Shown: positions 1 to 64,000 of the stretch, piece by piece | Layout: every line of letters starts with the position of its first letter | How positions within the stretch are numbered: position 1 is the stretch's first letter | From: Lachnospiraceae bacterium | Lineage (GTDB): Bacteria; Bacillota; Clostridia; Lachnospirales; Lachnospiraceae | Assembly (NCBI GenBank): GCA_022794265.1 | Contig: JAAWEK010000013.1 | Location: 62,001-126,000, forward strand | Direction: 5' to 3' | DNA length: 64,000 nucleotides | Position numbers and translations under genes: made by a program | The notes under the pieces: model-generated | What the model was told of the DNA's origin: nothing | The model's input: the letters and a program-made list of their open reading frames with translations, nothing else | Database searches by the model: none

Positions 1-353
1 ATTATACAAACACTAAGATACAGACTGCATCACCTGCCCAGCTGACACTGATGCTATATGATGGAGCAGTGAAGTTCTGTAATCTGGCAATTAGTGGATT
101 AGATGAACATGATTACTTTAAGACCAACGAGAATATTAAAAAAGTTGAAAAAATAATCGAAGAGTTTCGGGCAACATTAAACTTTAAATATCCGGTAGCA
201 AAAGAATTTGATAATGTTTACGAATATATCAGTCAGAGGCTTTTGGAGGCTAATATCCGGAAAGACAGGGAAATATTGTCAGAGGTATTGGAACATCTCA
301 GAACAATGCGTGAAACATGGGTGGAAGTCATGAAACGTGGGAAAGTGCAATAA
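1..353 (+). CDS. fliS: Flagellar export chaperone FliS (5' end missing)
   Basis: FliS binds the disordered C-terminus of flagellin in the cytoplasm, prevents premature polymerisation and delivers it to the flagellar export gate. The reading frame is open from base 3, before the first ATG at 51, and reads a typical FliS N-terminal helix (IQTASPAQLTLMLYDGAVKF), so the true start lies left of the window. The middle has the AKEFDNVYEYISQRLLEANI helix and the C-terminus the VLEHLRTMRETW pattern usual for FliS. About 116 codons are visible, most of a family usually near 125-130 residues. It sits 31 bases before a FlgN/FliT-like gene and 730 bases before flagellin, its expected client. Identification is firm; only the start is unseen. 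Confidence 0.9.
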   Translation, partial: YTNTKIQTASPAQLTLMLYDGAVKFCNLAISGLDEHDYFKTNENIKKVEKIIEEFRATLNFKYPVAKEFDNVYEYISQRLLEANIRKDREILSEVLEHLRTMRETWVEVMKRGKVQ

Positions 354-384
354 CTGCGTTTGTACGATTAGAAAGGTCTGATAT

Positions 385-867
385 ATGGATAACTCTAAAA
401 ATTATATTACTATATTGATTGACAGTCTGAATAAGAAAATTAAGCTGTTGGATTATATTCTTGTGGAGAATAAGAGACAGCAGTTATCTGTCAGCAGTGA
501 AAAGATGGATGAAGAGCTGTTTCAAGAGACAATGGCAAAAAAAGAAGACTATATCAATCAGATTAATGAAATCGATCAAGGGTTTGAAACGGTATATCAT
601 CACGTCCAGAAAGAACTTTCGGAGAATGCCGGACAATATAAAGATGAGATATCGGAATTAAAAGAACTGATTTCGGTAATCACACAAAAATCCATGGAAG
701 TCCAGCTTAGTGAAAAAAGAAATGAGCAACTGATTACAAAGAAATTTTCTGATATAAGAAAGGAAATACATAAGTCTAAAAATGTAAGCAAAGTTGCAAC
801 AGATTATTATAAAACCATGTCTAAAACCAGTATAGTAGAGCCGCAGTACTTAGATAAGAAAAAATAA
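385..867 (+). CDS. FlgN/FliT-like flagellar chaperone, coiled coil
   Basis: A 160-residue, almost wholly helical and highly charged protein. The N-terminal part (YITILIDSLNKKIKLLDYIL) and the long heptad-like helices that follow match the general build of FlgN or FliT export chaperones, which escort hook-associated proteins or the filament cap. There is no catalytic motif, signal peptide or membrane segment. It follows fliS by 31 bases with a GAAAGG ribosome binding site, the position where Firmicutes often carry a second late flagellar chaperone. Sequence divergence in this family is high, so the choice between FlgN and FliT is open. No clear terminator follows; the flagellin promoter begins 35 bases downstream. 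Confidence 0.6.
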   Translation: MDNSKNYITILIDSLNKKIKLLDYILVENKRQQLSVSSEKMDEELFQETMAKKEDYINQINEIDQGFETVYHHVQKELSENAGQYKDEISELKELISVITQKSMEVQLSEKRNEQLITKKFSDIRKEIHKSKNVSKVATDYYKTMSKTSIVEPQYLDKKK

Positions 868-901
868 TCTGAAAAAATTTAAAAAAAATTGAAAATTGGT
901 A

Positions 902-928
902 TAAAGTATTCGGAATTTAATCCGATAT
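902..928 (+). promoter_or_regulatory. SigD (sigma-28) promoter of flagellin
   Basis: TAAA at 902-905, a 15-base spacer and TCCGATAT at 921-928. This matches the Firmicutes sigma-28 consensus TAAA-N15-GCCGATAT at all positions but one. Transcription would start near 935, giving a leader of about 145 bases before the flagellin ATG. Confidence 0.88.
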
Positions 929-1038
929 AATATACAAGTAAAACAAAAAATAATTTACTTATTTGCAGCTAATCCCAAGGAGCGTACGGCCGAAGGAGAG
1001 GTTGCAGAACACATTATTTAAAATCTAAAAACAAGTCA

Positions 1039-1072
1039 TAGTAGCATGGATGTTACTAAAAGTTCAAGGAGG
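1039..1072 (+). promoter_or_regulatory. Candidate CsrA hairpin and Shine-Dalgarno site in flagellin leader
   Basis: Bases 1039-1045 pair with 1052-1058 (seven pairs, one G-U), presenting the hexaloop AUGGAU, that is, a GGA in a hairpin loop, the preferred CsrA target. The ribosome binding site AAGGAGG (1066-1072) follows 7 bases later and is itself a second GGA site. Further GGA motifs lie in the same leader near 977 and 994. The layout resembles the two-site CsrA control of hag in Bacillus subtilis. CsrA and its antagonist FliW are not in the window, so this is inference. Confidence 0.55.
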
Positions 1073-1080
1073 AAAACATT

Positions 1081-1893
1081 ATGGTAGTACAGCACAATCT
1101 TTCAGCAATGAATACTAACAGACAGTTAGGAATCACAATCAACGGTCAGGCTAAGTCCACAGAGAAGTTATCTTCTGGTTACAGAGTTAACCGTGCAGGT
1201 GATGATGCAGCAGGCTTAACAATTTCTGAGAAAATGAGAAGCCAGATCAGAGGCTTAAACAAAGCTTCTTCCAATGCACAGGATGGTATTTCATTAATCC
1301 AGACAGCAGAAGGTGCTTTAAACGAAGCTCATTCTATTCTTCAGAGAATGAACGAGTTAGCTACTCAGGCAGCTAACGATACTAACACATCTTCAGATAG
1401 AGGAGCTATCCAGAAAGAGATTAACGCTTTAGTATCAGAGCTTGACAGAATCGCATCTACAACACAGTTCAACACAATGAACTTAATTGATGGTTCTTTC
1501 TCATCAAAGAATCTTCAGGTTGGTGCTTTGGAAGGACAGAAGATCAGTATCTCTATCAAAGCTATGAATGCATCAGCTATTGGTGTAACAGGCTTAAGCA
1601 TGGGATCATTCACATCTGCTGGTACAGCAATGACAGCTATTCAGGGAGCTATCAGTAAAGTATCTGCACAGCGTTCAGCTCTTGGTGCTCTTCAGAACAG
1701 ATTAGAGCATACAATTGCTAACCTGGATACAACATCTGAGAATACTCAGGCAGCTGAATCACGTATCCGTGACGTTGATATGGCTAAAGAAATGGTTGAA
1801 TACAGCAAGAACAACATTCTTCAGCAGGCTGGTCAGTCTATGTTAGCACAGGCAAATCAGTCAACACAGGGTGTTCTTTCAATCTTAGGCTAA
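1081..1893 (+). CDS. hag: Flagellin
   Basis: The filament subunit, exported by the flagellar type III system. At 270 residues it is a minimal flagellin with the D0/D1 helices only: an N-terminal part with LSAMNTNRQL and SSGYRVNRAGDDAAG, a short central stretch (about residues 150-195), and the C-terminal helix ending in QAGQSMLAQANQ. The outer D2/D3 domains are absent. The central stretch is rich in Ser, Thr, Ala and Gly and would be the surface-exposed place for O-linked glycans, which fits the very large glycan gene set that follows. AAGGAGG lies 8 bases before the ATG. It has its own SigD promoter and terminator and a visibly biased codon choice, as expected for one of the most abundant proteins of the cell. 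Confidence 0.97.
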   Translation: MVVQHNLSAMNTNRQLGITINGQAKSTEKLSSGYRVNRAGDDAAGLTISEKMRSQIRGLNKASSNAQDGISLIQTAEGALNEAHSILQRMNELATQAANDTNTSSDRGAIQKEINALVSELDRIASTTQFNTMNLIDGSFSSKNLQVGALEGQKISISIKAMNASAIGVTGLSMGSFTSAGTAMTAIQGAISKVSAQRSALGALQNRLEHTIANLDTTSENTQAAESRIRDVDMAKEMVEYSKNNILQQAGQSMLAQANQSTQGVLSILG

Positions 1894-1915
1894 TACTTAG
1901 ATGGACTATCATAAA

Positions 1916-1950
1916 AGAGGCAACTACATTTGTAGTTGTCTCTTTTTTTT
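1916..1950 (+). terminator. Rho-independent terminator of flagellin
   Basis: A stem of about 12-13 pairs (AGAGGCAACTACA with its complement, one G-U) with a tiny loop, followed by a run of eight T. It lies 22 bases after the flagellin stop. Confidence 0.95.
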
Positions 1951-1984
1951 AAAGGCTGTGTTTAGTAATAAAATATAAATTGTC

Positions 1985-2013
1985 TTGGTATAACCGGGAA
2001 AATGTATTATAAT
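1985..2013 (+). promoter_or_regulatory. SigA-type promoter of the 2.0-5.9 kb operon
   Basis: TTGGTA (1985-1990), a 17-base spacer and a perfect TATAAT (2008-2013), 44 bases before the preferred ATG at 2058. No SigD-like element is seen here, so this operon may be expressed by the housekeeping sigma factor, unlike its neighbours. Confidence 0.65.
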
Positions 2014-2057
2014 AAAACATACGAAACTATTTGGTTATAGAAGATGGAGCAAATGAA

Positions 2058-4043
2058 ATGGAACAGAACGGATATATTTATATTGCAGATGGAAACGAAG
2101 ACGTATATAAAAAAATAACAGAACATAAAGAAGGCTGCGGGTATGTAATGCTTTCGGATGAAATGCTTTTTGGCAGAAAGGAAGTATTGCCAGGCGGCGA
2201 AATATTTATTGATATAATAAAAGAATATTATAGCCCATTGTTGGAAAAACAGGATATTCTATTGATTAATGGTGAAAAACATGTGGTTGAAGTTATCTCT
2301 TACATGAAAACGGAAAAAGAGGCTCATATTCAGATGATATTAAAAGTGGCGGAGGAGCTGGCATTGATTCCGGCAGCCGGAAAAATTTTAAATTATTTGA
2401 TTGATTATATGGTTTCAAAAAATATTTCATTATTGAAGAAAATTTATTCTGAATGTGAAGATGGCAGGTTTAAATTAAATACATTGATTTTGAAAAAAAC
2501 AGCCGAATTCTTCGGATCAGCAGTTCCGGAGCAGGAAAAAGCGAAGCTGATTCTCATGATGCTCCAGGAAAATATTTTAAAAACGGATAGGATTCTGGAA
2601 AAAAAACTGGATAGTGATAATGTATATGATATTTATAATTCACTGCGGCGTCATGAGCAGGAATTAAGGAACTATAAACAGCAGGCTGTAAAAAAAATAG
2701 AGCAGAATAAGAAGCCGAAAAATTTAATTGTATTTCATATGGAGAGTATATCCAATGAAATCTTTGGAAATCATAGATATGAATTTAGAAATATTGAAAA
2801 ACTTATGAACGATTCTCTGAACCTGGGAAAGTTTTATTCTTCAGCCACTTCTTCGGCTATGGCTATTTCGGACTTTATTCATGGTAATGATTTTGAAATG
2901 GACAAATTTACTAATTTTCATGATATGATGGTGGAAGGAAAATATGGAAAAGGTTTGTATAAAATCTTAGAAGAACACGGATATGTGACTTTAGGTATCG
3001 GTTATAATTATTTTCCCAAAACAGAAGAAGTCAACAGCCATGGTATATGGGATTCGGAATGTGGTGCATATAAATGGATAGACGATTATGAGAGTTTTAT
3101 GACACAGCTTACAGGATTTATTGAAGAACAGAAAGACAATCCCTTTGCCATTCATGTATGGAATCTGATGCCCCATGTAGGACAGAAATGCCAGGATACC
3201 GAAGATGCAGCAAATTTTTATGACAGAATTAATATGGCATATGAATCATTAAATATGACAATTGAGACGATTTGTGATATACTGAAACGGAATCATTTAA
3301 TGGATCAGACAGTCATTGCCGGATATGGGGATCATGGGGATGACAAATGGACAAGAAGCATGAACGCCGGATTTACCCATACTATTGAGCCATATCACAA
3401 TATTATAAATACTCCGGCGTTTATATATGACAGCAGACTGGAGCCTCTGTATTCGGATGAGCTTGTAAGTCTGGTGGATTTGAAACCTACATTGTTGTAT
3501 CTCACCGGTAATGAAACGGAAGAAGAATTTGAGGCTGGGGGTATTAATCTTTTTAAAGAGTGCAACAACTATGTATATTCAAAGAGATTATTTGCAAACC
3601 AGCAGTACTATGAAGATATTCAGGCATATTCCATGATGAAACTGCATGATTTTTCTGACAGGGAATTCCGTAATCCGGCATATGCCATAATAAGTAAAAA
3701 ATATACCTTACTGGTCAGTAATCAGGGATGTGAGATGTTTATGAACCAGCTAGATCCCTTTTCCTATAATAACGTGCTGAATTTTTACAGGATGGATGAA
3801 AAGGGAGATTTAGTATCTTTTGATAATCAGGGCGCCTGGCGGGGACATTTTAGAACCATTATGATGCGGGAGGAACAGGTATATGATGTGGTTTCGGCTT
3901 TTTATGACTTGTCTGCAAAGTTAAAAGACCGGATTCAGCTACATGAGGCTATGATTGGAGAAGAATTAAAATATGCATTTGACAGAGGGAATTTCTGTAA
4001 GATACGCAAACGCGGTTTTACCAGGTTAGAAGAGAAAGGATAA
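2058..4043 (+). CDS. Alkaline-phosphatase/sulfatase superfamily protein
   Basis: A 661-residue protein. From about residue 220 it has the alkaline phosphatase fold shared by sulfatases and LtaS-like phosphoglycerol transferases: FHMESISNEI (metal-binding Glu), YSSATSSAMA (likely catalytic Thr), and AGYGDHGDDKW (metal-binding Asp-His). No signal peptide or membrane segments are seen, so it should act in the cytoplasm, unlike LtaS. The N-terminal 200 residues are not recognised. The ATG at 2058 is preferred to a TTG at 2031 because GGAG lies 8 bases before it. The next gene begins 5 bases after the stop and makes a CDP-activated compound, so a role in moving or trimming a phosphate-linked group on the flagellar glycan is plausible but inferred. 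Confidence 0.65.
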   Translation: MEQNGYIYIADGNEDVYKKITEHKEGCGYVMLSDEMLFGRKEVLPGGEIFIDIIKEYYSPLLEKQDILLINGEKHVVEVISYMKTEKEAHIQMILKVAEELALIPAAGKILNYLIDYMVSKNISLLKKIYSECEDGRFKLNTLILKKTAEFFGSAVPEQEKAKLILMMLQENILKTDRILEKKLDSDNVYDIYNSLRRHEQELRNYKQQAVKKIEQNKKPKNLIVFHMESISNEIFGNHRYEFRNIEKLMNDSLNLGKFYSSATSSAMAISDFIHGNDFEMDKFTNFHDMMVEGKYGKGLYKILEEHGYVTLGIGYNYFPKTEEVNSHGIWDSECGAYKWIDDYESFMTQLTGFIEEQKDNPFAIHVWNLMPHVGQKCQDTEDAANFYDRINMAYESLNMTIETICDILKRNHLMDQTVIAGYGDHGDDKWTRSMNAGFTHTIEPYHNIINTPAFIYDSRLEPLYSDELVSLVDLKPTLLYLTGNETEEEFEAGGINLFKECNNYVYSKRLFANQQYYEDIQAYSMMKLHDFSDREFRNPAYAIISKKYTLLVSNQGCEMFMNQLDPFSYNNVLNFYRMDEKGDLVSFDNQGAWRGHFRTIMMREEQVYDVVSAFYDLSAKLKDRIQLHEAMIGEELKYAFDRGNFCKIRKRGFTRLEEKG

Positions 4044-4048
4044 ACAGT

Positions 4049-4759
4049 ATGAATATTGCATTAATTATTGCCGGAGGTTCCGGACAGAGAATGAATCAGG
4101 ATATTCCAAAGCAGTTTTTAAATGTTCAGGATAAACCGATTATTATTTATACATTGGAGGCATTTCAAAAGCATCCAATGATAGATGCCATAGAAGTGGT
4201 CTGTCTGGATGGATGGCATGAGATACTTTGGGCATACAGTAAGCAGTTTGGCATAACAAAGCTGGAGAATATAGTTTCCGGAGGAGAGAATGGGCAGGGG
4301 TCCATTCGGAACGGAATTTTTGATATTCGGTCAAGACATGGGGAAAATGATATTGTTCTGATTCATGATGCTATTCGGCCTATGGTTTCCGAAGAAATCA
4401 TATCAGATTGTATACGGGTGTCAACGATTAATGGAAATGCCATTAGTGTGATACCTTGCGCAGAGGCAATGCTGTGTACGGATGATGGAGAAACCTCCGA
4501 AAAACAGATTGCCAGGGATAATTTAAAACGGACACAGACTCCTCAGGGATTTCGTCTGGGAGATATTGCAGAAGCCCATAAAGAAGCTTTGGACCGGGGA
4601 ATTACCAATTCGGTAGCTTCCTGTACATTGTATGTTGAGCTTGGCAGGAAACTTTATTTTTCCATAGGTTCAGAAAAGAATGTGAAATTGACTACACCGG
4701 ATGATATAGAGATTTTTAAAGCATTATTAAATTCCAAAAAAGCAGACTGGATGAAGTAG
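4049..4759 (+). CDS. IspD/TarI-family cytidylyltransferase
   Basis: Transfers CMP from CTP to a polyol or sugar phosphate. The 236 residues carry the family marks: ALIIAGGSGQRM (nucleotide-binding loop), PKQFL, the IHDAIRPMV motif with its Asp-Ala-Arg-Pro, and TQTPQGF. IspD itself (isoprenoid pathway) and TarI (CDP-ribitol) are close relatives that cannot be told apart with certainty from motifs. The neighbours decide: it is directly followed by an SDR enzyme and preceded by a phosphatase-fold enzyme, with no isoprenoid genes, which favours a CDP-polyol or CDP-sugar role resembling TarI/Bcs1. The gene is 5 bases after the previous one and 11 before the next, so a single operon is likely. Confidence 0.75.
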   Translation: MNIALIIAGGSGQRMNQDIPKQFLNVQDKPIIIYTLEAFQKHPMIDAIEVVCLDGWHEILWAYSKQFGITKLENIVSGGENGQGSIRNGIFDIRSRHGENDIVLIHDAIRPMVSEEIISDCIRVSTINGNAISVIPCAEAMLCTDDGETSEKQIARDNLKRTQTPQGFRLGDIAEAHKEALDRGITNSVASCTLYVELGRKLYFSIGSEKNVKLTTPDDIEIFKALLNSKKADWMK

Positions 4760-4770
4760 ATGAGGGAATT

Positions 4771-5880
4771 ATGGATTATCAGAAAATTATAGAACATAAA
4801 TTTTACGTTGAAGATTTAGAATATATATGTGAGTTTTTAAATAATCATACAGAGGAACTAAAGGGAAAATGTTTTGTTATTACAGGTGCCAGCGGGTTGA
4901 TTGGTTCCTGCATAGTGGATGCATTGCTGTACTGGAATCGAAATTATCTAAAAGAGAGTGAAAGAGTTACAGTGGTAGCGATAGGAAGAAATGCGAAGAG
5001 GTTGAAAGAACGTTTTTCTTATGTTTTAACAGAAAAAGACTTTGTGTCTCTAAAGATTGTAGAGCAGGATTTAGGTATAGATTTTGATTTGACAGAAATT
5101 TTGAATTTGGTCCTGAAGCGGGAGGCAGATTATATTATTCATGGGGCCAGCAATTCAGACCCGAAAAATTTTTCTCTTCATCCGGTAGGAACCATTACAA
5201 CTAATATTGCAGGTATGACACGTATTCTTGAATATGCGAAACAGAGAAACACCAGAGTATTGTATGTATCTTCCAGAGAAGTGTATGGATTTATTCCGGA
5301 AAAGACTGCATATGAGGAAGAGGATTATGGACTGGTGGATTTTAACGGTCTGCGTTCCTGTTATCCGGAAAGCAAACGGGTAAGCGAGCTGTTGTGCCGG
5401 GGCTATGCAGAGGAATTTGGAGTCAGTACGGCCATGGCGAGGCTGGGATATGTCTATGGACCTACAATGCTGATGAGTGACAGTAAGGCAATTGCCCAGT
5501 TTATGAAAAAGGCAGTAGCTGGAGAAAACATTGTGATGAAAAGCAAGGGGGAACAGGTACGCTCTTATTGTTATGTAGCGGATATAGTTGATGGATTGTT
5601 TCGGATTCTGCTGGATGAACGGAAGGGAGAAGTCTTTAACGCCGCTAACAGAAATGCAGAAATATCCATTCGGGATCTGGCAGAAAAAATTGCCGGATGT
5701 GCCGGAGTTCAGGTGGTGTTCGAATTACCGGATGATGTGGAGGCAAAGGGATATTCATCACCTCAGGATGCCATTATTGATGAGGAAAAATTGAGAAAAA
5801 TTGGTTATGCACCCAGGTATGGAATTGAGGAGGGAGTCCAAAGGACTTTTGAGATATTAAAAGCATTATGGAACCATTGA
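4771..5880 (+). CDS. NAD-dependent epimerase/dehydratase (extended SDR)
   Basis: A 369-residue extended SDR enzyme. It shows the NAD-binding loop VITGASGLIGSCI near residue 37, the ILEYAKQRNTRVLYVSSREVYG strand-Ser region, and the catalytic Tyr-x-x-x-Lys in CYPESKRVSE. The C-terminal half has the substrate-binding pattern RSYCYVADIVDG and FNAANRNAEISIRDLA common to nucleotide-sugar epimerases and dehydratases. The reaction cannot be set from sequence. The tight pairing with a CTP-dependent cytidylyltransferase suggests that it acts on the CDP-activated product or prepares its substrate. It is the last gene of the operon; a strong terminator follows 22 bases after the stop. Confidence 0.78.
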   Translation: MDYQKIIEHKFYVEDLEYICEFLNNHTEELKGKCFVITGASGLIGSCIVDALLYWNRNYLKESERVTVVAIGRNAKRLKERFSYVLTEKDFVSLKIVEQDLGIDFDLTEILNLVLKREADYIIHGASNSDPKNFSLHPVGTITTNIAGMTRILEYAKQRNTRVLYVSSREVYGFIPEKTAYEEEDYGLVDFNGLRSCYPESKRVSELLCRGYAEEFGVSTAMARLGYVYGPTMLMSDSKAIAQFMKKAVAGENIVMKSKGEQVRSYCYVADIVDGLFRILLDERKGEVFNAANRNAEISIRDLAEKIAGCAGVQVVFELPDDVEAKGYSSPQDAIIDEEKLRKIGYAPRYGIEEGVQRTFEILKALWNH

Positions 5881-5900
5881 TTTGAGTGCTGTTCAGATAA

Positions 5901-5940
5901 AATCTCCGGTTTTATTGTAATAACCGGAGACTTTTTGTTT
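5901..5940 (+). terminator. Rho-independent terminator
   Basis: A nine-pair stem TCTCCGGTT (5903-5911) with AACCGGAGA (5922-5930), then CTTTTTGTTT. It separates the first small operon from the SigD promoter that begins at 5942. Confidence 0.92.
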
Positions 5941-5941
5941 C

Positions 5942-5969
5942 TAAAGAAATCTGTATATATAGCCGATAT
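5942..5969 (+). promoter_or_regulatory. SigD (sigma-28) promoter of the glycosyltransferase operon
   Basis: TAAA at 5942-5945, a 16-base spacer and a perfect GCCGATAT at 5962-5969. It lies just after the terminator and about 50 bases before the first ATG of the island (6021). Confidence 0.85.
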
Positions 5970-6020
5970 ATAATGTATTAATGGTATGTTTATGCCAGAG
6001 GACAGTGAGGAGGACAATCC

Positions 6021-7163
6021 ATGTATCATGTGATTGTATACGGAATTAGCGGAACTTTGGAATTGAATGAAGCTTACATAGAACAACGCTTTAAAATTGT
6101 GGGTTATTCGGATTCGAATCCGGAAAAGAGGGCAACATTGAAACAGCCGGAGATGTATATACGGCCGGCCGACATTGCAAAAGCTGATTTTGATTATGTT
6201 TTGATAACCAGCGTTTTTGATGAGGAGATAAAAGAATCACTGATTAGCCAATGCAATGTATCAGAAGATAAAATACTGCTGTTTGACCAGTGGCAGGGGA
6301 TGAGATTTCAGAAGCATTTGGGAGAGAAACATCCGGATAAGACGTTTTACGTATTATCCAGATTTACAAGATATAGAGACGGATTATTTTCACATATATA
6401 TTCATATCTGGAACAATTACTCTGGATAGATAAACATGATATTATTCCAGCCGTGGACATGATGAATTATCGAAATCAATATTTAGAAGATGATAAACTT
6501 GGGTTGGAAAATTCCTGGGAATATTATTTTGAACCGTTATCAGATATTACATTAGAAGAGGTGTATGACAGTAAAAACGTTATTCTGGGGTATGATAAAC
6601 GTTCGGATTTTAGTAATTTATCCGGTGAACTGGAAAGCTTATCTATGGTTTGGAAGAAATATATCCATATGAAACCGGATATTGAAGAGAAGATAAATAC
6701 TAAAATAAAAACATTATTTGATGGAAAAGAAAGAATCCTGGGTGTGTTATATAGAGGAACGGATTACAAGCAGCTGAAGCTGAAAAAGGTTCCCGTTCAG
6801 CCGGATTTACCGGAATTGTTTGAATTGATAGATGCAGAATTAGCAAGAGGCGGTTATGATGGAATATTTGTCAGCAGTGAGAGTGAATATGCATTAGATC
6901 AGTTTAAGATCAGATATGGAAAGAATGTTATTTATACGGATCAAAAAAGATTTTCAGACACAAATGGGAAATGGCTGTCGGAAATTGAGTTTAATAGAGA
7001 AAATGACCGGTATCTGCGTGGATATGAATATTTGGAAACAATTATGATATTATCAGAGTGTACTTCGATGATTGCAGGTATCTGTCATGGTTCCGTCTGT
7101 GCTAAAATAATTAACGGCGGAAAATATGAATATGAATTACTGATAGAGAAGGGTGTTTATTAG
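6021..7163 (+). CDS. Fucosyltransferase-like protein with PglD_N-type Rossmann domain
   Basis: 380 residues in two parts. Residues 1-90 form a small Rossmann module (VIVYGISGTLEL, then a strand ending IVGYSDSNPEK, then DYVLITS) of the type found at the N-terminus of PglD/NeuD acetyltransferases. Residues 95-380 resemble GDP-fucose-using transferases of the NodZ/GT23 kind: GVLYRGTDYK at about 240 matches the donor-binding Arg loop, and GIFVSSESEYAL at about 280 the second conserved segment. Donor identity is not proven. AGGAGG precedes the ATG. It is the first gene behind the SigD promoter, so co-expression with flagellin is expected. A soluble, cytoplasmic enzyme acting on flagellin or its glycan is inferred. 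Confidence 0.62.
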   Translation: MYHVIVYGISGTLELNEAYIEQRFKIVGYSDSNPEKRATLKQPEMYIRPADIAKADFDYVLITSVFDEEIKESLISQCNVSEDKILLFDQWQGMRFQKHLGEKHPDKTFYVLSRFTRYRDGLFSHIYSYLEQLLWIDKHDIIPAVDMMNYRNQYLEDDKLGLENSWEYYFEPLSDITLEEVYDSKNVILGYDKRSDFSNLSGELESLSMVWKKYIHMKPDIEEKINTKIKTLFDGKERILGVLYRGTDYKQLKLKKVPVQPDLPELFELIDAELARGGYDGIFVSSESEYALDQFKIRYGKNVIYTDQKRFSDTNGKWLSEIEFNRENDRYLRGYEYLETIMILSECTSMIAGICHGSVCAKIINGGKYEYELLIEKGVY

Positions 7164-7201
7164 CATAAAAATACATTCATTACACTATTGGAGGTAATAT
7201 T

Positions 7202-8668
7202 TTGATTTTTAAAGAATTAAAAAATCAATACAAAAAAATAATCGGCTGGGGAACCACTGGCGCTTATGAGAAGTACGGGAGAATGTATGAGAAATATATG
7301 GATTATGTAATTGACAGTAATCCGCTGAAGTGGGGAACTGGTATTGGAGCATTGACTATTTATTCACCGGAACAGCTTTTATCAGAAAACAGTGAAGATT
7401 GTGTGATAATTATATTTTCTTCATTTGTAGAAGAAATACGTGAAAATATAAAGGTTAAGGGAAATTTTAATGTAATAGCCGGAAGTACCATAGATTACTT
7501 TTGTAAAAAAAGAATTGAATTGTATCAGAAACAAGAATTATCTTTAGTATTTTTAAATATAAATTGGAATAAAGTAATTTGTTGTGTGAGTACAATGACA
7601 TCTATTGTTTCTGTTATAGGAGGAGAAAATAAATTTGTTACGGATCAGAATCTTTTATTGAAAGCGGAAGGATATGATATTCTTCATCTTGTACCAATAC
7701 AATTTTATCATTCAGAATGCGAGGATGAAAAAATCTGGATTACTTATAATGAAAAGACACTAGGAATTTATTCCTTAAATGAAATTGTCACATATATACA
7801 TAAAATAAAGCACATGATTATTCATAGTCCGTGTTATGGAGTATCATTAATTAGAAAGCTCTATGATGCAATGGATCTGAAGTATTGTTTATTTTATATT
7901 CATGATTTTGCCTGTGTATGTAGTGAGTATTTTCTTCCGGTTGAGGGAAAAGATTGTTTTGAAGAATTGAAAAGGGGATGCACAGGCTGCAAAAATGAGA
8001 CAAAAAGAAAGAAACGGTTTCAGGAATATGAGAAGTTATTTTATAATAATAATGTTTTATTAATTGCTCCTTCAAAAATTGTAGCTGATAAAGTATCAAT
8101 AGTGTATCCAGAGGCACATTTTGAGGTAATACCACATTGTGTATATGACATTGTTTCTGTATCCAGACAGATAAATGACAAAATGAAAATTGCATTTGTA
8201 GGTGCGGCAACTAAAACAAAGGGATATGAGGAGTTTAAAAAGCTTGTTTGTGAATTTAAAAATTCATATACATTTTATTGTTTTGGAAAATGCAGTGATA
8301 AGGATAAGATAGATGGAGTAGAATATGTTGACATCTATATGGAAAGAAGCGAAAATCAATTATGTATGTTGGATGCATTTAAAAAATATCAGATAGATAT
8401 GGCTTATTTAGGTTCTACATGTTGCGAAACATATTCGTATACCTATATAGAAGCATTTGAAAGTGGAGCATATGTTTTGACAACAGAAAAAAGCGGGAAT
8501 ATATGTGAATCCGTAAAAATGAATCAGAATGGATATGTGGCAAAAGATACGGATGATTTAATTTGTTTTTTGAAAAAGGATGCATTGGAATTGAAAGATA
8601 TCCTTATGAAACAAAGCAAAATAATTGTGAATAAATCTAATAATTTGAGGTTTTTGGACTATATGTAG
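7202..8668 (+). CDS. Glycosyltransferase (GT4-like) with N-terminal Rossmann module
   Basis: 488 residues. The start is TTG at 7202, chosen because GGAGG lies seven bases before it and no ATG is suitably placed. Residues 1-105 are the PglD_N-like Rossmann module (KKIIGWGTTGAYEKYG, VIDSNPLKWG, IYSPEQLL). The rest is a GT-B fold: a cysteine-bearing central part (CTGCKNETKRKKR), LIAPSKIVADKV and IPHCVYD near 310, MKIAFVGAATKTKGYEEF near 330, then YIEAFESGAYVLTTEKSGN, the C-terminal donor-binding stretch of GT4 enzymes. Very AT-rich: a hand count of bases 7501-7560 gives 10 G+C of 60. Donor and acceptor are unknown. Confidence 0.62.
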   Translation: MIFKELKNQYKKIIGWGTTGAYEKYGRMYEKYMDYVIDSNPLKWGTGIGALTIYSPEQLLSENSEDCVIIIFSSFVEEIRENIKVKGNFNVIAGSTIDYFCKKRIELYQKQELSLVFLNINWNKVICCVSTMTSIVSVIGGENKFVTDQNLLLKAEGYDILHLVPIQFYHSECEDEKIWITYNEKTLGIYSLNEIVTYIHKIKHMIIHSPCYGVSLIRKLYDAMDLKYCLFYIHDFACVCSEYFLPVEGKDCFEELKRGCTGCKNETKRKKRFQEYEKLFYNNNVLLIAPSKIVADKVSIVYPEAHFEVIPHCVYDIVSVSRQINDKMKIAFVGAATKTKGYEEFKKLVCEFKNSYTFYCFGKCSDKDKIDGVEYVDIYMERSENQLCMLDAFKKYQIDMAYLGSTCCETYSYTYIEAFESGAYVLTTEKSGNICESVKMNQNGYVAKDTDDLICFLKKDALELKDILMKQSKIIVNKSNNLRFLDYM

Positions 8669-8692
8669 AGAATTTCAGGAGGATATAATAAA

Positions 8693-10462
8693 ATGAAGGA
8701 GAAATGTATTATTTTTGGAGCTTCCCAATATGGAAACAGGGCATATAGTATATTGACTGAAAAATATGAAATTATAGGTTTTGCAGATAATGATTCAAAA
8801 AAATGGGGAAAAGAATTCTGCGGAAAAACCGTATACAGGCCTGAACAATTGAAAGATATGGAAGGTATTCAGGTAATCATTGCCAGCCAGTATTATTCCG
8901 CTATTAACACTCAGTTATATGGCATGGGATTGAAAAACGTAAAAGTGTTTTATTACTGTGGAAATATACAGCATGACAGTATGGATAGGAAAGAATATAG
9001 GTTATATTCATTATCTGATAAAAAAATATTTGATACTTGTATTTTTGATAAGAATTTGGCAAAAAAAATAAACAGTGATTTTTCTGAAAATTATAATCTG
9101 AAGAATGGTGCTGATAGAAAAAAAGTATTGTTTTGTGCATATATTTTTCCACCGTTGGCAGGTTCCGGTGTACAACGTTCTTTAAAATTTGTAAAATATC
9201 TAAAAAAGTCAGGATATGAACCAGTTGTGCTGACTGTGGGAAAACATAATCATGAAATTGAAGAAGATTTTAGTTTATTAAATGAAATAGATGGAGTCCG
9301 GATTATTAGAATTGATAATACGAATTTTTTACCAGAGGCTTTATCAAAGGAAGAACAGCAGGAAATATTTAATTTATATGCAGGAGTTGTTCAGAGTGAA
9401 GAGTGGATAAATAATTACAAAGAAATGATTAGAAATGATAACTGCTCCAGATTAATTCCGGATAATAAGATATGCTGGGTGAATGAATGTTTAAAACAAA
9501 TTGAGAAATGTTTAAATTTATCGGAAATAGATATTATATACACCACGGGAGCTCCGTTCAGCAGTTATTTTTTGGGATATTACCTGAAACGTAAATATGG
9601 AATTAAGTGGGTCCAGGATTACAGAGACCCATGGGGAACAAGTGATTATTATAATGAAAATTACTACAAAAATGAGTACAATACTATAAATTTACAACAA
9701 CAGTTAGAGAGGGAACTGATAAAAGAATCGGATGCGGTAGTTGTAGCCTCAAAAGCATATGTGGAAGATTTTGTAAAGAAATATGAAGTGGACAGGGAAA
9801 AGATAACAGAAATTACAAATGGATTTGATGAAACGGATTTTAGAGATATTGAGGTGCCGGAAGAAAAGAATGATAAATTTACATTGTGTTTTAATGGTGC
9901 GCTTTATGGAAACAGAACACCGCTAAACCTGTTAAAGATAATAAATAACCTGATTGAAGAAAATATGGTAAATCAAAACGAAATCACATGGATATTCAAT
10001 GGAACGATTGAAAAAAAATGGAGAAATGAGTTAGAGCAAAATGATAAATTTAATATTGTACATTATAACGGTTATTTAAATCATCAGCAAAGCATAAAAG
10101 AGGCCATAAAAGCAGATATGCTTATTTTGTACGGTCTAGAGGGAAGAGGTGTTCCGAATGGCGTTTCGGCCGGCTATCCGGGAAAAGTATTTGAATATAT
10201 GAGAATGAGAAGAAAAATTTTATGTTTTTCGTCTAAAGGTTCAATATTAGAAGAACTTCTGACCAGAACAAAAACCGGACAGAATTTTGATTATGATGAC
10301 TTAGAAGGAATCTCTCAATATTTATTAGATAATTATACTCTGTGGAAAAATGGTGAGAGGCAGATTTGTGGAGATGACACTGTAATTCAAAGATATAGCA
10401 GGGAATATACTACCAATCAGCTTATAAAAGTTTTTTATAGAATATTAAAGGGAACGCCATGA
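8693..10462 (+). CDS. GT4 glycosyltransferase with N-terminal Rossmann module
   Basis: 589 residues. Residues 1-105 repeat the PglD_N-like module (CIIFGASQYGNRAY, IIGFADNDSKKWG, VYRPEQLK, VIIASQYY). From residue 140 it is a clear GT-B/GT4 enzyme: VLFCAYIFPPLAGSGVQRSL (acceptor-side loop), WVQDYRDPWG, VVVASKAYVEDF, ITNGFDETDF, FTLCFNGALYGNRTP and GYPGKVFEYMRMRRKILCF. CAGGAGG is well placed before the ATG. The same N-terminal module on three consecutive transferases suggests that it binds a shared ligand or partner rather than taking part in each transfer. Confidence 0.7.
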   Translation: MKEKCIIFGASQYGNRAYSILTEKYEIIGFADNDSKKWGKEFCGKTVYRPEQLKDMEGIQVIIASQYYSAINTQLYGMGLKNVKVFYYCGNIQHDSMDRKEYRLYSLSDKKIFDTCIFDKNLAKKINSDFSENYNLKNGADRKKVLFCAYIFPPLAGSGVQRSLKFVKYLKKSGYEPVVLTVGKHNHEIEEDFSLLNEIDGVRIIRIDNTNFLPEALSKEEQQEIFNLYAGVVQSEEWINNYKEMIRNDNCSRLIPDNKICWVNECLKQIEKCLNLSEIDIIYTTGAPFSSYFLGYYLKRKYGIKWVQDYRDPWGTSDYYNENYYKNEYNTINLQQQLERELIKESDAVVVASKAYVEDFVKKYEVDREKITEITNGFDETDFRDIEVPEEKNDKFTLCFNGALYGNRTPLNLLKIINNLIEENMVNQNEITWIFNGTIEKKWRNELEQNDKFNIVHYNGYLNHQQSIKEAIKADMLILYGLEGRGVPNGVSAGYPGKVFEYMRMRRKILCFSSKGSILEELLTRTKTGQNFDYDDLEGISQYLLDNYTLWKNGERQICGDDTVIQRYSREYTTNQLIKVFYRILKGTP

Positions 10463-10504
10463 TTTTAAACAGAATGCCGGATGGAAAAGACAGAAAGGAC
10501 TGAT

Positions 10505-13500
10505 ATGGTGGACAATAAAATATTTCAAAAAAATTTACAGGCACTGGCGGATATTTTTCCTAAAATGGTACAGCAGATTGCAGATTATCTGGAAGGATAT
10601 AATCCGGAAAACGGCAATGCCAATGTTGATAGCTCTGTAAATGGAGAATCGATTATTTTTGTGAATGAAAATGGACGTAACTGGTACTTAAACAGCAGAT
10701 ACAATGTTGCAGAAAGTTCTCGAAAGTGGGCGGAACAGTATAAAGATAAAAACAGACTTGCAGTATTTGTTTTATATGGTTTATCTGACGGAAGTCATAT
10801 CAGAGAACTTTTAAAGAATACATGTGAAACAAATTTTATATTAGTGTATGAGCCTAATATTGATATATTTATGAAAACCCTTGTCAATATAGATATCTCA
10901 GATTTGATATATAGTCAAAGAATAGTTATATCCGTAAATAATTTAAATATTGAAGCTGCTCATGAATTTGTAACAGCGGCAATTGATTACAGTAAAATCC
11001 GATTGGTGGAGTATGGAAGTCTTCCGAATTATAACAGTATTTATCCGGAAGGCTGGGTAGAATTAATCCGTCTTGTGAAGAATGCAGTGGAGGTTCTTGT
11101 CTTAGATAGAAATACCCAGATAAGTTTTTCACATGAATTTATCACAAATATGTTATCGAGTTTTGACGATTTGCCGGAACAATATGTGATTAACCAATTA
11201 AAAGAAAAATTCGATACCTGTGATTTATCAGATATTCCTGCAATCATAGTATCGGCAGGTCCGTCATTGGATAAAAATATATCTGAACTGAAAAAAGCGG
11301 AGGGAAAAGCATTTATTATTGTAGCAGATACGGCCATGAAATCTGTACTAAATGCGGGTATAATACCAGATCTGATAATGACGGTAGACCCTCATAAACA
11401 GCCATATTTGTTTGCTCATAGTCAAATGATTTATTTACCAATGGTAGTATGCCCGCAGTCAAATAAAAAATTATGGGTGCTTCATTCGGGAAAAAGATTT
11501 TATTTTGTTGATGATAAATCATATATCAGTGATTTATATATGAGATATGCACATATGGAAGTATCACCGCTAGAGACAGGAGGATCAGTTGCGAATAATT
11601 GCTTTTCATTGGCACAATACTGTGGTTTTAAAACAATTATCCTGATTGGACAGGATCTGGCATACACAAATAATAAAAAACATGCAGTTGCAGCATTTAA
11701 CGGGGCAGATTTTGATAAAGTGAAATCTGATGAAAAATACATTGAGGTTGAAGATATCTTTGGTGGGAAAATACTGACCAACAAAGGGATGGAAGCGTAT
11801 TTGAAGTGGTTTGAAAAACAGATATTACGATACCCTGAATTAAAAGTAATTGATGCTACAGAAGGTGGAGCAAAGATTCACGGCAGTGAGATTATTTCTT
11901 TAAAAGAGGTGATAGAGCGGGAATGTGTTAAATCATTGGATATTAAAGGAATGATTGAAAGTATTTCACCAATATTTGATGATTCTGCAAAAAAAGCTAT
12001 TTATAAGGAATATGCGGAATTGCCGGAAGCTTTGTCAGAATTTAAGAAGAAGATTAATTTGGGAATCAGAGATTATGATAAATTATACGAATTATTCCGA
12101 AAAAATAAAACAGGATCCAAAGAATATGAAAAGTGTCTGAAGGGAATTGAACAGATTAATTATGATGTTGAACATGTCCCGTTTATGGAGCTGGCAGCAA
12201 TCTATAACAGGAAAACAGAATATGAGATTCAGGGAACAATGAACGATGAGCGTGAAGATCAGATGGATGAAATCAGGTGCATTGTAGAGGCGGGGAAAAA
12301 ACTGTTGAATTCATATAAAGACGCCATTGATCAATTGATAGAGGATTTGGAGGAAAAAAGGAGGATCAGTATGCGTGAATTATATGAAAGTTTATCGCGT
12401 GTCCGTTTTTATATGAGCAGGGTGGTTTATCATTATAGAATGGATGATTTTTTAAACGGAAATTTGGGATTTCGAAATTTTATTAATTCATTAACAGAAG
12501 TAATTGATTTGGTCAGATTGCATGAAAATTCCGGAAACAAGTTGTTTGAAATAGATTTTGATATTTTCAATTCCATGTTACAAGATATTTTATATGCACA
12601 GGAGAACAAGGATTATCTTTATGTTGCAGATTTAATGGAAGAGAAATATATATCTTATATAAACGGATTGACAATGAGTTTAATAGAACAAGGATTAGTG
12701 CCGTTTGAGGAATATGAGAGGGAGAATCTGGAAGCACTTAGGGAAAGATATCCGGAATTATTGAATGAATTATCCTCGATTGAGTTTATAGATGAAAATA
12801 AATATCAGATGATTATTACATATTCCGGAGGCATAGCTGTAAGAATTAATTCTCAGATAACATATGAAGGAACCATAGACCCGTATGTTGAATCGCTGCA
12901 GAAATTTGAGAATAGTTTAGAACAGGGTATTCAGGAATATACAATTGTCGGATTGAATTTTTGCTGGGTACAGGCAATTCAGCATTTGGATCCTGAAAAG
13001 GAGATTTATATATTTGAACATGATATTAATCTGTTTAAAATATTTTTTAAATTTCGAAAATTGTGTAACGTTATTTCTGCGAAGAATATACATTTGATTT
13101 ATGATAAGGATTTTTCAAAATTATCTGGACATCTAAAGAATTTAAAAGGAAAATTATTGATTCATCAGCCGTGTATCACCAATATAGAAAATCAGGATTT
13201 AAGAAAAACATTAGAGCTTGCCTTTACATCTATTAATTCTATATTGAGTCAGAAAAAACTGTTGGAAAAGAATTTTTTAGATAATTTGCTTTTGGGAACA
13301 CGAATAATAGATGAAATAAAAAATAATCTGAGAGGGAAAGATATAATTTATATCGCAGGTGGTCCGTCTCTGGATAATGATATAGAGGTTTTGCAGGCAG
13401 TAGCAAAAGAAAATCGTTATTTAATAATGGCAGCAGGTACGGTTGCAAAAAAGCTGTTAAAAAATAATATTATACCGCATTATATTCTTTTATCAGATCC

Positions 13501-14038
13501 TAAAAGTTCTATTATTGAGCAGATAAGGGATATAGATGAGAGGATTATGAAACGGGTTTGCTTATTGTATTTGTCCACAGTGTCTTCCTCTGTTATAGAA
13601 TATTGGAAGGGAGAAAAATATATGCTTCTACAGATGGATTTTGATAAAGCTGAAACATATGCAGCAAATATCGGAGCTGAATTGTTTGAATCCGGAGGTT
13701 CAGTTTCTACCCTTGCAGTAGATATGGCAATACGTATGGAATGTAATAGTCTGATTTGTGTAGGATTGGATCTGGCTTATACCAATGATAAAATTCATGC
13801 CAGTAACTGTAAAGAACTGGAGGAAGATGAAATGGGGAAATTAAATGATGTTTTGTCAGTTTCTTCCGTAGATGGTTCTATAATAAAGACAGCAAAGGTA
13901 TATGAAATTTACCGGAAGTTTATAGAATCCAGGATTGCCCGCCCGGATGTGAAAATGAATATCTATAATACTGCAAAGGGAGCTTATATAAAGGGTATGA
14001 AACATGAGAATCTGGAGGATTTGATATGCAGAAAATAG
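10505..14038 (+). CDS. Tandem Maf (motility-associated factor) glycosyltransferase, two DUF115 units
   Basis: Maf proteins move nonulosonic acids such as pseudaminic acid from CMP donors to Ser/Thr of flagellin in the cytoplasm. This one has 1177 residues and holds the family architecture twice. Unit 1: an N-terminal domain (about 20-240) and an MptE-like DUF115 domain (about 245-470) with IIVSAGPSLDKNISEL, PDLIMTVDPH, ETGGSVANN and LIGQDLAYTNNKKHA. Unit 2: the same order from about 735, with IIYIAGGPSLDNDIEVL near 945, PHYILLSDPKS, ESGGSVSTLA and CVGLDLAYTNDKIHA. A helical linker joins them. Normal Maf proteins have one unit of 600-700 residues. The ATG at 10505 is preferred (AAAGGA 5 bases upstream) over one at 10481. 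It overlaps the next gene by 13 bases. Confidence 0.85.
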   Translation: MVDNKIFQKNLQALADIFPKMVQQIADYLEGYNPENGNANVDSSVNGESIIFVNENGRNWYLNSRYNVAESSRKWAEQYKDKNRLAVFVLYGLSDGSHIRELLKNTCETNFILVYEPNIDIFMKTLVNIDISDLIYSQRIVISVNNLNIEAAHEFVTAAIDYSKIRLVEYGSLPNYNSIYPEGWVELIRLVKNAVEVLVLDRNTQISFSHEFITNMLSSFDDLPEQYVINQLKEKFDTCDLSDIPAIIVSAGPSLDKNISELKKAEGKAFIIVADTAMKSVLNAGIIPDLIMTVDPHKQPYLFAHSQMIYLPMVVCPQSNKKLWVLHSGKRFYFVDDKSYISDLYMRYAHMEVSPLETGGSVANNCFSLAQYCGFKTIILIGQDLAYTNNKKHAVAAFNGADFDKVKSDEKYIEVEDIFGGKILTNKGMEAYLKWFEKQILRYPELKVIDATEGGAKIHGSEIISLKEVIERECVKSLDIKGMIESISPIFDDSAKKAIYKEYAELPEALSEFKKKINLGIRDYDKLYELFRKNKTGSKEYEKCLKGIEQINYDVEHVPFMELAAIYNRKTEYEIQGTMNDEREDQMDEIRCIVEAGKKLLNSYKDAIDQLIEDLEEKRRISMRELYESLSRVRFYMSRVVYHYRMDDFLNGNLGFRNFINSLTEVIDLVRLHENSGNKLFEIDFDIFNSMLQDILYAQENKDYLYVADLMEEKYISYINGLTMSLIEQGLVPFEEYERENLEALRERYPELLNELSSIEFIDENKYQMIITYSGGIAVRINSQITYEGTIDPYVESLQKFENSLEQGIQEYTIVGLNFCWVQAIQHLDPEKEIYIFEHDINLFKIFFKFRKLCNVISAKNIHLIYDKDFSKLSGHLKNLKGKLLIHQPCITNIENQDLRKTLELAFTSINSILSQKKLLEKNFLDNLLLGTRIIDEIKNNLRGKDIIYIAGGPSLDNDIEVLQAVAKENRYLIMAAGTVAKKLLKNNIIPHYILLSDPKSSIIEQIRDIDERIMKRVCLLYLSTVSSSVIEYWKGEKYMLLQMDFDKAETYAANIGAELFESGGSVSTLAVDMAIRMECNSLICVGLDLAYTNDKIHASNCKELEEDEMGKLNDVLSVSSVDGSIIKTAKVYEIYRKFIESRIARPDVKMNIYNTAKGAYIKGMKHENLEDLICRK

Positions 14039-14364
14039 CTGAAAAGGTCAGAAGCGTTTTGGCAGAGATAGACAGTATTTATGAAATGCTGTGCCAAAAT
14101 AATACAAATCCTGCAATGAAGGCTATTAGTCAGATTATGCCGGAGTTAAATGAGATTATTATGAAATTGATATCAGAGATTCCGTATTACCGGCAGTTAG
14201 GAGTGGATTTGCCAGAAGATGTAATCTTAGCACAACTGCAGAATCTTTTAGAAGCATTTGAACAAAGCGATATGGTAATGCTGGCAGATACGTTGAAGTA
14301 TGAACTGACAAATACATTACAGGTATATGATGAGATATTGATTCAACTGGAAGCAGAATCATAA
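14026..14364 (+). CDS. Small helical protein coupled to Maf
   Basis: 112 residues, predicted all-helical, acidic, with no known motif, signal peptide or membrane segment. It begins 13 bases before the Maf stop, so translation is probably coupled and the amount tied to Maf. GGAGG at about 14012 sits inside the Maf gene and is well placed before the ATG. Features include SIYEMLCQNNTNPAMKAISQ and a leucine-rich C-terminal helix. An accessory or chaperone-like partner of Maf, or a flagellin-binding adaptor, would fit the position; neither is shown by the sequence. Confidence 0.55.
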   Translation: MQKIAEKVRSVLAEIDSIYEMLCQNNTNPAMKAISQIMPELNEIIMKLISEIPYYRQLGVDLPEDVILAQLQNLLEAFEQSDMVMLADTLKYELTNTLQVYDEILIQLEAES

Positions 14365-14399
14365 TAAAAATATTAATTATACAGAAAATGAGGGATAGA

Positions 14400-15827
14400 A
14401 TGACATCAGAAGAGTTGATAGAAAAGTTTTTAGAGATAGAGAATAGAAATCATTTTTTTGATTTAAAAATAGGTAATATAAAAATCTGGATGTATATTCG
14501 GTTTGATGTTTATACTTCATTGATGGAAAATTATGGATTATTTAATAGAAATATCTCTGTTGATGGAAAATTCGACGACCGAATGGATATTATGGAATTG
14601 ATAAAGCGTATGACAGTAAAAAATCAATTTTTTTTAAGAAAGAAGGAAGTTTTGATTTTCAGCTTTATCAGAAAAGTTAAGGAAAATGGCAAATATAAAT
14701 GTGGATTTACAGATTTGCTTGCTGAAAACATTGATAATTCATATTATACGTTTGATATGATGAATGATGGCTTCTTTTATTTTCCAAGGAGTATTTCAGG
14801 TATAAAGAATTTTGATATCAGTTCATTTAAGGCATTGTGTTCCAAAAAGGATAAAGTAGTATTTGACGGACGTTTATTAGAAGATAAAATATACTGTTTG
14901 CTGGAAGAAAGCTTTGAAAATGCATTGACAACGAAGCAAAAAATAAAAATAAATACAAATTTAGTCAATATTTTGAATGAAAGAAGTTATTTTAGAAGTT
15001 ATTATCGTTTTATACTGAGAAAAATAAAGCCGAAAGTAATTGTAATTGTATGTTACTATGATTTTAGAATGATGATATTATGCGAAGTGGCCAAAGAATT
15101 GGACATACCCGTGATTGAGCTGCAGCATGGGGTTATTGGAAAAGAACATATATCATACAATTTCAAAAAAAAGAGAAATTTAAGAAATTTTCCGGATTAT
15201 ATTTTTACATTTAGTCAGGAAGATAAGAATACTACCAGATTTCCAATAAGAGATGACAGGATTTATGCTGTTGGTTACCCGGAAATGGAAAATAAAATAA
15301 AAAAATATGAAAAGTTTAGTTTAAAAAAACACAAAAAGAAAAAGATATTATTTATTTCACAGAGTATTAAAGAAATATTTGAATATGCAGCAGAATTATC
15401 AAAAAGGGTAGATTTAGAAAAATTCGAAATAATTGTAAAATTACATCCAAGGGAGTTTGGAAATTGGAGAAAAGAGTTTGGCAGTTTGTTAAATAATACA
15501 ACTATTACAATTATTGATAATATCGACAGGGATATTTATTTTTATCTTGCACAGGCCGATTATGTGGTTGGTATTTTTTCCACAGTTTTATTGGAAGCAA
15601 CGATGTTTGATACCAATATAGTAATTATTAAGAAAGCTTCTTATACATATATGAAAAAATTATATGAAAATGATATGGCGGTATTGATTGACAGTGTAGA
15701 TGAATTGCACAGGATTGTTGTAAATAACATACAAACCAGTAATTCTGCAAAAACGTATTTTGAGAAAAATAGTATTATTAAAATGAAATCTGCAATCCAG
15801 GAGATTATAAGAAAGGATGAAAATTAA
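14400..15827 (+). CDS. Capsule/CDP-glycerol-transferase-like GT-B protein
   Basis: 475 residues. The C-terminal two-thirds resemble the group of retaining GT-B enzymes that includes capsule Kdo-transferases, polysialyltransferases and CDP-glycerol glycerophosphotransferases. Visible marks are VIVIVCYYDFRMM, IPVIELQHGVIGKEH, IYAVGYPEMENK, IIVKLHPREF and ADYVVGIFSTVLLEATMF. The LHPRE and S-T-V-L-LE segments are the usual donor-phosphate binding positions. The N-terminal 190 residues are unrecognised. An ATG at 14388 is in frame but only the one at 14400 has a plausible GAGGG before it. A CMP- or CDP-linked donor is likely from the family and from the CMP/CDP-forming enzymes nearby. Confidence 0.55.
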   Translation: MTSEELIEKFLEIENRNHFFDLKIGNIKIWMYIRFDVYTSLMENYGLFNRNISVDGKFDDRMDIMELIKRMTVKNQFFLRKKEVLIFSFIRKVKENGKYKCGFTDLLAENIDNSYYTFDMMNDGFFYFPRSISGIKNFDISSFKALCSKKDKVVFDGRLLEDKIYCLLEESFENALTTKQKIKINTNLVNILNERSYFRSYYRFILRKIKPKVIVIVCYYDFRMMILCEVAKELDIPVIELQHGVIGKEHISYNFKKKRNLRNFPDYIFTFSQEDKNTTRFPIRDDRIYAVGYPEMENKIKKYEKFSLKKHKKKKILFISQSIKEIFEYAAELSKRVDLEKFEIIVKLHPREFGNWRKEFGSLLNNTTITIIDNIDRDIYFYLAQADYVVGIFSTVLLEATMFDTNIVIIKKASYTYMKKLYENDMAVLIDSVDELHRIVVNNIQTSNSAKTYFEKNSIIKMKSAIQEIIRKDEN

Positions 15828-15828
15828 C

Positions 15829-16326
15829 ATGAAAGTAAAAAAAATTATAAAACCAGTAACAGAATGTTTATTTTTATCGGCTGTAGTTTTTGGAATATAT
15901 GGTTATGCTACCAAAGCTAAAGCAAAAGAAAGTTTATTATTGAAAAGATATAAAAAATACTATGGAGTAACTTCATCATGGCTGTTAAAGAATTTATCAA
16001 ATGAGGATTCCATTAAGAAATATTTAGAATCGTCCGGTTATAACAAAATTGCAGTATACGGAATGGGAAGTATTGCAGAACTGTTAAGTAAACAGTTTGA
16101 ACAGTATACCGATATGGAAATAAAATATTATATTGACAGAAACGGCAGGGAATTGGTATACGGACTGAACGGACTGGAAGTTGTTGATATTGACGGAATG
16201 GCTGGAATGGAAGAAGTGGATTTGGTAATTGTTACAGCGGTTGCGGATTATGATGATATCTTAGGAGAAATAAGAAAAAAATATAAGTCTTTGAAAGTAG
16301 TTTCGCTGGAAGAAATCATTAATTAG
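15829..16326 (+). CDS. Membrane-anchored stand-alone Rossmann module
   Basis: 165 residues from the ATG at 15829, one base after the previous stop; an in-frame ATG at 15817 would overlap that stop. One probable membrane helix lies near the N-terminus (CLFLSAVVFGIYGYA), then a linker, then the same PglD_N-like Rossmann module seen on neighbouring transferases (KIAVYGMGSIAEL, YYIDRNGRELVYG, VDLVIVTAV). No catalytic domain follows. It may tether glycan enzymes to the membrane or sense a nucleotide sugar; this is inference. The gene shows that the module can exist alone and is not just an enzyme extension. Confidence 0.5.
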   Translation: MKVKKIIKPVTECLFLSAVVFGIYGYATKAKAKESLLLKRYKKYYGVTSSWLLKNLSNEDSIKKYLESSGYNKIAVYGMGSIAELLSKQFEQYTDMEIKYYIDRNGRELVYGLNGLEVVDIDGMAGMEEVDLVIVTAVADYDDILGEIRKKYKSLKVVSLEEIIN

Positions 16327-16397
16327 TGTTTGAAGTTAAATTTCCATATGGGAAGTTTGGCAGACAGATTGGTGAATCCCATAGAGATGAGGTTGAA

Positions 16398-18020
16398 ATG
16401 AAAAAAATATTGGCAGTGATTCCGGCCAGGGCCGGTTCAAAAGGAATACCCAAGAAAAATACAAGAATGATGGCCGGAAAGCCTTTAATAGGTTATGCCA
16501 TTGAAAATGCATTAAATTCAAAATGGATTACAGACATTGCAGTTTCAACGGATGCCGAAGAGGTAAAGGCAGTGGCAGCAAAATATAATGTAGAAATCAT
16601 CGACAGACCGGCATATTTGTGTGAGGATGATGTGACTTTAGACAGTGTTGTGTTCCATACATATAGTATAATGAAACAGACAAAAGATTATGACATCATA
16701 ATAACCTTGCAGCCGACCTCGCCATTGTTGAAAGTTGAAACATTGGATGCAGCGATACAGGCGCATATTGAAAAAGGACTGGATACAACCATAGCTGTGG
16801 TAAATAAGCCCCATCTTGCATGGGGAAAGGAGCAGGGCGTAATTGTTCCGTTATATGAAAAAAGAGTCAATAGACAGTATTTACCGCCTCATTACAGTGA
16901 AACGGGTGCCTTTCTTATTACAAATTCCCGGTTTGTAACGGAGCAAAACCGGTTTGGGAATAAAGTCAGTGTTTTTGAAATGAGTGAGAATGAGTCCATA
17001 GATATAGATAACAGACAGGATTGGGTGCTGGCGGAAGCAGAGTTGAGTAAGAAGAAAATTATCTTCAGAGTAGACGGATATAAAGAAATTGGATTAGGAC
17101 ATGTATACAGGGTTTTACAGATAGCTTATAATTTAACGGAACATGAGGTGCTATTTGTACTTAATTCGAAAAGTGATTTAGGAATTAATAAAATCAGTAA
17201 TAGTTTTTTTAAATATGAGATTATCAATTCAGATGAGGAAATTATAGATATAGTAAAGCGGGAAAATGCACAGATTCTTGTCAATGATATATTAGATACG
17301 CAGAAAGAATATATGGAATTGATAAAAGAAACCGGAATAAGAGTTGTAAATTTTGAAGATTTGGGAGAGGGCAGATTATATGCAGATGCAGTAATAAATG
17401 CATTGTATGAGACGGAAGAGGAGAAAAATGTATATTGCGGGGAAAAGTATTACTGTGTTCGGGATGAGTTTATACTTTACAATGAAAAAAAATTTAATGA
17501 AAAAGTAAATAACGTACTGATTGTTTTTGGAGGAACAGATCCTGAAAATCTTACCATGAAAACAATTGAGGCAATTGAAAAGACTGGCTATAAGGAGATT
17601 GAATACACGTGTATACTGGGTATGGGTTACGGTGATGAATCTCCATTAATGGAAAAAATAAAGAATATGGATTATAATATTCAAATACTAAGAAATGTAA
17701 GTAATATTGCCGAATATATGTATAAGGCAGATATTGCGATTTCTTCTCAGGGAAGAACTATGTATGAGCTGGCGTGCATGAGAGTTCCAACCATCGTTAT
17801 TGCGCAGAATAGAAGAGAGCAGGCGCATATCTTTGGAGATATAGCAAACGGATTTATTAACCTGGGATTAGGAACGGAAATAGATGAAAAAACCATAGCA
17901 GAAACGCTGCTTTGGCTAATTAAGAGCGATGTAATGAGAAAAAATTTATATAATCGAATGAAAAATAAGAATCTTATGCAGGGAATTAGCAGAGTCAAGA
18001 AAATAATTCTGGGAGAATGA
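16398..18020 (+). CDS. Bifunctional NeuA-type CMP-nonulosonate synthetase / PseG-type hydrolase
   Basis: 540 residues, a fusion. Residues 1-230 are an acylneuraminate cytidylyltransferase: ILAVIPARAGSKGIPKKN (CTP loop), KPLIGYAIENA, ITLQPTSPLL, ETGAFLITN and ESIDIDNRQDW. Residues 235-540 are PseG/SpsG-like, the hydrolase that removes UDP from a 2,4-diamino sugar: IIFRVDGYKEIGLGHVYRVL with the catalytic-type His, then VLIVFGGTDPENLT and ISSQGRTMYELACMRVPTI. So the step before and the step after the NeuB-type condensation are joined in one chain, and the NeuB homologue is the next gene. ATG 16398 with GAGG 5 bases upstream is chosen over an upstream GTG at 16326. Whether the product is a Leg-, Pse- or other-type acid is open. 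Confidence 0.82.
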   Translation: MKKILAVIPARAGSKGIPKKNTRMMAGKPLIGYAIENALNSKWITDIAVSTDAEEVKAVAAKYNVEIIDRPAYLCEDDVTLDSVVFHTYSIMKQTKDYDIIITLQPTSPLLKVETLDAAIQAHIEKGLDTTIAVVNKPHLAWGKEQGVIVPLYEKRVNRQYLPPHYSETGAFLITNSRFVTEQNRFGNKVSVFEMSENESIDIDNRQDWVLAEAELSKKKIIFRVDGYKEIGLGHVYRVLQIAYNLTEHEVLFVLNSKSDLGINKISNSFFKYEIINSDEEIIDIVKRENAQILVNDILDTQKEYMELIKETGIRVVNFEDLGEGRLYADAVINALYETEEEKNVYCGEKYYCVRDEFILYNEKKFNEKVNNVLIVFGGTDPENLTMKTIEAIEKTGYKEIEYTCILGMGYGDESPLMEKIKNMDYNIQILRNVSNIAEYMYKADIAISSQGRTMYELACMRVPTIVIAQNRREQAHIFGDIANGFINLGLGTEIDEKTIAETLLWLIKSDVMRKNLYNRMKNKNLMQGISRVKKIILGE

Positions 18021-18066
18021 GCGAAACCCCTGCTTTCAATGGGAAGAATGGAGGAAAGATGGATAT

Positions 18067-19134
18067 ATGAAAGGATATTTTGAAGAACTGGAGGAGCAGG
18101 GATATTATCTGATAGCAGAGATAGGAGTAAACTATTACGATATTGCAGTTAAAAATGAAATAACCTTATTGGATGCAGCAAAATTGATGATCAGTGAGGC
18201 GAAACAATGTGGTATTAATGCCGTTAAATTTCAGTCATATAAAGCAGAGAAACTGGCATCTAAGGTTTCTCCGGCTTATTGGGATTTGAGTGAGGAATGT
18301 ACAAAATCGCAATTTGAATTATTTAAGAAATATGATCTGTTTGGTGAAAGTGAATATAAAATTCTGAAGGAATACTGTGATAAATTAGAAATTATGTTTA
18401 TGTCCACTCCATTTGATTTTGAAGCGGCGGACTATCTGCAGGAGCTTGTGGATGTATATAAGATTTCATCTTCCGATATTACAAATCTTCCGTTTTTGGA
18501 ATATATTGCGAAGAAAAATAAACCGGTGATTATATCCACAGGCGCTTCAAATCTGGATGAAATTCACAGAGCTGTAGATGTAATCAGAAAATATAATACA
18601 CAGAAGCTTACAATTATGCATTGTGTGCTGGAATATCCGACTCCGATGCAACATGCCAATCTTCTGAAAATTCAAAGTCTGATGAAGGAATTTCCGGATG
18701 AAATCATTGGTTATTCCGACCATACAAAACCCACCGCTGATGGAATTGTGCAGACAGTTGCATTTGGCATGGGAGCAACTGTTATTGAAAAGCATTTTAC
18801 ATTGGATAAATCATTAAAGGGAAATGACCATTATCATGCAATGGATGTGAATGATGCGAAAAAAATAATTCACAACTTAAAACTTGTACAGCAAATAAAA
18901 GGGAAAGCGGAAATTTCATGTTTAGAGACTGAAGGTCCGGCAAGAGAAAATGCCAGAAGGTCTATAGTTGCAAAGTGTGATATCAAAGCGGGTACAGAAA
19001 TAAAAAGAGAAATGTTGACGTTTAAGAGACCGGGAAATGGAATTTCGCCGGACAGATTATCTGATATAATTGGTAAACAGGCCCTTGTTGATATAGAAGA
19101 GGATACGACTTTAAAGGAATGTATGTTAAAATAG
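18067..19134 (+). CDS. NeuB-family nonulosonic acid synthase
   Basis: 355 residues. The enzyme condenses phosphoenolpyruvate with an N-acyl hexosamine to give a nine-carbon acid. The TIM-barrel part has LIAEIGVNYYD, VKFQSYKAEKL, FMSTPFDFEAADYL, YKISSSDITNLPFL, VIISTGASNLDE, IMHCVLEYPTP, GYSDHTKPTADG and VIEKHFTLDK, the metal- and substrate-binding segments. The C-terminal 65 residues are the SAF antifreeze-like domain (RRSIVAKCDIKAGTEI, KRPGNGISP). It differs clearly from the PseI at 39.8 kb, so two nine-carbon acids, or one acid with two substrate forms, may be made. GGAGG lies 12 bases before the ATG. Which substrate it takes cannot be read off. Confidence 0.85.
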   Translation: MKGYFEELEEQGYYLIAEIGVNYYDIAVKNEITLLDAAKLMISEAKQCGINAVKFQSYKAEKLASKVSPAYWDLSEECTKSQFELFKKYDLFGESEYKILKEYCDKLEIMFMSTPFDFEAADYLQELVDVYKISSSDITNLPFLEYIAKKNKPVIISTGASNLDEIHRAVDVIRKYNTQKLTIMHCVLEYPTPMQHANLLKIQSLMKEFPDEIIGYSDHTKPTADGIVQTVAFGMGATVIEKHFTLDKSLKGNDHYHAMDVNDAKKIIHNLKLVQQIKGKAEISCLETEGPARENARRSIVAKCDIKAGTEIKREMLTFKRPGNGISPDRLSDIIGKQALVDIEEDTTLKECMLK

Positions 19135-19143
19135 GAGAAAAAT

Positions 19144-21045
19144 ATGATAGATATAATTTTTCCGGCAAAAAAAATAAAACAGGGCAGTCGTATAGTGATA
19201 TGGGGAGCAGATATAACGGGAATTTGTTTTTATGAACAGATTATGAGTCTTAAGTATGCCGATGTGGTTACTTTTATTGATAATAAAATTGAAAAGAATC
19301 ATTTAAATATCAGTATAAATAAACCAGAATGGCTGAGTACGAATGATTCGGCCTATGACTACATATTAATTGGCTCTGTTAATTTAAAAGCCCTGAGCGA
19401 TATAAAGAGAGAATTATTGGACGAGTATAATGTTTCTTTGGATAAAATAGCATATGAAGAATATATACCGTTTATTAAAGGTTCCGGGATAGCAGATATT
19501 AATTCTGCTTCCGAGATAAGCAAAATGATTCGTAAGTTTGGGAATGGCAATGCTATTTCAGAAAAATCTATAAAATATCTGATAGAGAATATTAAAAATA
19601 AAGAAATATTTATGGTATTAAGAAATCTTTTTAATAATACAAAGTCCACAAAGACAAAATTAACCTGTGCATATATTTTATTTTTAGCGAATGCCGGTGA
19701 TGGAGAATTGCTGAAATTAACATATGAGGAATTAAATAAATGCTCATTCAGGAATCCAATGTGGGTACATTATTTTATGTTTCATGTTTTGCCGAATGTT
19801 GTAATGAAACATCCTGAATTTCGATATTATAATTATTATTTGGACAGAAAAAAGATAATGCGTGATATTTCTGATTCAATATATAATAAAAAATACAGAA
19901 AAGATTATTCAGAAAAGAAAAGGATTGCAATTGCCTCTTCTGCACCTCTGCTAGGGGGGAATTGGCATATAACCAAGATAGTAGGGGAACTGGCTAATGG
20001 TTTAAAAAACAGCGGATACGAAGTAGCAGTGTTTATTGAATCAAGAGTATATTCAGCGGAAGATTTTTTTATAAATACATTTTTTGTTAATACAGCAGGA
20101 CTTTTCGTTTACGAACAAAGCAATAGAAAGGTATTTGATGAGGACATTCCGGTTTATTATTCGGAAGGGGAATCAATGAGCGAACATGCTAATGACTATG
20201 TGAATAAAATAATAGATTTTAATCCGAACAGTATTATAATGTTTGGAGCAAATAATACATGTGCAACAAGCGTATTATATAATTTGTTTCCTATTGTATT
20301 CATACCAACGGTTACTACCGGCTCTAATGCATATTTTCATTGTATGGTTTGTACAAATGCCGATTTATTTTTTGACATAAATAATAATTATCCTTGGATG
20401 GACAAAAAACAGGAGTTAGTTGAGTGTCAGCCGTTACTTATTTTACCTGTTTCTGAAAAAGTATATAATCGGGAAGAAAGAGGATGGAAGAACGATGAAT
20501 TTATAGTAGTGACAGTAGGAAATCGGTTAGAATATGAATTTAATCAGGAATTTATTGATATAGTATGCAGAGAAATATATAATAGAGAAACACTAAAATG
20601 GGTTATTGTTGGAATACCGTCAGTAAAGTATATCAATGAGAATTATGATGAATTGCTAAAAAAGAAAAAAATTGAATGCATTGCTTATGAAAGTGATTTG
20701 TCAGCGCTTTATAAAATTGTGGATGTGTATCTTAATCCTGATAGAGTTGGGGGAGGGATATCTGTTGCATGGGCTATGTTGGAAGGCTTGCCGGTGATTA
20801 CGTTGGATACAGCATTTGATGGTTGTAATTGGGTAGGTATGGAAAATGCTATTCAGGGAGATTATAATGCGCTTGCATATGAACTGAGAAGATTGCAGAT
20901 TGATAAGGAATATTATAGATATAAAAGCATAGAAATGAAGAAAAATGTCCATAAAAGAAGTGTCGAAGCACATATTAATGGAATTATTGAAACAATAAAT
21001 AAATCAGTTGAGATTTTTAATCAACAAAAGAAAGAAGGAGAATGA
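19144..21045 (+). CDS. Large glycosyltransferase with N-terminal Rossmann module
   Basis: 633 residues. Residues 5-110 are the PglD_N-like module (RIVIWGADITGICFYEQI, VVTFIDNKIEK, YDYILIGS). Residues 115-255 are helical and unassigned. From about 258 there is a GT-B fold: RIAIASSAPLLGGNWHITK, VAVFIESRVYS, then FIVVTVGNRLEYEF, VDVYLNPDRVGGGISVAWA and MLEGLPVITLDTAFDG, the donor-site loop. The C-terminal part resembles the second half of the double transferase at 36.3 kb (LYINPKRKGGGTSAFEAM). AGGAGA precedes the ATG. It overlaps the WecE-like gene by four bases (ATGA), which points to coupled translation. Confidence 0.62.
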   Translation: MIDIIFPAKKIKQGSRIVIWGADITGICFYEQIMSLKYADVVTFIDNKIEKNHLNISINKPEWLSTNDSAYDYILIGSVNLKALSDIKRELLDEYNVSLDKIAYEEYIPFIKGSGIADINSASEISKMIRKFGNGNAISEKSIKYLIENIKNKEIFMVLRNLFNNTKSTKTKLTCAYILFLANAGDGELLKLTYEELNKCSFRNPMWVHYFMFHVLPNVVMKHPEFRYYNYYLDRKKIMRDISDSIYNKKYRKDYSEKKRIAIASSAPLLGGNWHITKIVGELANGLKNSGYEVAVFIESRVYSAEDFFINTFFVNTAGLFVYEQSNRKVFDEDIPVYYSEGESMSEHANDYVNKIIDFNPNSIIMFGANNTCATSVLYNLFPIVFIPTVTTGSNAYFHCMVCTNADLFFDINNNYPWMDKKQELVECQPLLILPVSEKVYNREERGWKNDEFIVVTVGNRLEYEFNQEFIDIVCREIYNRETLKWVIVGIPSVKYINENYDELLKKKKIECIAYESDLSALYKIVDVYLNPDRVGGGISVAWAMLEGLPVITLDTAFDGCNWVGMENAIQGDYNALAYELRRLQIDKEYYRYKSIEMKKNVHKRSVEAHINGIIETINKSVEIFNQQKKEGE

Positions 21046-22178
21046 TGATACCATTTAATAAAGCAGTATATTTACCAAGAGCATTAGAATATGTAGCAGA
21101 AGTTGTAAAATCCAGTAAAATTGCGGGAGACGGGAAATATACAAAATTGTGTAGTGCATGGATGGAGCAGCATTTTCATGCACCAAAAGTATTAATGACA
21201 ACATCATGTACAGCGGCATTGGAAATGACAGCTATTTTGTTAGATATACAACCAGGGGATGAAGTAATAATGCCGTCTTATACATTTGTTTCTACTGCGA
21301 ATGCATTTGTATTGCGTGGGGCTAAATGTGTGTTTGTAGATATTCGTCCGGATACAATGAATATAGATGAAAAGTTAATTGAAGAAGCCATTTCGGAAAA
21401 GACCAAGGCTATCGTTGTAGTTCATTATGCTGGTGTTGGCTGTGAGATGGATACCATTATGGATATATCAAGAAAGTATAATATTCCAGTAGTAGAGGAT
21501 GCGGCTCAAGGGGTCATGGCAACATATAAGGGCAAAGCATTGGGAACTATTGGAGATTTTGGCTGTTACAGTTTTCATGAGACAAAGAACTATACTATGG
21601 GAGAAGGGGGGGCATTGGTAATTAATAATGAAGATTATTTAGAGAGGGCAGAAATTATCCGGGAAAAGGGAACGAATAGAAGTAAATTTTATCGTGGAGA
21701 AATTGATAAGTATACCTGGGTAGATATAGGTTCCTCTTTTCTTCCAAGCGAGTTTAATGTTTCCTATTTATATGGGCAATTATTAATGGCTGATGAGATA
21801 AATAATAATAGAATTAAAAGTTGGAGATTTTATTTTGAAAGTTTGAAAAAATATGAAGAAGAAGGTATTATTGAATTGCCTGTAGTGCCATCAGAATGTA
21901 CACATAATGCTCATATGTTTTATCTTAAATGGAGGAATGTAGAGCAAAGAAGTGAATTCATAGATTATATGAAAGAAAAAAAGATAAGTTGTGTATTTCA
22001 TTATGTACCGCTTCATTCTTCTTTCGGAGGTGAAAAATATGGTAAATTTACTGGAATAGACAGATATACTACGGTCGAGAGTAACAGGCTGGTACGTCTG
22101 CCAATGTACTATGCATTAGAAAAGGAGGAATTGCGATATATTTTTGATACAATAACTGAATGGGTTGAAAAAATATAA
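21042..22178 (+). CDS. wecE: WecE/RffA-type dTDP-4-amino-4,6-dideoxygalactose transaminase
   Basis: 378 residues, PLP-dependent DegT/DnrJ/EryC1 family. From memory it follows Escherichia coli WecE closely over long stretches: IQPGDEVIMPSYTFVSTANA, VDIRPDTMNIDE, VEDAAQGVMATYKGKALGTI, the PLP lysine in SFHETKNYT, REKGTNRSKF, KYTWVDIGSS and DRYTTVESNRLVRLP. WecE makes dTDP-Fuc4N from dTDP-4-keto-6-deoxyglucose. The supplying enzymes RmlA and RmlB are not in the window. AAGGAGA precedes an ATG-ATG start that overlaps the previous stop. Nearby PglD-like acyltransferases could N-acylate the product. Specificity for the dTDP sugar rests on similarity only. Confidence 0.85.
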   Translation: MMIPFNKAVYLPRALEYVAEVVKSSKIAGDGKYTKLCSAWMEQHFHAPKVLMTTSCTAALEMTAILLDIQPGDEVIMPSYTFVSTANAFVLRGAKCVFVDIRPDTMNIDEKLIEEAISEKTKAIVVVHYAGVGCEMDTIMDISRKYNIPVVEDAAQGVMATYKGKALGTIGDFGCYSFHETKNYTMGEGGALVINNEDYLERAEIIREKGTNRSKFYRGEIDKYTWVDIGSSFLPSEFNVSYLYGQLLMADEINNNRIKSWRFYFESLKKYEEEGIIELPVVPSECTHNAHMFYLKWRNVEQRSEFIDYMKEKKISCVFHYVPLHSSFGGEKYGKFTGIDRYTTVESNRLVRLPMYYALEKEELRYIFDTITEWVEKI

Positions 22179-22199
22179 ACTTATAGAAAGGAATATTTT

Positions 22200-23099
22200 A
22201 TGATCTGGAAAAAACTTGGAAGAATATATGAGCCTAAAAAATTATGCGAGGAGAAAATGTTTACTCATGGGTCGAATCCTTTTCCTGTTTATATAAAGGA
22301 TAATATTTTTCGTATATTTTTTAATATTAGAGATGAAAAAAGAAGATCATATATTACATATTTAGATTTTGATATAGAGAAAAAAGAAATTAAGAAAAAT
22401 GCCTTAAAACCAATTCTATCACCTGGTATACCGGGAATGTTTGATGACTCGGGATGTTCGTTGGGATGTGTTTTAGAGGTTGAAGATAAAAAATATATTT
22501 ATTATTTAGGATGGAATTTGGGGATTACCGTTCCTTGGATGAATTATATAGGTCTGGCTCTATATGATATGAATGATGATTCCTGTAAGAAATTTTCTAA
22601 TGTTCCAATTATAGAAAGAAGTGAAGTAGATTATTTATCTATGTCTTACCCATATGTAATAAAAGAGAGTGGAAAGTTTCGCATGTGGTATGGTTCTAAT
22701 ATCCAATGGGGAGAGAAGGAACGTGATATGAATCATGTTATAAAATATGCTGAATCTTTAGACGGAATTCATTGGAACAGGGATGGAATTATTTGCATCC
22801 AAGGAGAAGATGAAAGTGAATATGCATTTTCAAAGCCATCAATTATGTTTGAGGATGGTATATATAAAATGTGGTATTCGTATAGAGGAGAAAAATACAG
22901 AATTGGATATGCAGAATCTGAAGATGGAATTGTATGGACAAGAAAAGATAATGAATCAGGAATTGGAGTATCCAGTGAAGGATGGGATTCAGAAATGATT
23001 GATTATCCTGTAGTGTTCAAACATAAAGATGACGTATATATGTTATATTGTGGTAATGGTTATGGAAAAACGGGATTTGGTTTGGCTGTGCGTGAATAA
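22200..23099 (+). CDS. Five-bladed beta-propeller glycosidase-like protein
   Basis: 299 residues built of repeating blade motifs: FRIFFNIRDEKRRSYI, KYIYYLGWNLG, FRMWYGSNIQWG, YKMWYSYRGEKYRIGYAESE and VYMLYCGNGYG. This pattern belongs to the GH43/GH32/GH130-like propeller superfamily. There is no signal peptide, so it is cytoplasmic, and the position in a biosynthetic operon suggests a phosphorylase, a transferase-like role or a degenerate glycosidase, not breakdown of external sugars. Catalytic carboxylates cannot be assigned safely; FDDSG near residue 81 and DSEMIDYP near 263 are candidates. GAAAGGAA precedes the ATG at the usual distance. Confidence 0.55.
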   Translation: MIWKKLGRIYEPKKLCEEKMFTHGSNPFPVYIKDNIFRIFFNIRDEKRRSYITYLDFDIEKKEIKKNALKPILSPGIPGMFDDSGCSLGCVLEVEDKKYIYYLGWNLGITVPWMNYIGLALYDMNDDSCKKFSNVPIIERSEVDYLSMSYPYVIKESGKFRMWYGSNIQWGEKERDMNHVIKYAESLDGIHWNRDGIICIQGEDESEYAFSKPSIMFEDGIYKMWYSYRGEKYRIGYAESEDGIVWTRKDNESGIGVSSEGWDSEMIDYPVVFKHKDDVYMLYCGNGYGKTGFGLAVRE

Positions 23100-23257
23100 T
23101 AGATTACTGGAAGATTGGAAATTCTTAATATAATTATTAAAAAACAGTTTTTCAGGATTAACTGAATGCGAGATATAAAATTAATAGAAAGGAAGGTGTT
23201 AGCTACTCATCTTTCAATTATTAAATATGTAAGATTTGTAGCTGTATAGATTTAGGA

Positions 23258-23938
23258 ATGAAAAAGTTATTGATTTTTGGAATGGATGATATAGCAGAAG
23301 TTGCAAAGTTTTATTTTGAGAATGATTCGGAATATAAGGTGGAAGCATTTACTGTGAATCGTGAATACAAAAAAAATAATACCTTTTGTAACTTACCAGT
23401 GTTTGATTTTGAGGATATAGAAAATTATTTTTCGCCAACTGAATATGAAATGTTTATTGCAGTAGGTTATTCTCGTATGAATAAAGTGAGAGAGGAAAAA
23501 TATAACATTGCAAAACAAAAGGGATATAAACTTGCAAGTTATATCAGTTCACATATTACATGTTGGATTGATAGAAAACAGATTGGAGATAACTGTTTTA
23601 TTTTAGAGGACAACACAATTCAGCCATTTGTTAAAATTGGAAACAATGTTGTCTTGTGGAGTGGAAATCATATTGGTCATCATGCGCACATAGGAGATCA
23701 TGTTTTCATTGCATCACATGTAGTTTTATCTGGAAGGACATACGTTGGAGATAATAGCTTTATTGGAGTAAATGCAACAGTTAATGATCATGTTGCAATA
23801 GGCAAAGGTTGTGTGATAGGATCTGGAGCATTAATTACAAAAGATACAGAGATGAACTCAGTATATAAAAATCAATATACGCCAATATACGTTAAAAAAA
23901 GCGATGAACTTAATTATTTTAAAAGTAACAATAATTAA
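23258..23938 (+). CDS. PglD/NeuD-like sugar O/N-acyltransferase
   Basis: 226 residues. The N-terminal Rossmann module (LLIFGMDDIAEVAKFY, ending SYISSHI) is followed by a left-handed beta-helix made of hexapeptide repeats from about residue 112: IGDNCFILEDNTIQPFVKIGN, VLWSGNHIGHHAHIGDHVFI. The His-His in NHIGHH is where PglD-type enzymes keep their catalytic histidine. Acceptor is probably the 4-amino group of a dTDP- or UDP-linked 4,6-dideoxysugar, in line with the WecE-type gene two positions upstream. The ribosome binding site is poor: AGGA abuts the ATG. The 158 bases before it hold no convincing gene. Confidence 0.78.
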   Translation: MKKLLIFGMDDIAEVAKFYFENDSEYKVEAFTVNREYKKNNTFCNLPVFDFEDIENYFSPTEYEMFIAVGYSRMNKVREEKYNIAKQKGYKLASYISSHITCWIDRKQIGDNCFILEDNTIQPFVKIGNNVVLWSGNHIGHHAHIGDHVFIASHVVLSGRTYVGDNSFIGVNATVNDHVAIGKGCVIGSGALITKDTEMNSVYKNQYTPIYVKKSDELNYFKSNNN

Positions 23939-23982
23939 AATTTATATTTAACAGTATTGTTAAAAGAAGGATGGATATAAAA

Positions 23983-24672
23983 ATGACATATAATATGAAT
24001 GATGTGGTAGCTTATTTTTCAGACAGGTTAAAAAAATATGGAGCAAATGATGAGAGGAGTCTGGGTTGGAGTAAAAATAAACAAGAAGTACGTTTTAAAC
24101 AATTGTTTCGTTTTCTTAATCCGGGAGGGAAGGAGAAAAGAGAAACTTTGTTGGATATTGGTTGTGGTTTTGCGGATATGTACGCTTTTATAGAGAAAAA
24201 TGCAAATCATAGCAATATTGATTATTGGGGAATGGACATTGTACAAGAGTTTATTGATATTGCAGGTAAAAATTATCCAGAAAAGTTAGACCAACTTTTA
24301 TGTGGAAATTTTTTGGAGTGCGATGAAAGAAAAAAATATGATTATTGTATAGCTTCGGGTATTTTTTGCGTATATGAATCAGAGGAGCAAAATTATGAAT
24401 TTATAAAAAAAGCAATGACGAAAGCATTAAATATGAGTAATATTGGAATAGCCATGAATTTTTTGTCAGATAAAATTGATTATAGAACTTCAGAAAAAGA
24501 TTTTCATGCATCACCAGAGAAAATTCTTACATTGTCATATGGTCTTTCAAGAAATGTTATATTAGATAATAGTATTATGCCTTTTGAGTTCTGTGTTACA
24601 ATTTTCAAAGATGAAAATTTTGATAAGGATACTACTATTTTTAATTATGCAGAAGCATTTTGTAAAGAATAG
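23983..24672 (+). CDS. Class I SAM-dependent methyltransferase
   Basis: 229 residues with the Rossmann-type SAM fold: TLLDIGCGFADMYAFI is motif I, WGMDIVQEFIDIA gives the acidic residue that holds the ribose, and CGNFLECDERKKYDYCIASG covers motifs II and III. The acceptor is unknown; a sugar hydroxyl or amino group, or an acyl group such as a hydroxy acid, would suit the neighbours. ATG 23983 is chosen over an in-frame ATG at 23971 because AGAAGGA lies directly against the latter. It is among the most AT-rich genes of the island. Confidence 0.7.
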   Translation: MTYNMNDVVAYFSDRLKKYGANDERSLGWSKNKQEVRFKQLFRFLNPGGKEKRETLLDIGCGFADMYAFIEKNANHSNIDYWGMDIVQEFIDIAGKNYPEKLDQLLCGNFLECDERKKYDYCIASGIFCVYESEEQNYEFIKKAMTKALNMSNIGIAMNFLSDKIDYRTSEKDFHASPEKILTLSYGLSRNVILDNSIMPFEFCVTIFKDENFDKDTTIFNYAEAFCKE

Positions 24673-24791
24673 TGTTACATTAATAAAAATATATTTAAGA
24701 TGATAGTTTTAAAAGAGATTTGTGAGGGGGAAGATATTATAGTATCATTTGGGAATTATCTGAATGGTTATTTATTTTAAGGAGAAAAGTC

Positions 24792-25514
24792 ATGAAAAAA
24801 ATAGCAATTTTACAGTCAAATTATATTCCATGGAAGGGATATTTTGATATGATTAATATGGTTGATGAGTTTGTTCTGTATGATGATATGCAGTATACAA
24901 AAAGAGACTGGAGAAATAGAAATAAAATAAAGGCGATTCAGGGAATGCAGTGGATAAGTATTCCGGTTGCGACAAAAGGGAAATTTTATCAAAAGATTTG
25001 TGAAACAGAGGTGATTTCATCTGATTGGGTAGACGAGCATTGGAAAACATTGCAGTATAATTATGCAAGGGCAAAGCATTTTGACGAGTATTCAGAAATA
25101 ATAAAAGAATTATACGAGCAGTGTAGAGAAGAAAGGTATTTAAGCAAAATTAATTATATTTTTCTGAAGAATATATGTAAAATATTAGACATTAACACAA
25201 AAATAACATGGTCATCAGAATATAATTTAATTGATGGAAAAACAGAAAAACTGGTTAATATTTGCAAACAGGCAGGCGCAGAGTGTTATTTGTCAGGTCC
25301 GGCAGCTAAAGATTATATAGATAACGAATTGTTTATTAAAGAAAATATTGATTTAGAATATATGGATTATTCAGGATATAAAGAGTATTATCAGTTATAT
25401 GGGGAGTTTCAGCATACCGTAACTGTTTTGGATATGATTTTTAATTTAGGAAAAGAAACTAAAAAATATATGAAAAGTTTTTTTGAAAATGGTAATGTTA
25501 GAGAGATTAGTTAA
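24792..25514 (+). CDS. WbqC-family protein
   Basis: 240 residues that match the WbqC-like family from start to end: IAILQSNYIPWKGYFDMI, VDEFVLYDDMQYTKRDWRNR, WISIPVATKGKF, WKTLQYNYARAKHF, and YLSGPAAKDYI. Members lie in O-antigen and capsule clusters that make N-acylated 4-amino-4,6-dideoxysugars, and a role in attaching an amino-acid-like acyl group has been proposed, though the mechanism is not established as far as I know. The company of a WecE-type transaminase and two PglD-like acyltransferases agrees with that. AAGGAG is well placed before the ATG. Confidence 0.8.
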   Translation: MKKIAILQSNYIPWKGYFDMINMVDEFVLYDDMQYTKRDWRNRNKIKAIQGMQWISIPVATKGKFYQKICETEVISSDWVDEHWKTLQYNYARAKHFDEYSEIIKELYEQCREERYLSKINYIFLKNICKILDINTKITWSSEYNLIDGKTEKLVNICKQAGAECYLSGPAAKDYIDNELFIKENIDLEYMDYSGYKEYYQLYGEFQHTVTVLDMIFNLGKETKKYMKSFFENGNVREIS

Positions 25515-25580
25515 AGAAAATGAAGAACTAGAATATATATAATGTAATTGCAAAAATTATTTGCGAAAGGAATATAATCC

Positions 25581-26738
25581 ATGAATATACTTTTTTTGAA
25601 TAGTGAGACAATAAAATTATTTGATTTGCCCTGGGCGTTTATTGAGGCAGGTCATACAGTGGACAGTCTTGCTACCATATATAAATTTAATGAACATATC
25701 AAAGAAACAGATGAATTGCTTATCAATAAATTATCTGAAAAGAAATATGATTTTGTAATGACCTATGATTTTTTGCCTGTGATTTCAGATATATGTAATC
25801 AAATGAATATAAAGTATGTTTCATGGACCTTTGATTCACCATTATACGCATTATATACACCAGCAGCCAGAAATTCCTGCAATTATGTTTTTGTATTTGA
25901 TAAAGGACAATATAAACGATTGGAGAAAATGGGAATTCCTCATTTATTTCATTTACCGATGGCCATCAATAAAAACAGAATCAGTGCAATTGATATTACA
26001 GAGGAGGATGAGAAAAAGTTTCAGTCCGATATATCTTTTGTAGGAAATTTGTATCAGGATAATTTATATAATCAAATATTCCCCTATTTAACTGAAAATA
26101 ACCGGCAATATTTTGAACAGATTTTAAGTCTTATATTTAATAATATTTCGGAAAAAAACATTGAATCTTATGTAGGAGATGAAACAGTTACTTTTTTAAA
26201 CAATGCTTTGAATTCAGAAAGCAAAAACAAATTTCTGATGACTGACAGATACTATTATGCGGACAATCTTTTTTCGCGAAAGGTATCTGAAATGGACAGA
26301 GTTGCAATGCTTAACCGTTTGGGTAAAAAATTTCAGGTTCGATTATATACAAATAATGATACTTCTATGATTCAAAATGTAGAACTTAAGCCAGCAGTCA
26401 GTTATGAAAGTGATATGAATAAAGTATTTTATTTGTCAAAAATAAATATTAATCAGACCATTCGCTCCATCGAAACAGGACTGCCTCTTCGGATTTTTGA
26501 TATAATGGGAAGCGGCGGATTTTTATTGACTAATTATCAGGAGGAATTAGAGGATTATTTTGAAATAGATGAGGATTTAGTGGTTTACCGTTCATTTGAT
26601 GAACTGGAAGATAAATGTCGTTATTATCTGACTCATGAAGAAGAAAGAGTACAGATATTGATAAATGGGTATAAAAAAGTTTGCCAAAATCATACATACG
26701 GGCATAGAGTAGAACAAATTTTACAGTGTATGAAATAA
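25581..26738 (+). CDS. CgeB-like glycosyltransferase
   Basis: 385 residues. The N-terminal half has the DUF3880-like pattern (KYDFVMTYDFLPVISDICNQ, YVSWTFDSPLYALYTP, VFVFDKGQYKRLEKMG); the C-terminal half is the Glyco_trans_1_2 domain (ININQTIRSIETGLPLRIFD, MGSGGFLLTNYQEEL). This family takes its name from spore-maturation protein CgeB and is frequent in flagellin glycosylation islands. It has a close paralogue at 43163-44338 and a partial one in residues 1-390 of the protein at 36285-39029. GAAAGGAA lies before the ATG. An imperfect-terminator-like 12-pair hairpin follows 40 bases after the stop. Confidence 0.78.
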   Translation: MNILFLNSETIKLFDLPWAFIEAGHTVDSLATIYKFNEHIKETDELLINKLSEKKYDFVMTYDFLPVISDICNQMNIKYVSWTFDSPLYALYTPAARNSCNYVFVFDKGQYKRLEKMGIPHLFHLPMAINKNRISAIDITEEDEKKFQSDISFVGNLYQDNLYNQIFPYLTENNRQYFEQILSLIFNNISEKNIESYVGDETVTFLNNALNSESKNKFLMTDRYYYADNLFSRKVSEMDRVAMLNRLGKKFQVRLYTNNDTSMIQNVELKPAVSYESDMNKVFYLSKININQTIRSIETGLPLRIFDIMGSGGFLLTNYQEELEDYFEIDEDLVVYRSFDELEDKCRYYLTHEEERVQILINGYKKVCQNHTYGHRVEQILQCMK

Positions 26739-26777
26739 TTTAAAATTTAACGAAAAGGAATAATGAGTATATCTAGA

Positions 26778-26805
26778 TTAGGAAATATTGTATAATATTT
26801 CCTAA
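26778..26805. repeat. Perfect 12-bp inverted repeat between genes
   Basis: TTAGGAAATATT, a 4-base loop and AATATTTCCTAA. It is AT-rich and no continuous T run follows, so it is a weak terminator at best. It shares AAATATTGTATAAT with the larger repeat at 32177-32222. It could be an operator or an mRNA stabiliser between the CgeB-like and pyruvyltransferase-like genes. Confidence 0.7.
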
Positions 26806-26858
26806 TATTATATTATTTATATTTTGTTCAAATTTATGAAAATTGACAGGAGGTATTT

Positions 26859-27929
26859 ATGAAAATTAATTTGATGTCAGGAGCAATTGTAAATGCAGGG
26901 GACTTTCTTATTGTAAAGAGAAGTATAGAATTACTGAGACATTGTTTGAAAGATTGTGAAATAGAAGTTATAAACCGGTTGCAATCCTGTGATAATATTA
27001 TAGAAAAGTTAAATTGTGCAGATGCGTTGGTTTGGGCCGGTGGACCTGTATTTCAGCCGAATATATATCCAGCAGGCATTCCTTTTGTTGCTGATTTAGA
27101 TAAAATTAGTGTTCCGCAATTTGCAATGGGTTTAGGTTGGAAAGGGGAAAATTTATCAGATAAGGGTGTTTATAATTATAATTTTTCAGAAAAAACATAT
27201 AATTTTATAAGCAAAATGGGAGAAAGCAATTATAAAATTGGCTGCAGGGATTTTTTTACAGTCCGAATGCTGAAAAATAATGGTATATATAATTGTAGCA
27301 TGGTGGGATGTCCTGCATGGTATGATTTAAAAAGTATTGATAAATTGAATGTAAATAAAAAAATTGAAGAAGTAGAAAAAATATGTATTTCAGACCCTTA
27401 CCGCTATAGCAGCTATTATCAGGTAATTGAATTGGTTGATTTGCTGGGAAAAAGGTTTCCAAAAGCAAAAATCTGTTTTGTATATCATAGAGGTAATACA
27501 CCGGATGTATGTGGAGAGGAACAATATAAAGAGATTTTAAAATTGGAAGAAAAATTAAAAGAAAAAAATGTAGAAAGCGTTGATATTTCCCATAGTGCAG
27601 AAAAACTGGAGATATATGATAACTGTGATTTGCATATAGGATGGAGAGTACATGCTCATATTTATAATATGAGTATACGTAATTTAACCATATTAATAGA
27701 GGAAGATGCCAGAGGCGGTGGATTTAATGAAATCGTAGGTATGCAGTCAATTAAAGCTTATGAAAATAATTTAAAAGACAAGAATCAGTATGTGATCAGA
27801 GCCATAGATGATGGAATAGACCGATTAATTCAAACAGATTATTTTGAAATAGAAAAAGGGTTTTTCATAATGAAAAAATATTTTAAAAAAATGGAAAATC
27901 ATATAGAATGCCTGAAACAGAATTTATGA
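26859..27929 (+). CDS. Polysaccharide pyruvyltransferase family protein
   Basis: 356 residues. Family marks: NAGDFLIVKRSIELLR near the N-terminus, ADALVWAGGPVFQPN, FAMGLGWKGE, KIGCRDFFTVRMLKNNG, a strand FVYHRGNT, and CDLHIGWRVHAHIYNMSI close to the C-terminus. The pattern of G-D near the start, GGP, RD at the turn and H-x-H is that of PF04230-type enzymes such as CsaB and WcaK, which add a ketal pyruvate to a sugar. Some members have other functions, so pyruvylation of the flagellar glycan is inferred. CAGGAGG is ideal for the ATG. Confidence 0.72.
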   Translation: MKINLMSGAIVNAGDFLIVKRSIELLRHCLKDCEIEVINRLQSCDNIIEKLNCADALVWAGGPVFQPNIYPAGIPFVADLDKISVPQFAMGLGWKGENLSDKGVYNYNFSEKTYNFISKMGESNYKIGCRDFFTVRMLKNNGIYNCSMVGCPAWYDLKSIDKLNVNKKIEEVEKICISDPYRYSSYYQVIELVDLLGKRFPKAKICFVYHRGNTPDVCGEEQYKEILKLEEKLKEKNVESVDISHSAEKLEIYDNCDLHIGWRVHAHIYNMSIRNLTILIEEDARGGGFNEIVGMQSIKAYENNLKDKNQYVIRAIDDGIDRLIQTDYFEIEKGFFIMKKYFKKMENHIECLKQNL

Positions 27930-27983
27930 GAGAAATCAGATATATGTTGATATTTTCTTATGAATAACCAGGTGAGAGTGTAG

Positions 27984-28128
27984 ATATTAGCAATTCCTCT
28001 GAAAGAGACGGATGTAATTTTAAAATTTGTTTCTTTTAGAGGGATTTTTTTATCCGGATTACTGTATATATACGGATTCAGAGTTTGATACAGTGTTAAA
28101 ACTACTGAAAGATTTGGAGAAAAAATGA
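27984..28128 (+). pseudogene. Possible gene remnant (frameshifted C-terminal fragment)
   Basis: Between the pyruvyltransferase-like and PglD-like genes there is protein-like sequence in two frames. From 27984 the frame reads ILAIPLKETDVILKFVSF, preceded by a TAG stop; from about 28040 the next frame reads LEGFFYPDYCIYTDSEF and ends in a lysine-rich helix with a TGA at 28126. Together they look like the end of a gene broken by a shift. The family is not recognised and chance cannot be excluded in so short a stretch. Confidence 0.3.
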
Positions 28129-28207
28129 ACAAAGTATGATATCGATATATTTTTTTCGGGATTACAATGAAGAATATTATTATGGAAAATGAAAGAAGAT
28201 GAAATTT

Positions 28208-28873
28208 ATGATGAAAAACCTGATTATAGTCGGAAATGGAACATATGCAAAAATGATGAAAAAATATATTGACATGACTTTGTTCGGACAGGTACTTTCT
28301 TATGTAGCAGATAAGGAGTTTATCTATGAAACAGAATTAGATGGAATTAATGTGATTTCCTTTGAAGAATTGTTTGAAAGATTTTCAGAAAAAGAAATAA
28401 CATTGATTATGGGAATAGGATATACTCAAATGAGTAATCTTCGAAAGAAAATTTTTGAACGATGTAAAGAAAGAGGATATAGATTTGAAAATTATATACA
28501 TCCTACAGCAATTATTGCACCGGATGCTAAAATCGGTGAAGGAAATAATATTCTGGAAACGGTTATTATAGAAGCCGGAGTATCAATTGGAAATGGGAAT
28601 CTTTTTTATGGGGGAGTTATAATAGGGCATGACTCAAGTGTAGGAGATTATAATACATTTTCTGTTAAGGCTGTTACTGCAGGTTTTGTCACGATTAAAA
28701 ATAATTGTTTTCTGGGTGTAGCATCTGCTGTAAAAAATGATATAATTATAAATGATTATTCGATGATTGGCGCAATGGCATGTGGTTATAAAGATATGGC
28801 AGAATACTCTGTGGTTGTTCCGGCTAGAAGTGAAGTTTTGCAACATAAAAAAAGTACAGATTGTCATCTGTAA
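28208..28873 (+). CDS. PglD/NeuD-like sugar acyltransferase
   Basis: 221 residues. The N-terminal Rossmann module is NLIIVGNGTYAKMMKKYI, with ITLIMGIGYTQMSNLRKK and the join FENYIHPTAIIAPDAKIG, followed by a left-handed beta-helix (GNNILETVIIEAGVSIGNGN, IIGHDSSVGDYNTFSVKAVT). The IIGHDSSVG stretch holds the expected catalytic-type His. It is a paralogue of the protein at 23258-23938, differing in the helix loops, so two amino or hydroxyl groups may be acylated. The ATG-ATG at 28208 is preferred to an ATG at 28199. Typical partners of such enzymes are NeuB-type or 4-amino-4,6-dideoxysugar pathways, both present here. Confidence 0.75.
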   Translation: MMKNLIIVGNGTYAKMMKKYIDMTLFGQVLSYVADKEFIYETELDGINVISFEELFERFSEKEITLIMGIGYTQMSNLRKKIFERCKERGYRFENYIHPTAIIAPDAKIGEGNNILETVIIEAGVSIGNGNLFYGGVIIGHDSSVGDYNTFSVKAVTAGFVTIKNNCFLGVASAVKNDIIINDYSMIGAMACGYKDMAEYSVVVPARSEVLQHKKSTDCHL

Positions 28874-29048
28874 AATGAAAGAAAAACTTGTTATTAATTT
28901 ATGGTTTTTAATGTATTACAGATGTGTTATATTTATTTAAAGAACAATCAGAATAATTTAGAAGTCACGTATATACACAAGCTTAAGAAGATAATAACTT
29001 ATCTGGAGGGAAAACAATAAATTATTATAATAAAGGAAAAGGGATGAA

Positions 29049-30581
29049 ATGAACAAAAAGACAGATGGATTAAATAATGTACAAGAGGGGATTTTAAAAG
29101 CTAGTACAATATATGATATATTAGTGGTTTTATATGTAGGGGTGGATACAATTGATAGTCCGAAATATATCAGAAATTATTCAGAATCCAAGGCAAATAA
29201 TAGTGATATAGAGGATTATATAAAAATTGGGCAGCTTATCGACGAGTTATTAAATTTAGGAGTAAGCTTTGAATTATTTAAACGAAACCTGAAATTTACT
29301 TTAGAGCAGAGTTCAGATTTTAGAAATATATGTATAGATATTCTGATTCAGTTTGATCAGATACTGGCGGAGAGAGATGAATATCTATTATTAAAACAGA
29401 ATAAAAAAATGGGATTAAATAAACTGTATTTAAAGGGCCCGTTAAATCAGGAAGATTCGGAATATGGTTTATATCTTATGCCTGAAGAGGGAATTGCAGA
29501 TATGAGTCCTGTTCTGCGAAATAATAGAATTCGATGTTTTGTGGATGAGTCTAAAGTAAATTCTTTGTTACAAAATTATACAATAGTGAGAAAACGGGGC
29601 GGTGAGCCAGATATTTTTATTAAGGCTTATAACAATTCGGAGTTTGAACATTGGTTTTGTAGAAAAAATCAAGAGATTAAAATTGCAGTAATTCCTTTTT
29701 ATAATAGTAAATGGTTTAAAGAAAATCATGAATGTTATGAAGAAAGAAATTATTTTACCATAGAAGAAGATACTGTTTTTACTGATGAAATTAATAGGGC
29801 TTATATTCAAATATTGGAAGAAATGGATTCGTGTGATGTGGATATTGTTGTATTTCCTGAACTTGCAATGGCAGGCTCTACAAAACGGACAATACAACAG
29901 TGGCTGGCTGAACAGTGTTTGAAAAATGGAGATTTTAATATTAAGCTGGTTTTTATGGGTTCATACTGGAATTACGACGAGCGGAGTAATTGCTGTACTT
30001 TATTATCAGCCACAGGTGTTCCATTAGTAGAGAATCATAAGAAAATAGGTTTTAACCTTAAAGAAGGTGGAATTAAATATTATGAGGATTTACAACAGCG
30101 TCCCGAGAAACTGGAACTGATTGATGTAAGGGGCTTGGGAAGGATATTGTACTTTATCTGCCGCGATGCTTTGGAGGAAGTGGATCAGGCATTTTTACAA
30201 AATGAATATTTTGTCAATATAGAAGTTATATCCTGTTATTCGGTATCTTTATCTTATTTTGAATCAGCAATGCAACGTTTTGCACAGGCACATAATGGAA
30301 TATCGGTTGTGGGAAATTGTTGTGAAGCAAGGAAGGAAAATAAGAAAATGGGGTTTATTGCAATTCCGGGTACAAATATGAATTCTGGAAATAATAATGT
30401 AGAAGGATTGATATATTATTATGATAATAATAATTCCTGTGAAAATTGCAGGATAGGAAAATGTCAATGTGTTTATACGTTATATCCGATGGCAGAGCAT
30501 GAAAATAATGGATATAAAACGATTCGGGTTATAAAAGATTGGATTTATAGTCATAGACTTGATATCAGAAGGAGATTTTAG
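29049..30581 (+). CDS. Nitrilase-superfamily hydrolase with unknown N-terminal domain
   Basis: 510 residues. From about 215 to 470 it has the carbon-nitrogen hydrolase fold with a complete Glu-Lys-Cys triad: VVFPELAMAG (Glu271), ENHKKIGF (Lys331/332) and YFICRDALEE (Cys371). The family cleaves or transfers amides, nitriles or ureides. The first 210 residues are helical and charged and unlike any domain I recognise. A cysteine-rich spot (CENCRIGKCQC, about 475-485) near the C-terminus could bind metal or form a small loop. No signal peptide. AAAAGGG precedes the ATG. It lies ahead of a winged-helix protein and an acidic helical protein on the same strand and has no obvious glycan role. Natural substrate unknown. 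Confidence 0.7.
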   Translation: MNKKTDGLNNVQEGILKASTIYDILVVLYVGVDTIDSPKYIRNYSESKANNSDIEDYIKIGQLIDELLNLGVSFELFKRNLKFTLEQSSDFRNICIDILIQFDQILAERDEYLLLKQNKKMGLNKLYLKGPLNQEDSEYGLYLMPEEGIADMSPVLRNNRIRCFVDESKVNSLLQNYTIVRKRGGEPDIFIKAYNNSEFEHWFCRKNQEIKIAVIPFYNSKWFKENHECYEERNYFTIEEDTVFTDEINRAYIQILEEMDSCDVDIVVFPELAMAGSTKRTIQQWLAEQCLKNGDFNIKLVFMGSYWNYDERSNCCTLLSATGVPLVENHKKIGFNLKEGGIKYYEDLQQRPEKLELIDVRGLGRILYFICRDALEEVDQAFLQNEYFVNIEVISCYSVSLSYFESAMQRFAQAHNGISVVGNCCEARKENKKMGFIAIPGTNMNSGNNNVEGLIYYYDNNNSCENCRIGKCQCVYTLYPMAEHENNGYKTIRVIKDWIYSHRLDIRRRF

Positions 30582-30587
30582 TATAAT
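30559..30587 (+). promoter_or_regulatory. SigA-type promoter inside the end of the nitrilase-like gene
   Basis: TTGATA (30559-30564), a 17-base spacer and TATAAT (30582-30587). The -35 region lies in the last codons of the upstream gene. It would drive the winged-helix and helical genes independently. Confidence 0.68.
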
Positions 30588-30591
30588 GTAT

Positions 30592-30611
30592 ATACGTTAC
30601 AAATACGTTAC
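30592..30611 (+). promoter_or_regulatory. Tandem 9-bp repeats, candidate operator
   Basis: ATACGTTAC occurs at 30592-30600 and again at 30603-30611, offset by 11 bases, about one helical turn. The copies start five bases after the -10 box and cover the expected transcription start, the classic place for a repressor site. The next gene codes for a winged-helix protein, the natural candidate to bind here. Confidence 0.5.
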
Positions 30612-30632
30612 GAATGATAGGGAGGTGTTCTC

Positions 30633-31496
30633 ATGAAGAATAGAATGTTTATAAAAGATTACTTTAATGAGCTTATGAGAAACACGGTGGAAGATGAAAG
30701 ATTAAATGAAATGGTAGAAAGAGCAAAAGACATTTTAGTGTCTGCCATTGAGAATCACACTGTTTGTGAGTGTGTGGTGGAATTAGAAGTTGACGAACGC
30801 AGAGTGGAAGCTTTGGAAAATTATCTTCATTTGCTTGAGAACAGAGAATATCAAAGAGTTTATTACTATACGGTAGTTAAAACAATATCAGAAATAATGA
30901 CGGAGTTGGCAAAGCGTGAGAAGGAATATCAGGAATACAGCAGTGTAAAGTCTTATAAGTACTTATATCCTGTATTGCAATTATTAGCCCGAAATAATCT
31001 GATGGAGCAGAAAGTGATTGCAGAATCCTTAAATATTTCCAGCCAAAGTTTGTCTAATTTCTTTCGTCGAACGAATCATTTAAACTATTGGAGCAGGAAA
31101 AAGGTAGGAAAACAATCTTTATATATCATAACTGCACAAGGAAGAAAAGCATATCGTTTTTACAAAAAGCAGGATTTATATACAGAAGAATCTGGGCAAT
31201 TAGAGAGAATATTGATAACTGCGTTTTCGGAAACTGCAAAAGTAATAAAAAAAGGGAATTTTAATGGAAGCGATTATGTGCTTCATACATTAAATACCCG
31301 ATATTCGAAAGGAACCGATTTGTTTAATTCACAGATGCTGAAACATAGTCTGGATTCTGTATTTTTAAATGCAAGAGATTATGGAAGAGATTATCTTCCG
31401 TCTGTGTGGGCAGAGATTAAAAAGAAGGAACAGTATATGGATGATGAGGCAATGGTATTATTAACAAGTGAGTATTATAATGAGGAGTTTGAGTAA
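30633..31496 (+). CDS. Winged-helix DNA-binding protein
   Basis: 287 residues. A helical N-terminal part (1-105) is followed by a MarR-like winged helix at about 112-175: YPVLQLLARNNLMEQKVIAES starts the first helices, LNISSQSLSNFFRRTNHL is the turn and recognition helix, and KQSLYIITAQGRKAYRF the wing and last helix. The remaining 110 residues are unassigned. GGGAGGTG lies before the ATG. Autoregulation through the tandem repeats just upstream is likely. The stop is immediately followed by the ATG of the next gene, so the two products are probably made in balance. No close family comes to mind beyond the wHTH fold. Confidence 0.62.
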   Translation: MKNRMFIKDYFNELMRNTVEDERLNEMVERAKDILVSAIENHTVCECVVELEVDERRVEALENYLHLLENREYQRVYYYTVVKTISEIMTELAKREKEYQEYSSVKSYKYLYPVLQLLARNNLMEQKVIAESLNISSQSLSNFFRRTNHLNYWSRKKVGKQSLYIITAQGRKAYRFYKKQDLYTEESGQLERILITAFSETAKVIKKGNFNGSDYVLHTLNTRYSKGTDLFNSQMLKHSLDSVFLNARDYGRDYLPSVWAEIKKKEQYMDDEAMVLLTSEYYNEEFE

Positions 31497-32156
31497 ATGG
31501 ACAGTGCAATCAGTGAATTGATTAAATCATTACAGGAGAATAAACAGGAAGACATATCGGTGAAACAGATTCAGGAACAGATATGTGAAGTTATCATTCA
31601 GCAGGTAAAAAAAGAAGAACGGAATTTTAATTTCGATGAATTAAGGAAGATGTATCAGGATCAGGCTTTTTGGGATGAGATAGAAGAAAAGGTGATAAAG
31701 CAGACAAAAAACTTTATAAAATTTTCTTCATTCAGACATCTTGCAAAAGAATCCAGAGTAAAGCTGTGCAGAGATGTTTTTGATATGATATATTTTGAAC
31801 GGGAAAATGTAACATATATAGTTGAATATTTGGAATATGCAAGAGATTTGGCAGAAGTAGCGAACTTTTTGCTCTATTTCAGCGAAGATATCATATTTAA
31901 TAAATGCTTTTCAAAACGCAGATATGCAGAGATATCTGCTGAAATACTCGGATTAGAAATTGAAGATGCAGAATTTATGTGGAATTTATTTAATGAACAT
32001 AAAACAGAAATATCAGATATTGTGCGGGCAAGGAGATTTAATTCTATTGAGCAGAAAATAATTATGCTCAATAAAAAGTTTGATATACTGCAGAAAGAAC
32101 TGGAATACTATATATTGAATGAATATGATGACACATTTGATGAAGAAGATGAGTAA
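31497..32156 (+). CDS. Acidic helical protein of unknown function
   Basis: 219 residues, all-helical, rich in Glu, Lys and Asp, ending in a very acidic tail (DDTFDEEDE). Recognisable catalytic or binding motifs are lacking, as are a signal peptide and membrane segments. Its ATG abuts the stop of the winged-helix gene, with GAGGAG 10-15 bases upstream. It is the last gene before the long inverted repeat and the pse operon. A protein partner or inhibitor of the winged-helix protein or the nitrilase-like enzyme is conceivable, but the sequence gives no direct hint. Confidence 0.5.
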   Translation: MDSAISELIKSLQENKQEDISVKQIQEQICEVIIQQVKKEERNFNFDELRKMYQDQAFWDEIEEKVIKQTKNFIKFSSFRHLAKESRVKLCRDVFDMIYFERENVTYIVEYLEYARDLAEVANFLLYFSEDIIFNKCFSKRRYAEISAEILGLEIEDAEFMWNLFNEHKTEISDIVRARRFNSIEQKIIMLNKKFDILQKELEYYILNEYDDTFDEEDE

Positions 32157-32176
32157 AATCTATCCCTTTTCATGTT

Positions 32177-32222
32177 TCGGCAAATATTGTATAATGATTA
32201 AGTCTTATACAATATTTGCCGA
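32177..32222. repeat. 18-bp inverted repeat overlapping the pse promoter
   Basis: TCGGCAAATATTGTATAA pairs perfectly with TTATACAATATTTGCCGA across a 10-base loop. As RNA it would be a very stable hairpin, but only a short interrupted T stretch follows. The right arm includes most of the SigD -10 box of the pse operon. It shares AAATATTGTATAAT with the repeat at 26778-26805. Terminator, operator and mobile-element end are all possible. Confidence 0.75.
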
Positions 32223-32225
32223 TAT
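32199..32225 (+). promoter_or_regulatory. SigD (sigma-28) promoter of the pse operon
   Basis: TAAG at 32199-32202, a 15-base spacer and a perfect GCCGATAT at 32218-32225; one mismatch to TAAA-N15-GCCGATAT. It is 80 bases before the pseB ATG. A TATAAT at 32242-32247 lacks a good -35 box. Confidence 0.75.
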
Positions 32226-32305
32226 ATATTTTAGTCGGTTTTATAATAAAAGTCCGTAGTACTTAAAAATAATAAGGTTTCATATAAAACAAAAGGAGAC
32301 AGGTC

Positions 32306-33295
32306 ATGTTAAACAATAAAACAATTTTAATCACAGGCGGTACAGGTTCTTTTGGTAAAAAGTTTCTGGAAATGATATTTGCAGATTACAAACCGAAAAA
32401 GGTAATCATCTATTCCAGAGATGAATTTAAACAGAGTGTGATGAAAAGTGAATATACCGGTAAAGTGGATATGAGCAGGGTCAGATTCTTTATCGGTGAC
32501 GTACGGGACCGGGAGCGTTTGTACAGAGCCTTTGAAGGCGTGGATTATGTTATTCATGCGGCAGCCATGAAACAGGTGCCTACCTGTGAATATAATCCGA
32601 TGGAAGCCATAAAGACCAATATCCATGGTGCACAGAATGTTATTGATGCGGCATTGGATAAGGGTGTTAAAAAGGTAGTTGCCTTATCGACAGATAAAGC
32701 AGTAAATCCAATTAATCTGTATGGTGGTACAAAATTAGTGTCAGATAAATTATTTATTGCCGCCAATGCCTACAGCGGAACTTCAGGAACCGTATTTTCC
32801 GTAGTAAGATATGGAAATGTAGCCGGAAGCCGGGGCTCCGTTATTCCGATTTTTCAGAGAATTCTGGACAGGGGAGAAAAGGAACTTCCGATTACAGACC
32901 TTCGAATGACAAGATTCTGGATTACCCTGGAACAAGGGGTACAGCTGGTGTTTAAGGCATTGGAGGAATCCAAAGGCGGAGAAACCTATATATCAAAGAT
33001 TCCGTCTTTCCATATCGGAGATTTGGCAAAAGCCATGTGTGCAGATTCGGTAATTAAGGAAATCGGTATCCGGGAAGGAGAAAAGCTGCATGAAGTCATG
33101 GTAACAAAAGATGATTCCCGTATGACCTATGAATATGATAAACATTATATTATATATCCAAATTATACCTGGCATAATGAAAGTATGATATTGCCGGGAG
33201 GGGTTCCGGTAGGCGACGGATTTGAATATAATTCCGGTACAAATAAGGAATGGCTGGATGTGGAGGAACTAAAGGAAGCATTAAAGCATATGTAA
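32306..33295 (+). CDS. pseB: PseB, UDP-GlcNAc 4,6-dehydratase (inverting)
   Basis: First enzyme of pseudaminic acid synthesis: UDP-GlcNAc to the 4-keto-6-deoxy-L-arabino sugar. The 329 residues show ITGGTGSFGKKF (NADP loop), VIHAAAMKQVPTCEYNPMEA, VVALSTDKAVNPINLYGGTK with the Tyr/Met-x-x-x-Lys region of the family, RYGNVAGSRGSVIP, and DLRMTRFWIT. Length and motifs are those of the FlaA1/PseB group. AAAGGAG is well placed. It opens an operon of closely spaced genes running to 44338 behind a SigD promoter. The G+C content rises sharply here (31 of 60 in bases 32821-32880). Confidence 0.93.
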   Translation: MLNNKTILITGGTGSFGKKFLEMIFADYKPKKVIIYSRDEFKQSVMKSEYTGKVDMSRVRFFIGDVRDRERLYRAFEGVDYVIHAAAMKQVPTCEYNPMEAIKTNIHGAQNVIDAALDKGVKKVVALSTDKAVNPINLYGGTKLVSDKLFIAANAYSGTSGTVFSVVRYGNVAGSRGSVIPIFQRILDRGEKELPITDLRMTRFWITLEQGVQLVFKALEESKGGETYISKIPSFHIGDLAKAMCADSVIKEIGIREGEKLHEVMVTKDDSRMTYEYDKHYIIYPNYTWHNESMILPGGVPVGDGFEYNSGTNKEWLDVEELKEALKHM

Positions 33296-33336
33296 GAAAA
33301 TAATATATCAAATAAACGGATACGGAGAAAACGGAA

Positions 33337-33903
33337 ATGACAACATTTTATTCACCAGAAGAATTAAAAGAACTGGGAATTAAGGAATTTGGAGAAAATG
33401 TATTAATCAGCAGAAATGCGATTTTATATTCTCCAGCAACCCTGACTATTGGACATGATGTCAGAATTGATGATTTCTGCATTTTAAGTGGAACCGTTAT
33501 TCTGCATAATTTTATTCATATTGCCCAGTTTTGCGGATTGTATGGAGGAGACAGCGGAGTGGAAATGATGGATTATACTTCGCTTTCATCAAAATGTTCC
33601 ATTTATGCGGTTTCAGACGATTATAGCGGAGACTCCATGACGAATCCAATGATACCAATGAAGTATAAACCAGGGTCTATTGACAGTAAGGTTACGATTG
33701 GGAAATATGTTGCGATAGGTGCCTCTTCCGTCGTACTTCCGGGAGTAAATCTGGCCGAGGGCAGTTCCTTTACGGCCATGAGCCTGTGTGCAAGAGATTC
33801 GGTGGAATGGACGGTAAATGCCGGAGTTCCGGCAAGGCGTGTGAAAGACAGAAGCAGGAAGCTGTTGGAGCTGGAACAGGAGTTTTTGAAAGAAAGAGGA
33901 TAA
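33337..33903 (+). CDS. Left-handed beta-helix acyltransferase
   Basis: 188 residues of hexapeptide repeats (ISRNAILYSPATLTIGHDVR, VTIGKYVAIGASSVVLPGVN, FTAMSLCARDSVEW) with the closing helix DRSRKLLELEQEFLKERG. It lacks the N-terminal Rossmann module of the PglD-like proteins in the AT-rich island and so is a different subgroup of trimeric acyltransferases. It sits between pseB and an FkbH-like/ACP pair, in an operon with no GNAT-type PseH. It is therefore the best candidate for the enzyme that acylates the 4-amino group of the Pse precursor, perhaps from an acyl-ACP. That role is inferred. Confidence 0.75.
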   Translation: MTTFYSPEELKELGIKEFGENVLISRNAILYSPATLTIGHDVRIDDFCILSGTVILHNFIHIAQFCGLYGGDSGVEMMDYTSLSSKCSIYAVSDDYSGDSMTNPMIPMKYKPGSIDSKVTIGKYVAIGASSVVLPGVNLAEGSSFTAMSLCARDSVEWTVNAGVPARRVKDRSRKLLELEQEFLKERG

Positions 33904-33928
33904 ACCTGCGATATGCGGAGGTATATAA

Positions 33929-35641
33929 ATGCAGTTTTCAGATTATCTAAAATCTTATCGACAATGTATAAAGGAAATGCCACAGAAGAAAATTCAGGTG
34001 GCATTTCTTTCCATGTTTACCATAAAGGGGTTAAAGGAAGTATTAACGGTAAAAGCTTTTAAAGAAGGAATCGGTATAGACTGTTATGAGGGAGCCTACC
34101 GGCAGGTAATACAGGAAGCTCTTGGTTGGAACGAGCAATTCGTTATACCGGATATTACCTTCCTGTTATGGGATGCAGAAAGCCTTCTGGGAGATTATTA
34201 TATAGATGCATACAAATATACGGTTTCAGAACGGAGAAATTATATAGAAGACAAATGGAAAGAATTTCGGCAATATGTAAATCTTTTGGAACAAAATATT
34301 CCGGGGATTCTGGTAATACATAATTTTGCATATCCGGCCTTTTCGCCCTTGGGAATCATGGAGACGAAACAGGAATTCGGACTGATGGAAAGCATTGAAT
34401 ATTTGAATCATAGTCTGGCGGAGTACTGCAGGGATAAGACTTCGGTCTATATATTTGATTATGCCGGTTTTCAAAGCCGTTTTGGAGCGGCAGCTCTAAA
34501 GGATAATAAGATGTATTATCTGGGGGACATGAAATTATCCATGGACGGATTAATTTTATTGGCAGATGGATATTTATCATTCATCCGGGCATTGGCAGGA
34601 AAAAGCAGAAAGTGTCTGGTGTTGGATTTGGATAATACGCTTTGGGGTGGAATTGTTGGGGAAGACGGCATTGACCATATTAAGCTGGGACTGGATTATG
34701 AAGGAAAGGCATATCGTGAATTTCAGATTTATATTAAAAGTCTGTTGCATCGTGGTGTGATTTTGGCTGTTAATAGTAAGAACAATTATGAAGATGCCAT
34801 GGAGGTCATTGAAAATCACAATTATATGGTACTTCAGAAACAGGATTTTGCGGCTTTTAAAATTAACTGGCAGGATAAGGTCAGCAATATGAAAGAACTG
34901 GCAGAGGAACTGAATATCGGACTGGATAGTATGGTATTTATAGATGATGACGAGGTTAACTGCGAAATGATGAGGACAAACCTGCCGATGGTAAAAACCA
35001 TTCATCTGAACGGAAATCCGGTTACTTATGTAGATGAAATAAAACGATTAACGGATTTTAATACCTTATCATTTACAGAAGAAGACAGAAAGAAAAATGA
35101 GCAGTACCGAACCCAGATACTTCGGAATGAATTGAAAAGCAATACGGCCACATTGGAGGAATTTATTCTGAGCCTGAATATCCAGACCCGGTTTGAACAA
35201 CTGAACGATTCCAATATAGGACGGATTTCCCAGTTAACCATGAAAACCAATCAGTTTAATCTTACCACCCGGCGTTATACAGAAAGTGATCTGGAAACTT
35301 TAAAGAGTTCCGGTTATGAAATTGTGTGTATACATGTTTCGGACCGCTTTGGAGATAATGGAATTTGCGGAGTACTGATTTATAAATTGGAGAAACAGGA
35401 GCTTTTTATTGATACCATGCTATTAAGCTGCCGGGTGATGGGAAGAAAAATAGAAGATAAATATTTTGAATTTCTTGAGGAAGCAGCGGAAAAAGAACAG
35501 GCAGCGGCCATAACCGGAGAATATATACCAACATTGAAAAATAAACCGGTGGAAGGATTGTATCAGGAAAAAGGCTTTGTCTGTATTCTTCAGGATGAAA
35601 ACAGACAGATGTGGAGAAAAAATAGAAAAGGAAAGGAATAA
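33929..35641 (+). CDS. FkbH-like HAD-family protein
   Basis: 570 residues. FkbH-type enzymes take 1,3-bisphosphoglycerate, remove phosphate and load a D-glyceryl group on an acyl carrier protein. The core HAD motif KCLVLDLDNTLWGG with the Asp-x-Asp-x-Thr nucleophile lies near residue 232; GVILAVNSKNN gives the second motif and SMVFIDDDEVNCEMM the acidic metal-binding motif. An SGNH-like N-terminal region (1-220) and a GNAT-like FkbH C-terminal region (FNLTTRRYTESDLE, VCIHVSDRFGDNGICG) complete the full-length family layout. It is two bases before an acyl carrier protein gene, the expected partner. GGAGG precedes the ATG. Confidence 0.87.
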   Translation: MQFSDYLKSYRQCIKEMPQKKIQVAFLSMFTIKGLKEVLTVKAFKEGIGIDCYEGAYRQVIQEALGWNEQFVIPDITFLLWDAESLLGDYYIDAYKYTVSERRNYIEDKWKEFRQYVNLLEQNIPGILVIHNFAYPAFSPLGIMETKQEFGLMESIEYLNHSLAEYCRDKTSVYIFDYAGFQSRFGAAALKDNKMYYLGDMKLSMDGLILLADGYLSFIRALAGKSRKCLVLDLDNTLWGGIVGEDGIDHIKLGLDYEGKAYREFQIYIKSLLHRGVILAVNSKNNYEDAMEVIENHNYMVLQKQDFAAFKINWQDKVSNMKELAEELNIGLDSMVFIDDDEVNCEMMRTNLPMVKTIHLNGNPVTYVDEIKRLTDFNTLSFTEEDRKKNEQYRTQILRNELKSNTATLEEFILSLNIQTRFEQLNDSNIGRISQLTMKTNQFNLTTRRYTESDLETLKSSGYEIVCIHVSDRFGDNGICGVLIYKLEKQELFIDTMLLSCRVMGRKIEDKYFEFLEEAAEKEQAAAITGEYIPTLKNKPVEGLYQEKGFVCILQDENRQMWRKNRKGKE

Positions 35642-35643
35642 GT

Positions 35644-35859
35644 ATGGAACAGATTATTGAAATATTAAAAAATGCATTAGGAACACTGAACATTAGTGAA
35701 GATACCACAAAAGAAAATTGTGAGGAATGGGATTCTTTTAATCATCTGGTAGTTGTTGCAGATTTGGAACGGGAACTTTCTTTGGAATTTACCATTGAGG
35801 AAACTGAAAGAATGGACAGTGTAAAAGATATTTTTGAAATAGTCAAAGCAAAGGCTTAA
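35644..35859 (+). CDS. Acyl carrier protein
   Basis: 71 residues, acidic, four-helix ACP pattern. The 4'-phosphopantetheine attachment serine is Ser31 in EEWDSFNHL (the usual Asp-Ser). It starts two bases after the FkbH-like stop with AAAGGAA upstream, so the two are made together. A stand-alone ACP beside an FkbH protein is the hallmark of glyceryl-ACP formation in polyketide pathways. Here it lies in a sugar operon. It is not the fatty-acid ACP: it is short, divergent and not next to fab genes. Confidence 0.88.
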   Translation: MEQIIEILKNALGTLNISEDTTKENCEEWDSFNHLVVVADLERELSLEFTIEETERMDSVKDIFEIVKAKA

Positions 35860-35889
35860 AATGTACAGTGCCGAACATCGGAGGATATT

Positions 35890-36267
35890 ATGAAATTACA
35901 TCATATTGGAATTGCCACTAAAGATATAAATGTTACAAGAGATTATATAAAAAACCTGTATCCGGTTTTAAAAGAGACAGATATTGTTTATGATGCAAAT
36001 CAGGATGCAAAACTTTGTATGCTTACTTTGGAGGACGGTCTTGGTTTAGAGCTGATTATGGGAGATAAAGTGAATAGTTTTGTGGATAAAAAACAATATA
36101 TTTATCATTTGTGTTTTGAAGTGGAAGATATTGAAGAAGCAATTTCCGGATATCGGAAGAGCCGGGATATCATTATGACAAATCCCACGCCGGCAGTATT
36201 ATTTGATAACCGGCGGGTGGCATTTGTATTTAGTAAAATAGGAATCATTGAGTTAGTAGAAAAATAA
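35890..36267 (+). CDS. VOC/glyoxalase-fold protein (methylmalonyl-CoA epimerase-like)
   Basis: 125 residues with two beta-alpha-beta-beta-beta halves. Likely metal ligands are His5 in LHHIGIATKD, the Glu in LGLELIMG, the His in YHLCFEVEDIEE and the Glu in GIIELVEK. This is the layout of methylmalonyl-CoA epimerases, but other VOC members do isomerisation or dioxygenation. The neighbours suggest action on the acyl-ACP or acyl-sugar, for example epimerising a hydroxyacyl centre. GGAGGATATT lies directly before the ATG. Confidence 0.72.
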   Translation: MKLHHIGIATKDINVTRDYIKNLYPVLKETDIVYDANQDAKLCMLTLEDGLGLELIMGDKVNSFVDKKQYIYHLCFEVEDIEEAISGYRKSRDIIMTNPTPAVLFDNRRVAFVFSKIGIIELVEK

Positions 36268-36284
36268 AGGAACAGGAATAATAT

Positions 36285-39029
36285 ATGATCAATAAAGAAG
36301 ATGGAAAAGAAGTAATTGTAATCTATAAGGGCGATTCCAAATATGATACCATGTGTGTATTTTCAGACGAACTGGGAAGTTCTTTTGAAAGACTTGGTTT
36401 TCAGGTAGTAACTGTTGATTTAAATGATGAAAGGGATACTAATCAAAAAATTAATATGCTTGCCAGTATTCAGGTTAAGGCGTTTATCGGGTTCAACGGA
36501 GTTGGGGCGGGGGTACAGCTCAGTGACGGAGCATATCTGCAGGACATTTTAAACGGGCCGTATTATGGTTTTTTTGTGGACCATCCCGTATATCAGTATA
36601 ACCGGCTTGTAACGCCTATTCGGAATATGAATGCATTTGTTGTGGATGAATCCCATGTTGATTATATTCGTCTGCATCATCCGGGCATTAAGAAAGTTCA
36701 GATGATTCCCCATGGCGGAATTATTCCGGCAGAGGTACAGTCTTATGAGAAACGGAAAAAGGATGTAGTATTTTTTGGTTCCTTTGTCAGACCGGAGAAA
36801 ATTCTTGAGCAGATTGACCAGCTTCCAGAGCCGGGATTAACGGATATTGTTTATAATGTGATTGAGCGTATGCTGACAGATTTTCAGATAACCATTGATA
36901 TGGCCTTTGATGCCATGCTGCAGGAAAATCATCTGAATCTCAGTCCTGAGGATTACCATTCCTTTATGTCTTATATCCGTCTGGCAGATACCTATGTGAG
37001 ACAGTATTTCCGTTATCTGATTGTTAAAACCATTGCAGAAGCAGGAATAAAAATAGAATTGTATGGAGAGGGATGGAGTGACTTCCAATGTGGTGCAAAG
37101 GAAAATCTGATTATTCATGAACCGGTTTCCTTTCGGGAAAGCAGCGATATTATGGGCCACAGTAAAATCGTATTAAATGTGATGCCATGGTTTAAAAAGG
37201 GAAGCCATGAGAGGATATTTATGACCATGTTATCCGGGGCGGTTTGTATTACAGATAATAGTACATATATTGATTGCGAATTTACGGATAATGTTGAGAT
37301 AATCACATACTCTTTAAACCGGCTGGCAGAATTACCAGTGAAGATAAAATATCTTCTTCAGGATGCCGACGCCGCCAGGAATATTGCCGAAGCAGGAAGA
37401 AGAAAAGCGGAAGAATTTCATACATGGGATAACCGGGCAGAAAAAATGCTGGAATACATGGAGCAGGATTCAGCGAAATCATATATGACAGAGATAACGG
37501 AAATCCTTGCTTCATTGGATAATACAAAATATAATCTGTTAAAGTATAACAAACTGCAGGAGTTATTTAATTGTCTGAAACAGATGTATCAGATGTTGCA
37601 GGATACAGACAGGAAAAAAGTATTTTCGGTATTGGAGAACAGACAGAAAAGCAATTCACCGGCGGCGTTGGCATTAAATTCCTTTGCAATGAAATTTTTT
37701 GGAGAACCGGAATATACCATAAAACTTATAGATATGGTAAGCGAAAGTGGAAAATACCATTGGGAAACGAAACTGACCGTATATTGGTATATTGTACAAT
37801 ATTCTTTTACCAGGGGTTTAATTATGAATGCTGAAGCGGGCAGAAAACTTCGAAAATTATATATGAATGTTGTTTATGATATTAAAAATGAATGCCATCT
37901 ACAGTATGAATTTAGGAATAAGGAGAAACGGAATTCCAACCGGGTGGTAGTTCTGATTTCACAGTTTCTTACGATGGAGCATGGGCCTACCAAGACAGTT
38001 CTGGACAGATGTCAGTGTCTGATAGAAGACTACGGTATGGAAATTGTATTAATCAATACGGCGGAATTTATGTATAACGATAAAATACTTTGTTTGTATG
38101 ATATGAAAGGCGGTTCATATAACGCCAGTCTTTCTGATACAAAAGAAATAGAGTATATGGGATACAAAATTCCGTTTTATCAGTGTTCTGAGAATATGCC
38201 GTATACAGAGGAAATATGCAGAATTGCGGAACAAATATATGAGATAAATCCTTTCTTTATATTAAATATCGGCGGAAACAGCCCGATGACGGATATCTGC
38301 AGTGATTTTTGCCCTACGCTGACAATTTCTACGGTACCCTCTTCTTTGGCAACCACACTGGGACAGTTTCAGGCAATCGGGAGGCAGATAACGGATTTTG
38401 ACAGGGAAATCTTAAAATACTATGGGAAATCCGATAATCATATTATAGAGAGCCGGTTTACCATGTCGGTAAAACCTCAGGAATCAACGCTTTCCAGAAA
38501 AGAACTGGGATTGCCGGAGGATAAGTTTGTAGTAATCCTGATTGGCGGCAGACTGACGGAAGAGCTGGAAGATGAATTGCTGGACAGGTTGTTGCATGAT
38601 ACGGATACTGGCACGGTAATAGCACTGGCGGGCTGTTATGATACATATGAGAAAAAAGCGGCAGAGATTCAGGGATTTACCGATAAAATTGTAAATCTGG
38701 GTTTCCAGAATGATATGCTGGCAGTGCTGGACTGCTGTGACCTGTATATTAATCCGAAACGGAAAGGCGGTGGAACCTCGGCGTTTGAGGCCATGTATAA
38801 GGGAATTCCCCTGGTTACGCTTCCGGTGGGAGATGTAGGTCTGGCAGCAGGAGCAGATTTTCATGTGCCGGATTATGATGAAATGATTCAAAGAATTATA
38901 AAATATAAGTCAGACAGGGAATATTATGAAATGCAGTCCCGGAAGGCAAGAAAACGTAGCGAAGAACTGATGGATACGTCAAAAGAATTTGGAAAAATAA
39001 TTGATGAAATGATAAAGCGGATGGAATAA
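36285..39029 (+). CDS. Double glycosyltransferase (CgeB-like plus GT-B)
   Basis: 914 residues holding two transferase units. Residues 10-390 are CgeB-like: GPYYGFFVDHPVYQYNR, AFVVDESHVDYI, QMIPHGGII, IVLNVMPWFKKGSHERIF and GAVCITDNSTYID. Residues 545-910 are a second GT-B unit: VVVLISQFLTMEHGPTK, LNIGGNSPMTDI, FVVILIGGRLTEELEDEL, LYINPKRKGGGTSAFEAMYK and GIPLVTLPVGDVG. A helical stretch of about 150 residues links them. The second unit resembles the C-terminal half of the protein at 19144-21045. Two successive sugar additions by one chain would be the simplest reading. It lies 17 bases after the VOC gene. Confidence 0.68.
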   Translation: MINKEDGKEVIVIYKGDSKYDTMCVFSDELGSSFERLGFQVVTVDLNDERDTNQKINMLASIQVKAFIGFNGVGAGVQLSDGAYLQDILNGPYYGFFVDHPVYQYNRLVTPIRNMNAFVVDESHVDYIRLHHPGIKKVQMIPHGGIIPAEVQSYEKRKKDVVFFGSFVRPEKILEQIDQLPEPGLTDIVYNVIERMLTDFQITIDMAFDAMLQENHLNLSPEDYHSFMSYIRLADTYVRQYFRYLIVKTIAEAGIKIELYGEGWSDFQCGAKENLIIHEPVSFRESSDIMGHSKIVLNVMPWFKKGSHERIFMTMLSGAVCITDNSTYIDCEFTDNVEIITYSLNRLAELPVKIKYLLQDADAARNIAEAGRRKAEEFHTWDNRAEKMLEYMEQDSAKSYMTEITEILASLDNTKYNLLKYNKLQELFNCLKQMYQMLQDTDRKKVFSVLENRQKSNSPAALALNSFAMKFFGEPEYTIKLIDMVSESGKYHWETKLTVYWYIVQYSFTRGLIMNAEAGRKLRKLYMNVVYDIKNECHLQYEFRNKEKRNSNRVVVLISQFLTMEHGPTKTVLDRCQCLIEDYGMEIVLINTAEFMYNDKILCLYDMKGGSYNASLSDTKEIEYMGYKIPFYQCSENMPYTEEICRIAEQIYEINPFFILNIGGNSPMTDICSDFCPTLTISTVPSSLATTLGQFQAIGRQITDFDREILKYYGKSDNHIIESRFTMSVKPQESTLSRKELGLPEDKFVVILIGGRLTEELEDELLDRLLHDTDTGTVIALAGCYDTYEKKAAEIQGFTDKIVNLGFQNDMLAVLDCCDLYINPKRKGGGTSAFEAMYKGIPLVTLPVGDVGLAAGADFHVPDYDEMIQRIIKYKSDREYYEMQSRKARKRSEELMDTSKEFGKIIDEMIKRME

Positions 39030-39049
39030 GTACCAGACTGGAGGCTATT

Positions 39050-39784
39050 ATGAAAATATTATGTATTATACAGGCGAGAATGGGGTCCGAGCGTCTGAGA
39101 GGTAAGGTAATGAGGGAAATTCTGGGAAAACCCATGATTACTTATACTTTGGACCGGACGTTAAAGAGCCGTTATATTGACCAGGTGGTTCTGGCCACAT
39201 CGGATAAAGACACGGAAACCCCAATGGTGGAATATCTGACAGACCATGGCTACAATGTATTCCGTGGAGATGAAAATAATGTGCTGAGCCGTTATGTGGA
39301 GGCGGAGAAAGCCTATGACGGAGATATTATCATGCGGATTACCGGCGACTGTCCGTTGATTGATCCGGTGGTCATTGATGAGGTAATCACTTATTTTCTG
39401 GCCCATAATTTTGATTATGTCCGGGTGGATGTACCAGACAGTTTTATCCGGGGATTTGATGTGGAGATATTTACAAAATCCGCCCTGAAGCGGGTATATG
39501 AGATAACCGGGGAAATTCCCGGAGACTCTCCGTATAAGGAACATGTCACTCTGTATATGTATCGTCATCCCGAAGAATTTTGTGTCAGTACTTTTCGGGG
39601 AAGCGAATTGTATAACAGAAACTACCGTTTGTGTGTGGATACGACAGAGGATTTTCAACTTGTGACCCGGATATATGAACATTTTGGGGATAGGTTTGTA
39701 AATGGAAAAGATGTTATTCGTTTTCTGGACGAACATCCGGAAATCGCCGGGATTAATCAGAACATTGAACAGAAACATGTTTAA
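39050..39784 (+). CDS. pseF: PseF/SpsF-type CMP-pseudaminic acid synthetase
   Basis: 244 residues of the SpsF-like cytidylyltransferase group: ILCIIQARMGSERLRGKVM (CTP loop), KPMITYTLDRTL, VVLATSDKDTETPM, VFRGDENNVLSRY, IMRITGDCPLIDP and RLCVDTTEDFQLV. It activates the finished nine-carbon acid with CTP. It differs from the NeuA-like domain at 16.4 kb, a second sign that two CMP-nonulosonates may be made. GGAGG lies 7 bases before the ATG. Order pseF-pseI-pseG-pseC downstream makes the assignment firm. Confidence 0.87.
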   Translation: MKILCIIQARMGSERLRGKVMREILGKPMITYTLDRTLKSRYIDQVVLATSDKDTETPMVEYLTDHGYNVFRGDENNVLSRYVEAEKAYDGDIIMRITGDCPLIDPVVIDEVITYFLAHNFDYVRVDVPDSFIRGFDVEIFTKSALKRVYEITGEIPGDSPYKEHVTLYMYRHPEEFCVSTFRGSELYNRNYRLCVDTTEDFQLVTRIYEHFGDRFVNGKDVIRFLDEHPEIAGINQNIEQKHV

Positions 39785-39831
39785 AATAAAGGATGTGCTG
39801 TAAAAACAGACTGAAAAGGAATTGGTTTGAA

Positions 39832-40902
39832 ATGAAAAAAAATATTGTGATTGGAAATACGGTAATCGGTCCGAATGAAAAAACATTTATTATAGCGGAA
39901 ATGTCTGCTAATCATCTGATGGATTATGAACGGGCGGTCCGAATTATGGAGGCGGCGAAAGAATCCGGTGCGGATGCCGTTAAAATTCAGACCTATACGC
40001 CGGATACCATTACAGTGGACTCCGATAAACCCTGGTTTCAAATTACACAGGGAACCATATGGGATGGGGTAACGCTTCATAAGTTATATGAAACCGCCTA
40101 TACGCCGTGGGAATGGCAGCCGAAACTGAAAGAGGAAGCACAGCGTCTGAATCTGGAGTTTTTTTCGTCTCCTTTTGATTTGACTGCCGTGAATTTTCTG
40201 GAAGAGATGAATATCAGTGCATATAAGATTGCCTCCTTTGAAATTACGGATATTCCATTGATTCGGAAGGTGGCGGAAACCGGAAAACCGGTTATCATCT
40301 CTACAGGCATCGCTTACAGAGAAGATATAGAGGAAGCGCTGAAAACCTGTGAGGAAGCCGGAAACCGGCAGGTAATTCTTTTGAAATGTTCATCGGCTTA
40401 TCCGTCTCCATATGAGGATATTAATTTAAAAAGTATTGAAAAAATTGCAGAGGATTTTCAATGTATCACGGGGCTTTCCGATCACACCATGGGTTCGGCG
40501 GTGGCAGTGGCAGGAGTGGCCCTGGGCGCCAAAGTGGTTGAAAAACATTTAACATTGAGCAGGGCAGATGGCGGGCCTGACGGGGCGTTTTCTATGGAAC
40601 CCCGGGAATTTAAAGAAATGGTTGACAATATCCGTATGACGGAAAAAGCAATAGGAACAGCCACATATGACTTGACCGAAAAACAGAAAAACAGCCGGGA
40701 ACATTCCCGTTCTCTTTTTGTGGTACAGGACATGAAAAAAGGAGATGTTATTACCGCTGAGAATGTACGCTCCATACGCCCGTCCTGTGGTCTTCATACC
40801 CGGTATTATGAAGGGATACTTGGAAAAAGGGTCAATCGGGATTTGGAACTGGGTACTCCGATGTCCTTGGATTATCTGGAGGAGAAACCAGAGATTTTAT
40901 AA
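39832..40902 (+). CDS. pseI: PseI, pseudaminic acid synthase
   Basis: 356 residues from the ATG at 39832 (AAAAGGA 11 bases upstream; an in-frame ATG at 39793 has its purine run directly against it). NeuB-family TIM barrel plus SAF domain: FIIAEMSANHLMDYERAVRI, VKIQTYTPDTITVDSD, FFSSPFDLTAVNFLEEM, YKIASFEITDIPLI, VIISTGIAYREDIEEAL, LLKCSSAYPSPYEDIN, GLSDHTMGSAVAV, and the C-terminal SLFVVQDMKKGDVI with RPSCGLHTRYYE. The ANH and TPDTIT segments are typical of PseI rather than NeuB or LegI. It condenses the 6-deoxy-AltdiNAc-type sugar with phosphoenolpyruvate. Confidence 0.92.
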   Translation: MKKNIVIGNTVIGPNEKTFIIAEMSANHLMDYERAVRIMEAAKESGADAVKIQTYTPDTITVDSDKPWFQITQGTIWDGVTLHKLYETAYTPWEWQPKLKEEAQRLNLEFFSSPFDLTAVNFLEEMNISAYKIASFEITDIPLIRKVAETGKPVIISTGIAYREDIEEALKTCEEAGNRQVILLKCSSAYPSPYEDINLKSIEKIAEDFQCITGLSDHTMGSAVAVAGVALGAKVVEKHLTLSRADGGPDGAFSMEPREFKEMVDNIRMTEKAIGTATYDLTEKQKNSREHSRSLFVVQDMKKGDVITAENVRSIRPSCGLHTRYYEGILGKRVNRDLELGTPMSLDYLEEKPEIL

Positions 40903-40931
40903 TATTCAGAAGCGGCAGGAGAGGTTATGTT

Positions 40932-41957
40932 ATGCTGTATATAAGAGTGGATGGGAATGAAAAAATTGCCACCGGACATGTGATGCGGTGTCTGTCCATA
41001 GCAAAAGCCCTAAGAAGTCTGGGGGAGGAATCCGTATTTATACTGGCAGAATCCTATGGGGTGCCAATCATAGAAAAAGAAGGATTTAAGGCCGTCTGTA
41101 TCAACGGAAGCTATGATAAAATTACGGAAGAAACAGAGAAGATGGATGAGATGATTGCCAGCCACCGGATTCAAAAATTACTGGTGGATTCCTATTTTAT
41201 AGATGAAACCTATTTGGAACATTTGCGTCGGAACACTTCATTAATTTATATTGACGATATAGGCGGGAAGATTTATCCCGCTGATATATTGATTAATTAT
41301 TGTAATTATTATGACAGGTTCCGCTATAAAGAACGGTATGGGAACACAGACACAAAACTGCTGTTGGGCTGTTCCTATGCTCCACTGCGGGAGGAATTTT
41401 CCCACCGCCGGGAACGGCAGTTTGATGAATTTCGGGAAATTCTTATAACTACCGGAGGAACAGATGGTTATAATATGGCATACAGGATTGGGGTTGCCAT
41501 GGCAGAATGTTCAACTCTTCGGAATATAAAGATTCATATTGTGTCCGGACGGTTCAATACCCATCTTTCTGAACTGCGGGAACTGGAGAGCAGGGCCGGA
41601 AATATTGTAATACATCACAATGCCGGAAACATGGCAGAATTAATGATGAATTGTGATGCGGCGGTATCGGCAGGCGGGACTACCTTGTATGAAATCTGTT
41701 ACTGTGGACTCCCCACGGTCTGTTTTGCTTTTGCGGATAATCAGCTGGACGGAACAGGAAGATTTGGAGAAGAGGAAGTTATGATCAATGCAGGCGATAT
41801 CCGAAAGAATCCGGATCGGGCAGTCAGGCGGATTGTGGATAACATATGCCGTCTGGCGGAGGATTCTGGTTTGCGCAGGAGATTTTCGGATAAGATGTGG
41901 AAACTGGTAGACGGAAACGGCGCCCTTCGTATAGCCAAGGAGATACAGGCATTATAG
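40932..41957 (+). CDS. pseG: PseG, UDP-sugar hydrolase of Pse synthesis
   Basis: 341 residues. Removes UDP from UDP-2,4-diacylamino-2,4,6-trideoxy-L-altrose by C-O cleavage. Visible marks: YIRVDGNEKIATGHVMRCL with the catalytic-type His16, LLVDSYFIDETYL, LIYIDDIGG, LLGCSYAPLREEF, ILITTGGTDGYNMAY, and AVSAGGTTLYEICYCGLPTV, the UDP-binding loop. A second PseG-like domain is fused to NeuA at 16.4 kb. GAGAGGTT precedes the ATG. The gene lies 29 bases after pseI and 33 bases before pseC. Confidence 0.93.
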   Translation: MLYIRVDGNEKIATGHVMRCLSIAKALRSLGEESVFILAESYGVPIIEKEGFKAVCINGSYDKITEETEKMDEMIASHRIQKLLVDSYFIDETYLEHLRRNTSLIYIDDIGGKIYPADILINYCNYYDRFRYKERYGNTDTKLLLGCSYAPLREEFSHRRERQFDEFREILITTGGTDGYNMAYRIGVAMAECSTLRNIKIHIVSGRFNTHLSELRELESRAGNIVIHHNAGNMAELMMNCDAAVSAGGTTLYEICYCGLPTVCFAFADNQLDGTGRFGEEEVMINAGDIRKNPDRAVRRIVDNICRLAEDSGLRRRFSDKMWKLVDGNGALRIAKEIQAL

Positions 41958-41990
41958 GGCGGAATGAGGAAAGAAAGGAATAAGGATATT

Positions 41991-43130
41991 ATGAGTCAGA
42001 CAAAATATATTCCCTATGGAAGGCAGTGTATTAATGAAGAAGATATTCAGGCAGTGATTGAGACGCTGAGATCGGATTATCTGACCACAGGGCCGAAGAT
42101 AGAGGAATTTGAGCAGAAAGTTGCCAGCTATTGCGGCGCCCGGTATGGGGTGGCGGTATCCAATGGAACGGCGGCATTACATATTGCCTGTATGGCGGCA
42201 GGAATCGGTCCGGGGGATGAAGTGATTACCACGCCGGTAACTTTTGTAGCCTCCGCCAATTGCGTGTTATATTGCGGCGGAACTCCTGTATTTGCAGATA
42301 TCGATGCTGAAACCTATAATATTGATCCGGAAGATATCCGCAGGAAAATCACGGACAGGACCAAGGCCATTGTGGCTGTCCATTTTACCGGACAACCCTG
42401 CGAGATGGATGAAATACGCCTGATTGCAAAAGAGCATAACCTGATTGTGATAGAGGATGGCGCTCATGCACTGGGAGCGGACTACAAAGGGAAGAAGATT
42501 GGAAGTATTTCAGATATGACAACCCTGAGTTTTCACCCAGTGAAGCATATTACTACCGCAGAGGGTGGAATGGTGCTGACTGATAATGAGGAATTATACA
42601 GGAAACTCTGTTTGGCCAGAACTCACGGAATTACCAGGGATACGGCTCTGATGGAATCCGGCAGGTCCGATGAACCGTGGTATTATGAGCAGATTTCTCT
42701 GGGCTATAATTATCGTATAACCGACATACAGTGTGCTTTGGGAATTTCCCAGATGAACCGGCTGGATGAATTTGTGGAAAAAAGACGGAGACTGGTTCAG
42801 CGGTATAATGAAGCGTTTCAGAATGTTTCGGGAATCATTACGCCGTATCAGAGGGAAGGCTGTTACAACAGCTATCATCTGTATGTGATACAGATTACGG
42901 AGGGGTCGAGAAAAGAAGTATTTCAGGCGCTTCGTTCCGCAGGAATCGGTGTCAATGTGCATTATATACCGGTATATACCCAGCCGTATTACAGAAGTCA
43001 CGGATATGCCGATGTATGCTGTCCGAATGCCGAGCGGTATTATCAGCGGGCCATTAGTCTGCCGCTGTATCCGGAACTTACCTATGAAGAGCAGGATTAT
43101 GTGATTGAACAGGTATTACGGTGCGTCTGA
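41991..43130 (+). CDS. pseC: PseC, UDP-4-amino-4,6-dideoxy-AltNAc transaminase
   Basis: 379 residues from the ATG at 41991 (an upstream ATG at 41964 would add nine residues with no family support). PLP enzyme of the DegT group: YIPYGRQCINEEDIQAV, TTGPKIEEFEQKVASYCGA, VSNGTAALHIACMAAGIGPG, VIEDGAHALGADYKGKKIGS, PLP lysine in SFHPVKHITTAEGG, and GYNYRITDIQCALGISQM. It performs the second step of the pathway. Its place at the end of the pse set, far from pseB, is unusual but not rare. G+C is high: 37 of 60 in bases 42121-42180. Confidence 0.93.
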   Translation: MSQTKYIPYGRQCINEEDIQAVIETLRSDYLTTGPKIEEFEQKVASYCGARYGVAVSNGTAALHIACMAAGIGPGDEVITTPVTFVASANCVLYCGGTPVFADIDAETYNIDPEDIRRKITDRTKAIVAVHFTGQPCEMDEIRLIAKEHNLIVIEDGAHALGADYKGKKIGSISDMTTLSFHPVKHITTAEGGMVLTDNEELYRKLCLARTHGITRDTALMESGRSDEPWYYEQISLGYNYRITDIQCALGISQMNRLDEFVEKRRRLVQRYNEAFQNVSGIITPYQREGCYNSYHLYVIQITEGSRKEVFQALRSAGIGVNVHYIPVYTQPYYRSHGYADVCCPNAERYYQRAISLPLYPELTYEEQDYVIEQVLRCV

Positions 43131-43162
43131 AAACGGTTGGGGTAAAGAAAAGGAGAACTGTT

Positions 43163-44338
43163 ATGAACAGTGCAAAAAAGCATATTCTGATATATGATTA
43201 TAAACATTACGGTGTTTTGGATATACGGGAAGCATTTGAAAAAAAAGGATTTCAGACTGACATCTTCAGTCAGCCGCTGAAGGATAATCTGAAAGACAAT
43301 GAATTTGACCAGGCTTTGGAACAGGCTGTTGCAGTCAGCCGGCCGCTATTTATGTTTTCATTTAACTTTTATCCGATTATTTCCAATATCTGTAAAAGGA
43401 AAGGGATTCCTTATGTCTGCTGGGTTTATGACAGTCCGTTGGTTTCGCTGTATTCCTATACAGTCATTAATGATAATAATTATATTTTTCTTTTTGACAG
43501 TGAGCAGTATAACGACCTGAGAAGAAAGGGGATATCTACGGTTTATTATCTGCCGCTGGCCGCTAATGTGGCCCGGCTTGACGGATATCAGTCCATGGAA
43601 CAGAAATTTGTATCCGATATTTCCTTTGTGGGTTCCATGTATGATGAGGAAAAACATGCATTATACAAGCGGCTCTATGAGGGATTAAGCGAATACGGCA
43701 GAGGGTATTTGGACGGAGTGATTCAGATACAGAAAAATATATACGGAACTTCCATTCTGGAAAGTGCCATTACACCTGAAATATTACAGATTATGCAGGC
43801 GGCGCTTTATGTTACCACAAATCCCGACGGTGTGGAATCGCCGGCATATACATATGCCAATTATTTTCTGGCAAGGCGCGTAACGGAACTGGAACGGCGG
43901 GATGCAGTGCAGCGTCTCGGAAGACTGGGGAATTTTAAACTGTATACCCGGAATCCTTCGTTTCAGCTACCAGGTATAATAAATATGGGGCCGGTAGATT
44001 ATTATAATGATATGCCACATGTATTTAAACATTCAAAGATTAATCTGAACATTACACTCCGCAGCATTGTTTCGGGAATTCCGCTAAGGGTATTTGACAT
44101 TATGGGATGTGGCGGTTTTGTACTGACCAGCTATCAGCAGGATATGTTTGAGTATTTTGTACCGGAAGAGGATTTTGTATTTTATTCTGATATGGAGGAG
44201 TTATCGGACAAATGTAAATTTTTTTTGGAACATGAGGATATACGAAAGAAAATTGCCGGGAATGGATATGAAAAAGTGAAAAAATATCATACCTTTGATA
44301 TAAGAGTTGAAGAAATATTAAATACCATAAAAATCTGA
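43163..44338 (+). CDS. CgeB-like glycosyltransferase
   Basis: 391 residues from ATG 43163 with AGGAG 7 bases upstream (the open frame reaches back over the pseC stop). It is a paralogue of the protein at 25581-26738: PLFMFSFNFYPIISNICKRK, YVCWVYDSPLVSLYSY, IFLFDSEQYNDLRRKG, INLNITLRSIVSGIPLRVFD and MGCGGFVLTSYQQDMFEYF. The last gene of the pse operon, it is a candidate for transferring or extending the Pse-type sugar on flagellin. A 3' terminator is not evident. Confidence 0.78.
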   Translation: MNSAKKHILIYDYKHYGVLDIREAFEKKGFQTDIFSQPLKDNLKDNEFDQALEQAVAVSRPLFMFSFNFYPIISNICKRKGIPYVCWVYDSPLVSLYSYTVINDNNYIFLFDSEQYNDLRRKGISTVYYLPLAANVARLDGYQSMEQKFVSDISFVGSMYDEEKHALYKRLYEGLSEYGRGYLDGVIQIQKNIYGTSILESAITPEILQIMQAALYVTTNPDGVESPAYTYANYFLARRVTELERRDAVQRLGRLGNFKLYTRNPSFQLPGIINMGPVDYYNDMPHVFKHSKINLNITLRSIVSGIPLRVFDIMGCGGFVLTSYQQDMFEYFVPEEDFVFYSDMEELSDKCKFFLEHEDIRKKIAGNGYEKVKKYHTFDIRVEEILNTIKI

Positions 44339-44380
44339 TAGAAAGGACGGGTGAATACACCCAAAAGTGAAGGTTTAAAG

Positions 44381-45784
44381 ATGAAGAAAGAAAAGAGAAA
44401 TTCGTTTTCGGGTTCCGTGGGTTTTGTGCTTGCAGCAGCAGGAAGCGCGGTAGGACTTGGAAATATCTGGAGATTTCCATATCTGGCGGCAAAGGATGGG
44501 GGAGGCCTGTATCTGCTAATATATCTCATACTGGCCCTTACATTTGGTTTTACCCTGCTTACCACGGAAGTAGCCATAGGAAGAAAGACAAAACAGAGTC
44601 CGCTGACGGCATACGGAAAATTAAAGTCCAAATGGGGATTTCTGGGGATTCTGGCATGTCTGGTGCCAATTATTATTCTGCCATATTATTGTGTTATTGG
44701 CGGATGGGTTGTGAAATATTTTCTTGCATATCTGACTGGGGAAGGCACGGAGGCAGCCACCGATGGATATTTTACGGAGTATATATCCGGAGAATGGCAA
44801 CCGGTTCTGCTTATGGTGGTGTTTCTTGTTGTTGTAGCATTTATCATATTCCGGGGAGTGAATAAGGGAATCGAGTCGTTTTCAAAAGTACTTATGCCGT
44901 TATTGTTGCTTCTGGTTGTGGGAATTGCGGTGTTTTCACTGACTATTCATTATAAAGATGATGCCGGCGTAACAAGAACGGGTCTGGAAGGCTTTAAAAT
45001 ATATATAGTGCCGGATCTGGATGGAATGACGATAAAGGGGTTTTTCACGGTATTGCTGGATGCCATGGGTCAGTTGTTTTTTAGTTTAAGCGTTGCCATG
45101 GGAATCATGATTGCATACGGTTCTTATGTCAGAGATGATGCCAATCTTGGAAAATCCATTAACCAGATTGAAATTTTTGATACGGTAGTTGCTTTTCTGG
45201 CCGGAGTAATGATCATTCCGGCGGTCTACACATTTATGGGAAAAGAAGGTATGGCGGCTTCCGGACCAAGTCTGATGTTTGTTTCATTGCCGAAGGTTTT
45301 TGCCTCTATGGGAAAAATCGGAACTTTGGTAGGATTTTTGTTTTTTGCGATGGTTCTGTTTGCGGCTCTGACAAGTGCGGTATCTGTTATGGAAGCGGTT
45401 GTATCCAGTTTTATGGATAAGTTTCATATGTCAAGGATTAAAGCGGCGGCTATTGAAACAGGTATTGCTCTTGCAGGTGGTATTCTGGTATGTCTGGGAT
45501 ATAATAAACTGTTTTTTGAAATTAAACTGCCCAACGGGGCGATGGCCCAGATTCTGGATATCATGGATTATATAAGCAACAACTGCTTTATGCCGTTGGT
45601 GGCTATCGGAACCTGTATACTGATTGGATGGGTTTTGAAACCAAAAATCATTATTGAAGAGGTGGAAAAGTCAGGATGCAAATTTGGCAGAAAGCGATTA
45701 TTTATTGTAATGATTCGGTATATCGCACCGGTACTGCTGGTGATTTTATTGTTGAAATCACTGGGAATTCTGACAATAATATAG
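44381..45784 (+). CDS. Sodium:neurotransmitter symporter (NSS) family transporter
   Basis: 467 residues, a polytopic membrane protein with 11 or 12 hydrophobic segments, as usual for bacterial NSS members that carry amino acids with sodium. The N-terminal signature FVLAAAGSAVGLGNIWRFPYLA holds the sodium and substrate site of helix 1. Other segments: GGGLYLLIYLILALTFGF, IILPYYCVIGGWVVKYF, and the helix-6 stretch GQLFFSLSVAMGIMIAYGSY. ATG 44381 with GAAGG 8 bases upstream is preferred over a GTG at 44351. No link to flagella is seen; substrate unknown. A strong terminator follows. Confidence 0.88.
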   Translation: MKKEKRNSFSGSVGFVLAAAGSAVGLGNIWRFPYLAAKDGGGLYLLIYLILALTFGFTLLTTEVAIGRKTKQSPLTAYGKLKSKWGFLGILACLVPIIILPYYCVIGGWVVKYFLAYLTGEGTEAATDGYFTEYISGEWQPVLLMVVFLVVVAFIIFRGVNKGIESFSKVLMPLLLLLVVGIAVFSLTIHYKDDAGVTRTGLEGFKIYIVPDLDGMTIKGFFTVLLDAMGQLFFSLSVAMGIMIAYGSYVRDDANLGKSINQIEIFDTVVAFLAGVMIIPAVYTFMGKEGMAASGPSLMFVSLPKVFASMGKIGTLVGFLFFAMVLFAALTSAVSVMEAVVSSFMDKFHMSRIKAAAIETGIALAGGILVCLGYNKLFFEIKLPNGAMAQILDIMDYISNNCFMPLVAIGTCILIGWVLKPKIIIEEVEKSGCKFGRKRLFIVMIRYIAPVLLVILLLKSLGILTII

Positions 45785-45844
45785 AAGTAAGATTGTCTGT
45801 GTGGCACAGCGATGCGGACAGAACATTGATTTGAAAGGGAATAG

Positions 45845-45888
45845 AACTGCCCCGTAACCATGAAAAGGTTATGGGGCAGTTTTTTAAA
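45845..45888 (+). terminator. Rho-independent terminator
   Basis: AACTGCCCCGTAACC pairs with GGTTATGGGGCAGTT (one G-U), loop of seven, then TTTTT. It ends the transporter gene and overlaps the last codons of the convergent FliD-like gene. On the minus strand the T run is too short. Confidence 0.93.
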
Positions 45889-47167
45889 TATAGCCGTTAT
45901 ACATCATTCCAGTGTATATGGAAGTTACATATGGGTTTGCAAATGATTTCTTTGGATTCGGATAGGAAATCATGACTTTTTTCACATATTTCATAGGGTT
46001 AATGGAAATATCGTCTGCCTTGGCTGCCAGACCATTCTTAAATTCCCGCAGATGGTTCAGACTTTCCGAAATGGTTCCCTCTTTGGCGGACTGCAGAATC
46101 AGGGATTCGTCAAAATCCAGATGCCCTTCTTCCGTAATATTTAATCCGATACTTTCAAGATCATTTTTATATCGCTGGGTCATTCGAAGGATTTCTTTCT
46201 GCAGGGAATGGTTTTTATCACTTTCACTGTTAGTATTATTAGCTAAATCCACGATGTTGTTGTAACTGTCGGCCATACCCTTTATGGAATCAATTATGGA
46301 AATAACGTCATCCTGATATTTAATTCTGGAAGGACTGTCATCCGGGCTGATTCCTTTTAAGGTGACTTCCAGATTTTTATTGACAGTAAATGTGTTGGTC
46401 GCAGAAGTTCTGTTCACGCCGTTTAATCGGAATTCTGCATTGGCGGAAGTCTGACTTACATTATTTAATCCCAACAGCTCAATAGTGTTATCTTCAAGCT
46501 GTTCATGTGTATTTCCAATGGAAAATAAAGTTCCGTTAAAAGAAGATCCGGTGTTTTGTGAGGTAAGTTTCAGCGCTGATTTATTTGATTCATTGGTAAT
46601 GACCTGGGCTGTCAGACCAATATCGGAACGATTAATCAGACGGGCCAGTTTCTCCTGAACGGATTTGTTGGTATCCTCCGGATGAACCGAATACTGAAAT
46701 TCATAGGAATAATCGCCAATATCTACTTGAAAAGCATGGTTTCCGGTGGAAATGGAAGTTCCGTTTGATTTTAAAAAATTTCCGGTATTAATCTGAGGTT
46801 TAGCAAGGGCATTCACCTGAAACTCATAAGATAATATGGATTCATTCTGTTCCGAATCCGGTAAACCTGTGTAATTGATGGATAAAACATCTTCATCTGA
46901 GGAAATCAGTTTTTTGCGAATGCCATTGTCGGAATCGCTAAAAAATAAATCGGTCTTTGATTTGATGAAGCGAGCATTTTCTTTTAAATCAATGGCGTAC
47001 CGCTGAATATTTTCAGATACATCCACCTTATATAAAGGGGATTTTTTACTGATTTTAACAATCGTATTATAAATATTACGCAGTTCACTTTTTTTATGAG
47101 TATCGGAACGTGTTGCCGGTTTACTGGCATATGTGGTTAGATAGTAGTCGTATACACTGCCAATCAT
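45884..47167 (-). CDS. FliD-like (filament cap-like) protein
   Basis: 427 residues on the minus strand. The N-terminal part is serine- and lysine-rich helix; the middle has beta-rich D2/D3-like sequence (EFQVNALAKPQINTGNF, HAFQVDIGDYSYEFQYSV, FRLNGVNRTSATNTFTVNKN); the C-terminal part resembles FliD_C (DSIKGMADSYNNIVDLANNT, ESIGLNITEEGHLDFDESLI). The end TSIYTGMMYNGYI is not the usual FliD end. It is isolated from other flagellar genes and faces the glycan operon. Start: ATG 47167 with GAAGG 8 bases upstream, not GTG 47176. A paralogue of the cap or a cap-associated adhesin is possible. Confidence 0.62.
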   Translation of the reverse strand: MIGSVYDYYLTTYASKPATRSDTHKKSELRNIYNTIVKISKKSPLYKVDVSENIQRYAIDLKENARFIKSKTDLFFSDSDNGIRKKLISSDEDVLSINYTGLPDSEQNESILSYEFQVNALAKPQINTGNFLKSNGTSISTGNHAFQVDIGDYSYEFQYSVHPEDTNKSVQEKLARLINRSDIGLTAQVITNESNKSALKLTSQNTGSSFNGTLFSIGNTHEQLEDNTIELLGLNNVSQTSANAEFRLNGVNRTSATNTFTVNKNLEVTLKGISPDDSPSRIKYQDDVISIIDSIKGMADSYNNIVDLANNTNSESDKNHSLQKEILRMTQRYKNDLESIGLNITEEGHLDFDESLILQSAKEGTISESLNHLREFKNGLAAKADDISINPMKYVKKVMISYPNPKKSFANPYVTSIYTGMMYNGYI

Positions 47168-47208
47168 AATGCTCACCTTCTTTTGAAAAAATCTTGATAT
47201 TTAACATT

Positions 47209-47237
47209 ATTATATCACAATAGATTTATGTTTTAAA
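47209..47237 (-). promoter_or_regulatory. Candidate promoter of the FliD-like gene
   Basis: On the minus strand TTTAAA (47237-47232), a 17-base spacer and TATAAT (47214-47209), about 42 bases before the ATG. A SigD-like reading (TAAA then TGTGATAT) fits less well. Confidence 0.42.
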
Positions 47238-47284
47238 TAGAAAGTTTAAGAAAAATTTATTTTTGGTTAATTCGTAATTTATTG

Positions 47285-47318
47285 CCAAATATCACATGAT
47301 TTTTACCGAATATCACAT
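47285..47318 (+). promoter_or_regulatory. Direct repeats, candidate LytTR/AgrA-type regulator site
   Basis: CCAAATATCACAT (47285-47297) and CCGAATATCACAT (47306-47318): twelve of thirteen bases agree and the copies are offset by exactly 21 bases, two helical turns. Regulators with a LytTR domain bind such direct repeats, and one is encoded at 50400-51158. They precede the secreted protease gene by 86 bases. A TATAAT at 47375-47380 has no good -35 box, as expected for an activated promoter. Confidence 0.5.
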
Positions 47319-47403
47319 CTGTATTGGTTTTTCTTCCAGAAAATGGTAAGTATTAATGGGGATAATTTATCATATATAATCCGGAACAGAAAGGAGAAAA
47401 AAA

Positions 47404-47976
47404 TTGATACGAAAGATGAAACGGATAGCTATGGGAATTATGGCAGTGATTTATCTGACGTTTCGCCCGGTATGTGTGTATGGAAAGTATACATTTACAT
47501 CGATTTCCGAAAAACAGGAAAAAAGTTACTGGTGCTGGGTGGCGACAGCAAGAGGAATTGCCAGAGGTGAAGTGTTTGTTGGAAAAACACAAACAGATGC
47601 TGTGATTGCAGTAAAAGGAGAAAATGTTAATAAAGGGGGAACGGTACAGGAACTGGAGTCCGCCGCCGAATATTTTGCCCCTGGAAAAAATTTTAGTGTA
47701 CGCTATCGGGCATTTACATTTAATGAAATTGTAGAAGCCATAGAAGCAGGACATTTGGTGGGGGCCAACTGGGGCTATTATTATGGTTCCGTGAGAAACG
47801 GTGGGCATTCCATATTTATTGTGGGATATAATTCCAATAACGGACAACAGACAGTCATATATTGTGAACCTCTGACCGGTGAGATTGTGCAGAAAAATTA
47901 CAGTGATTTTGTAAGAGGTTCTGAGAAAAATTATAATGTAAGATATGAACAGAGTATTTATGCGTCATATAAATAG
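47404..47976 (+). CDS. Secreted papain-like cysteine protease
   Basis: 190 residues with a signal peptide (basic start, hydrophobic GIMAVIYLTF, likely cut after VYG near residue 27). The mature part is a small papain-like domain: SYWCWVATARGIA with Cys44 as nucleophile, and GGHSIFIVGYNSNN with His135; YCEPLTGE follows where the third residue is expected. The pattern resembles the AvrRpt2/staphopain-like group (C70-type). The start is TTG 47404, with AAAGGAG 7 bases upstream; an in-frame ATG at 47416 is too far. It is secreted to the cell surface or medium. Possible control by the AgrA-like regulator through the repeats upstream is inferred. Confidence 0.72.
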   Translation: MIRKMKRIAMGIMAVIYLTFRPVCVYGKYTFTSISEKQEKSYWCWVATARGIARGEVFVGKTQTDAVIAVKGENVNKGGTVQELESAAEYFAPGKNFSVRYRAFTFNEIVEAIEAGHLVGANWGYYYGSVRNGGHSIFIVGYNSNNGQQTVIYCEPLTGEIVQKNYSDFVRGSEKNYNVRYEQSIYASYK

Positions 47977-48038
47977 GACGAAATGTTCAATCATTTGGGA
48001 GAAGTATTTTTTATAGAAAAACATCAGAGGGACTGATT

Positions 48039-48926
48039 ATGAATAAATTGATAAAAGTAAAGCAGGTAATATGGTTTATACTGCTGGCTAGCATGATGTT
48101 TCTGCAGACAGCTGCTGTTCATGCGGAAGATATGCCACGGCTGACAGTGGAACAGGTAAAAGAGGAAATTGAGAAGTATATAAAAAATGATCAGAAAGCT
48201 GGCATGACATTGTTTTCGCCTTATGAATATGATTTAGAGGAATTGTGCGAGCTTAATGAATTATTTTTTATGATAAATGATTATATAGAGGGACAGGGAG
48301 TAAAGTCTATTGCAGATACGGAATCGGATAATGAAAACCAATACGCAATAAAATGGTATTTACCATTTAAAAATATGTCTGGAAAAGCAGGATATCTGAT
48401 TTTTAAAGAAGAGAACGGGACAGTAAATTGGATAGAAAGCAGTCTCGGAACTTCACAGTATTATGATATGAAGGTCAGGGAAGGAAAATATAAGGGGATT
48501 CTTTTGGAAGAAGTAGAGGATGAAATTTATTGCAACAGCGCCGCATATGGTTTTATGTTTACTTATATTAAAATGAAGAATGGAAAAGAATATGTGATTC
48601 CGTTTATCAATGAGAACATCAGTGAATGGAATTCCATAGTTTGTAAGAAAATCTATACGGTTCAGGAATTTTTTACCATCATGTACCGGTATTATGATGA
48701 ACCTACGCTGGAAGAACTTATCGAACAATCGGAAACTATGGATAATACCACTTCTGGCAGCTCATATTTCAGGGAAACGCCTTTGGACAGCAACACTGTT
48801 CTTCCGGGGAGTCTGCCGAAACAAACAGATCTGGCAGAAAACAATATATTTAAAGTTGCTGCTGGCAGTGTGGCGGGTATTTGTATCATAAATTTTACAA
48901 TACGAAAAAAGAGGAAATCTTATTGA
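48039..48926 (+). CDS. Secreted, C-terminally membrane-anchored protein of unknown function
   Basis: 295 residues. A signal peptide (hydrophobic WFILLASMMFLQTAAV, cut likely after VHA) is followed by an acidic extracellular domain of about 220 residues, a Ser/Thr-rich stretch (NTTSGSSYFRE) and a C-terminal membrane helix (VAAGSVAGICIINFTI) with a basic tail. This is a type I membrane topology without a sortase motif. No family is recognised. It follows the protease gene by 62 bases on the same strand, so a substrate, inhibitor or partner of the protease is possible. Its last seven bases overlap the 3' end of the kinase gene on the other strand. Confidence 0.6.
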   Translation: MNKLIKVKQVIWFILLASMMFLQTAAVHAEDMPRLTVEQVKEEIEKYIKNDQKAGMTLFSPYEYDLEELCELNELFFMINDYIEGQGVKSIADTESDNENQYAIKWYLPFKNMSGKAGYLIFKEENGTVNWIESSLGTSQYYDMKVREGKYKGILLEEVEDEIYCNSAAYGFMFTYIKMKNGKEYVIPFINENISEWNSIVCKKIYTVQEFFTIMYRYYDEPTLEELIEQSETMDNTTSGSSYFRETPLDSNTVLPGSLPKQTDLAENNIFKVAAGSVAGICIINFTIRKKRKSY

Positions 48927-50266
48927 TTCACATTTTGCTTTTTGGTCTGTTTCAGGTATAGCGTGATTGTAAAAACATTATCAGATGCTTGAATATCCAT
49001 TTTTCCGTTATATTTTTCCGTAATTTCCTGTATATTTATTAATCCAAATCCGTGGTTATTTTTATCGGATTTGGAAGAAAGTAATTTAATATCCTCAGAC
49101 GAAGTTTTCGTCTGGGGATATAATTCTGTATATGGGTTGGAACAGACAATGGTAATATGCCCGTCATAACATCCCATTGCAAAGCGGATGATTCGGAGTG
49201 ATACAGGGTTGATTTTCATACAGGCTTCAATTGCATTGTCCAGCAGATTTCCCAGCATGATACTTAAATCAATGGGAGCCACAGGAATGTCCTCATATTC
49301 CAGATGATATTTAAACTGAATCTGATTCTGCTGGCAGACTGTCCTTTTATATGTTAACAGTGCAGATACCACCGGATTTTTGGCATCGATAAATGAGTCG
49401 GTTTTGTTCAGTGATTCTTCCAGTCCTGTGATATAAGAGGAAACCTGCAGGTATTCTTTCTGACCCAGCAATTCTTTTATGGTAATCAGATGATTTTTAT
49501 AATCATGACGGATTTTTTTGATTTCTTTTAAATTTCTGCCGGAATCTTCATATAGTTTTGCCTGATATTTATGATATTCTAATTGGTGATTCATATTCAG
49601 GGTTTGATGATAAACGGCAATACTTTTTTCGTACATCATACAGATACAGAAAAAAATCAGAGCAGAAAATGCATAAACAAACTGTTGCTTGTTAAACAAA
49701 TTTTTATCTGTTGAGATTTTGCTGATATAAGAAAAGTAGTAATGCATCATAAATTGAAACATCAGGATTAGAAATATAATTGAGAAGAAGCAGTTGACAG
49801 CAGAGTATTTTTTATACCGGCTGTATTCCTCCATGATTAAAATGATTGAATAAGAAAGTATTAATACCGTAAAAAAATTGATATAGGTATTGTTTTCGTA
49901 TATGTCCAGGTTGTCCGGCAGACCGATAATACCATTCAGAACGCTTAAAATTGAAATCTCTGCGGCAGGTATAAAAACGGTAATTAATATATATAATATT
50001 ATTTTTTTTATGATAGTTCCCCGGAATAACAGAAAAATAAAAATAATATCTAATACTATTTCGAAAGCAGAGGTTAAAAAGGAACTGTCTATGTTGAAGC
50101 TGCGGTTGCTTATAATCCTGCCGGCAACACAAAGCAGACAGTAAAAAGAAATGACCAAAATTAGCCGGAAGCCTTTTAATCTGCATTCCAGAAAGAAATG
50201 GAACCATTTAAATAATAGTATAAAAAATAATATGATTGACAGAAAAATGATTAAAAAACGTTCCAT
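48920..50266 (-). CDS. AgrC-like sensor histidine kinase
   Basis: 448 residues. The N-terminal half holds about six membrane helices (FLIIFLSIILFFILLF and on), as in AgrC-type peptide sensors. The kinase half has the H-box KIRHDYKNHLITI, the N-box MLGNLLDNAIEACMK and the G-box KNNHGFGLINIQEIT. This is the GHKL/HPK10 class that pairs with LytTR regulators. ATG 50266 is chosen (AAAGGA six bases upstream) over one at 50302. It is divergent from its likely partner regulator at 50400. No agrB or agrD (peptide maker) is in the window, so the signal is unknown. Confidence 0.85.
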   Translation of the reverse strand: MERFLIIFLSIILFFILLFKWFHFFLECRLKGFRLILVISFYCLLCVAGRIISNRSFNIDSSFLTSAFEIVLDIIFIFLLFRGTIIKKIILYILITVFIPAAEISILSVLNGIIGLPDNLDIYENNTYINFFTVLILSYSIILIMEEYSRYKKYSAVNCFFSIIFLILMFQFMMHYYFSYISKISTDKNLFNKQQFVYAFSALIFFCICMMYEKSIAVYHQTLNMNHQLEYHKYQAKLYEDSGRNLKEIKKIRHDYKNHLITIKELLGQKEYLQVSSYITGLEESLNKTDSFIDAKNPVVSALLTYKRTVCQQNQIQFKYHLEYEDIPVAPIDLSIMLGNLLDNAIEACMKINPVSLRIIRFAMGCYDGHITIVCSNPYTELYPQTKTSSEDIKLLSSKSDKNNHGFGLINIQEITEKYNGKMDIQASDNVFTITLYLKQTKKQNVNQ

Positions 50267-50399
50267 TATTTTTTCCTTTGCAGACCAATATAATTTATAC
50301 ATATTATATCATAGAAAAAAAATAAATAAAATAAGGAATTGTTTAACATGAAAACAGGTGATAAAATATATATCATTGAATTACGGGAGCGATGATTTT

Positions 50400-51158
50400 A
50401 TGACATATCGAATCGCTTTATGCGAAGATGAAGAATTTTACCGGAAAGAACTGGAACAAATGTTAAACAGGTATTCAAAGGACAATCAGGATTGTTTTGA
50501 ACTATATTCCTTTCACAGCGGAGAAGAATTGCTGGACCGGTATTCGGAAGTTTATTTTAATATTCTGTTTCTCGATGTGGAGATGGAGGAATTATCGGGA
50601 ATCGGTGTTGCGGAAAAAATCAGGGAACAAGATGAAAATGTAGTGATAATTTTTGTAACTGCATATGAAGATTTTGCTTTGGAGGCATTTCGTGTATCTG
50701 CCTTTCAATATTTAGTGAAACCGGTAAATTATGAAAAACTGAGCCTGATTTTAAACCGGGTACTCAATCAAATCAGGGTTAATACTATACATAATGAATT
50801 AACGGAACAGTTTATTTCCGTAGATTCGACGGATGGTATCATTCAGCTTAACATAGATGATATAAAATATATTGAAAAGATAAAGAACCGGATTGACTAC
50901 TATACGACACAGGGCATATTTCAAAGCTATGATACGGTAAAATCGCTGGTAAAACGGTTGAATCCTGTGGATTTTGTACAGATTAATCAGGGAGAAATTG
51001 TGAATTGGAAGAAAGTGAAGGATATTTCAGACAGTACAATTTTAGTGGATGATGTGGAACTGCAGATAAGCCGGAAGAACAAGAAGAAATTGAAGGAAAG
51101 ATATGACAGGGATGTTATGAAAATGATGGCAAAGAGACTGATGGATAAGATGGATTGA
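50400..51158 (+). CDS. LytTR-family response regulator (AgrA-like)
   Basis: 252 residues. Receiver domain first (YRIALCEDEEFYRKELE with the acidic pair; ILFLDVEMEELSG with the phosphorylated Asp; VIIFVTAYEDFALEAF; the conserved Lys in YLVKPVN), then a LytTR DNA-binding domain from about 150 (DIKYIEKIKNRIDYYTTQG, FVQINQGEIVNWKKVK, ISRKNKKKLKERY). It differs from AgrA in length detail but has the full layout. GGGAG lies about ten bases before the ATG. The kinase gene runs the other way from the same 133-base gap. Targets probably include the repeats at 47285-47318. Confidence 0.87.
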   Translation: MTYRIALCEDEEFYRKELEQMLNRYSKDNQDCFELYSFHSGEELLDRYSEVYFNILFLDVEMEELSGIGVAEKIREQDENVVIIFVTAYEDFALEAFRVSAFQYLVKPVNYEKLSLILNRVLNQIRVNTIHNELTEQFISVDSTDGIIQLNIDDIKYIEKIKNRIDYYTTQGIFQSYDTVKSLVKRLNPVDFVQINQGEIVNWKKVKDISDSTILVDDVELQISRKNKKKLKERYDRDVMKMMAKRLMDKMD

Positions 51159-51307
51159 ATATTCAGGCAGAGCTGTTGCAGGACATTGTAAAACTTTGTG
51201 TTTTTGCAGCAGGACGCTGCCGCCGGAAATCCGGCAGAACGGTTCCGGGGGTTTCTGTGCCGGTTGTTCTTTGATTAAACTGCCGGATTTTGTCTGACAA
51301 AAAAATG
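51159..51307. other. Hairpin-rich stretch with no gene
   Basis: The 274 bases between the regulator gene and rpmG hold no coding region. The first 140 are more GC-rich than the sequences around them and contain several short stems, such as CTGCCG/CGGCAG and complementary CCGGTT/AACGG runs. No clear T-run terminator was found. The end holds the rpmG promoter. Confidence 0.45.
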
Positions 51308-51336
51308 TTGACTTACCATGATTTGTATGCTATATT
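51308..51336 (+). promoter_or_regulatory. SigA promoter of rpmG-secE-nusG
   Basis: TTGACT (51308-51313), a 17-base spacer and TATATT (51331-51336), about 97 bases before the rpmG start. Confidence 0.8.
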
Positions 51337-51432
51337 AATGAAGCAAAGGAAGAAGTCTTTTTTTTTTGCTTTAAATTCCGGAAACGGATTTAAAGCGGCA
51401 CAAGCTAGAAATTGAAGTGGAGGTGGACTGTT

Positions 51433-51582
51433 GTGCGCGTAAAGATAACATTGGCATGTACGGAGTGTAAGCAGCGTAATTATAATATGACGAAGGACAA
51501 AAAAACACATCCGGACAGAATGGAAACAAAGAAGTATTGTAAGTTTTGCAGGTCTCACACATTACACAAGGAAACAAAGTAG
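51433..51582 (+). CDS. rpmG: Ribosomal protein L33 (bL33)
   Basis: 49 residues. The start is GTG at 51433 with GGAGG 8-13 bases upstream; translation gives [19 protein letters not shown] and ends HTLHKETK. It keeps four cysteines in two CxxC pairs (residues 9/12 and 36/39), so it is the zinc-binding type; the zinc-free type is the usual replacement in zinc shortage. The gene is standard before secE and nusG in Firmicutes. Confidence 0.95.
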
Positions 51583-51609
51583 TCAGGTTTGATTAGGAAA
51601 GAGGTAACT

Positions 51610-51819
51610 ATGGGAGAAGCTAATTCAAAAGTAGCAGACAAAGCTCCGAAGACGAGCTGGTTCAAGGGCCTTAAATCTGAATTCAAAAAGATCATCTGGC
51701 CTGACAACGGTTCAATTGCCAGACAGACAACGGCAGTAGTTGTTATTTCTGTATTTTTAGGTGCGATAATCAAGGTTCTGGATATGCTCATTCAATTGGG
51801 TCTTGATTGGATAGTCTAG
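51610..51819 (+). CDS. secE: SecE, preprotein translocase subunit
   Basis: 69 residues, the short single-helix form usual in Gram-positives. The amphipathic part WFKGLKSEFKKIIWPD is the conserved SecE signature, followed by one membrane helix (TAVVVISVFLGAIIKVLDML). ATG 51610 with AAAGAGG is chosen over an upstream TTG. SecE holds SecY together in the membrane channel. Confidence 0.95.
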   Translation: MGEANSKVADKAPKTSWFKGLKSEFKKIIWPDNGSIARQTTAVVVISVFLGAIIKVLDMLIQLGLDWIV

Positions 51820-51838
51820 AAGGAGAAAAGGTGATTGT

Positions 51839-52354
51839 ATGTCAGAAGCAAATTGGTATGTAGTTCATACTTATTCCGGCTATGAGAATAAGGTTAAGGC
51901 TAATATTGAAAAGACAATTGAAAACAGAAAGCTTCAGGACCAGATTTTAGAGGTTGCAGTTCCGATGCAGGATGTAGTCGAGGTTAAGAACGGTTCGAAA
52001 AAGCAGGTTTCCAAGAAACTGTTTCCGGGATATGTTCTTATCAACATGATTATGAATGATGATACCTGGTATGTCGTTCGGAATACAAGAGGTGTCACTG
52101 GATTTGTGGGTCCGGGATCAAAACCGGTTCCGCTTACGGAAGCTGAGATGAAACCACTTGGAATCAAGGTTGACGAAGTAGTGGTTGATTTTGATTTGGG
52201 CGATACGGTTACTGTAACAAGCGGCGTTTGGGAAAACACTATAGGCGTTATAAAACGTATAGATCATCACAAACAAATTGTTACAATCAATGTTGACATG
52301 TTTGGCCGTGAAACACCGGTAGAGATAAGTTTCACAGACGTAAAAAAGATGTAA
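51839..52354 (+). CDS. nusG: NusG, transcription elongation/antitermination factor
   Basis: 171 residues. NGN domain first (WYVVHTYSGYENKVKANIEK, LFPGYVLINMIMNDDTWYVVRNT, GVTGFVGPGSKPVPLT), then a C-terminal KOW domain (FDLGDTVTVTSGVWENTIGV). NusG binds the clamp helices of RNA polymerase and couples it to ribosome or Rho. AAGGAG precedes the ATG. Standard place between secE and rplK. Confidence 0.97.
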   Translation: MSEANWYVVHTYSGYENKVKANIEKTIENRKLQDQILEVAVPMQDVVEVKNGSKKQVSKKLFPGYVLINMIMNDDTWYVVRNTRGVTGFVGPGSKPVPLTEAEMKPLGIKVDEVVVDFDLGDTVTVTSGVWENTIGVIKRIDHHKQIVTINVDMFGRETPVEISFTDVKKM

Positions 52355-52384
52355 AAGTTGAATATCTGCTTATTGCAGAAGGAC

Positions 52385-52446
52385 GTGGGAGGATAAGCCT
52401 TTCGAAATCCAATATGATTTTGGATGATTTCTTCCGATAATACCAC
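52385..52446 (+). promoter_or_regulatory. Candidate ribosomal protein L1 binding site before rplK
   Basis: GTGGGAGG (52385-52392) and ATACCAC (52440-52446) reproduce the two sides of the L1 site of 23S rRNA (GGUGGGAGG and AAUACCACC in Escherichia coli). Between them a hairpin GAAATCCAA with its near-complement stands where the rRNA has helix 78. Autogenous translational control of rplKA by L1 is established in other bacteria. Confidence 0.62.
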
Positions 52447-52465
52447 AATATTAGGAGGTGCCATA

Positions 52466-52891
52466 ATGGCTAAGAAAGTAGAAGGATATATTAAGTTACA
52501 GATTGCAGCTGGTAAGGCAACACCAGCACCACCAGTTGGTCCTGCACTTGGACAGCATGGTGTTAACATCGTACAGTTTACAAAGGAATTTAATGCAAGA
52601 ACAGCAGACCAGGAAGGAATGATTATTCCGGTAGTCATTACTGTTTATTCGGACAGAAGCTTCAGCTTCATTACCAAAACACCACCTGCGGCAGTATTGT
52701 TAAAGAAAGCCTGCAAGATTCAGTCAGGTTCAGGCGTTCCGAATAAGAATAAAGTTGCTTCCATTACAAAGGCAGAGATTCAGAAGATTGCTGAACTTAA
52801 GATGCCGGATTTGAATGCTGCTTCTGTTGAGGCTGCCATGAGCATGATATCAGGTACGGCCAGAAGTATGGGAATCACGGTAGTTGATTAA
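52466..52891 (+). CDS. rplK: Ribosomal protein L11 (uL11)
   Basis: 141 residues: [20 protein letters not shown] near the N-terminus, then [13 protein letters not shown] and the RNA-binding C-terminal half with [20 protein letters not shown]. It forms the GTPase-associated stalk base. ATG 52466 with AGGAGG, not the ATG at 52424. Confidence 0.98.
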
Positions 52892-52914
52892 TTCTTTTTT
52901 GTAAATTATAAAAA

Positions 52915-52941
52915 GTGGGAGGAGTCTTCCGCTAATACCAC
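52915..52941 (+). promoter_or_regulatory. Second candidate L1 binding site before rplA
   Basis: GTGGGAGG (52915-52922), a short hairpin with AGGAGTCTTCC pairing, and AATACCAC (52934-52941). It ends six bases before the AGGAGG of rplA, so L1 binding would directly hinder rplA translation. A compact version of the site at 52385-52446. Confidence 0.62.
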
Positions 52942-52956
52942 TAGGAGGTTTTTAGA

Positions 52957-53652
52957 ATGAAACGAGGAAAGAAATATGTAGAAGCAGCAAAGGCAATTGA
53001 CCGTGCTACTTTATATGATACAGCAGATGCGGTGGCTTTGGTTAAAAAGTCAGCAGTTGCTAAATTTGATGAGACAATTGAAGCTCATATCAGAACAGGA
53101 TGTGACGGACGTCATGCAGACCAGCAGATTCGTGGTGCGGTTGTACTGCCTCACGGAACAGGTAAGAAGGTAAGGGTTCTTGTATTTGCAAAAGGAGCTA
53201 AAGCTGATGAAGCAACAGCAGCAGGTGCGGAATTTGTCGGCGGTGAGGAATTAATACCAAAGATTCAGAATGAAAACTGGTTTGAATTTGATGTTGTTGT
53301 AGCCACACCGGACATGATGGGTGTTGTGGGCCGTCTGGGACGTGTACTCGGACCAAAGGGCTTAATGCCAAATCCAAAGGCTGGAACGGTTACAATGGAT
53401 GTTGCAAAAGCTGTTGCTGATATTAAAGCAGGTAAGATTGAATACAGACTTGACAAAACAAACATTATCCATGTGCCAATTGGAAAAGCTTCATTTACTG
53501 AAGAGCAGTTAGCGGACAACTTCCAGACACTTATGAATGCAATCAATAAGGCAAAACCTAACTCATTAAAGGGCCAGTATTTAAGAAGCGTTACGCTTAC
53601 CTCTACCATGGGTCCTGGCGTGAAGTTAAATGTTGCCAAACTGGCGAATTAA
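52957..53652 (+). CDS. rplA: Ribosomal protein L1 (uL1)
   Basis: 231 residues, standard length: [20 protein letters not shown], then [52 protein letters not shown] and [19 protein letters not shown]1 forms the mobile L1 stalk and can repress its own operon. AGGAGG is well placed. Confidence 0.98.
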
Positions 53653-53693
53653 TCATCAGTCATTGGGAATATTTTAAATTTGCTAAAAAGTGA

Positions 53694-53723
53694 TTGACAA
53701 TATATCTATGGATATGCTAGAAT
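53694..53723 (+). promoter_or_regulatory. SigA promoter of rplJL
   Basis: A perfect TTGACA (53694-53699), an 18-base spacer and TAGAAT (53718-53723), just upstream of the L10 leader. Confidence 0.85.
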
Positions 53724-53734
53724 GCATATCGTGT

Positions 53735-53842
53735 AAAAAAGCCGAAGACAGCAGGTGCATTTGCTTAAATCATTGCCTGCCGAGGATAATTCAAAACATG
53801 AATATATGCCTCTCTGTCTGAACGGATGGAGAGGCTTTTTAA
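53735..53842 (+). ncRNA. L10 leader (r-protein autoregulatory RNA)
   Basis: AGACAGCAGGTG and CCTGCCGAGG form the conserved L10-binding stem; further on GCCTCTC pairs with GAGAGGC before TTTTT, an attenuator. This is the Firmicutes L10 leader that lets the L10-L12 complex shut down rplJL transcription. Confidence 0.87.
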
Positions 53843-53916
53843 TATCAGGATATTAGAATCCTGCCATATATCTGTGTTTTTTCGGCAACACTACTAATAT
53901 AAGGAGGCAACAAGTC

Positions 53917-54411
53917 ATGGCTAAGGTAGAAGTGAAACAACCTATCGTTGATGAAATTTCTGAATTACTTAATGGTGCTAAATCTGCTGTTTTAGTAGAC
54001 TACCGTGGTCTTACTGTTGAACAGGATACAACTCTTCGTAAGCAGTTAAGAGAAGCCGGTGTCGTATATAAGGTTTACAAAAACACTATGATTAATTTTG
54101 CTGTTAAGGGTACGGAATTCGAAGAATTAGGAAAGCATTTGGAAGGACCTACAGCGATAGCAATATCAAAAGAAGATGCTACGGCTCCTGCAAGAGTTTT
54201 GTATGAATTCTCTAAGGGTGCGGAAGCGCTTGAACTGAAAGCCGGTGTGGTAGAAGGCACTTACTATGATGCTGATGGAATCAAGGTTATTGCTACCATT
54301 CCTTCAAGAGAAGTGCTTATTTCCAAATTACTTGGAAGTATACAGTCACCGATTGCAAACTTTGCTCGTGTTATTAAGCAGATTGCTGAAAAAGACGAAA
54401 CAGTTGCATAA
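53917..54411 (+). CDS. rplJ: Ribosomal protein L10 (uL10)
   Basis: 164 residues: VDEISELLNGAKSAVLVDYR, GLTVEQDTTLRKQLREAGV, VYKNTMINFAVKG and the C-terminal helix ISKLLGSIQSPIANFARVIK that binds L12 dimers. Translation starts at ATG 53917 after AAGGAGG. Controlled by the leader upstream. Confidence 0.98.
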   Translation: MAKVEVKQPIVDEISELLNGAKSAVLVDYRGLTVEQDTTLRKQLREAGVVYKVYKNTMINFAVKGTEFEELGKHLEGPTAIAISKEDATAPARVLYEFSKGAEALELKAGVVEGTYYDADGIKVIATIPSREVLISKLLGSIQSPIANFARVIKQIAEKDETVA

Positions 54412-54493
54412 TGAAAGAAATTACTAATAAATAAACCAGCCCTTCTATCAATGGATGGAATGGGAAAAAATGTAAAAATGGAGGATATTAAAG

Positions 54494-54859
54494 ATGACAA
54501 CTCAGGAAATAATTGATGTAATCAAAGGTATGACAGTTTTAGAATTAAACGATTTAGTTAAAGCTTGTGAGGAAGAATTCGGTGTTTCTGCAGCAGCAGG
54601 AGTTGTAGTTGCAGCAGCAGGTGCAGGTGCGGCAGCAGCTGATGAGAAGTCTGAATTTGATGTTGAGTTAACATCATTTGGTGAGAAGAAGATGGATGTA
54701 ATCAAGCTTGCCAAGACAGTATTAGGCTTAGGCTTAAAGGAAGCTAAGGAAGTTGTTGAGTCAGCTCCAAAGGTTATCAAAGAAGCTGCTTCTAAAGAAG
54801 AAGCTGAAGAACTTAAGGCTAAGTTCGAAGAAGCTGGAGCTACTATTACATTAAAGTAA
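54494..54859 (+). CDS. rplL: Ribosomal protein L7/L12 (bL12)
   Basis: 121 residues: an N-terminal dimerisation part ([20 protein letters not shown]), an Ala/Gly-rich hinge ([14 protein letters not shown]) and the C-terminal factor-binding domain with [25 protein letters not shown] precedes the ATG. A strong terminator follows. Confidence 0.98.
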
Positions 54860-54879
54860 TCCTTATGAAATTGGTAGTG

Positions 54880-54915
54880 AGGGATTTGCCGGGACAACCG
54901 GCAAATCCCTTTTTA
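54880..54915 (+). terminator. Rho-independent terminator of rplJL
   Basis: A perfect 13-pair stem AGGGATTTGCCGG/CCGGCAAATCCCT, loop GACAA, then TTTTT. It separates rplL from the next genes, so rpoBC depends on its own promoter. Confidence 0.95.
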
Positions 54916-55128
54916 AATTAAACTAACTGATATATATTCTGATAAATATTAAAATATGAACAGGTGTTTTGATAAAAATGGATGAAAAGTAAAATAGGGT
55001 ATTATTATATTGTTTAATTGACATTTTATGATATAGTGTAAGCAATAAATGAATATATATATGAAATAGGGGAATATTTAAAACAATGATAAGAATATTA
55101 TGAAGAATATAAAAAGAGGTGAGAAGCA

Positions 55129-55575
55129 ATGGAAAAATTCATGATGGTTGATAAATTAGGGATGTTGGAAATTGAGACTGTATTAGTGGAAATGAATGAA
55201 CCGGTTTTTTTTGTATGTAAAAACGAAAAAAAAGAGTTGTTTTTATGTTCGTGCTGCCAGGCAAACAAAAATGGCAAAAAATGGTTGATAACAAGGACGT
55301 CGCCGGATATAGTTGTTAAAATATTAAAAGATGAGATTACATTAAGGGAAGCATTTTTAGAGTTTGAAGATATACAGGTTTCGGTGTGTTCATTTGATGG
55401 TGATATAAAAATTGCAGAACATGATTCTGTGGATTGGGATTATGAAAACAGTATTCTTCTTCCCGACAAAGGAGAATATATGGATGTGGAAGAAGATGAA
55501 TTTTTGGAAGAGATATCATATTATGAAGGAAAGAAAGTTGAAGCATATAAGAATATAAAATTGGAAATTGATTAA
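55129..55575 (+). CDS. Acidic protein of unknown function between rplL and rpoB
   Basis: 148 residues, pI clearly low, with a C-terminal acidic helix (DVEEDEFLEEISYYEGKKVE). The N-terminal 60 residues look like a beta-rich domain (MLEIETVLVEMNEPVFFVCK, ELFLCSCCQAN). No signal or membrane segment. It lies between the rplL terminator and its own terminator, on the same strand as rpoBC; GAGGTG precedes the ATG. No family is recognised. Upstream sequence (54916-55128) is AT-rich with a possible TTGACA at 55018-55023, followed 15 bases on by TATAGT, as promoter. Confidence 0.6.
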   Translation: MEKFMMVDKLGMLEIETVLVEMNEPVFFVCKNEKKELFLCSCCQANKNGKKWLITRTSPDIVVKILKDEITLREAFLEFEDIQVSVCSFDGDIKIAEHDSVDWDYENSILLPDKGEYMDVEEDEFLEEISYYEGKKVEAYKNIKLEID

Positions 55576-55605
55576 AGAACCCCTTACGGCAGGGGTTCTT
55601 TTTCA
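55575..55605 (+). terminator. Rho-independent terminator
   Basis: AAGAACCCCT pairs with AGGGGTTCTT over a six-base loop, then TTT. It starts at the stop codon of the acidic protein gene. Confidence 0.88.
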
Positions 55606-55638
55606 GTGAAAAATTATTACAATAAATCCAAATTTTTC

Positions 55639-55667
55639 TTGACATAAAATTTGCAAAATGGTACAAT
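55639..55667 (+). promoter_or_regulatory. SigA promoter of rpoBC
   Basis: A perfect TTGACA (55639-55644), a 17-base spacer and TACAAT (55662-55667), with a leader of about 100 bases before rpoB. Confidence 0.9.
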
Positions 55668-55774
55668 GGACAATGCACTATTGTGTGAGATAGGTGAATT
55701 GTGCCTAAAAACAGATACCTTTGGGAATGGGGAAATCCTGCCCCATTCTTAATATATTATGATGCAAGGGGTGA

Positions 55775-58700
55775 ATGTCGATGGAGCAAAACAGAATGCG
55801 TCCGGTTAAATCAGGAAAAAGTGTTAGAATGAGCTATTCGAGACAGAAAGAGGTTCTCGGGATGCCTAACCTTATTGAAATCCAAAAGGATTCCTACCAC
55901 TGGTTTTTGACTGACGGACTGAAAGAAGTGTTTAACGACATCTCACCAATTGAAGACTTTACAGAGCATTTGAGCTTGGAGTTCGTAGATTTTCAGTTGT
56001 GTGAAGATGAAGCAAAGTATTCTATTGAGGAATGCAAGGAAAGAGATGCAACTTACGCTGCGCCGCTGAAGGTAAAGGTGAGACTCAATAAAAAAGAAAC
56101 CGGAGAAATCAGTGAACATGAGATATTCATGGGTGATTTGCCATTGATGACCGCTACTGGTACATTCGTGATTAACGGCGCCGAGCGTGTAATCGTTAGT
56201 CAGTTAGTTCGTTCCCCTGGCATCTATTATGGTATAGCACATGATAAGATCGGTAAAGAATTATACTCATGCACGGTAATTCCTAACAGAGGAGCATGGC
56301 TGGAATATGAAACGGATTCCAATGATGTATTTTATGTTCGGGTGGATAGGACAAGAAAAGTTCCGGTTACGGTATTGATTCGTGCATTGGGATATGGAAC
56401 AAATGCTGAAATTATTGATTTGTTTGGAGAAGAGCCGAAGATTTTGGCGAGTTTTGCGAAAGACACTTCTGATAACTATCAGGATGGTCTTTTGGAATTA
56501 TATAAAAAAATCCGACCAGGCGAGCCGTTAGCTGTTGAAAGCGCGGAAAGCCTTATTTCCAGTATGTTTTTTGATGCCAGACGTTATGACCTGGCGAAGG
56601 TGGGACGTTATAAATTTAATAAGAAGCTTGCACTTAAAAACAGAATAAAAAATCAGATACTGGCGGAATCCGTAGTTGATGCAGAGACCGGCGAAATACT
56701 TGCGGAAGCAGGCACTAAAATAACCGAAGAACTGGCAACAGCGATTCAAAATGCGGCAGTACCTTTCGTATGGATTCAGACGGAAGAAAGAAATGTAAAA
56801 GTCATCTCTAATATGATGGTTGACATCAGTTCCTATGTGGATTTTGACTGTAGGGATTTAGGGATAACGGAACTGGTATTTTATCCGGTATTATCACAGA
56901 TTCTGGCTGAGAATACGGAGGAAGAAGATTTAAAGACAGCGATTAAAAAGAATATTGCCGAACTGATTCCGAAACATATAACAAAGGAAGATATTATTGC
57001 TTCCATTAACTATAATATGCATCTGGAAGCTGGCATTGGTAATTCCGATGATATTGACCACTTAGGCAACAGACGTATCCGTGCGGTAGGTGAATTATTG
57101 CAGAATCAGTACAGAATTGGCTTATCCAGAATGGAGCGAGTAGTTCGTGAACGAATGACCACTCAGGATATGTCGGATGTATCTCCGCAGGGGCTGATCA
57201 ACATTAAACCAGTAACGGCGGCGGTGAAGGAGTTTTTCGGAAGTTCCCAGCTGTCCCAGTTTATGGATCAGAATAATCCGTTGGGTGAGTTGACGCATAA
57301 GAGGCGTTTATCTGCATTGGGACCAGGCGGTCTGTCCAGAGACAGAGCCGGATTTGAGGTCCGGGATGTACATTATTCCCACTATGGAAGAATGTGTCCG
57401 ATTGAAACCCCGGAAGGTCCGAACATCGGTCTGATTAATTCACTGGCTACCTATGCAAGAATTAATGAATACGGATTTATTGAAGCACCGTATCGTGTGG
57501 TAGATAAGACCATTGACCCAAAGAATCCTGTTGTTACCGATGAAATCTGGTATTTAACAGCAGATGAAGAGGATAATTATATTGTTGCTCAGGCAAACGA
57601 GCCATTGGACGAAGAGGGACATTTTGTAAATGCCAATGTATCCGGCCGTTACAAAGAAGAAACTTCCGAATTCCAGAGACAGAATGTTGATCTGATGGAC
57701 GTTTCACCGAAGATGGTATTCTCAGTAGCAACATCCATGATCCCGTTCCTGGAAAATGATGATGCAAACCGTGCACTTATGGGTTCCAACATGCAGCGTC
57801 AGGCTGTGCCGCTTCTGACTACAGAAGCACCTGTGGTGGGTACCGGTATTGAGCATAAAGCTGCGGTGGATTCTGGTGTATGCGTATGTGCGAAAAAAGC
57901 GGGTGTGGTGGAACGTTCCACATCAAAAGAAATATCCATCCGTTATGATGACGATAAACAGTTAGAGACTTATAAATTGATTAAGTTTGCAAGAAGTAAC
58001 CAGAGTAACTGTTATAACCAGAAACCTATCGTATTTAAAGGCGAGCATGTGGAAGCCGGACAGGTGATTGCAGACGGAGCATCTACTTCAAACGGAGAGA
58101 TTGCCCTGGGTAAGAATCCATTAATCGGATTTATGACCTGGGAAGGTTATAACTATGAAGATGCGGTACTTTTAAGTGAAAAACTTGTTCAGAATGATGT
58201 ATATACTTCAGTTCATATTGAAGAATACGAAGCGGAATCCAGAGATACCAAACTTGGACCGGAAGAGATAACCAGAGATGTTCCGGGGGTAGGCGACGAT
58301 GCCCTTAAGAATCTGGATGAGAGAGGAATCATCCGAATCGGTGCGGAAGTAAGAGCCGGAGATATTTTGGTGGGAAAGGTTACTCCGAAGGGAGAAACCG
58401 AACTGACAGCCGAAGAGAGACTGTTAAGAGCTATATTTGGTGAAAAAGCCAGAGAAGTCAGAGATACATCACTGAAAGTTCCTCACGGTGAATATGGTAT
58501 CGTTGTGGATGCCAAGGTATTTACAAGGGAAAACGGTGACGAACTGGCCCCAGGTGTAAATCAGACCGTCCGTATCTATATTGCCCAGAAGAGAAAGATT
58601 TCTGTGGGTGATAAGATGGCCGGCCGTCACGGTAACAAGGGTGTGGTTTCCCGCGTGTTGCCAGTAGAAGATATGCCGTTTCTACCGAATGGTCGTCCGC

Positions 58701-59647
58701 TGGATATTGTTCTGAACCCGTTGGGCGTGCCTTCCCGTATGAATATCGGACAGGTGTTGGAAATTCACTTAAGTCTTGCTGCAAAAGCCCTTGGATTTAA
58801 TGTGGCGACCCCTGTATTTGACGGCGCAAAGGAAAATGACATTATGGATACCCTGGATTTGGCGAACGATTATGTCAATACACCATGGGAAGAATTTGAA
58901 GAAAAGTATAAAGATATTTTGAATCCTGAGATTATGCAGTATCTGTCAGACAACAGAGAACATAGAAAAGAGTGGGCAGGCGTACCAATTACCAGAGACG
59001 GAAAAGTTCAGCTCAGGGACGGTCGTACCGGTGAATTTTTTGACGGCAAAGTTACCATTGGACATATGCACTACTTAAAGCTTCATCATTTGGTTGATGA
59101 TAAGATTCATGCACGTTCCACAGGCCCTTACTCACTGGTTACCCAGCAGCCGCTGGGCGGTAAAGCGCAGTTCGGTGGTCAGAGATTCGGCGAAATGGAA
59201 GTATGGGCGTTGGAGGCATATGGTGCTTCTTATACGTTGCAGGAGATTCTGACGGTTAAATCCGATGACGTGGTGGGTCGTGTGAAGACCTATGAAGCTA
59301 TTATAAAAGGACGTAATATACCGGAACCGGGTATACCGGAATCCTTTAAGGTATTGTTAAAGGAACTGCAGTCTCTGGCACTGGATGTAAAAGTACTTCG
59401 GGAAGACAATACCGAAGTTGACATGAAGGAAAATATTGATGAAGCAACTATTTCATATAATTCCGTAATGTCAGAAGATAAGAATTATAACCAGAACAAT
59501 AATGAAGATTTTGGAAAACTTGGATATCAGACACAGCAGATTTCAGAGGACGGATTCGAAGATGTAGCACCGGAAGAAGATTTGGACGGTGAATTTGAGG
59601 AAGAATTAATCTTGGATGAATCCTATGATGATTCAATTGAAGAATAG
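55775..59647 (+). CDS. rpoB: RNA polymerase beta subunit
   Basis: 1290 residues. Fork-loop and rifampicin region: [20 protein letters not shown] and [13 protein letters not shown]; the residues usually changed in resistance (Asp in MDQN, His in THKRR, Ser in LSALG) are wild type. Further marks: [20 protein letters not shown]-type [32 protein letters not shown] near the C-terminus. The protein ends with an acidic tail (about the last 60 residues) typical for Clostridia. AAGGGGTG precedes ATG 55775; ATG 55781 is an equal choice. rpoC follows after 15 bases. Confidence 0.98.
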
Positions 59648-59662
59648 AAGGGAGTGTCTTGG

Positions 59663-62600
59663 ATGCCTGAAACAAATAATGAAACATATCAGCAGATGAC
59701 ATTTGATAAAATCAGAATCGGTCTCGCATCTCCTGATAAGATCAGAGAATGGTCTTATGGTGAGGTAAAAAAACCGGAAACCATTAATTACAGAACATTG
59801 AAACCGGAACGGGATGGTTTGTTTTGTGAGAAAATTTTCGGACCAAGCAAGGACTGGGAATGTCACTGTGGAAAATATAAGAAAATCAGATATAAAGGCG
59901 TGATTTGTGACAGATGTGGTGTAGAAGTTACAAAGGCCAGCGTGAGAAGAGAGCGTATGGGTTCCATTGAGCTTGCGGCTCCGGTATCGCATATCTGGTA
60001 TTTCAAGGGAATTCCCAGCCGTATGGGTCTGATTCTTGACCTGTCCCCGCGTACACTGGAGAAGGTATTATACTTTGCTTCCTATATCGTACTGGATGCC
60101 GGTGAAACCGAGCTGATGTATAAGCAGGTGCTCTCTGAAAAGGAATACCGGGAGGCATATGATAAATATGGTTCTGCTTTTAAAGTGGGAATGGGTGCGG
60201 AAGCAGTGCTGGAACTACTTCAGGCTATAGATCTGGATAAGGAATCCGAAGAACTGAAAGGTGCATTAGAGGAATCTACCGGTCAGAAACGTGCAAAAAT
60301 TATAAAGAGACTGGAAGTTGTTGAGGCATTTAAGGCATCTGGTAATAAACCGGAGTGGATGATACTTCAGGTTATTCCGGTAATTCCGCCTGATTTAAGA
60401 CCTATGGTTCAGCTGGACGGTGGCCGTTTTGCTACTTCCGACCTGAATGACTTATATAGAAGAATCATTAACAGAAACAACCGTCTGGAACGGTTATTGG
60501 AATTGGGTGCTCCTGAAATTATCGTAAGAAACGAAAAGAGAATGCTGCAGGAAGCGGTAGATGCCCTGATTGATAACGGTCGCCGGGGACGTCCGGTAAC
60601 AGGACCGGGAAATCGTGCATTGAAGTCTCTTTCCGATATGTTAAAAGGTAAACAGGGACGTTTCCGACAGAACCTGCTGGGTAAACGTGTGGATTATTCC
60701 GGACGTTCGGTTATCGTAGTCGGACCGGAACTTAAAATATATCAATGCGGTCTGCCGAAGGAAATGGCTATTGAGCTGTTTAAACCATTTGTTATCCGTC
60801 AGCTGACTGCTAACGGAACAGCCCACAATGTTAAGAGTGCCAAGAAGATGGTAGAGCGTTTGCAGACGGAAGTATGGGATGTACTGGAAGATGTAATCAA
60901 AGAACACCCAGTGATGTTAAATCGTGCGCCTACACTGCACAGGCTTGGTATTCAGGCATTTGAGCCGATTCTGGTAGAAGGTAAGGCAATTAAACTGCAT
61001 CCGTTGGTATGTACTGCATTTAACGCCGACTTTGACGGTGACCAGATGGCTGTACATCTTCCGTTATCTGTGGAAGCACAGGCAGAATGCCGGTTTTTAT
61101 TACTTTCACCAAATAACCTGTTGAAACCGTCCGACGGTGGTCCGGTAGCGGTTCCGTCTCAGGATATGGTACTGGGCATTTATTATCTGACACAGGAAAG
61201 ACCAGGTGTGAAAGGTGAAGGGAAGATATTTAAGAGTGTAAACGAAGCGATACTTGCATACGAAAACGGTGCAATAACCCTTCATTCTAAAATATTTGTA
61301 AGAGTGACCAAGATAACTCCGGATGGAGAAGAGGTTACCGGAATTATCAATTCCACATTGGGAAGATGCATCTTTAATGAAATTCTTCCTCAGGATTTAG
61401 GACTTACAAAGCGGGAAAACAAAGAAGACTATTTAAAACTGGAAGTTGATTACCATGTAGGTAAGAAACAGTTAAAAGGAATTCTTGAAAAAGTTATTAA
61501 TATTCATGGTGCAACCAAGACGGCAGAGGTTTTGGACGATATTAAAGCAATGGGATATAAATATTCTACCCGTGCGGCCATGACGGTTTCCATTTCCGAT
61601 ATGACTATTCCGGAAGAGAAAGCTCCGCTTCTGAAAGAAGCAGAAGAAACCGTGGAAAAAATTACAAAGAATTTCCGTCGTGGATTTATTACTGATGAAG
61701 AGCGTTACAAAGAAGTCATTAAGACATGGCAGACAGCTGATGATAAGATTCAGAAGGCGCTGATGGCAGGTCTTGACCCGTATAATAACATCTATATGAT
61801 GGCGGATTCCGGTGCCCGTGGTTCAGATAAGCAGATTAAGCAGCTTGCCGGTATGCGTGGTCTGATGGCAGATACTACTGGAAAGACCATTGAATTGCCG
61901 ATTACCTCTAATTTCCGTGAAGGTCTGGACGTACTGGAATATTTTATTTCGGCACACGGAGCCAGAAAAGGTTTGTCGGATACGGCGCTTCGTACTGCCG
62001 ATTCCGGTTATCTGACCAGACGTCTGGTTGACGTATCCCAGGATTTGATTATCCGTGAAGTTGACTGTTGTGAAGGAAAAGAGATTCCGTTTATGGAAAT
62101 CGGCGGCTTTCAGGAAGGTGCAGAAATAACTGAAAGTCTGGAAGAGAGAATTACGGGTCGTTATGCGGCTGAAACCATTACCGATGCCGAAGGCAATGTA
62201 ATCGTTAAGGCAAATCATATGATCACACCGAAGCGTGCCGCTAAGGTTGTGGCAACCGGCAGGGAAAGGGTTAAGATTCGTACCATTTTATCCTGCAAAT
62301 CCCATATCGGAGTTTGTGCGAAGTGTTACGGCGCTAACATGGCAACCGGTCAGGCAGTGCAGGTTGGTGAAGCCGTGGGTATTATTGCGGCCCAGTCCAT
62401 TGGTGAGCCGGGTACACAGCTTACCATGCGTACTTTCCATACCGGTGGTGTTGCCGGCGGCGATATCACACAGGGTCTTCCTCGTGTGGAGGAGCTTTTT
62501 GAGGCAAGAAAACCGAAAGGACTTGCAATTATCGCTGAATTTGGTGGAAAGGTGGAAGTCAGGGATACTAAGAAGAAGAGGGAAATCATTATTACCAATG

Positions 62601-63331
62601 AGGAGACCGGAGAACAGAAGGCATACCTCATTCCGTATGGTTCCAGAATTAAGGCCCGCATTCAGGACGGAGTTGTTCTGGAGGCCGGAGATGAACTGAC
62701 GGAAGGTAGTGTAAATCCTCATGATATTCTTAGAATCAAAGGCGTTCGTGCTGTTCAGGATTATATGATCCGTGAGGTTCAGAGAGTATACCGTCTTCAG
62801 GGTGTGGAAATCAATGATAAGCATATTGAAGTAATCGTACGTCAAATGTTGAAGAAAGTCCGTATAGAGGATAATGGTGATTCTGAATTTTTACCTGGCT
62901 CTCAGGTAGATGTTCTTGACTTCAATGAAATCAATGAGAAACTGATTGAAGAAGGAAAAGAGCCGGCAGAAGGCAAGCAGATTATGCTGGGTATCACAAA
63001 GGCCTCACTGGCAACCAATTCCTTCCTGTCGGCAGCTTCCTTCCAGGAGACTACCAAGGTTCTTACGGAAGCCGCTATTAACGGTAAAGAAGACCCGCTG
63101 ATTGGTCTGAAGGAAAATGTAATCATTGGTAAGCTGATTCCTGCCGGAACTGGTATGAAGAGATATCGGAGTGTCAAACTGGATACTGATATGAATGAGA
63201 TACAGGTATCGGAGGAAGATGATTTTATGGTACCGGAGGACGATATGTTCTCAGTAGCAGAAGAAGAGGATATTATGATATCTGAAGAGGATACAGAGGA
63301 AGCTGAAGCTATCAGCGACCTTTTGGAATAG
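59663..63331 (+). CDS. rpoC: RNA polymerase beta' subunit
   Basis: 1222 residues. Zinc-binding [20 protein letters not shown] near residue 70; active-site [12 protein letters not shown]; the trigger-loop region [20 protein letters not shown]; a second zinc site with [33 protein letters not shown]. An acidic C-terminal tail (about 50 residues) mirrors that of RpoB. ATG 59663 with GAAGGGAG 8 bases upstream is chosen over GTG 59654. No split and no intein. Confidence 0.98.
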
Positions 63332-63348
63332 AGGATATATTAAAAAAG

Positions 63349-63388
63349 AAGAAATGGACTGCCGGAAGAGCAGTTCATTTCTTTTTTT
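63349..63388 (+). terminator. Rho-independent terminator of rpoBC
   Basis: AAGAAATGGACTGC pairs with GCAGTTCATTTCTT (one G-U), loop CGGAAGA, then a T run. It also lies 3' to the convergent regulator gene. Confidence 0.92.
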
Positions 63389-63419
63389 GTGAAAAACCTG
63401 GTGGGCGTGAATATGGATG

Positions 63420-64000
63420 CTACATGTTCTTATAATAAAATATTGCAATCTGGGTCCGGTCCCTGAGGTTTAGTTTTTCCAGTATCACACTGATATAGTT
63501 CCGGACGGTTCCCTCACTTAAAAACAGTATATCTGCAATTTCCTTGTTACTCAGTCCATCTGCAATCTTTGTGATTACCTGAATTTCACGTTCGCTTAAA
63601 TCATATTTTTTGAAAGAAGGAGCAGTAGAATATAGGGAAGGCAGTTTATTTATGATATTATCCCCAAATACACGCTGACCGTTCATAACAGCATCGATGG
63701 AAGGTAAGATACAGTCAAAATTTTGTTTTAGGATATAACCTTTCGCTCCCAGTTTCAATGCCCTGGCAATATATTCATCATCTTCAAAAGTGGTTAAAAA
63801 TAATATTTTTGCCTTCGGAAAGCTGTTTAAAATGTTTTCTGCAGCATCCAGTCCGGTAAATTCGCCCATACGGATATCCAGAAGCATTAAATCCGGCTGG
63901 TACTGCCCATAGAGCCGGACGGCTTCATGTCCGTCATGTCCCAGCGCCGGAATCTCGATTTTATTGCTGGATTTCAGGATCATTTCCAGTGCGGTGCAGA
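63420..64000 (-). CDS. NarL/FixJ-type response regulator (5' end missing)
   Basis: The frame runs off the right edge; the ATG at 63983 is internal, since codons before it read TALE, as in the first receiver helix. Visible receiver part: QPDLMLLDIRMGEFTGLDAA with the phosphorylated Asp, ILFLTTFEDDEYIARALKLG and the conserved Lys in AKGYILKQ. The C-terminal LuxR-type HTH is complete: YDLSEREIQVITKIADGLSN, KEIADILFLSEGTVRNYISV and LRDRTQIAIFYY. The first 20-25 residues and any kinase partner lie outside the window. Confidence 0.9.
   Translation of the reverse strand, partial: CTALEMILKSSNKIEIPALGHDGHEAVRLYGQYQPDLMLLDIRMGEFTGLDAAENILNSFPKAKILFLTTFEDDEYIARALKLGAKGYILKQNFDCILPSIDAVMNGQRVFGDNIINKLPSLYSTAPSFKKYDLSEREIQVITKIADGLSNKEIADILFLSEGTVRNYISVILEKLNLRDRTQIAIFYYKNM

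Follow-up and report, generated by a model that had tools for sequence, protein, structure and literature searches.

The window analysed in this study, a stretch of 64 kb from a Lachnospiraceae bacterium, contains a row of eleven tightly spaced genes on one strand. In ORF coordinates, the widest gap is 41 bases and the final two genes overlap, an arrangement that is not the product of chance. ORF starts were placed at the first possible ATG, GTG or TTG and some of them are too early, so that the true gaps may be somewhat larger. The eleven genes are presumably co-transcribed, and the CgeB/DUF3880-type glycosyltransferase gene is probably the final gene of the operon. The genes follow each other in this order:

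32306..33295, + strand: pseB, UDP-GlcNAc 4,6-dehydratase (inverting); TIGR03589 533 bits, cut-off 408
33337..33903, + strand: LbH (hexapeptide) acyltransferase, 188 aa, AntD-like; PDB 3vbi 187 bits, residues 1-186
33929..35641, + strand: FkbH-type HAD-IIIC protein, 570 aa; TIGR01686 297 bits, cut-off 147; PF21211 FkbH_N
35644..35859, + strand: acyl carrier protein (ACP), 71 aa, Ser31 in DSF; PDB ACP matches and serine column
35890..36267, + strand: VOC-fold protein, 125 aa, glyoxalase I / methylmalonyl-CoA epimerase type; PF13669, PDB 3hdp
36285..39029, + strand: two-part glycosyltransferase, 914 aa; PF13524, PF00534
39050..39784, + strand: cytidylyltransferase in the pseF position; PF02348, PseF model 40 bits, below cut-off
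39793..40902, + strand: pseI, pseudaminic acid synthase; TIGR03586 488 bits, cut-off 340
40932..41957, + strand: pseG, UDP-sugar hydrolase, without a fused GNAT; TIGR03590 198 bits, cut-off 154
41964..43130, + strand: pseC, aminotransferase; TIGR03588 523 bits, cut-off 424
43121..44338, + strand: CgeB/DUF3880-type glycosyltransferase, overlapping pseC; PF13524, PF12996

An earlier examination of this DNA, referred to here as the sequence-only reading, had listed all Pse enzymes except PseH as present. This is correct for PseB, PseC, PseG and PseI, which exceed their NCBIfam cut-offs, whereas the protein at 39050-39784 reaches only 40 bits against the PseF cut-off of 205.7 and is outscored by KdsB-type cytidylyltransferase models, each of them below its own cut-off. 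The PseF role was assigned to it from its position and from its match to Pfam CTP_transf_3. The LbH, FkbH, ACP and VOC genes do lie between pseB and pseF as had been described, together with the 914-aa glycosyltransferase gene in the interval between the VOC gene and pseF, which had gone unmentioned. The window also holds a second locus, of the NeuB type (16326-23938), and two genes for NeuD-like LbHs upstream of the pse operon, at 23258 and 28199.

Absence of PseH and the LbH acyltransferase

The absence of PseH from the pse locus, as previously proposed, was confirmed by a genome-wide search with TIGR03585. No protein above the cut-off of 93.1 bits was found in the host genome, which is 91% complete; the matches were four GNATs with 22-35 bits, all encoded off the contig of the window, and no pse genes were present in the 7 kb examined around the best of them. 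As a positive control, 14 control genomes were searched in the same way, of which 13 gave a match at E 0.001. A distant PseH gene is thus ruled out within the limit of the 91% completeness. A PseH domain fused to PseG was also rejected, as PseG has 341 residues, of which TIGR03590 spans residues 3-272, and the remainder is too short. The C-terminal third of FkbH is unlikely to be a hidden PseH, given a probability of 0.3% in a profile comparison with PseH-type GNATs; this third had no PDB match in a comparison at the level of sequence, though it may share a GNAT fold. Pse loci without a PseH-type GNAT are not rare in the family of the host. According to profile searches, 31 of 56 pse loci, some of which are shortened by contig ends, have no GNAT, ACP, FkbH, LbH or VOC within 10 kb of pseI (one further locus, in genome G032, fell below the PseI cut-off and was left out of the 56).

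The nearest solved relative of the LbH is PDB 3vbi (187 bits), which we take to be the N-acyltransferase AntD. The LbH resembles AntD-type enzymes over residues 1-186 of its 188 residues and retains, as S84 and D94, the residues altered in variant PDB entries (among five of the six distinct sequences listed). AntD acts on a dTDP-4-amino sugar and uses acyl-CoA rather than acyl-ACP as a donor, whereas the LbH of the window is encoded in a UDP-sugar pathway and beside an ACP. In a phylogenetic tree, for which the L129 LbH was shortened by 148 residues, the LbH forms one clade with those of genomes G077 and G209 (95/95 support, with a bootstrap that had not settled), and each of these genes is located beside pseI or pseB. 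The eleven other LbHs have a gene for a PseC-like aminotransferase adjacent in nine cases and three genes off in one, while the eleventh sits on a short contig. The loci L136, L168 and L171 are located on short contigs. With a near-full-length match to 3vbi and two sisters in pse loci, the LbH very probably stands in for PseH, in keeping with the earlier suggestion that an N-acyltransferase of the 4-amino-sugar kind replaces it. By the same sequence comparisons and the aminotransferase neighbours, its acceptor is strongly predicted to be a 4-amino sugar.

It is very improbable that N-acetylation is carried out instead by a PseH encoded in the portion of the genome absent from the assembly, or by the NeuD/PglD-type LbH at 28199-28873, with the AntD-like LbH being employed otherwise. 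The completeness of 91% leaves room for such a PseH, and the protein encoded at 28199, with a score of 159, falls just short of the NeuD-family cut-off (160.8). Nevertheless, this gene is situated 3.4 kb upstream of the operon, the NeuB-type locus may claim either this LbH or its own at 23258, and the AntD-like LbH has pse-linked sisters.

The FkbH, ACP and VOC genes and their occurrence elsewhere

The FkbH of the operon is the only one found in the host genome, and its gene lies 25 bases from that of the LbH. It exhibits the DxDxT motif of HAD proteins as DLDNT at residues 233-237. Although neither Pfam nor NCBIfam gave a family for the 71-aa ACP at E 0.001, ACP chains of the PDB match it (2lml, E 1.6e-4), and Ser31 of its DSF motif aligns with the serine column of all 24 ACPs compared, itself and 23 others. 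The best solved match of the VOC protein is PDB 3hdp (E 4e-14), and it scores 36 bits with the methylmalonyl-CoA epimerase model TIGR03081, below the cut-off of 115. Its residues H5, E54, H73 and E121, which presumably correspond to the four metal-ligand positions of glyoxalase I, are identical across 13 aligned sequences, except that one start-clipped sequence lacks the first; the VOC of L214 appears as a short ORF.

A scan of contigs with FkbH as the query gave five loci. Of 29 FkbH loci, 23 have an ACP gene no more than 2 kb from FkbH; the 29 represent 25 of the 30 FkbH genomes (minus G073, G118, G138, G200 and G282), with G003, G024 and G042 included. FkbH and ACP therefore form a recurrent unit, which supports the sequence-only reading on this point. 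The FkbHs from pse loci fall on at least three separate branches, and ten other pse loci combine FkbH and ACP with a PseH-type GNAT, which exceeds the PseH cut-off in nine cases and scores 90.5 against 93.1 in the tenth. Mutual exclusion of FkbH/ACP and PseH was considered and discarded, since the survey showed the opposite.

Conversely, no FkbH was present in the stretch examined around either sister LbH in a pse locus; none was found in the whole G209 genome, while the G077 genome has one on a different contig. FkbH was not found in six of nine LbH-bearing relatives, including G209, which is 95% complete and has its LbH in the pse locus. LbH is thus not a constant partner of FkbH. The sequence-only reading had treated FkbH, ACP and LbH as one set in place of PseH; this part of it is rejected, because FkbH/ACP occurs with GNATs elsewhere and LbH occurs without FkbH. 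Given the ten loci with GNATs and the sister LbH in a genome without FkbH, two modules meet in the operon, namely a swap of the acyltransferase and an FkbH-ACP-VOC acyl loader.

With regard to the user of the loaded acyl group, seven of the ten loci with FkbH and a GNAT showed none of four other N-modifying types that were sought (DUF4910, Antibiotic_NAT, PIG-L and formyltransferase), so the acyltransferase encoded beside pseI is the likely ACP user there. Strong PseH-type GNATs adjoining pseI were accompanied by an ACP of at least 70 bits within 10 kb in six of six loci, as against 3 of the 50 others (Fisher 2.6e-6 over 56 loci, uncorrected for kinship and with a threshold chosen post hoc). 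PseH, for its part, uses acetyl-CoA as the donor and, as nine of the ten FkbH-linked GNATs exceed the PseH cut-off, the FkbH-derived acyl group may go elsewhere in those loci.

The same could apply to the window. The LbH might be a plain acetyl-CoA N-acetyltransferase that yields Pse5Ac7Ac, while an unrecognised enzyme, or one encoded elsewhere, attaches the FkbH-ACP acyl group at N5 or at a hydroxyl. We regard this as rather unlikely. The GNATs of the ten loci speak for it, as does the LbH beside PseI in the FkbH-less G209 genome. In contrast, the LbH and FkbH genes adjoin, and a search of the 64 kb for the four types yielded neither an N5-deacylase nor a further N-acyltransferase, relatives of the DUF4910, Antibiotic_NAT, PIG-L and formyltransferase proteins of L204 and L212 being absent at E 1e-5; N7 is consequently the sole amine visibly freed by the operon. 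This absence is qualified by the two upstream NeuD-like LbHs.

It is improbable that the LbH uses another acyl-CoA, as AntD does, and that FkbH, ACP and VOC supply a different pathway, for instance one in which an MBOAT carries out O-acylation. Among 22 FkbH loci away from pseI, 13 include an MBOAT gene within 6 kb, and the host genome carries two such genes, but both of these are located on other contigs, where 9 and 16 kb were examined and no ACP was found. None of seven pse-linked FkbH loci has an MBOAT gene within 6 kb, and the FkbH, ACP and VOC genes of the window sit inside the pse gene row.

Proposed pathway and known systems

PseB and PseC yield UDP-4-amino-4,6-dideoxy-AltNAc. The operon would direct the synthesis of CMP-pseudaminic acid for flagellin with an altered N-acylation step, in which the AntD-like LbH would take over the usual step of PseH and acylate the 4-amino group, which becomes N7 in the finished sugar. 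By family precedent, FkbH would place glyceryl from 1,3-bisphosphoglycerate on the ACP, a candidate role in which we have moderate confidence. A subsequent role for the VOC metalloprotein is weakly suggested: the alpha-hydroxyacyl thioester could be its substrate, with epimerisation at C2 as one conceivable reaction. Finally, the LbH would move the acyl group from the ACP, for which our confidence is moderate to weak, giving Pse5Ac7-glyceroyl or a close derivative; for Pse5Ac7-glyceroyl, a residue mass of 362.13 Da and an oxonium ion of 363.14 were calculated. By analogy, an N7 group of the glyceroyl type is plausible, and the flagellar sugar may bear an unusual side group. The whole chain, from the LbH swap and the FkbH/ACP/VOC glyceroyl supply to an N7-glyceroyl-type pseudaminic acid, is put forward tentatively, as its chances are somewhat short of even.

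To our knowledge, no AntD-like LbH occurs in the flagellar glycosylation locus of Campylobacter jejuni, and strain NCTC 11168 presumably has PseH. In the available portions of the sources, this locus of NCTC 11168 comprises the FkbH-domain gene cj1302 and the "epimerase" gene cj1301, the flagellin pseudaminic acid bears di-O-methylglyceroyl in place of acetyl, and a strain with a cj1302 pseudogene and a strain without cj1301 both lack this sugar (PMC3068675, PMC7099621). Our mass arithmetic for the acetyl replacement reproduces 390.1638. A glyceroyl-type acyl on pseudaminic acid from an FkbH-bearing locus lends weight to the earlier association of FkbH with glyceroyl, as far as these sources extend (PMC3068675, PMC7099621). 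In C. jejuni, however, the portions available place the acyl group on C5 rather than C7 and describe the aminopeptidase-like Cj1295 as required (PMC3068675, PMC7099621). The position on C5 would also suit a plain acetylating LbH in the window; as for an N5 module of the C. jejuni type, no relative of the L204 DUF4910 protein, a putative counterpart of Cj1295, was found in the window at E 1e-5.

A gene swap that alters the N7-acyl group is likewise described, in the part of the source at hand, for psaABCGHF of Acinetobacter baumannii, where psaGH replace psaDE of the Pse5Ac7Ac module and the sugar is Pse5Ac7R, with (R)-3-hydroxybutanoyl on N7 (PMC9676051). In contrast to the proposal made here, this sugar belongs to the capsule and not to flagellin, its acyl group is hydroxybutanoyl and not a glycerate unit, and FkbH, ACP and VOC are not named in the module in that part of the text (PMC9676051). 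Glyceryl loaders composed of FkbH and ACP occur in polyketide clusters; their partners, in the portion available, are FabH-like proteins or dehydrogenases, whereas those in the window are a sugar acyltransferase and a VOC protein (PMC7489565).

A broader reading, possible but to be held with more doubt than the chain itself, is that a movable glyceroyl-ACP cassette (FkbH, ACP and often VOC) entered flagellar pse operons of Clostridia several times and works with interchangeable acyltransferases, in most operons a PseH-type GNAT but in the window an AntD-type LbH. The cassette would give N7-glyceroyl-type pseudaminic acid on flagellin, with VOC setting the stereochemistry at C2 of glycerate. 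In the open-licence PMC literature, we found no description of such acids on flagellin, and nothing on FkbH with O-antigen and glyceric acid. If the reading is true, a class of Clostridia flagellar sugars would have a genetic signature, with the oxonium ion at 363.14 as the signal to look for. FkbH-ACP action outside polyketides could then be studied in another system besides C. jejuni, and the VOC family that travels with FkbH-ACP would have a possible substrate. The acyl group matters, since the sugars of flagellin influence both motility and how phages and hosts recognise the bacterium.

Flagellar islands with ACP, FabG, LuxC and LuxE resemble the operon in combining an ACP with acyl-loading enzymes and, in Aeromonas, with pse genes, as far as the sources are available (PMC7874193, PMC4875605). 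Nevertheless, these islands load the ACP in another way, and FkbH is unmentioned in the main text of either source (PMC7874193, PMC4875605). Judged by eye, L113 contains a set that resembles such islands.

The pse gene row and its acyltransferase

The window, on contig C7 of a genome of 2.88 Mb in 34 contigs, is a flagellar region in which the pse gene row stands between a flagellin gene and a FliD_C-like gene:

1081-1890, flagellin (family match)
32306-44338, plus strand, pse gene row, eleven genes (ORF coordinates and family matches)
45884-47176, minus strand, protein with a partial FliD_C match

The genes named by the sequence-only reading are all present in the row. The intergenic gaps, computed from ORF coordinates with the first possible starts, are 41, 25, 2, 30, 17, 20, 8, 29 and 6 bases, plus one overlap; the row is presumably transcribed as a single unit. 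A window scan for promoter-like (42, 40 expected) and terminator-like sites (14, 7.9 expected) was of little use. A second nonulosonate locus (16326-23938) comprises a cytidylyltransferase plus GT28-C domain protein, NeuB, a DegT aminotransferase and a hexapeptide transferase.

No PseH, the GNAT that normally acylates the 4-amino group, was found over the cut-off in this genome with the NCBIfam model: four GNATs reached 22-35 bits against 93.1, none on the window's contig, and no pse genes were found in the 7 kb read around the best-scoring one. The same search gives matches in 13 of 14 control genomes. The lack of a PseH-type GNAT near pseI is common in the family. PseI exceeds its cut-off in 56 of 250 Lachnospiraceae genomes, this one included, and 31 of these 56 loci, some shortened by contig ends, have no GNAT, ACP, FkbH, hexapeptide acyltransferase (LbH) or VOC by profile within 10 kb of pseI. 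Such loci may use other enzymes instead. A like locus with pseF, pseI, pseG and pseC (L089, genome G156) lies ahead of nusG/rplK genes, named by eye, and includes a 925-aa relative of the window's 914-aa transferase; FkbH, ACP, LbH and VOC were all not found there. Upstream of its cytidylyltransferase gene (pseF) is a PylC-like ATP-grasp gene, possibly another acylation route. Pse loci L106 and L120 have PIG-L and formyltransferase relatives about 2 kb or less from pseI, and their product is possibly N-formyl pseudaminic acid.

The top solved relative of the window's LbH (33337-33903) in the PDB comparison is 3vbi/3vbj (187 bits, residues 1-186), titled galactoside O-acetyltransferase, which we take to be AntD, an N-acyltransferase acting on a dTDP-4-amino sugar. 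Two positions vary among the 3vbi-type variant entries shown; their window counterparts, S84 and D94, are both unchanged. LbH relatives occur in 10 of 397 family genomes at E 1e-15, this genome counted, and in six of 361 class genomes at E 1e-40, two of which (this genome and G139) duplicate family-set members. In a tree of 14 LbHs, the bootstrap of which had not settled, the window protein forms a clade (support 95/95) with those of L116 (genome G077) and L129 (genome G209), all three from pse loci. Among the remaining eleven, a PseC-like aminotransferase gene adjoins nine and is three genes off in L165, while the contig of L168 is short; several of these aminotransferase-linked LbHs are also near RmlA/RmlB-like genes (by eye). 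The simplest reading of these relationships is that a 4-amino-sugar N-acyltransferase would have been recruited into the pse pathway, and LbH very probably takes the place of PseH.

FkbH, ACP and VOC beside both acyltransferase kinds

The sequence-only reading had put FkbH, ACP and LbH jointly in place of PseH. That replacement probably holds for LbH, but FkbH/ACP/VOC is a separate, putative acyl-loading module, found with either kind of acyltransferase. FkbH lies within 10 kb of pseI in seven of the 56 family pse loci: the window, L077, L081, L085, L086, L095 and L122. The PseH-type GNATs of the last five score 111, 96, 118, 90.5 and 114 bits, respectively (cut-off 93.1); in L077, FkbH is 8 kb from pseI, and genes judged by eye to be NeuD-, MaoC- and SDR-like are also present. 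Among 18 FkbH loci read at class and phylum level, pseI, GNAT, ACP and FkbH stand within roughly 4 kb of one another in L212, L213, L214 and L216, of which three also have VOC. In L219 the four genes fit within 7 kb, and another GNAT-like gene lies close to FkbH. In these five loci, PseI scores 477-509 bits (cut-off 340) and the pseI-adjacent GNATs 112, 110, 111, 101 and 130 bits. Thus, a PseH-type GNAT accompanies FkbH/ACP in ten pse loci besides the window's, and in nine of them it exceeds the curated cut-off. Three of the ten carry further N-modifying genes: L212 and L216 have PIG-L and formyltransferase, and L214 has Antibiotic_NAT and DUF4910. In the remaining seven, no gene of these four types turned up.

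All six strong PseH-type GNATs adjoining pseI in the family loci have an ACP of at least 70 bits within 10 kb. Among the remaining 50 loci, three (the window, L077 and L115) reach that limit, and two further ones show weak matches of 21-28 bits (Fisher 2.6e-6, kinship ignored; the 70-bit limit was chosen post hoc, and the seeds of the GNAT profile included five of these six GNATs). NCBIfam PseH ranking of GNATs within 2 kb of pseI places the same six on top with one exception, G212 (78.5 bits, weak 28-bit ACP match) standing above G061 (77.1). In G061 (L113), the ACP is accompanied by FabG-, LuxE- and LuxC-like genes (by eye) where others have FkbH, a set similar to the Aeromonas glycosylation island as published. 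In L115 (locus at 8430-12815), pseI stands beside ACP, VOC and an LpxD-type LbH, and the FkbHs found in that genome are all on other contigs. The score of this LbH, 176 bits, does not reach the cut-off; the locus also has a PIG-L deacetylase.

Proposed acyl transfer and published parallels

FkbH is described as loading glyceryl from 1,3-bisphosphoglycerate onto ACP (PMC7489565), and the window's FkbH would do the same. LbH would move the ACP-borne acyl to the C4 amine of the UDP-sugar, the most economical reading given that the operon exposes a single free amine and LbH is its one stand-alone acyltransferase. The VOC protein keeps, in alignment, all four of what we take to be the glyoxalase I metal-binding positions. 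As alpha-hydroxyacyl thioesters are the kind of substrate suited to VOC/glyoxalase I-type enzymes, our guess is that VOC would epimerise C2 of the ACP-borne alpha-hydroxyacyl. The donor of LbH is the weak joint of this proposal, since no FkbH was found in the G209 genome, the LbH of which is sister to the window's, and FkbH/ACP elsewhere accompanies PseH proper. The reading we favour has a glyceroyl-type acyl at N7, and we give it slightly less than an even chance.

Campylobacter jejuni NCTC 11168 flagellin carries Pse bearing di-O-methylglyceroyl, for which Cj1295 is required, by its authors' hypothesis for removal of the acetamido group on C5 (PMC3068675). By our arithmetic, the published mass of 390.1638 corresponds to replacement of one acetyl. 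According to PMC7099621, di-O-methylglyceroyl is absent from strain 12664, in which the fkbH-domain gene cj1302 is a pseudogene, and from strain 12661, which is without the 'epimerase' cj1301; these two confounded strains fit an FkbH-plus-epimerase route. For Acinetobacter baumannii, PMC9676051 lists N7-(R)-3-hydroxybutanoyl Pse under the psaABCGHF set, which stands in place of psaABCDEF. The words FkbH and carrier protein are absent from the main text of a 2026 Clostridium paper. In L204, L211 and L214, FkbH-ACP is accompanied by genes for an Antibiotic_NAT protein and a DUF4910/DUF2172 protein of 426-438 aa; L009 likewise has a DUF4910 gene. The pair recalls C. jejuni Cj1295 (aminopeptidase-like, 435 aa) and N-acetyltransferase Cj1296/7, and by analogy the three loci are a possible N5-glyceroyl module within the same phylum.

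Other neighbourhoods of FkbH and ACP

One FkbH is present in the window's genome, where no second was found. FkbH exceeds the cut-off in 30 of 57 family genomes picked for PseI, one of which is below the PseI cut-off. ACP lies within 2 kb of FkbH in 23 of 29 loci read and VOC within 3 kb in nine; MBOAT lies within 6 kb in 13 of the 22 loci away from pseI (one weak, 41 bits) and in none of the seven near it. These counts argue for FkbH-ACP as a unit that meets different acyltransferases. A NeuB-type gene is near FkbH also in L006 and L010. In the FkbH tree, the window protein groups with those of Woesearchaeota, Nitrospirota and Thaumarchaeota (41-44% identity), not with its own family's; two from its own phylum, found later and left out of the tree, are equally close (G806, 44%; G662, 41%). 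FkbHs from pse loci fall on at least three separate branches.

FkbH-ACP occurs with MBOAT in L132, L133, L134, L138, L140, L142 (MBOAT identity supported by Pfam), L143, L145, L146, L147, L148, L150 and L170, an arrangement suggestive of a Dlt-like system for adding a glycerate-derived acyl to an exported polymer. MaoC-like and SDR-like genes, named by eye with a Pfam check for MaoC covering one L116 protein, stand beside FkbH-ACP in L077, L132, L205, L207, L208, L210 and L218, where glyceryl-ACP could be dehydrated and reduced to lactyl-ACP.
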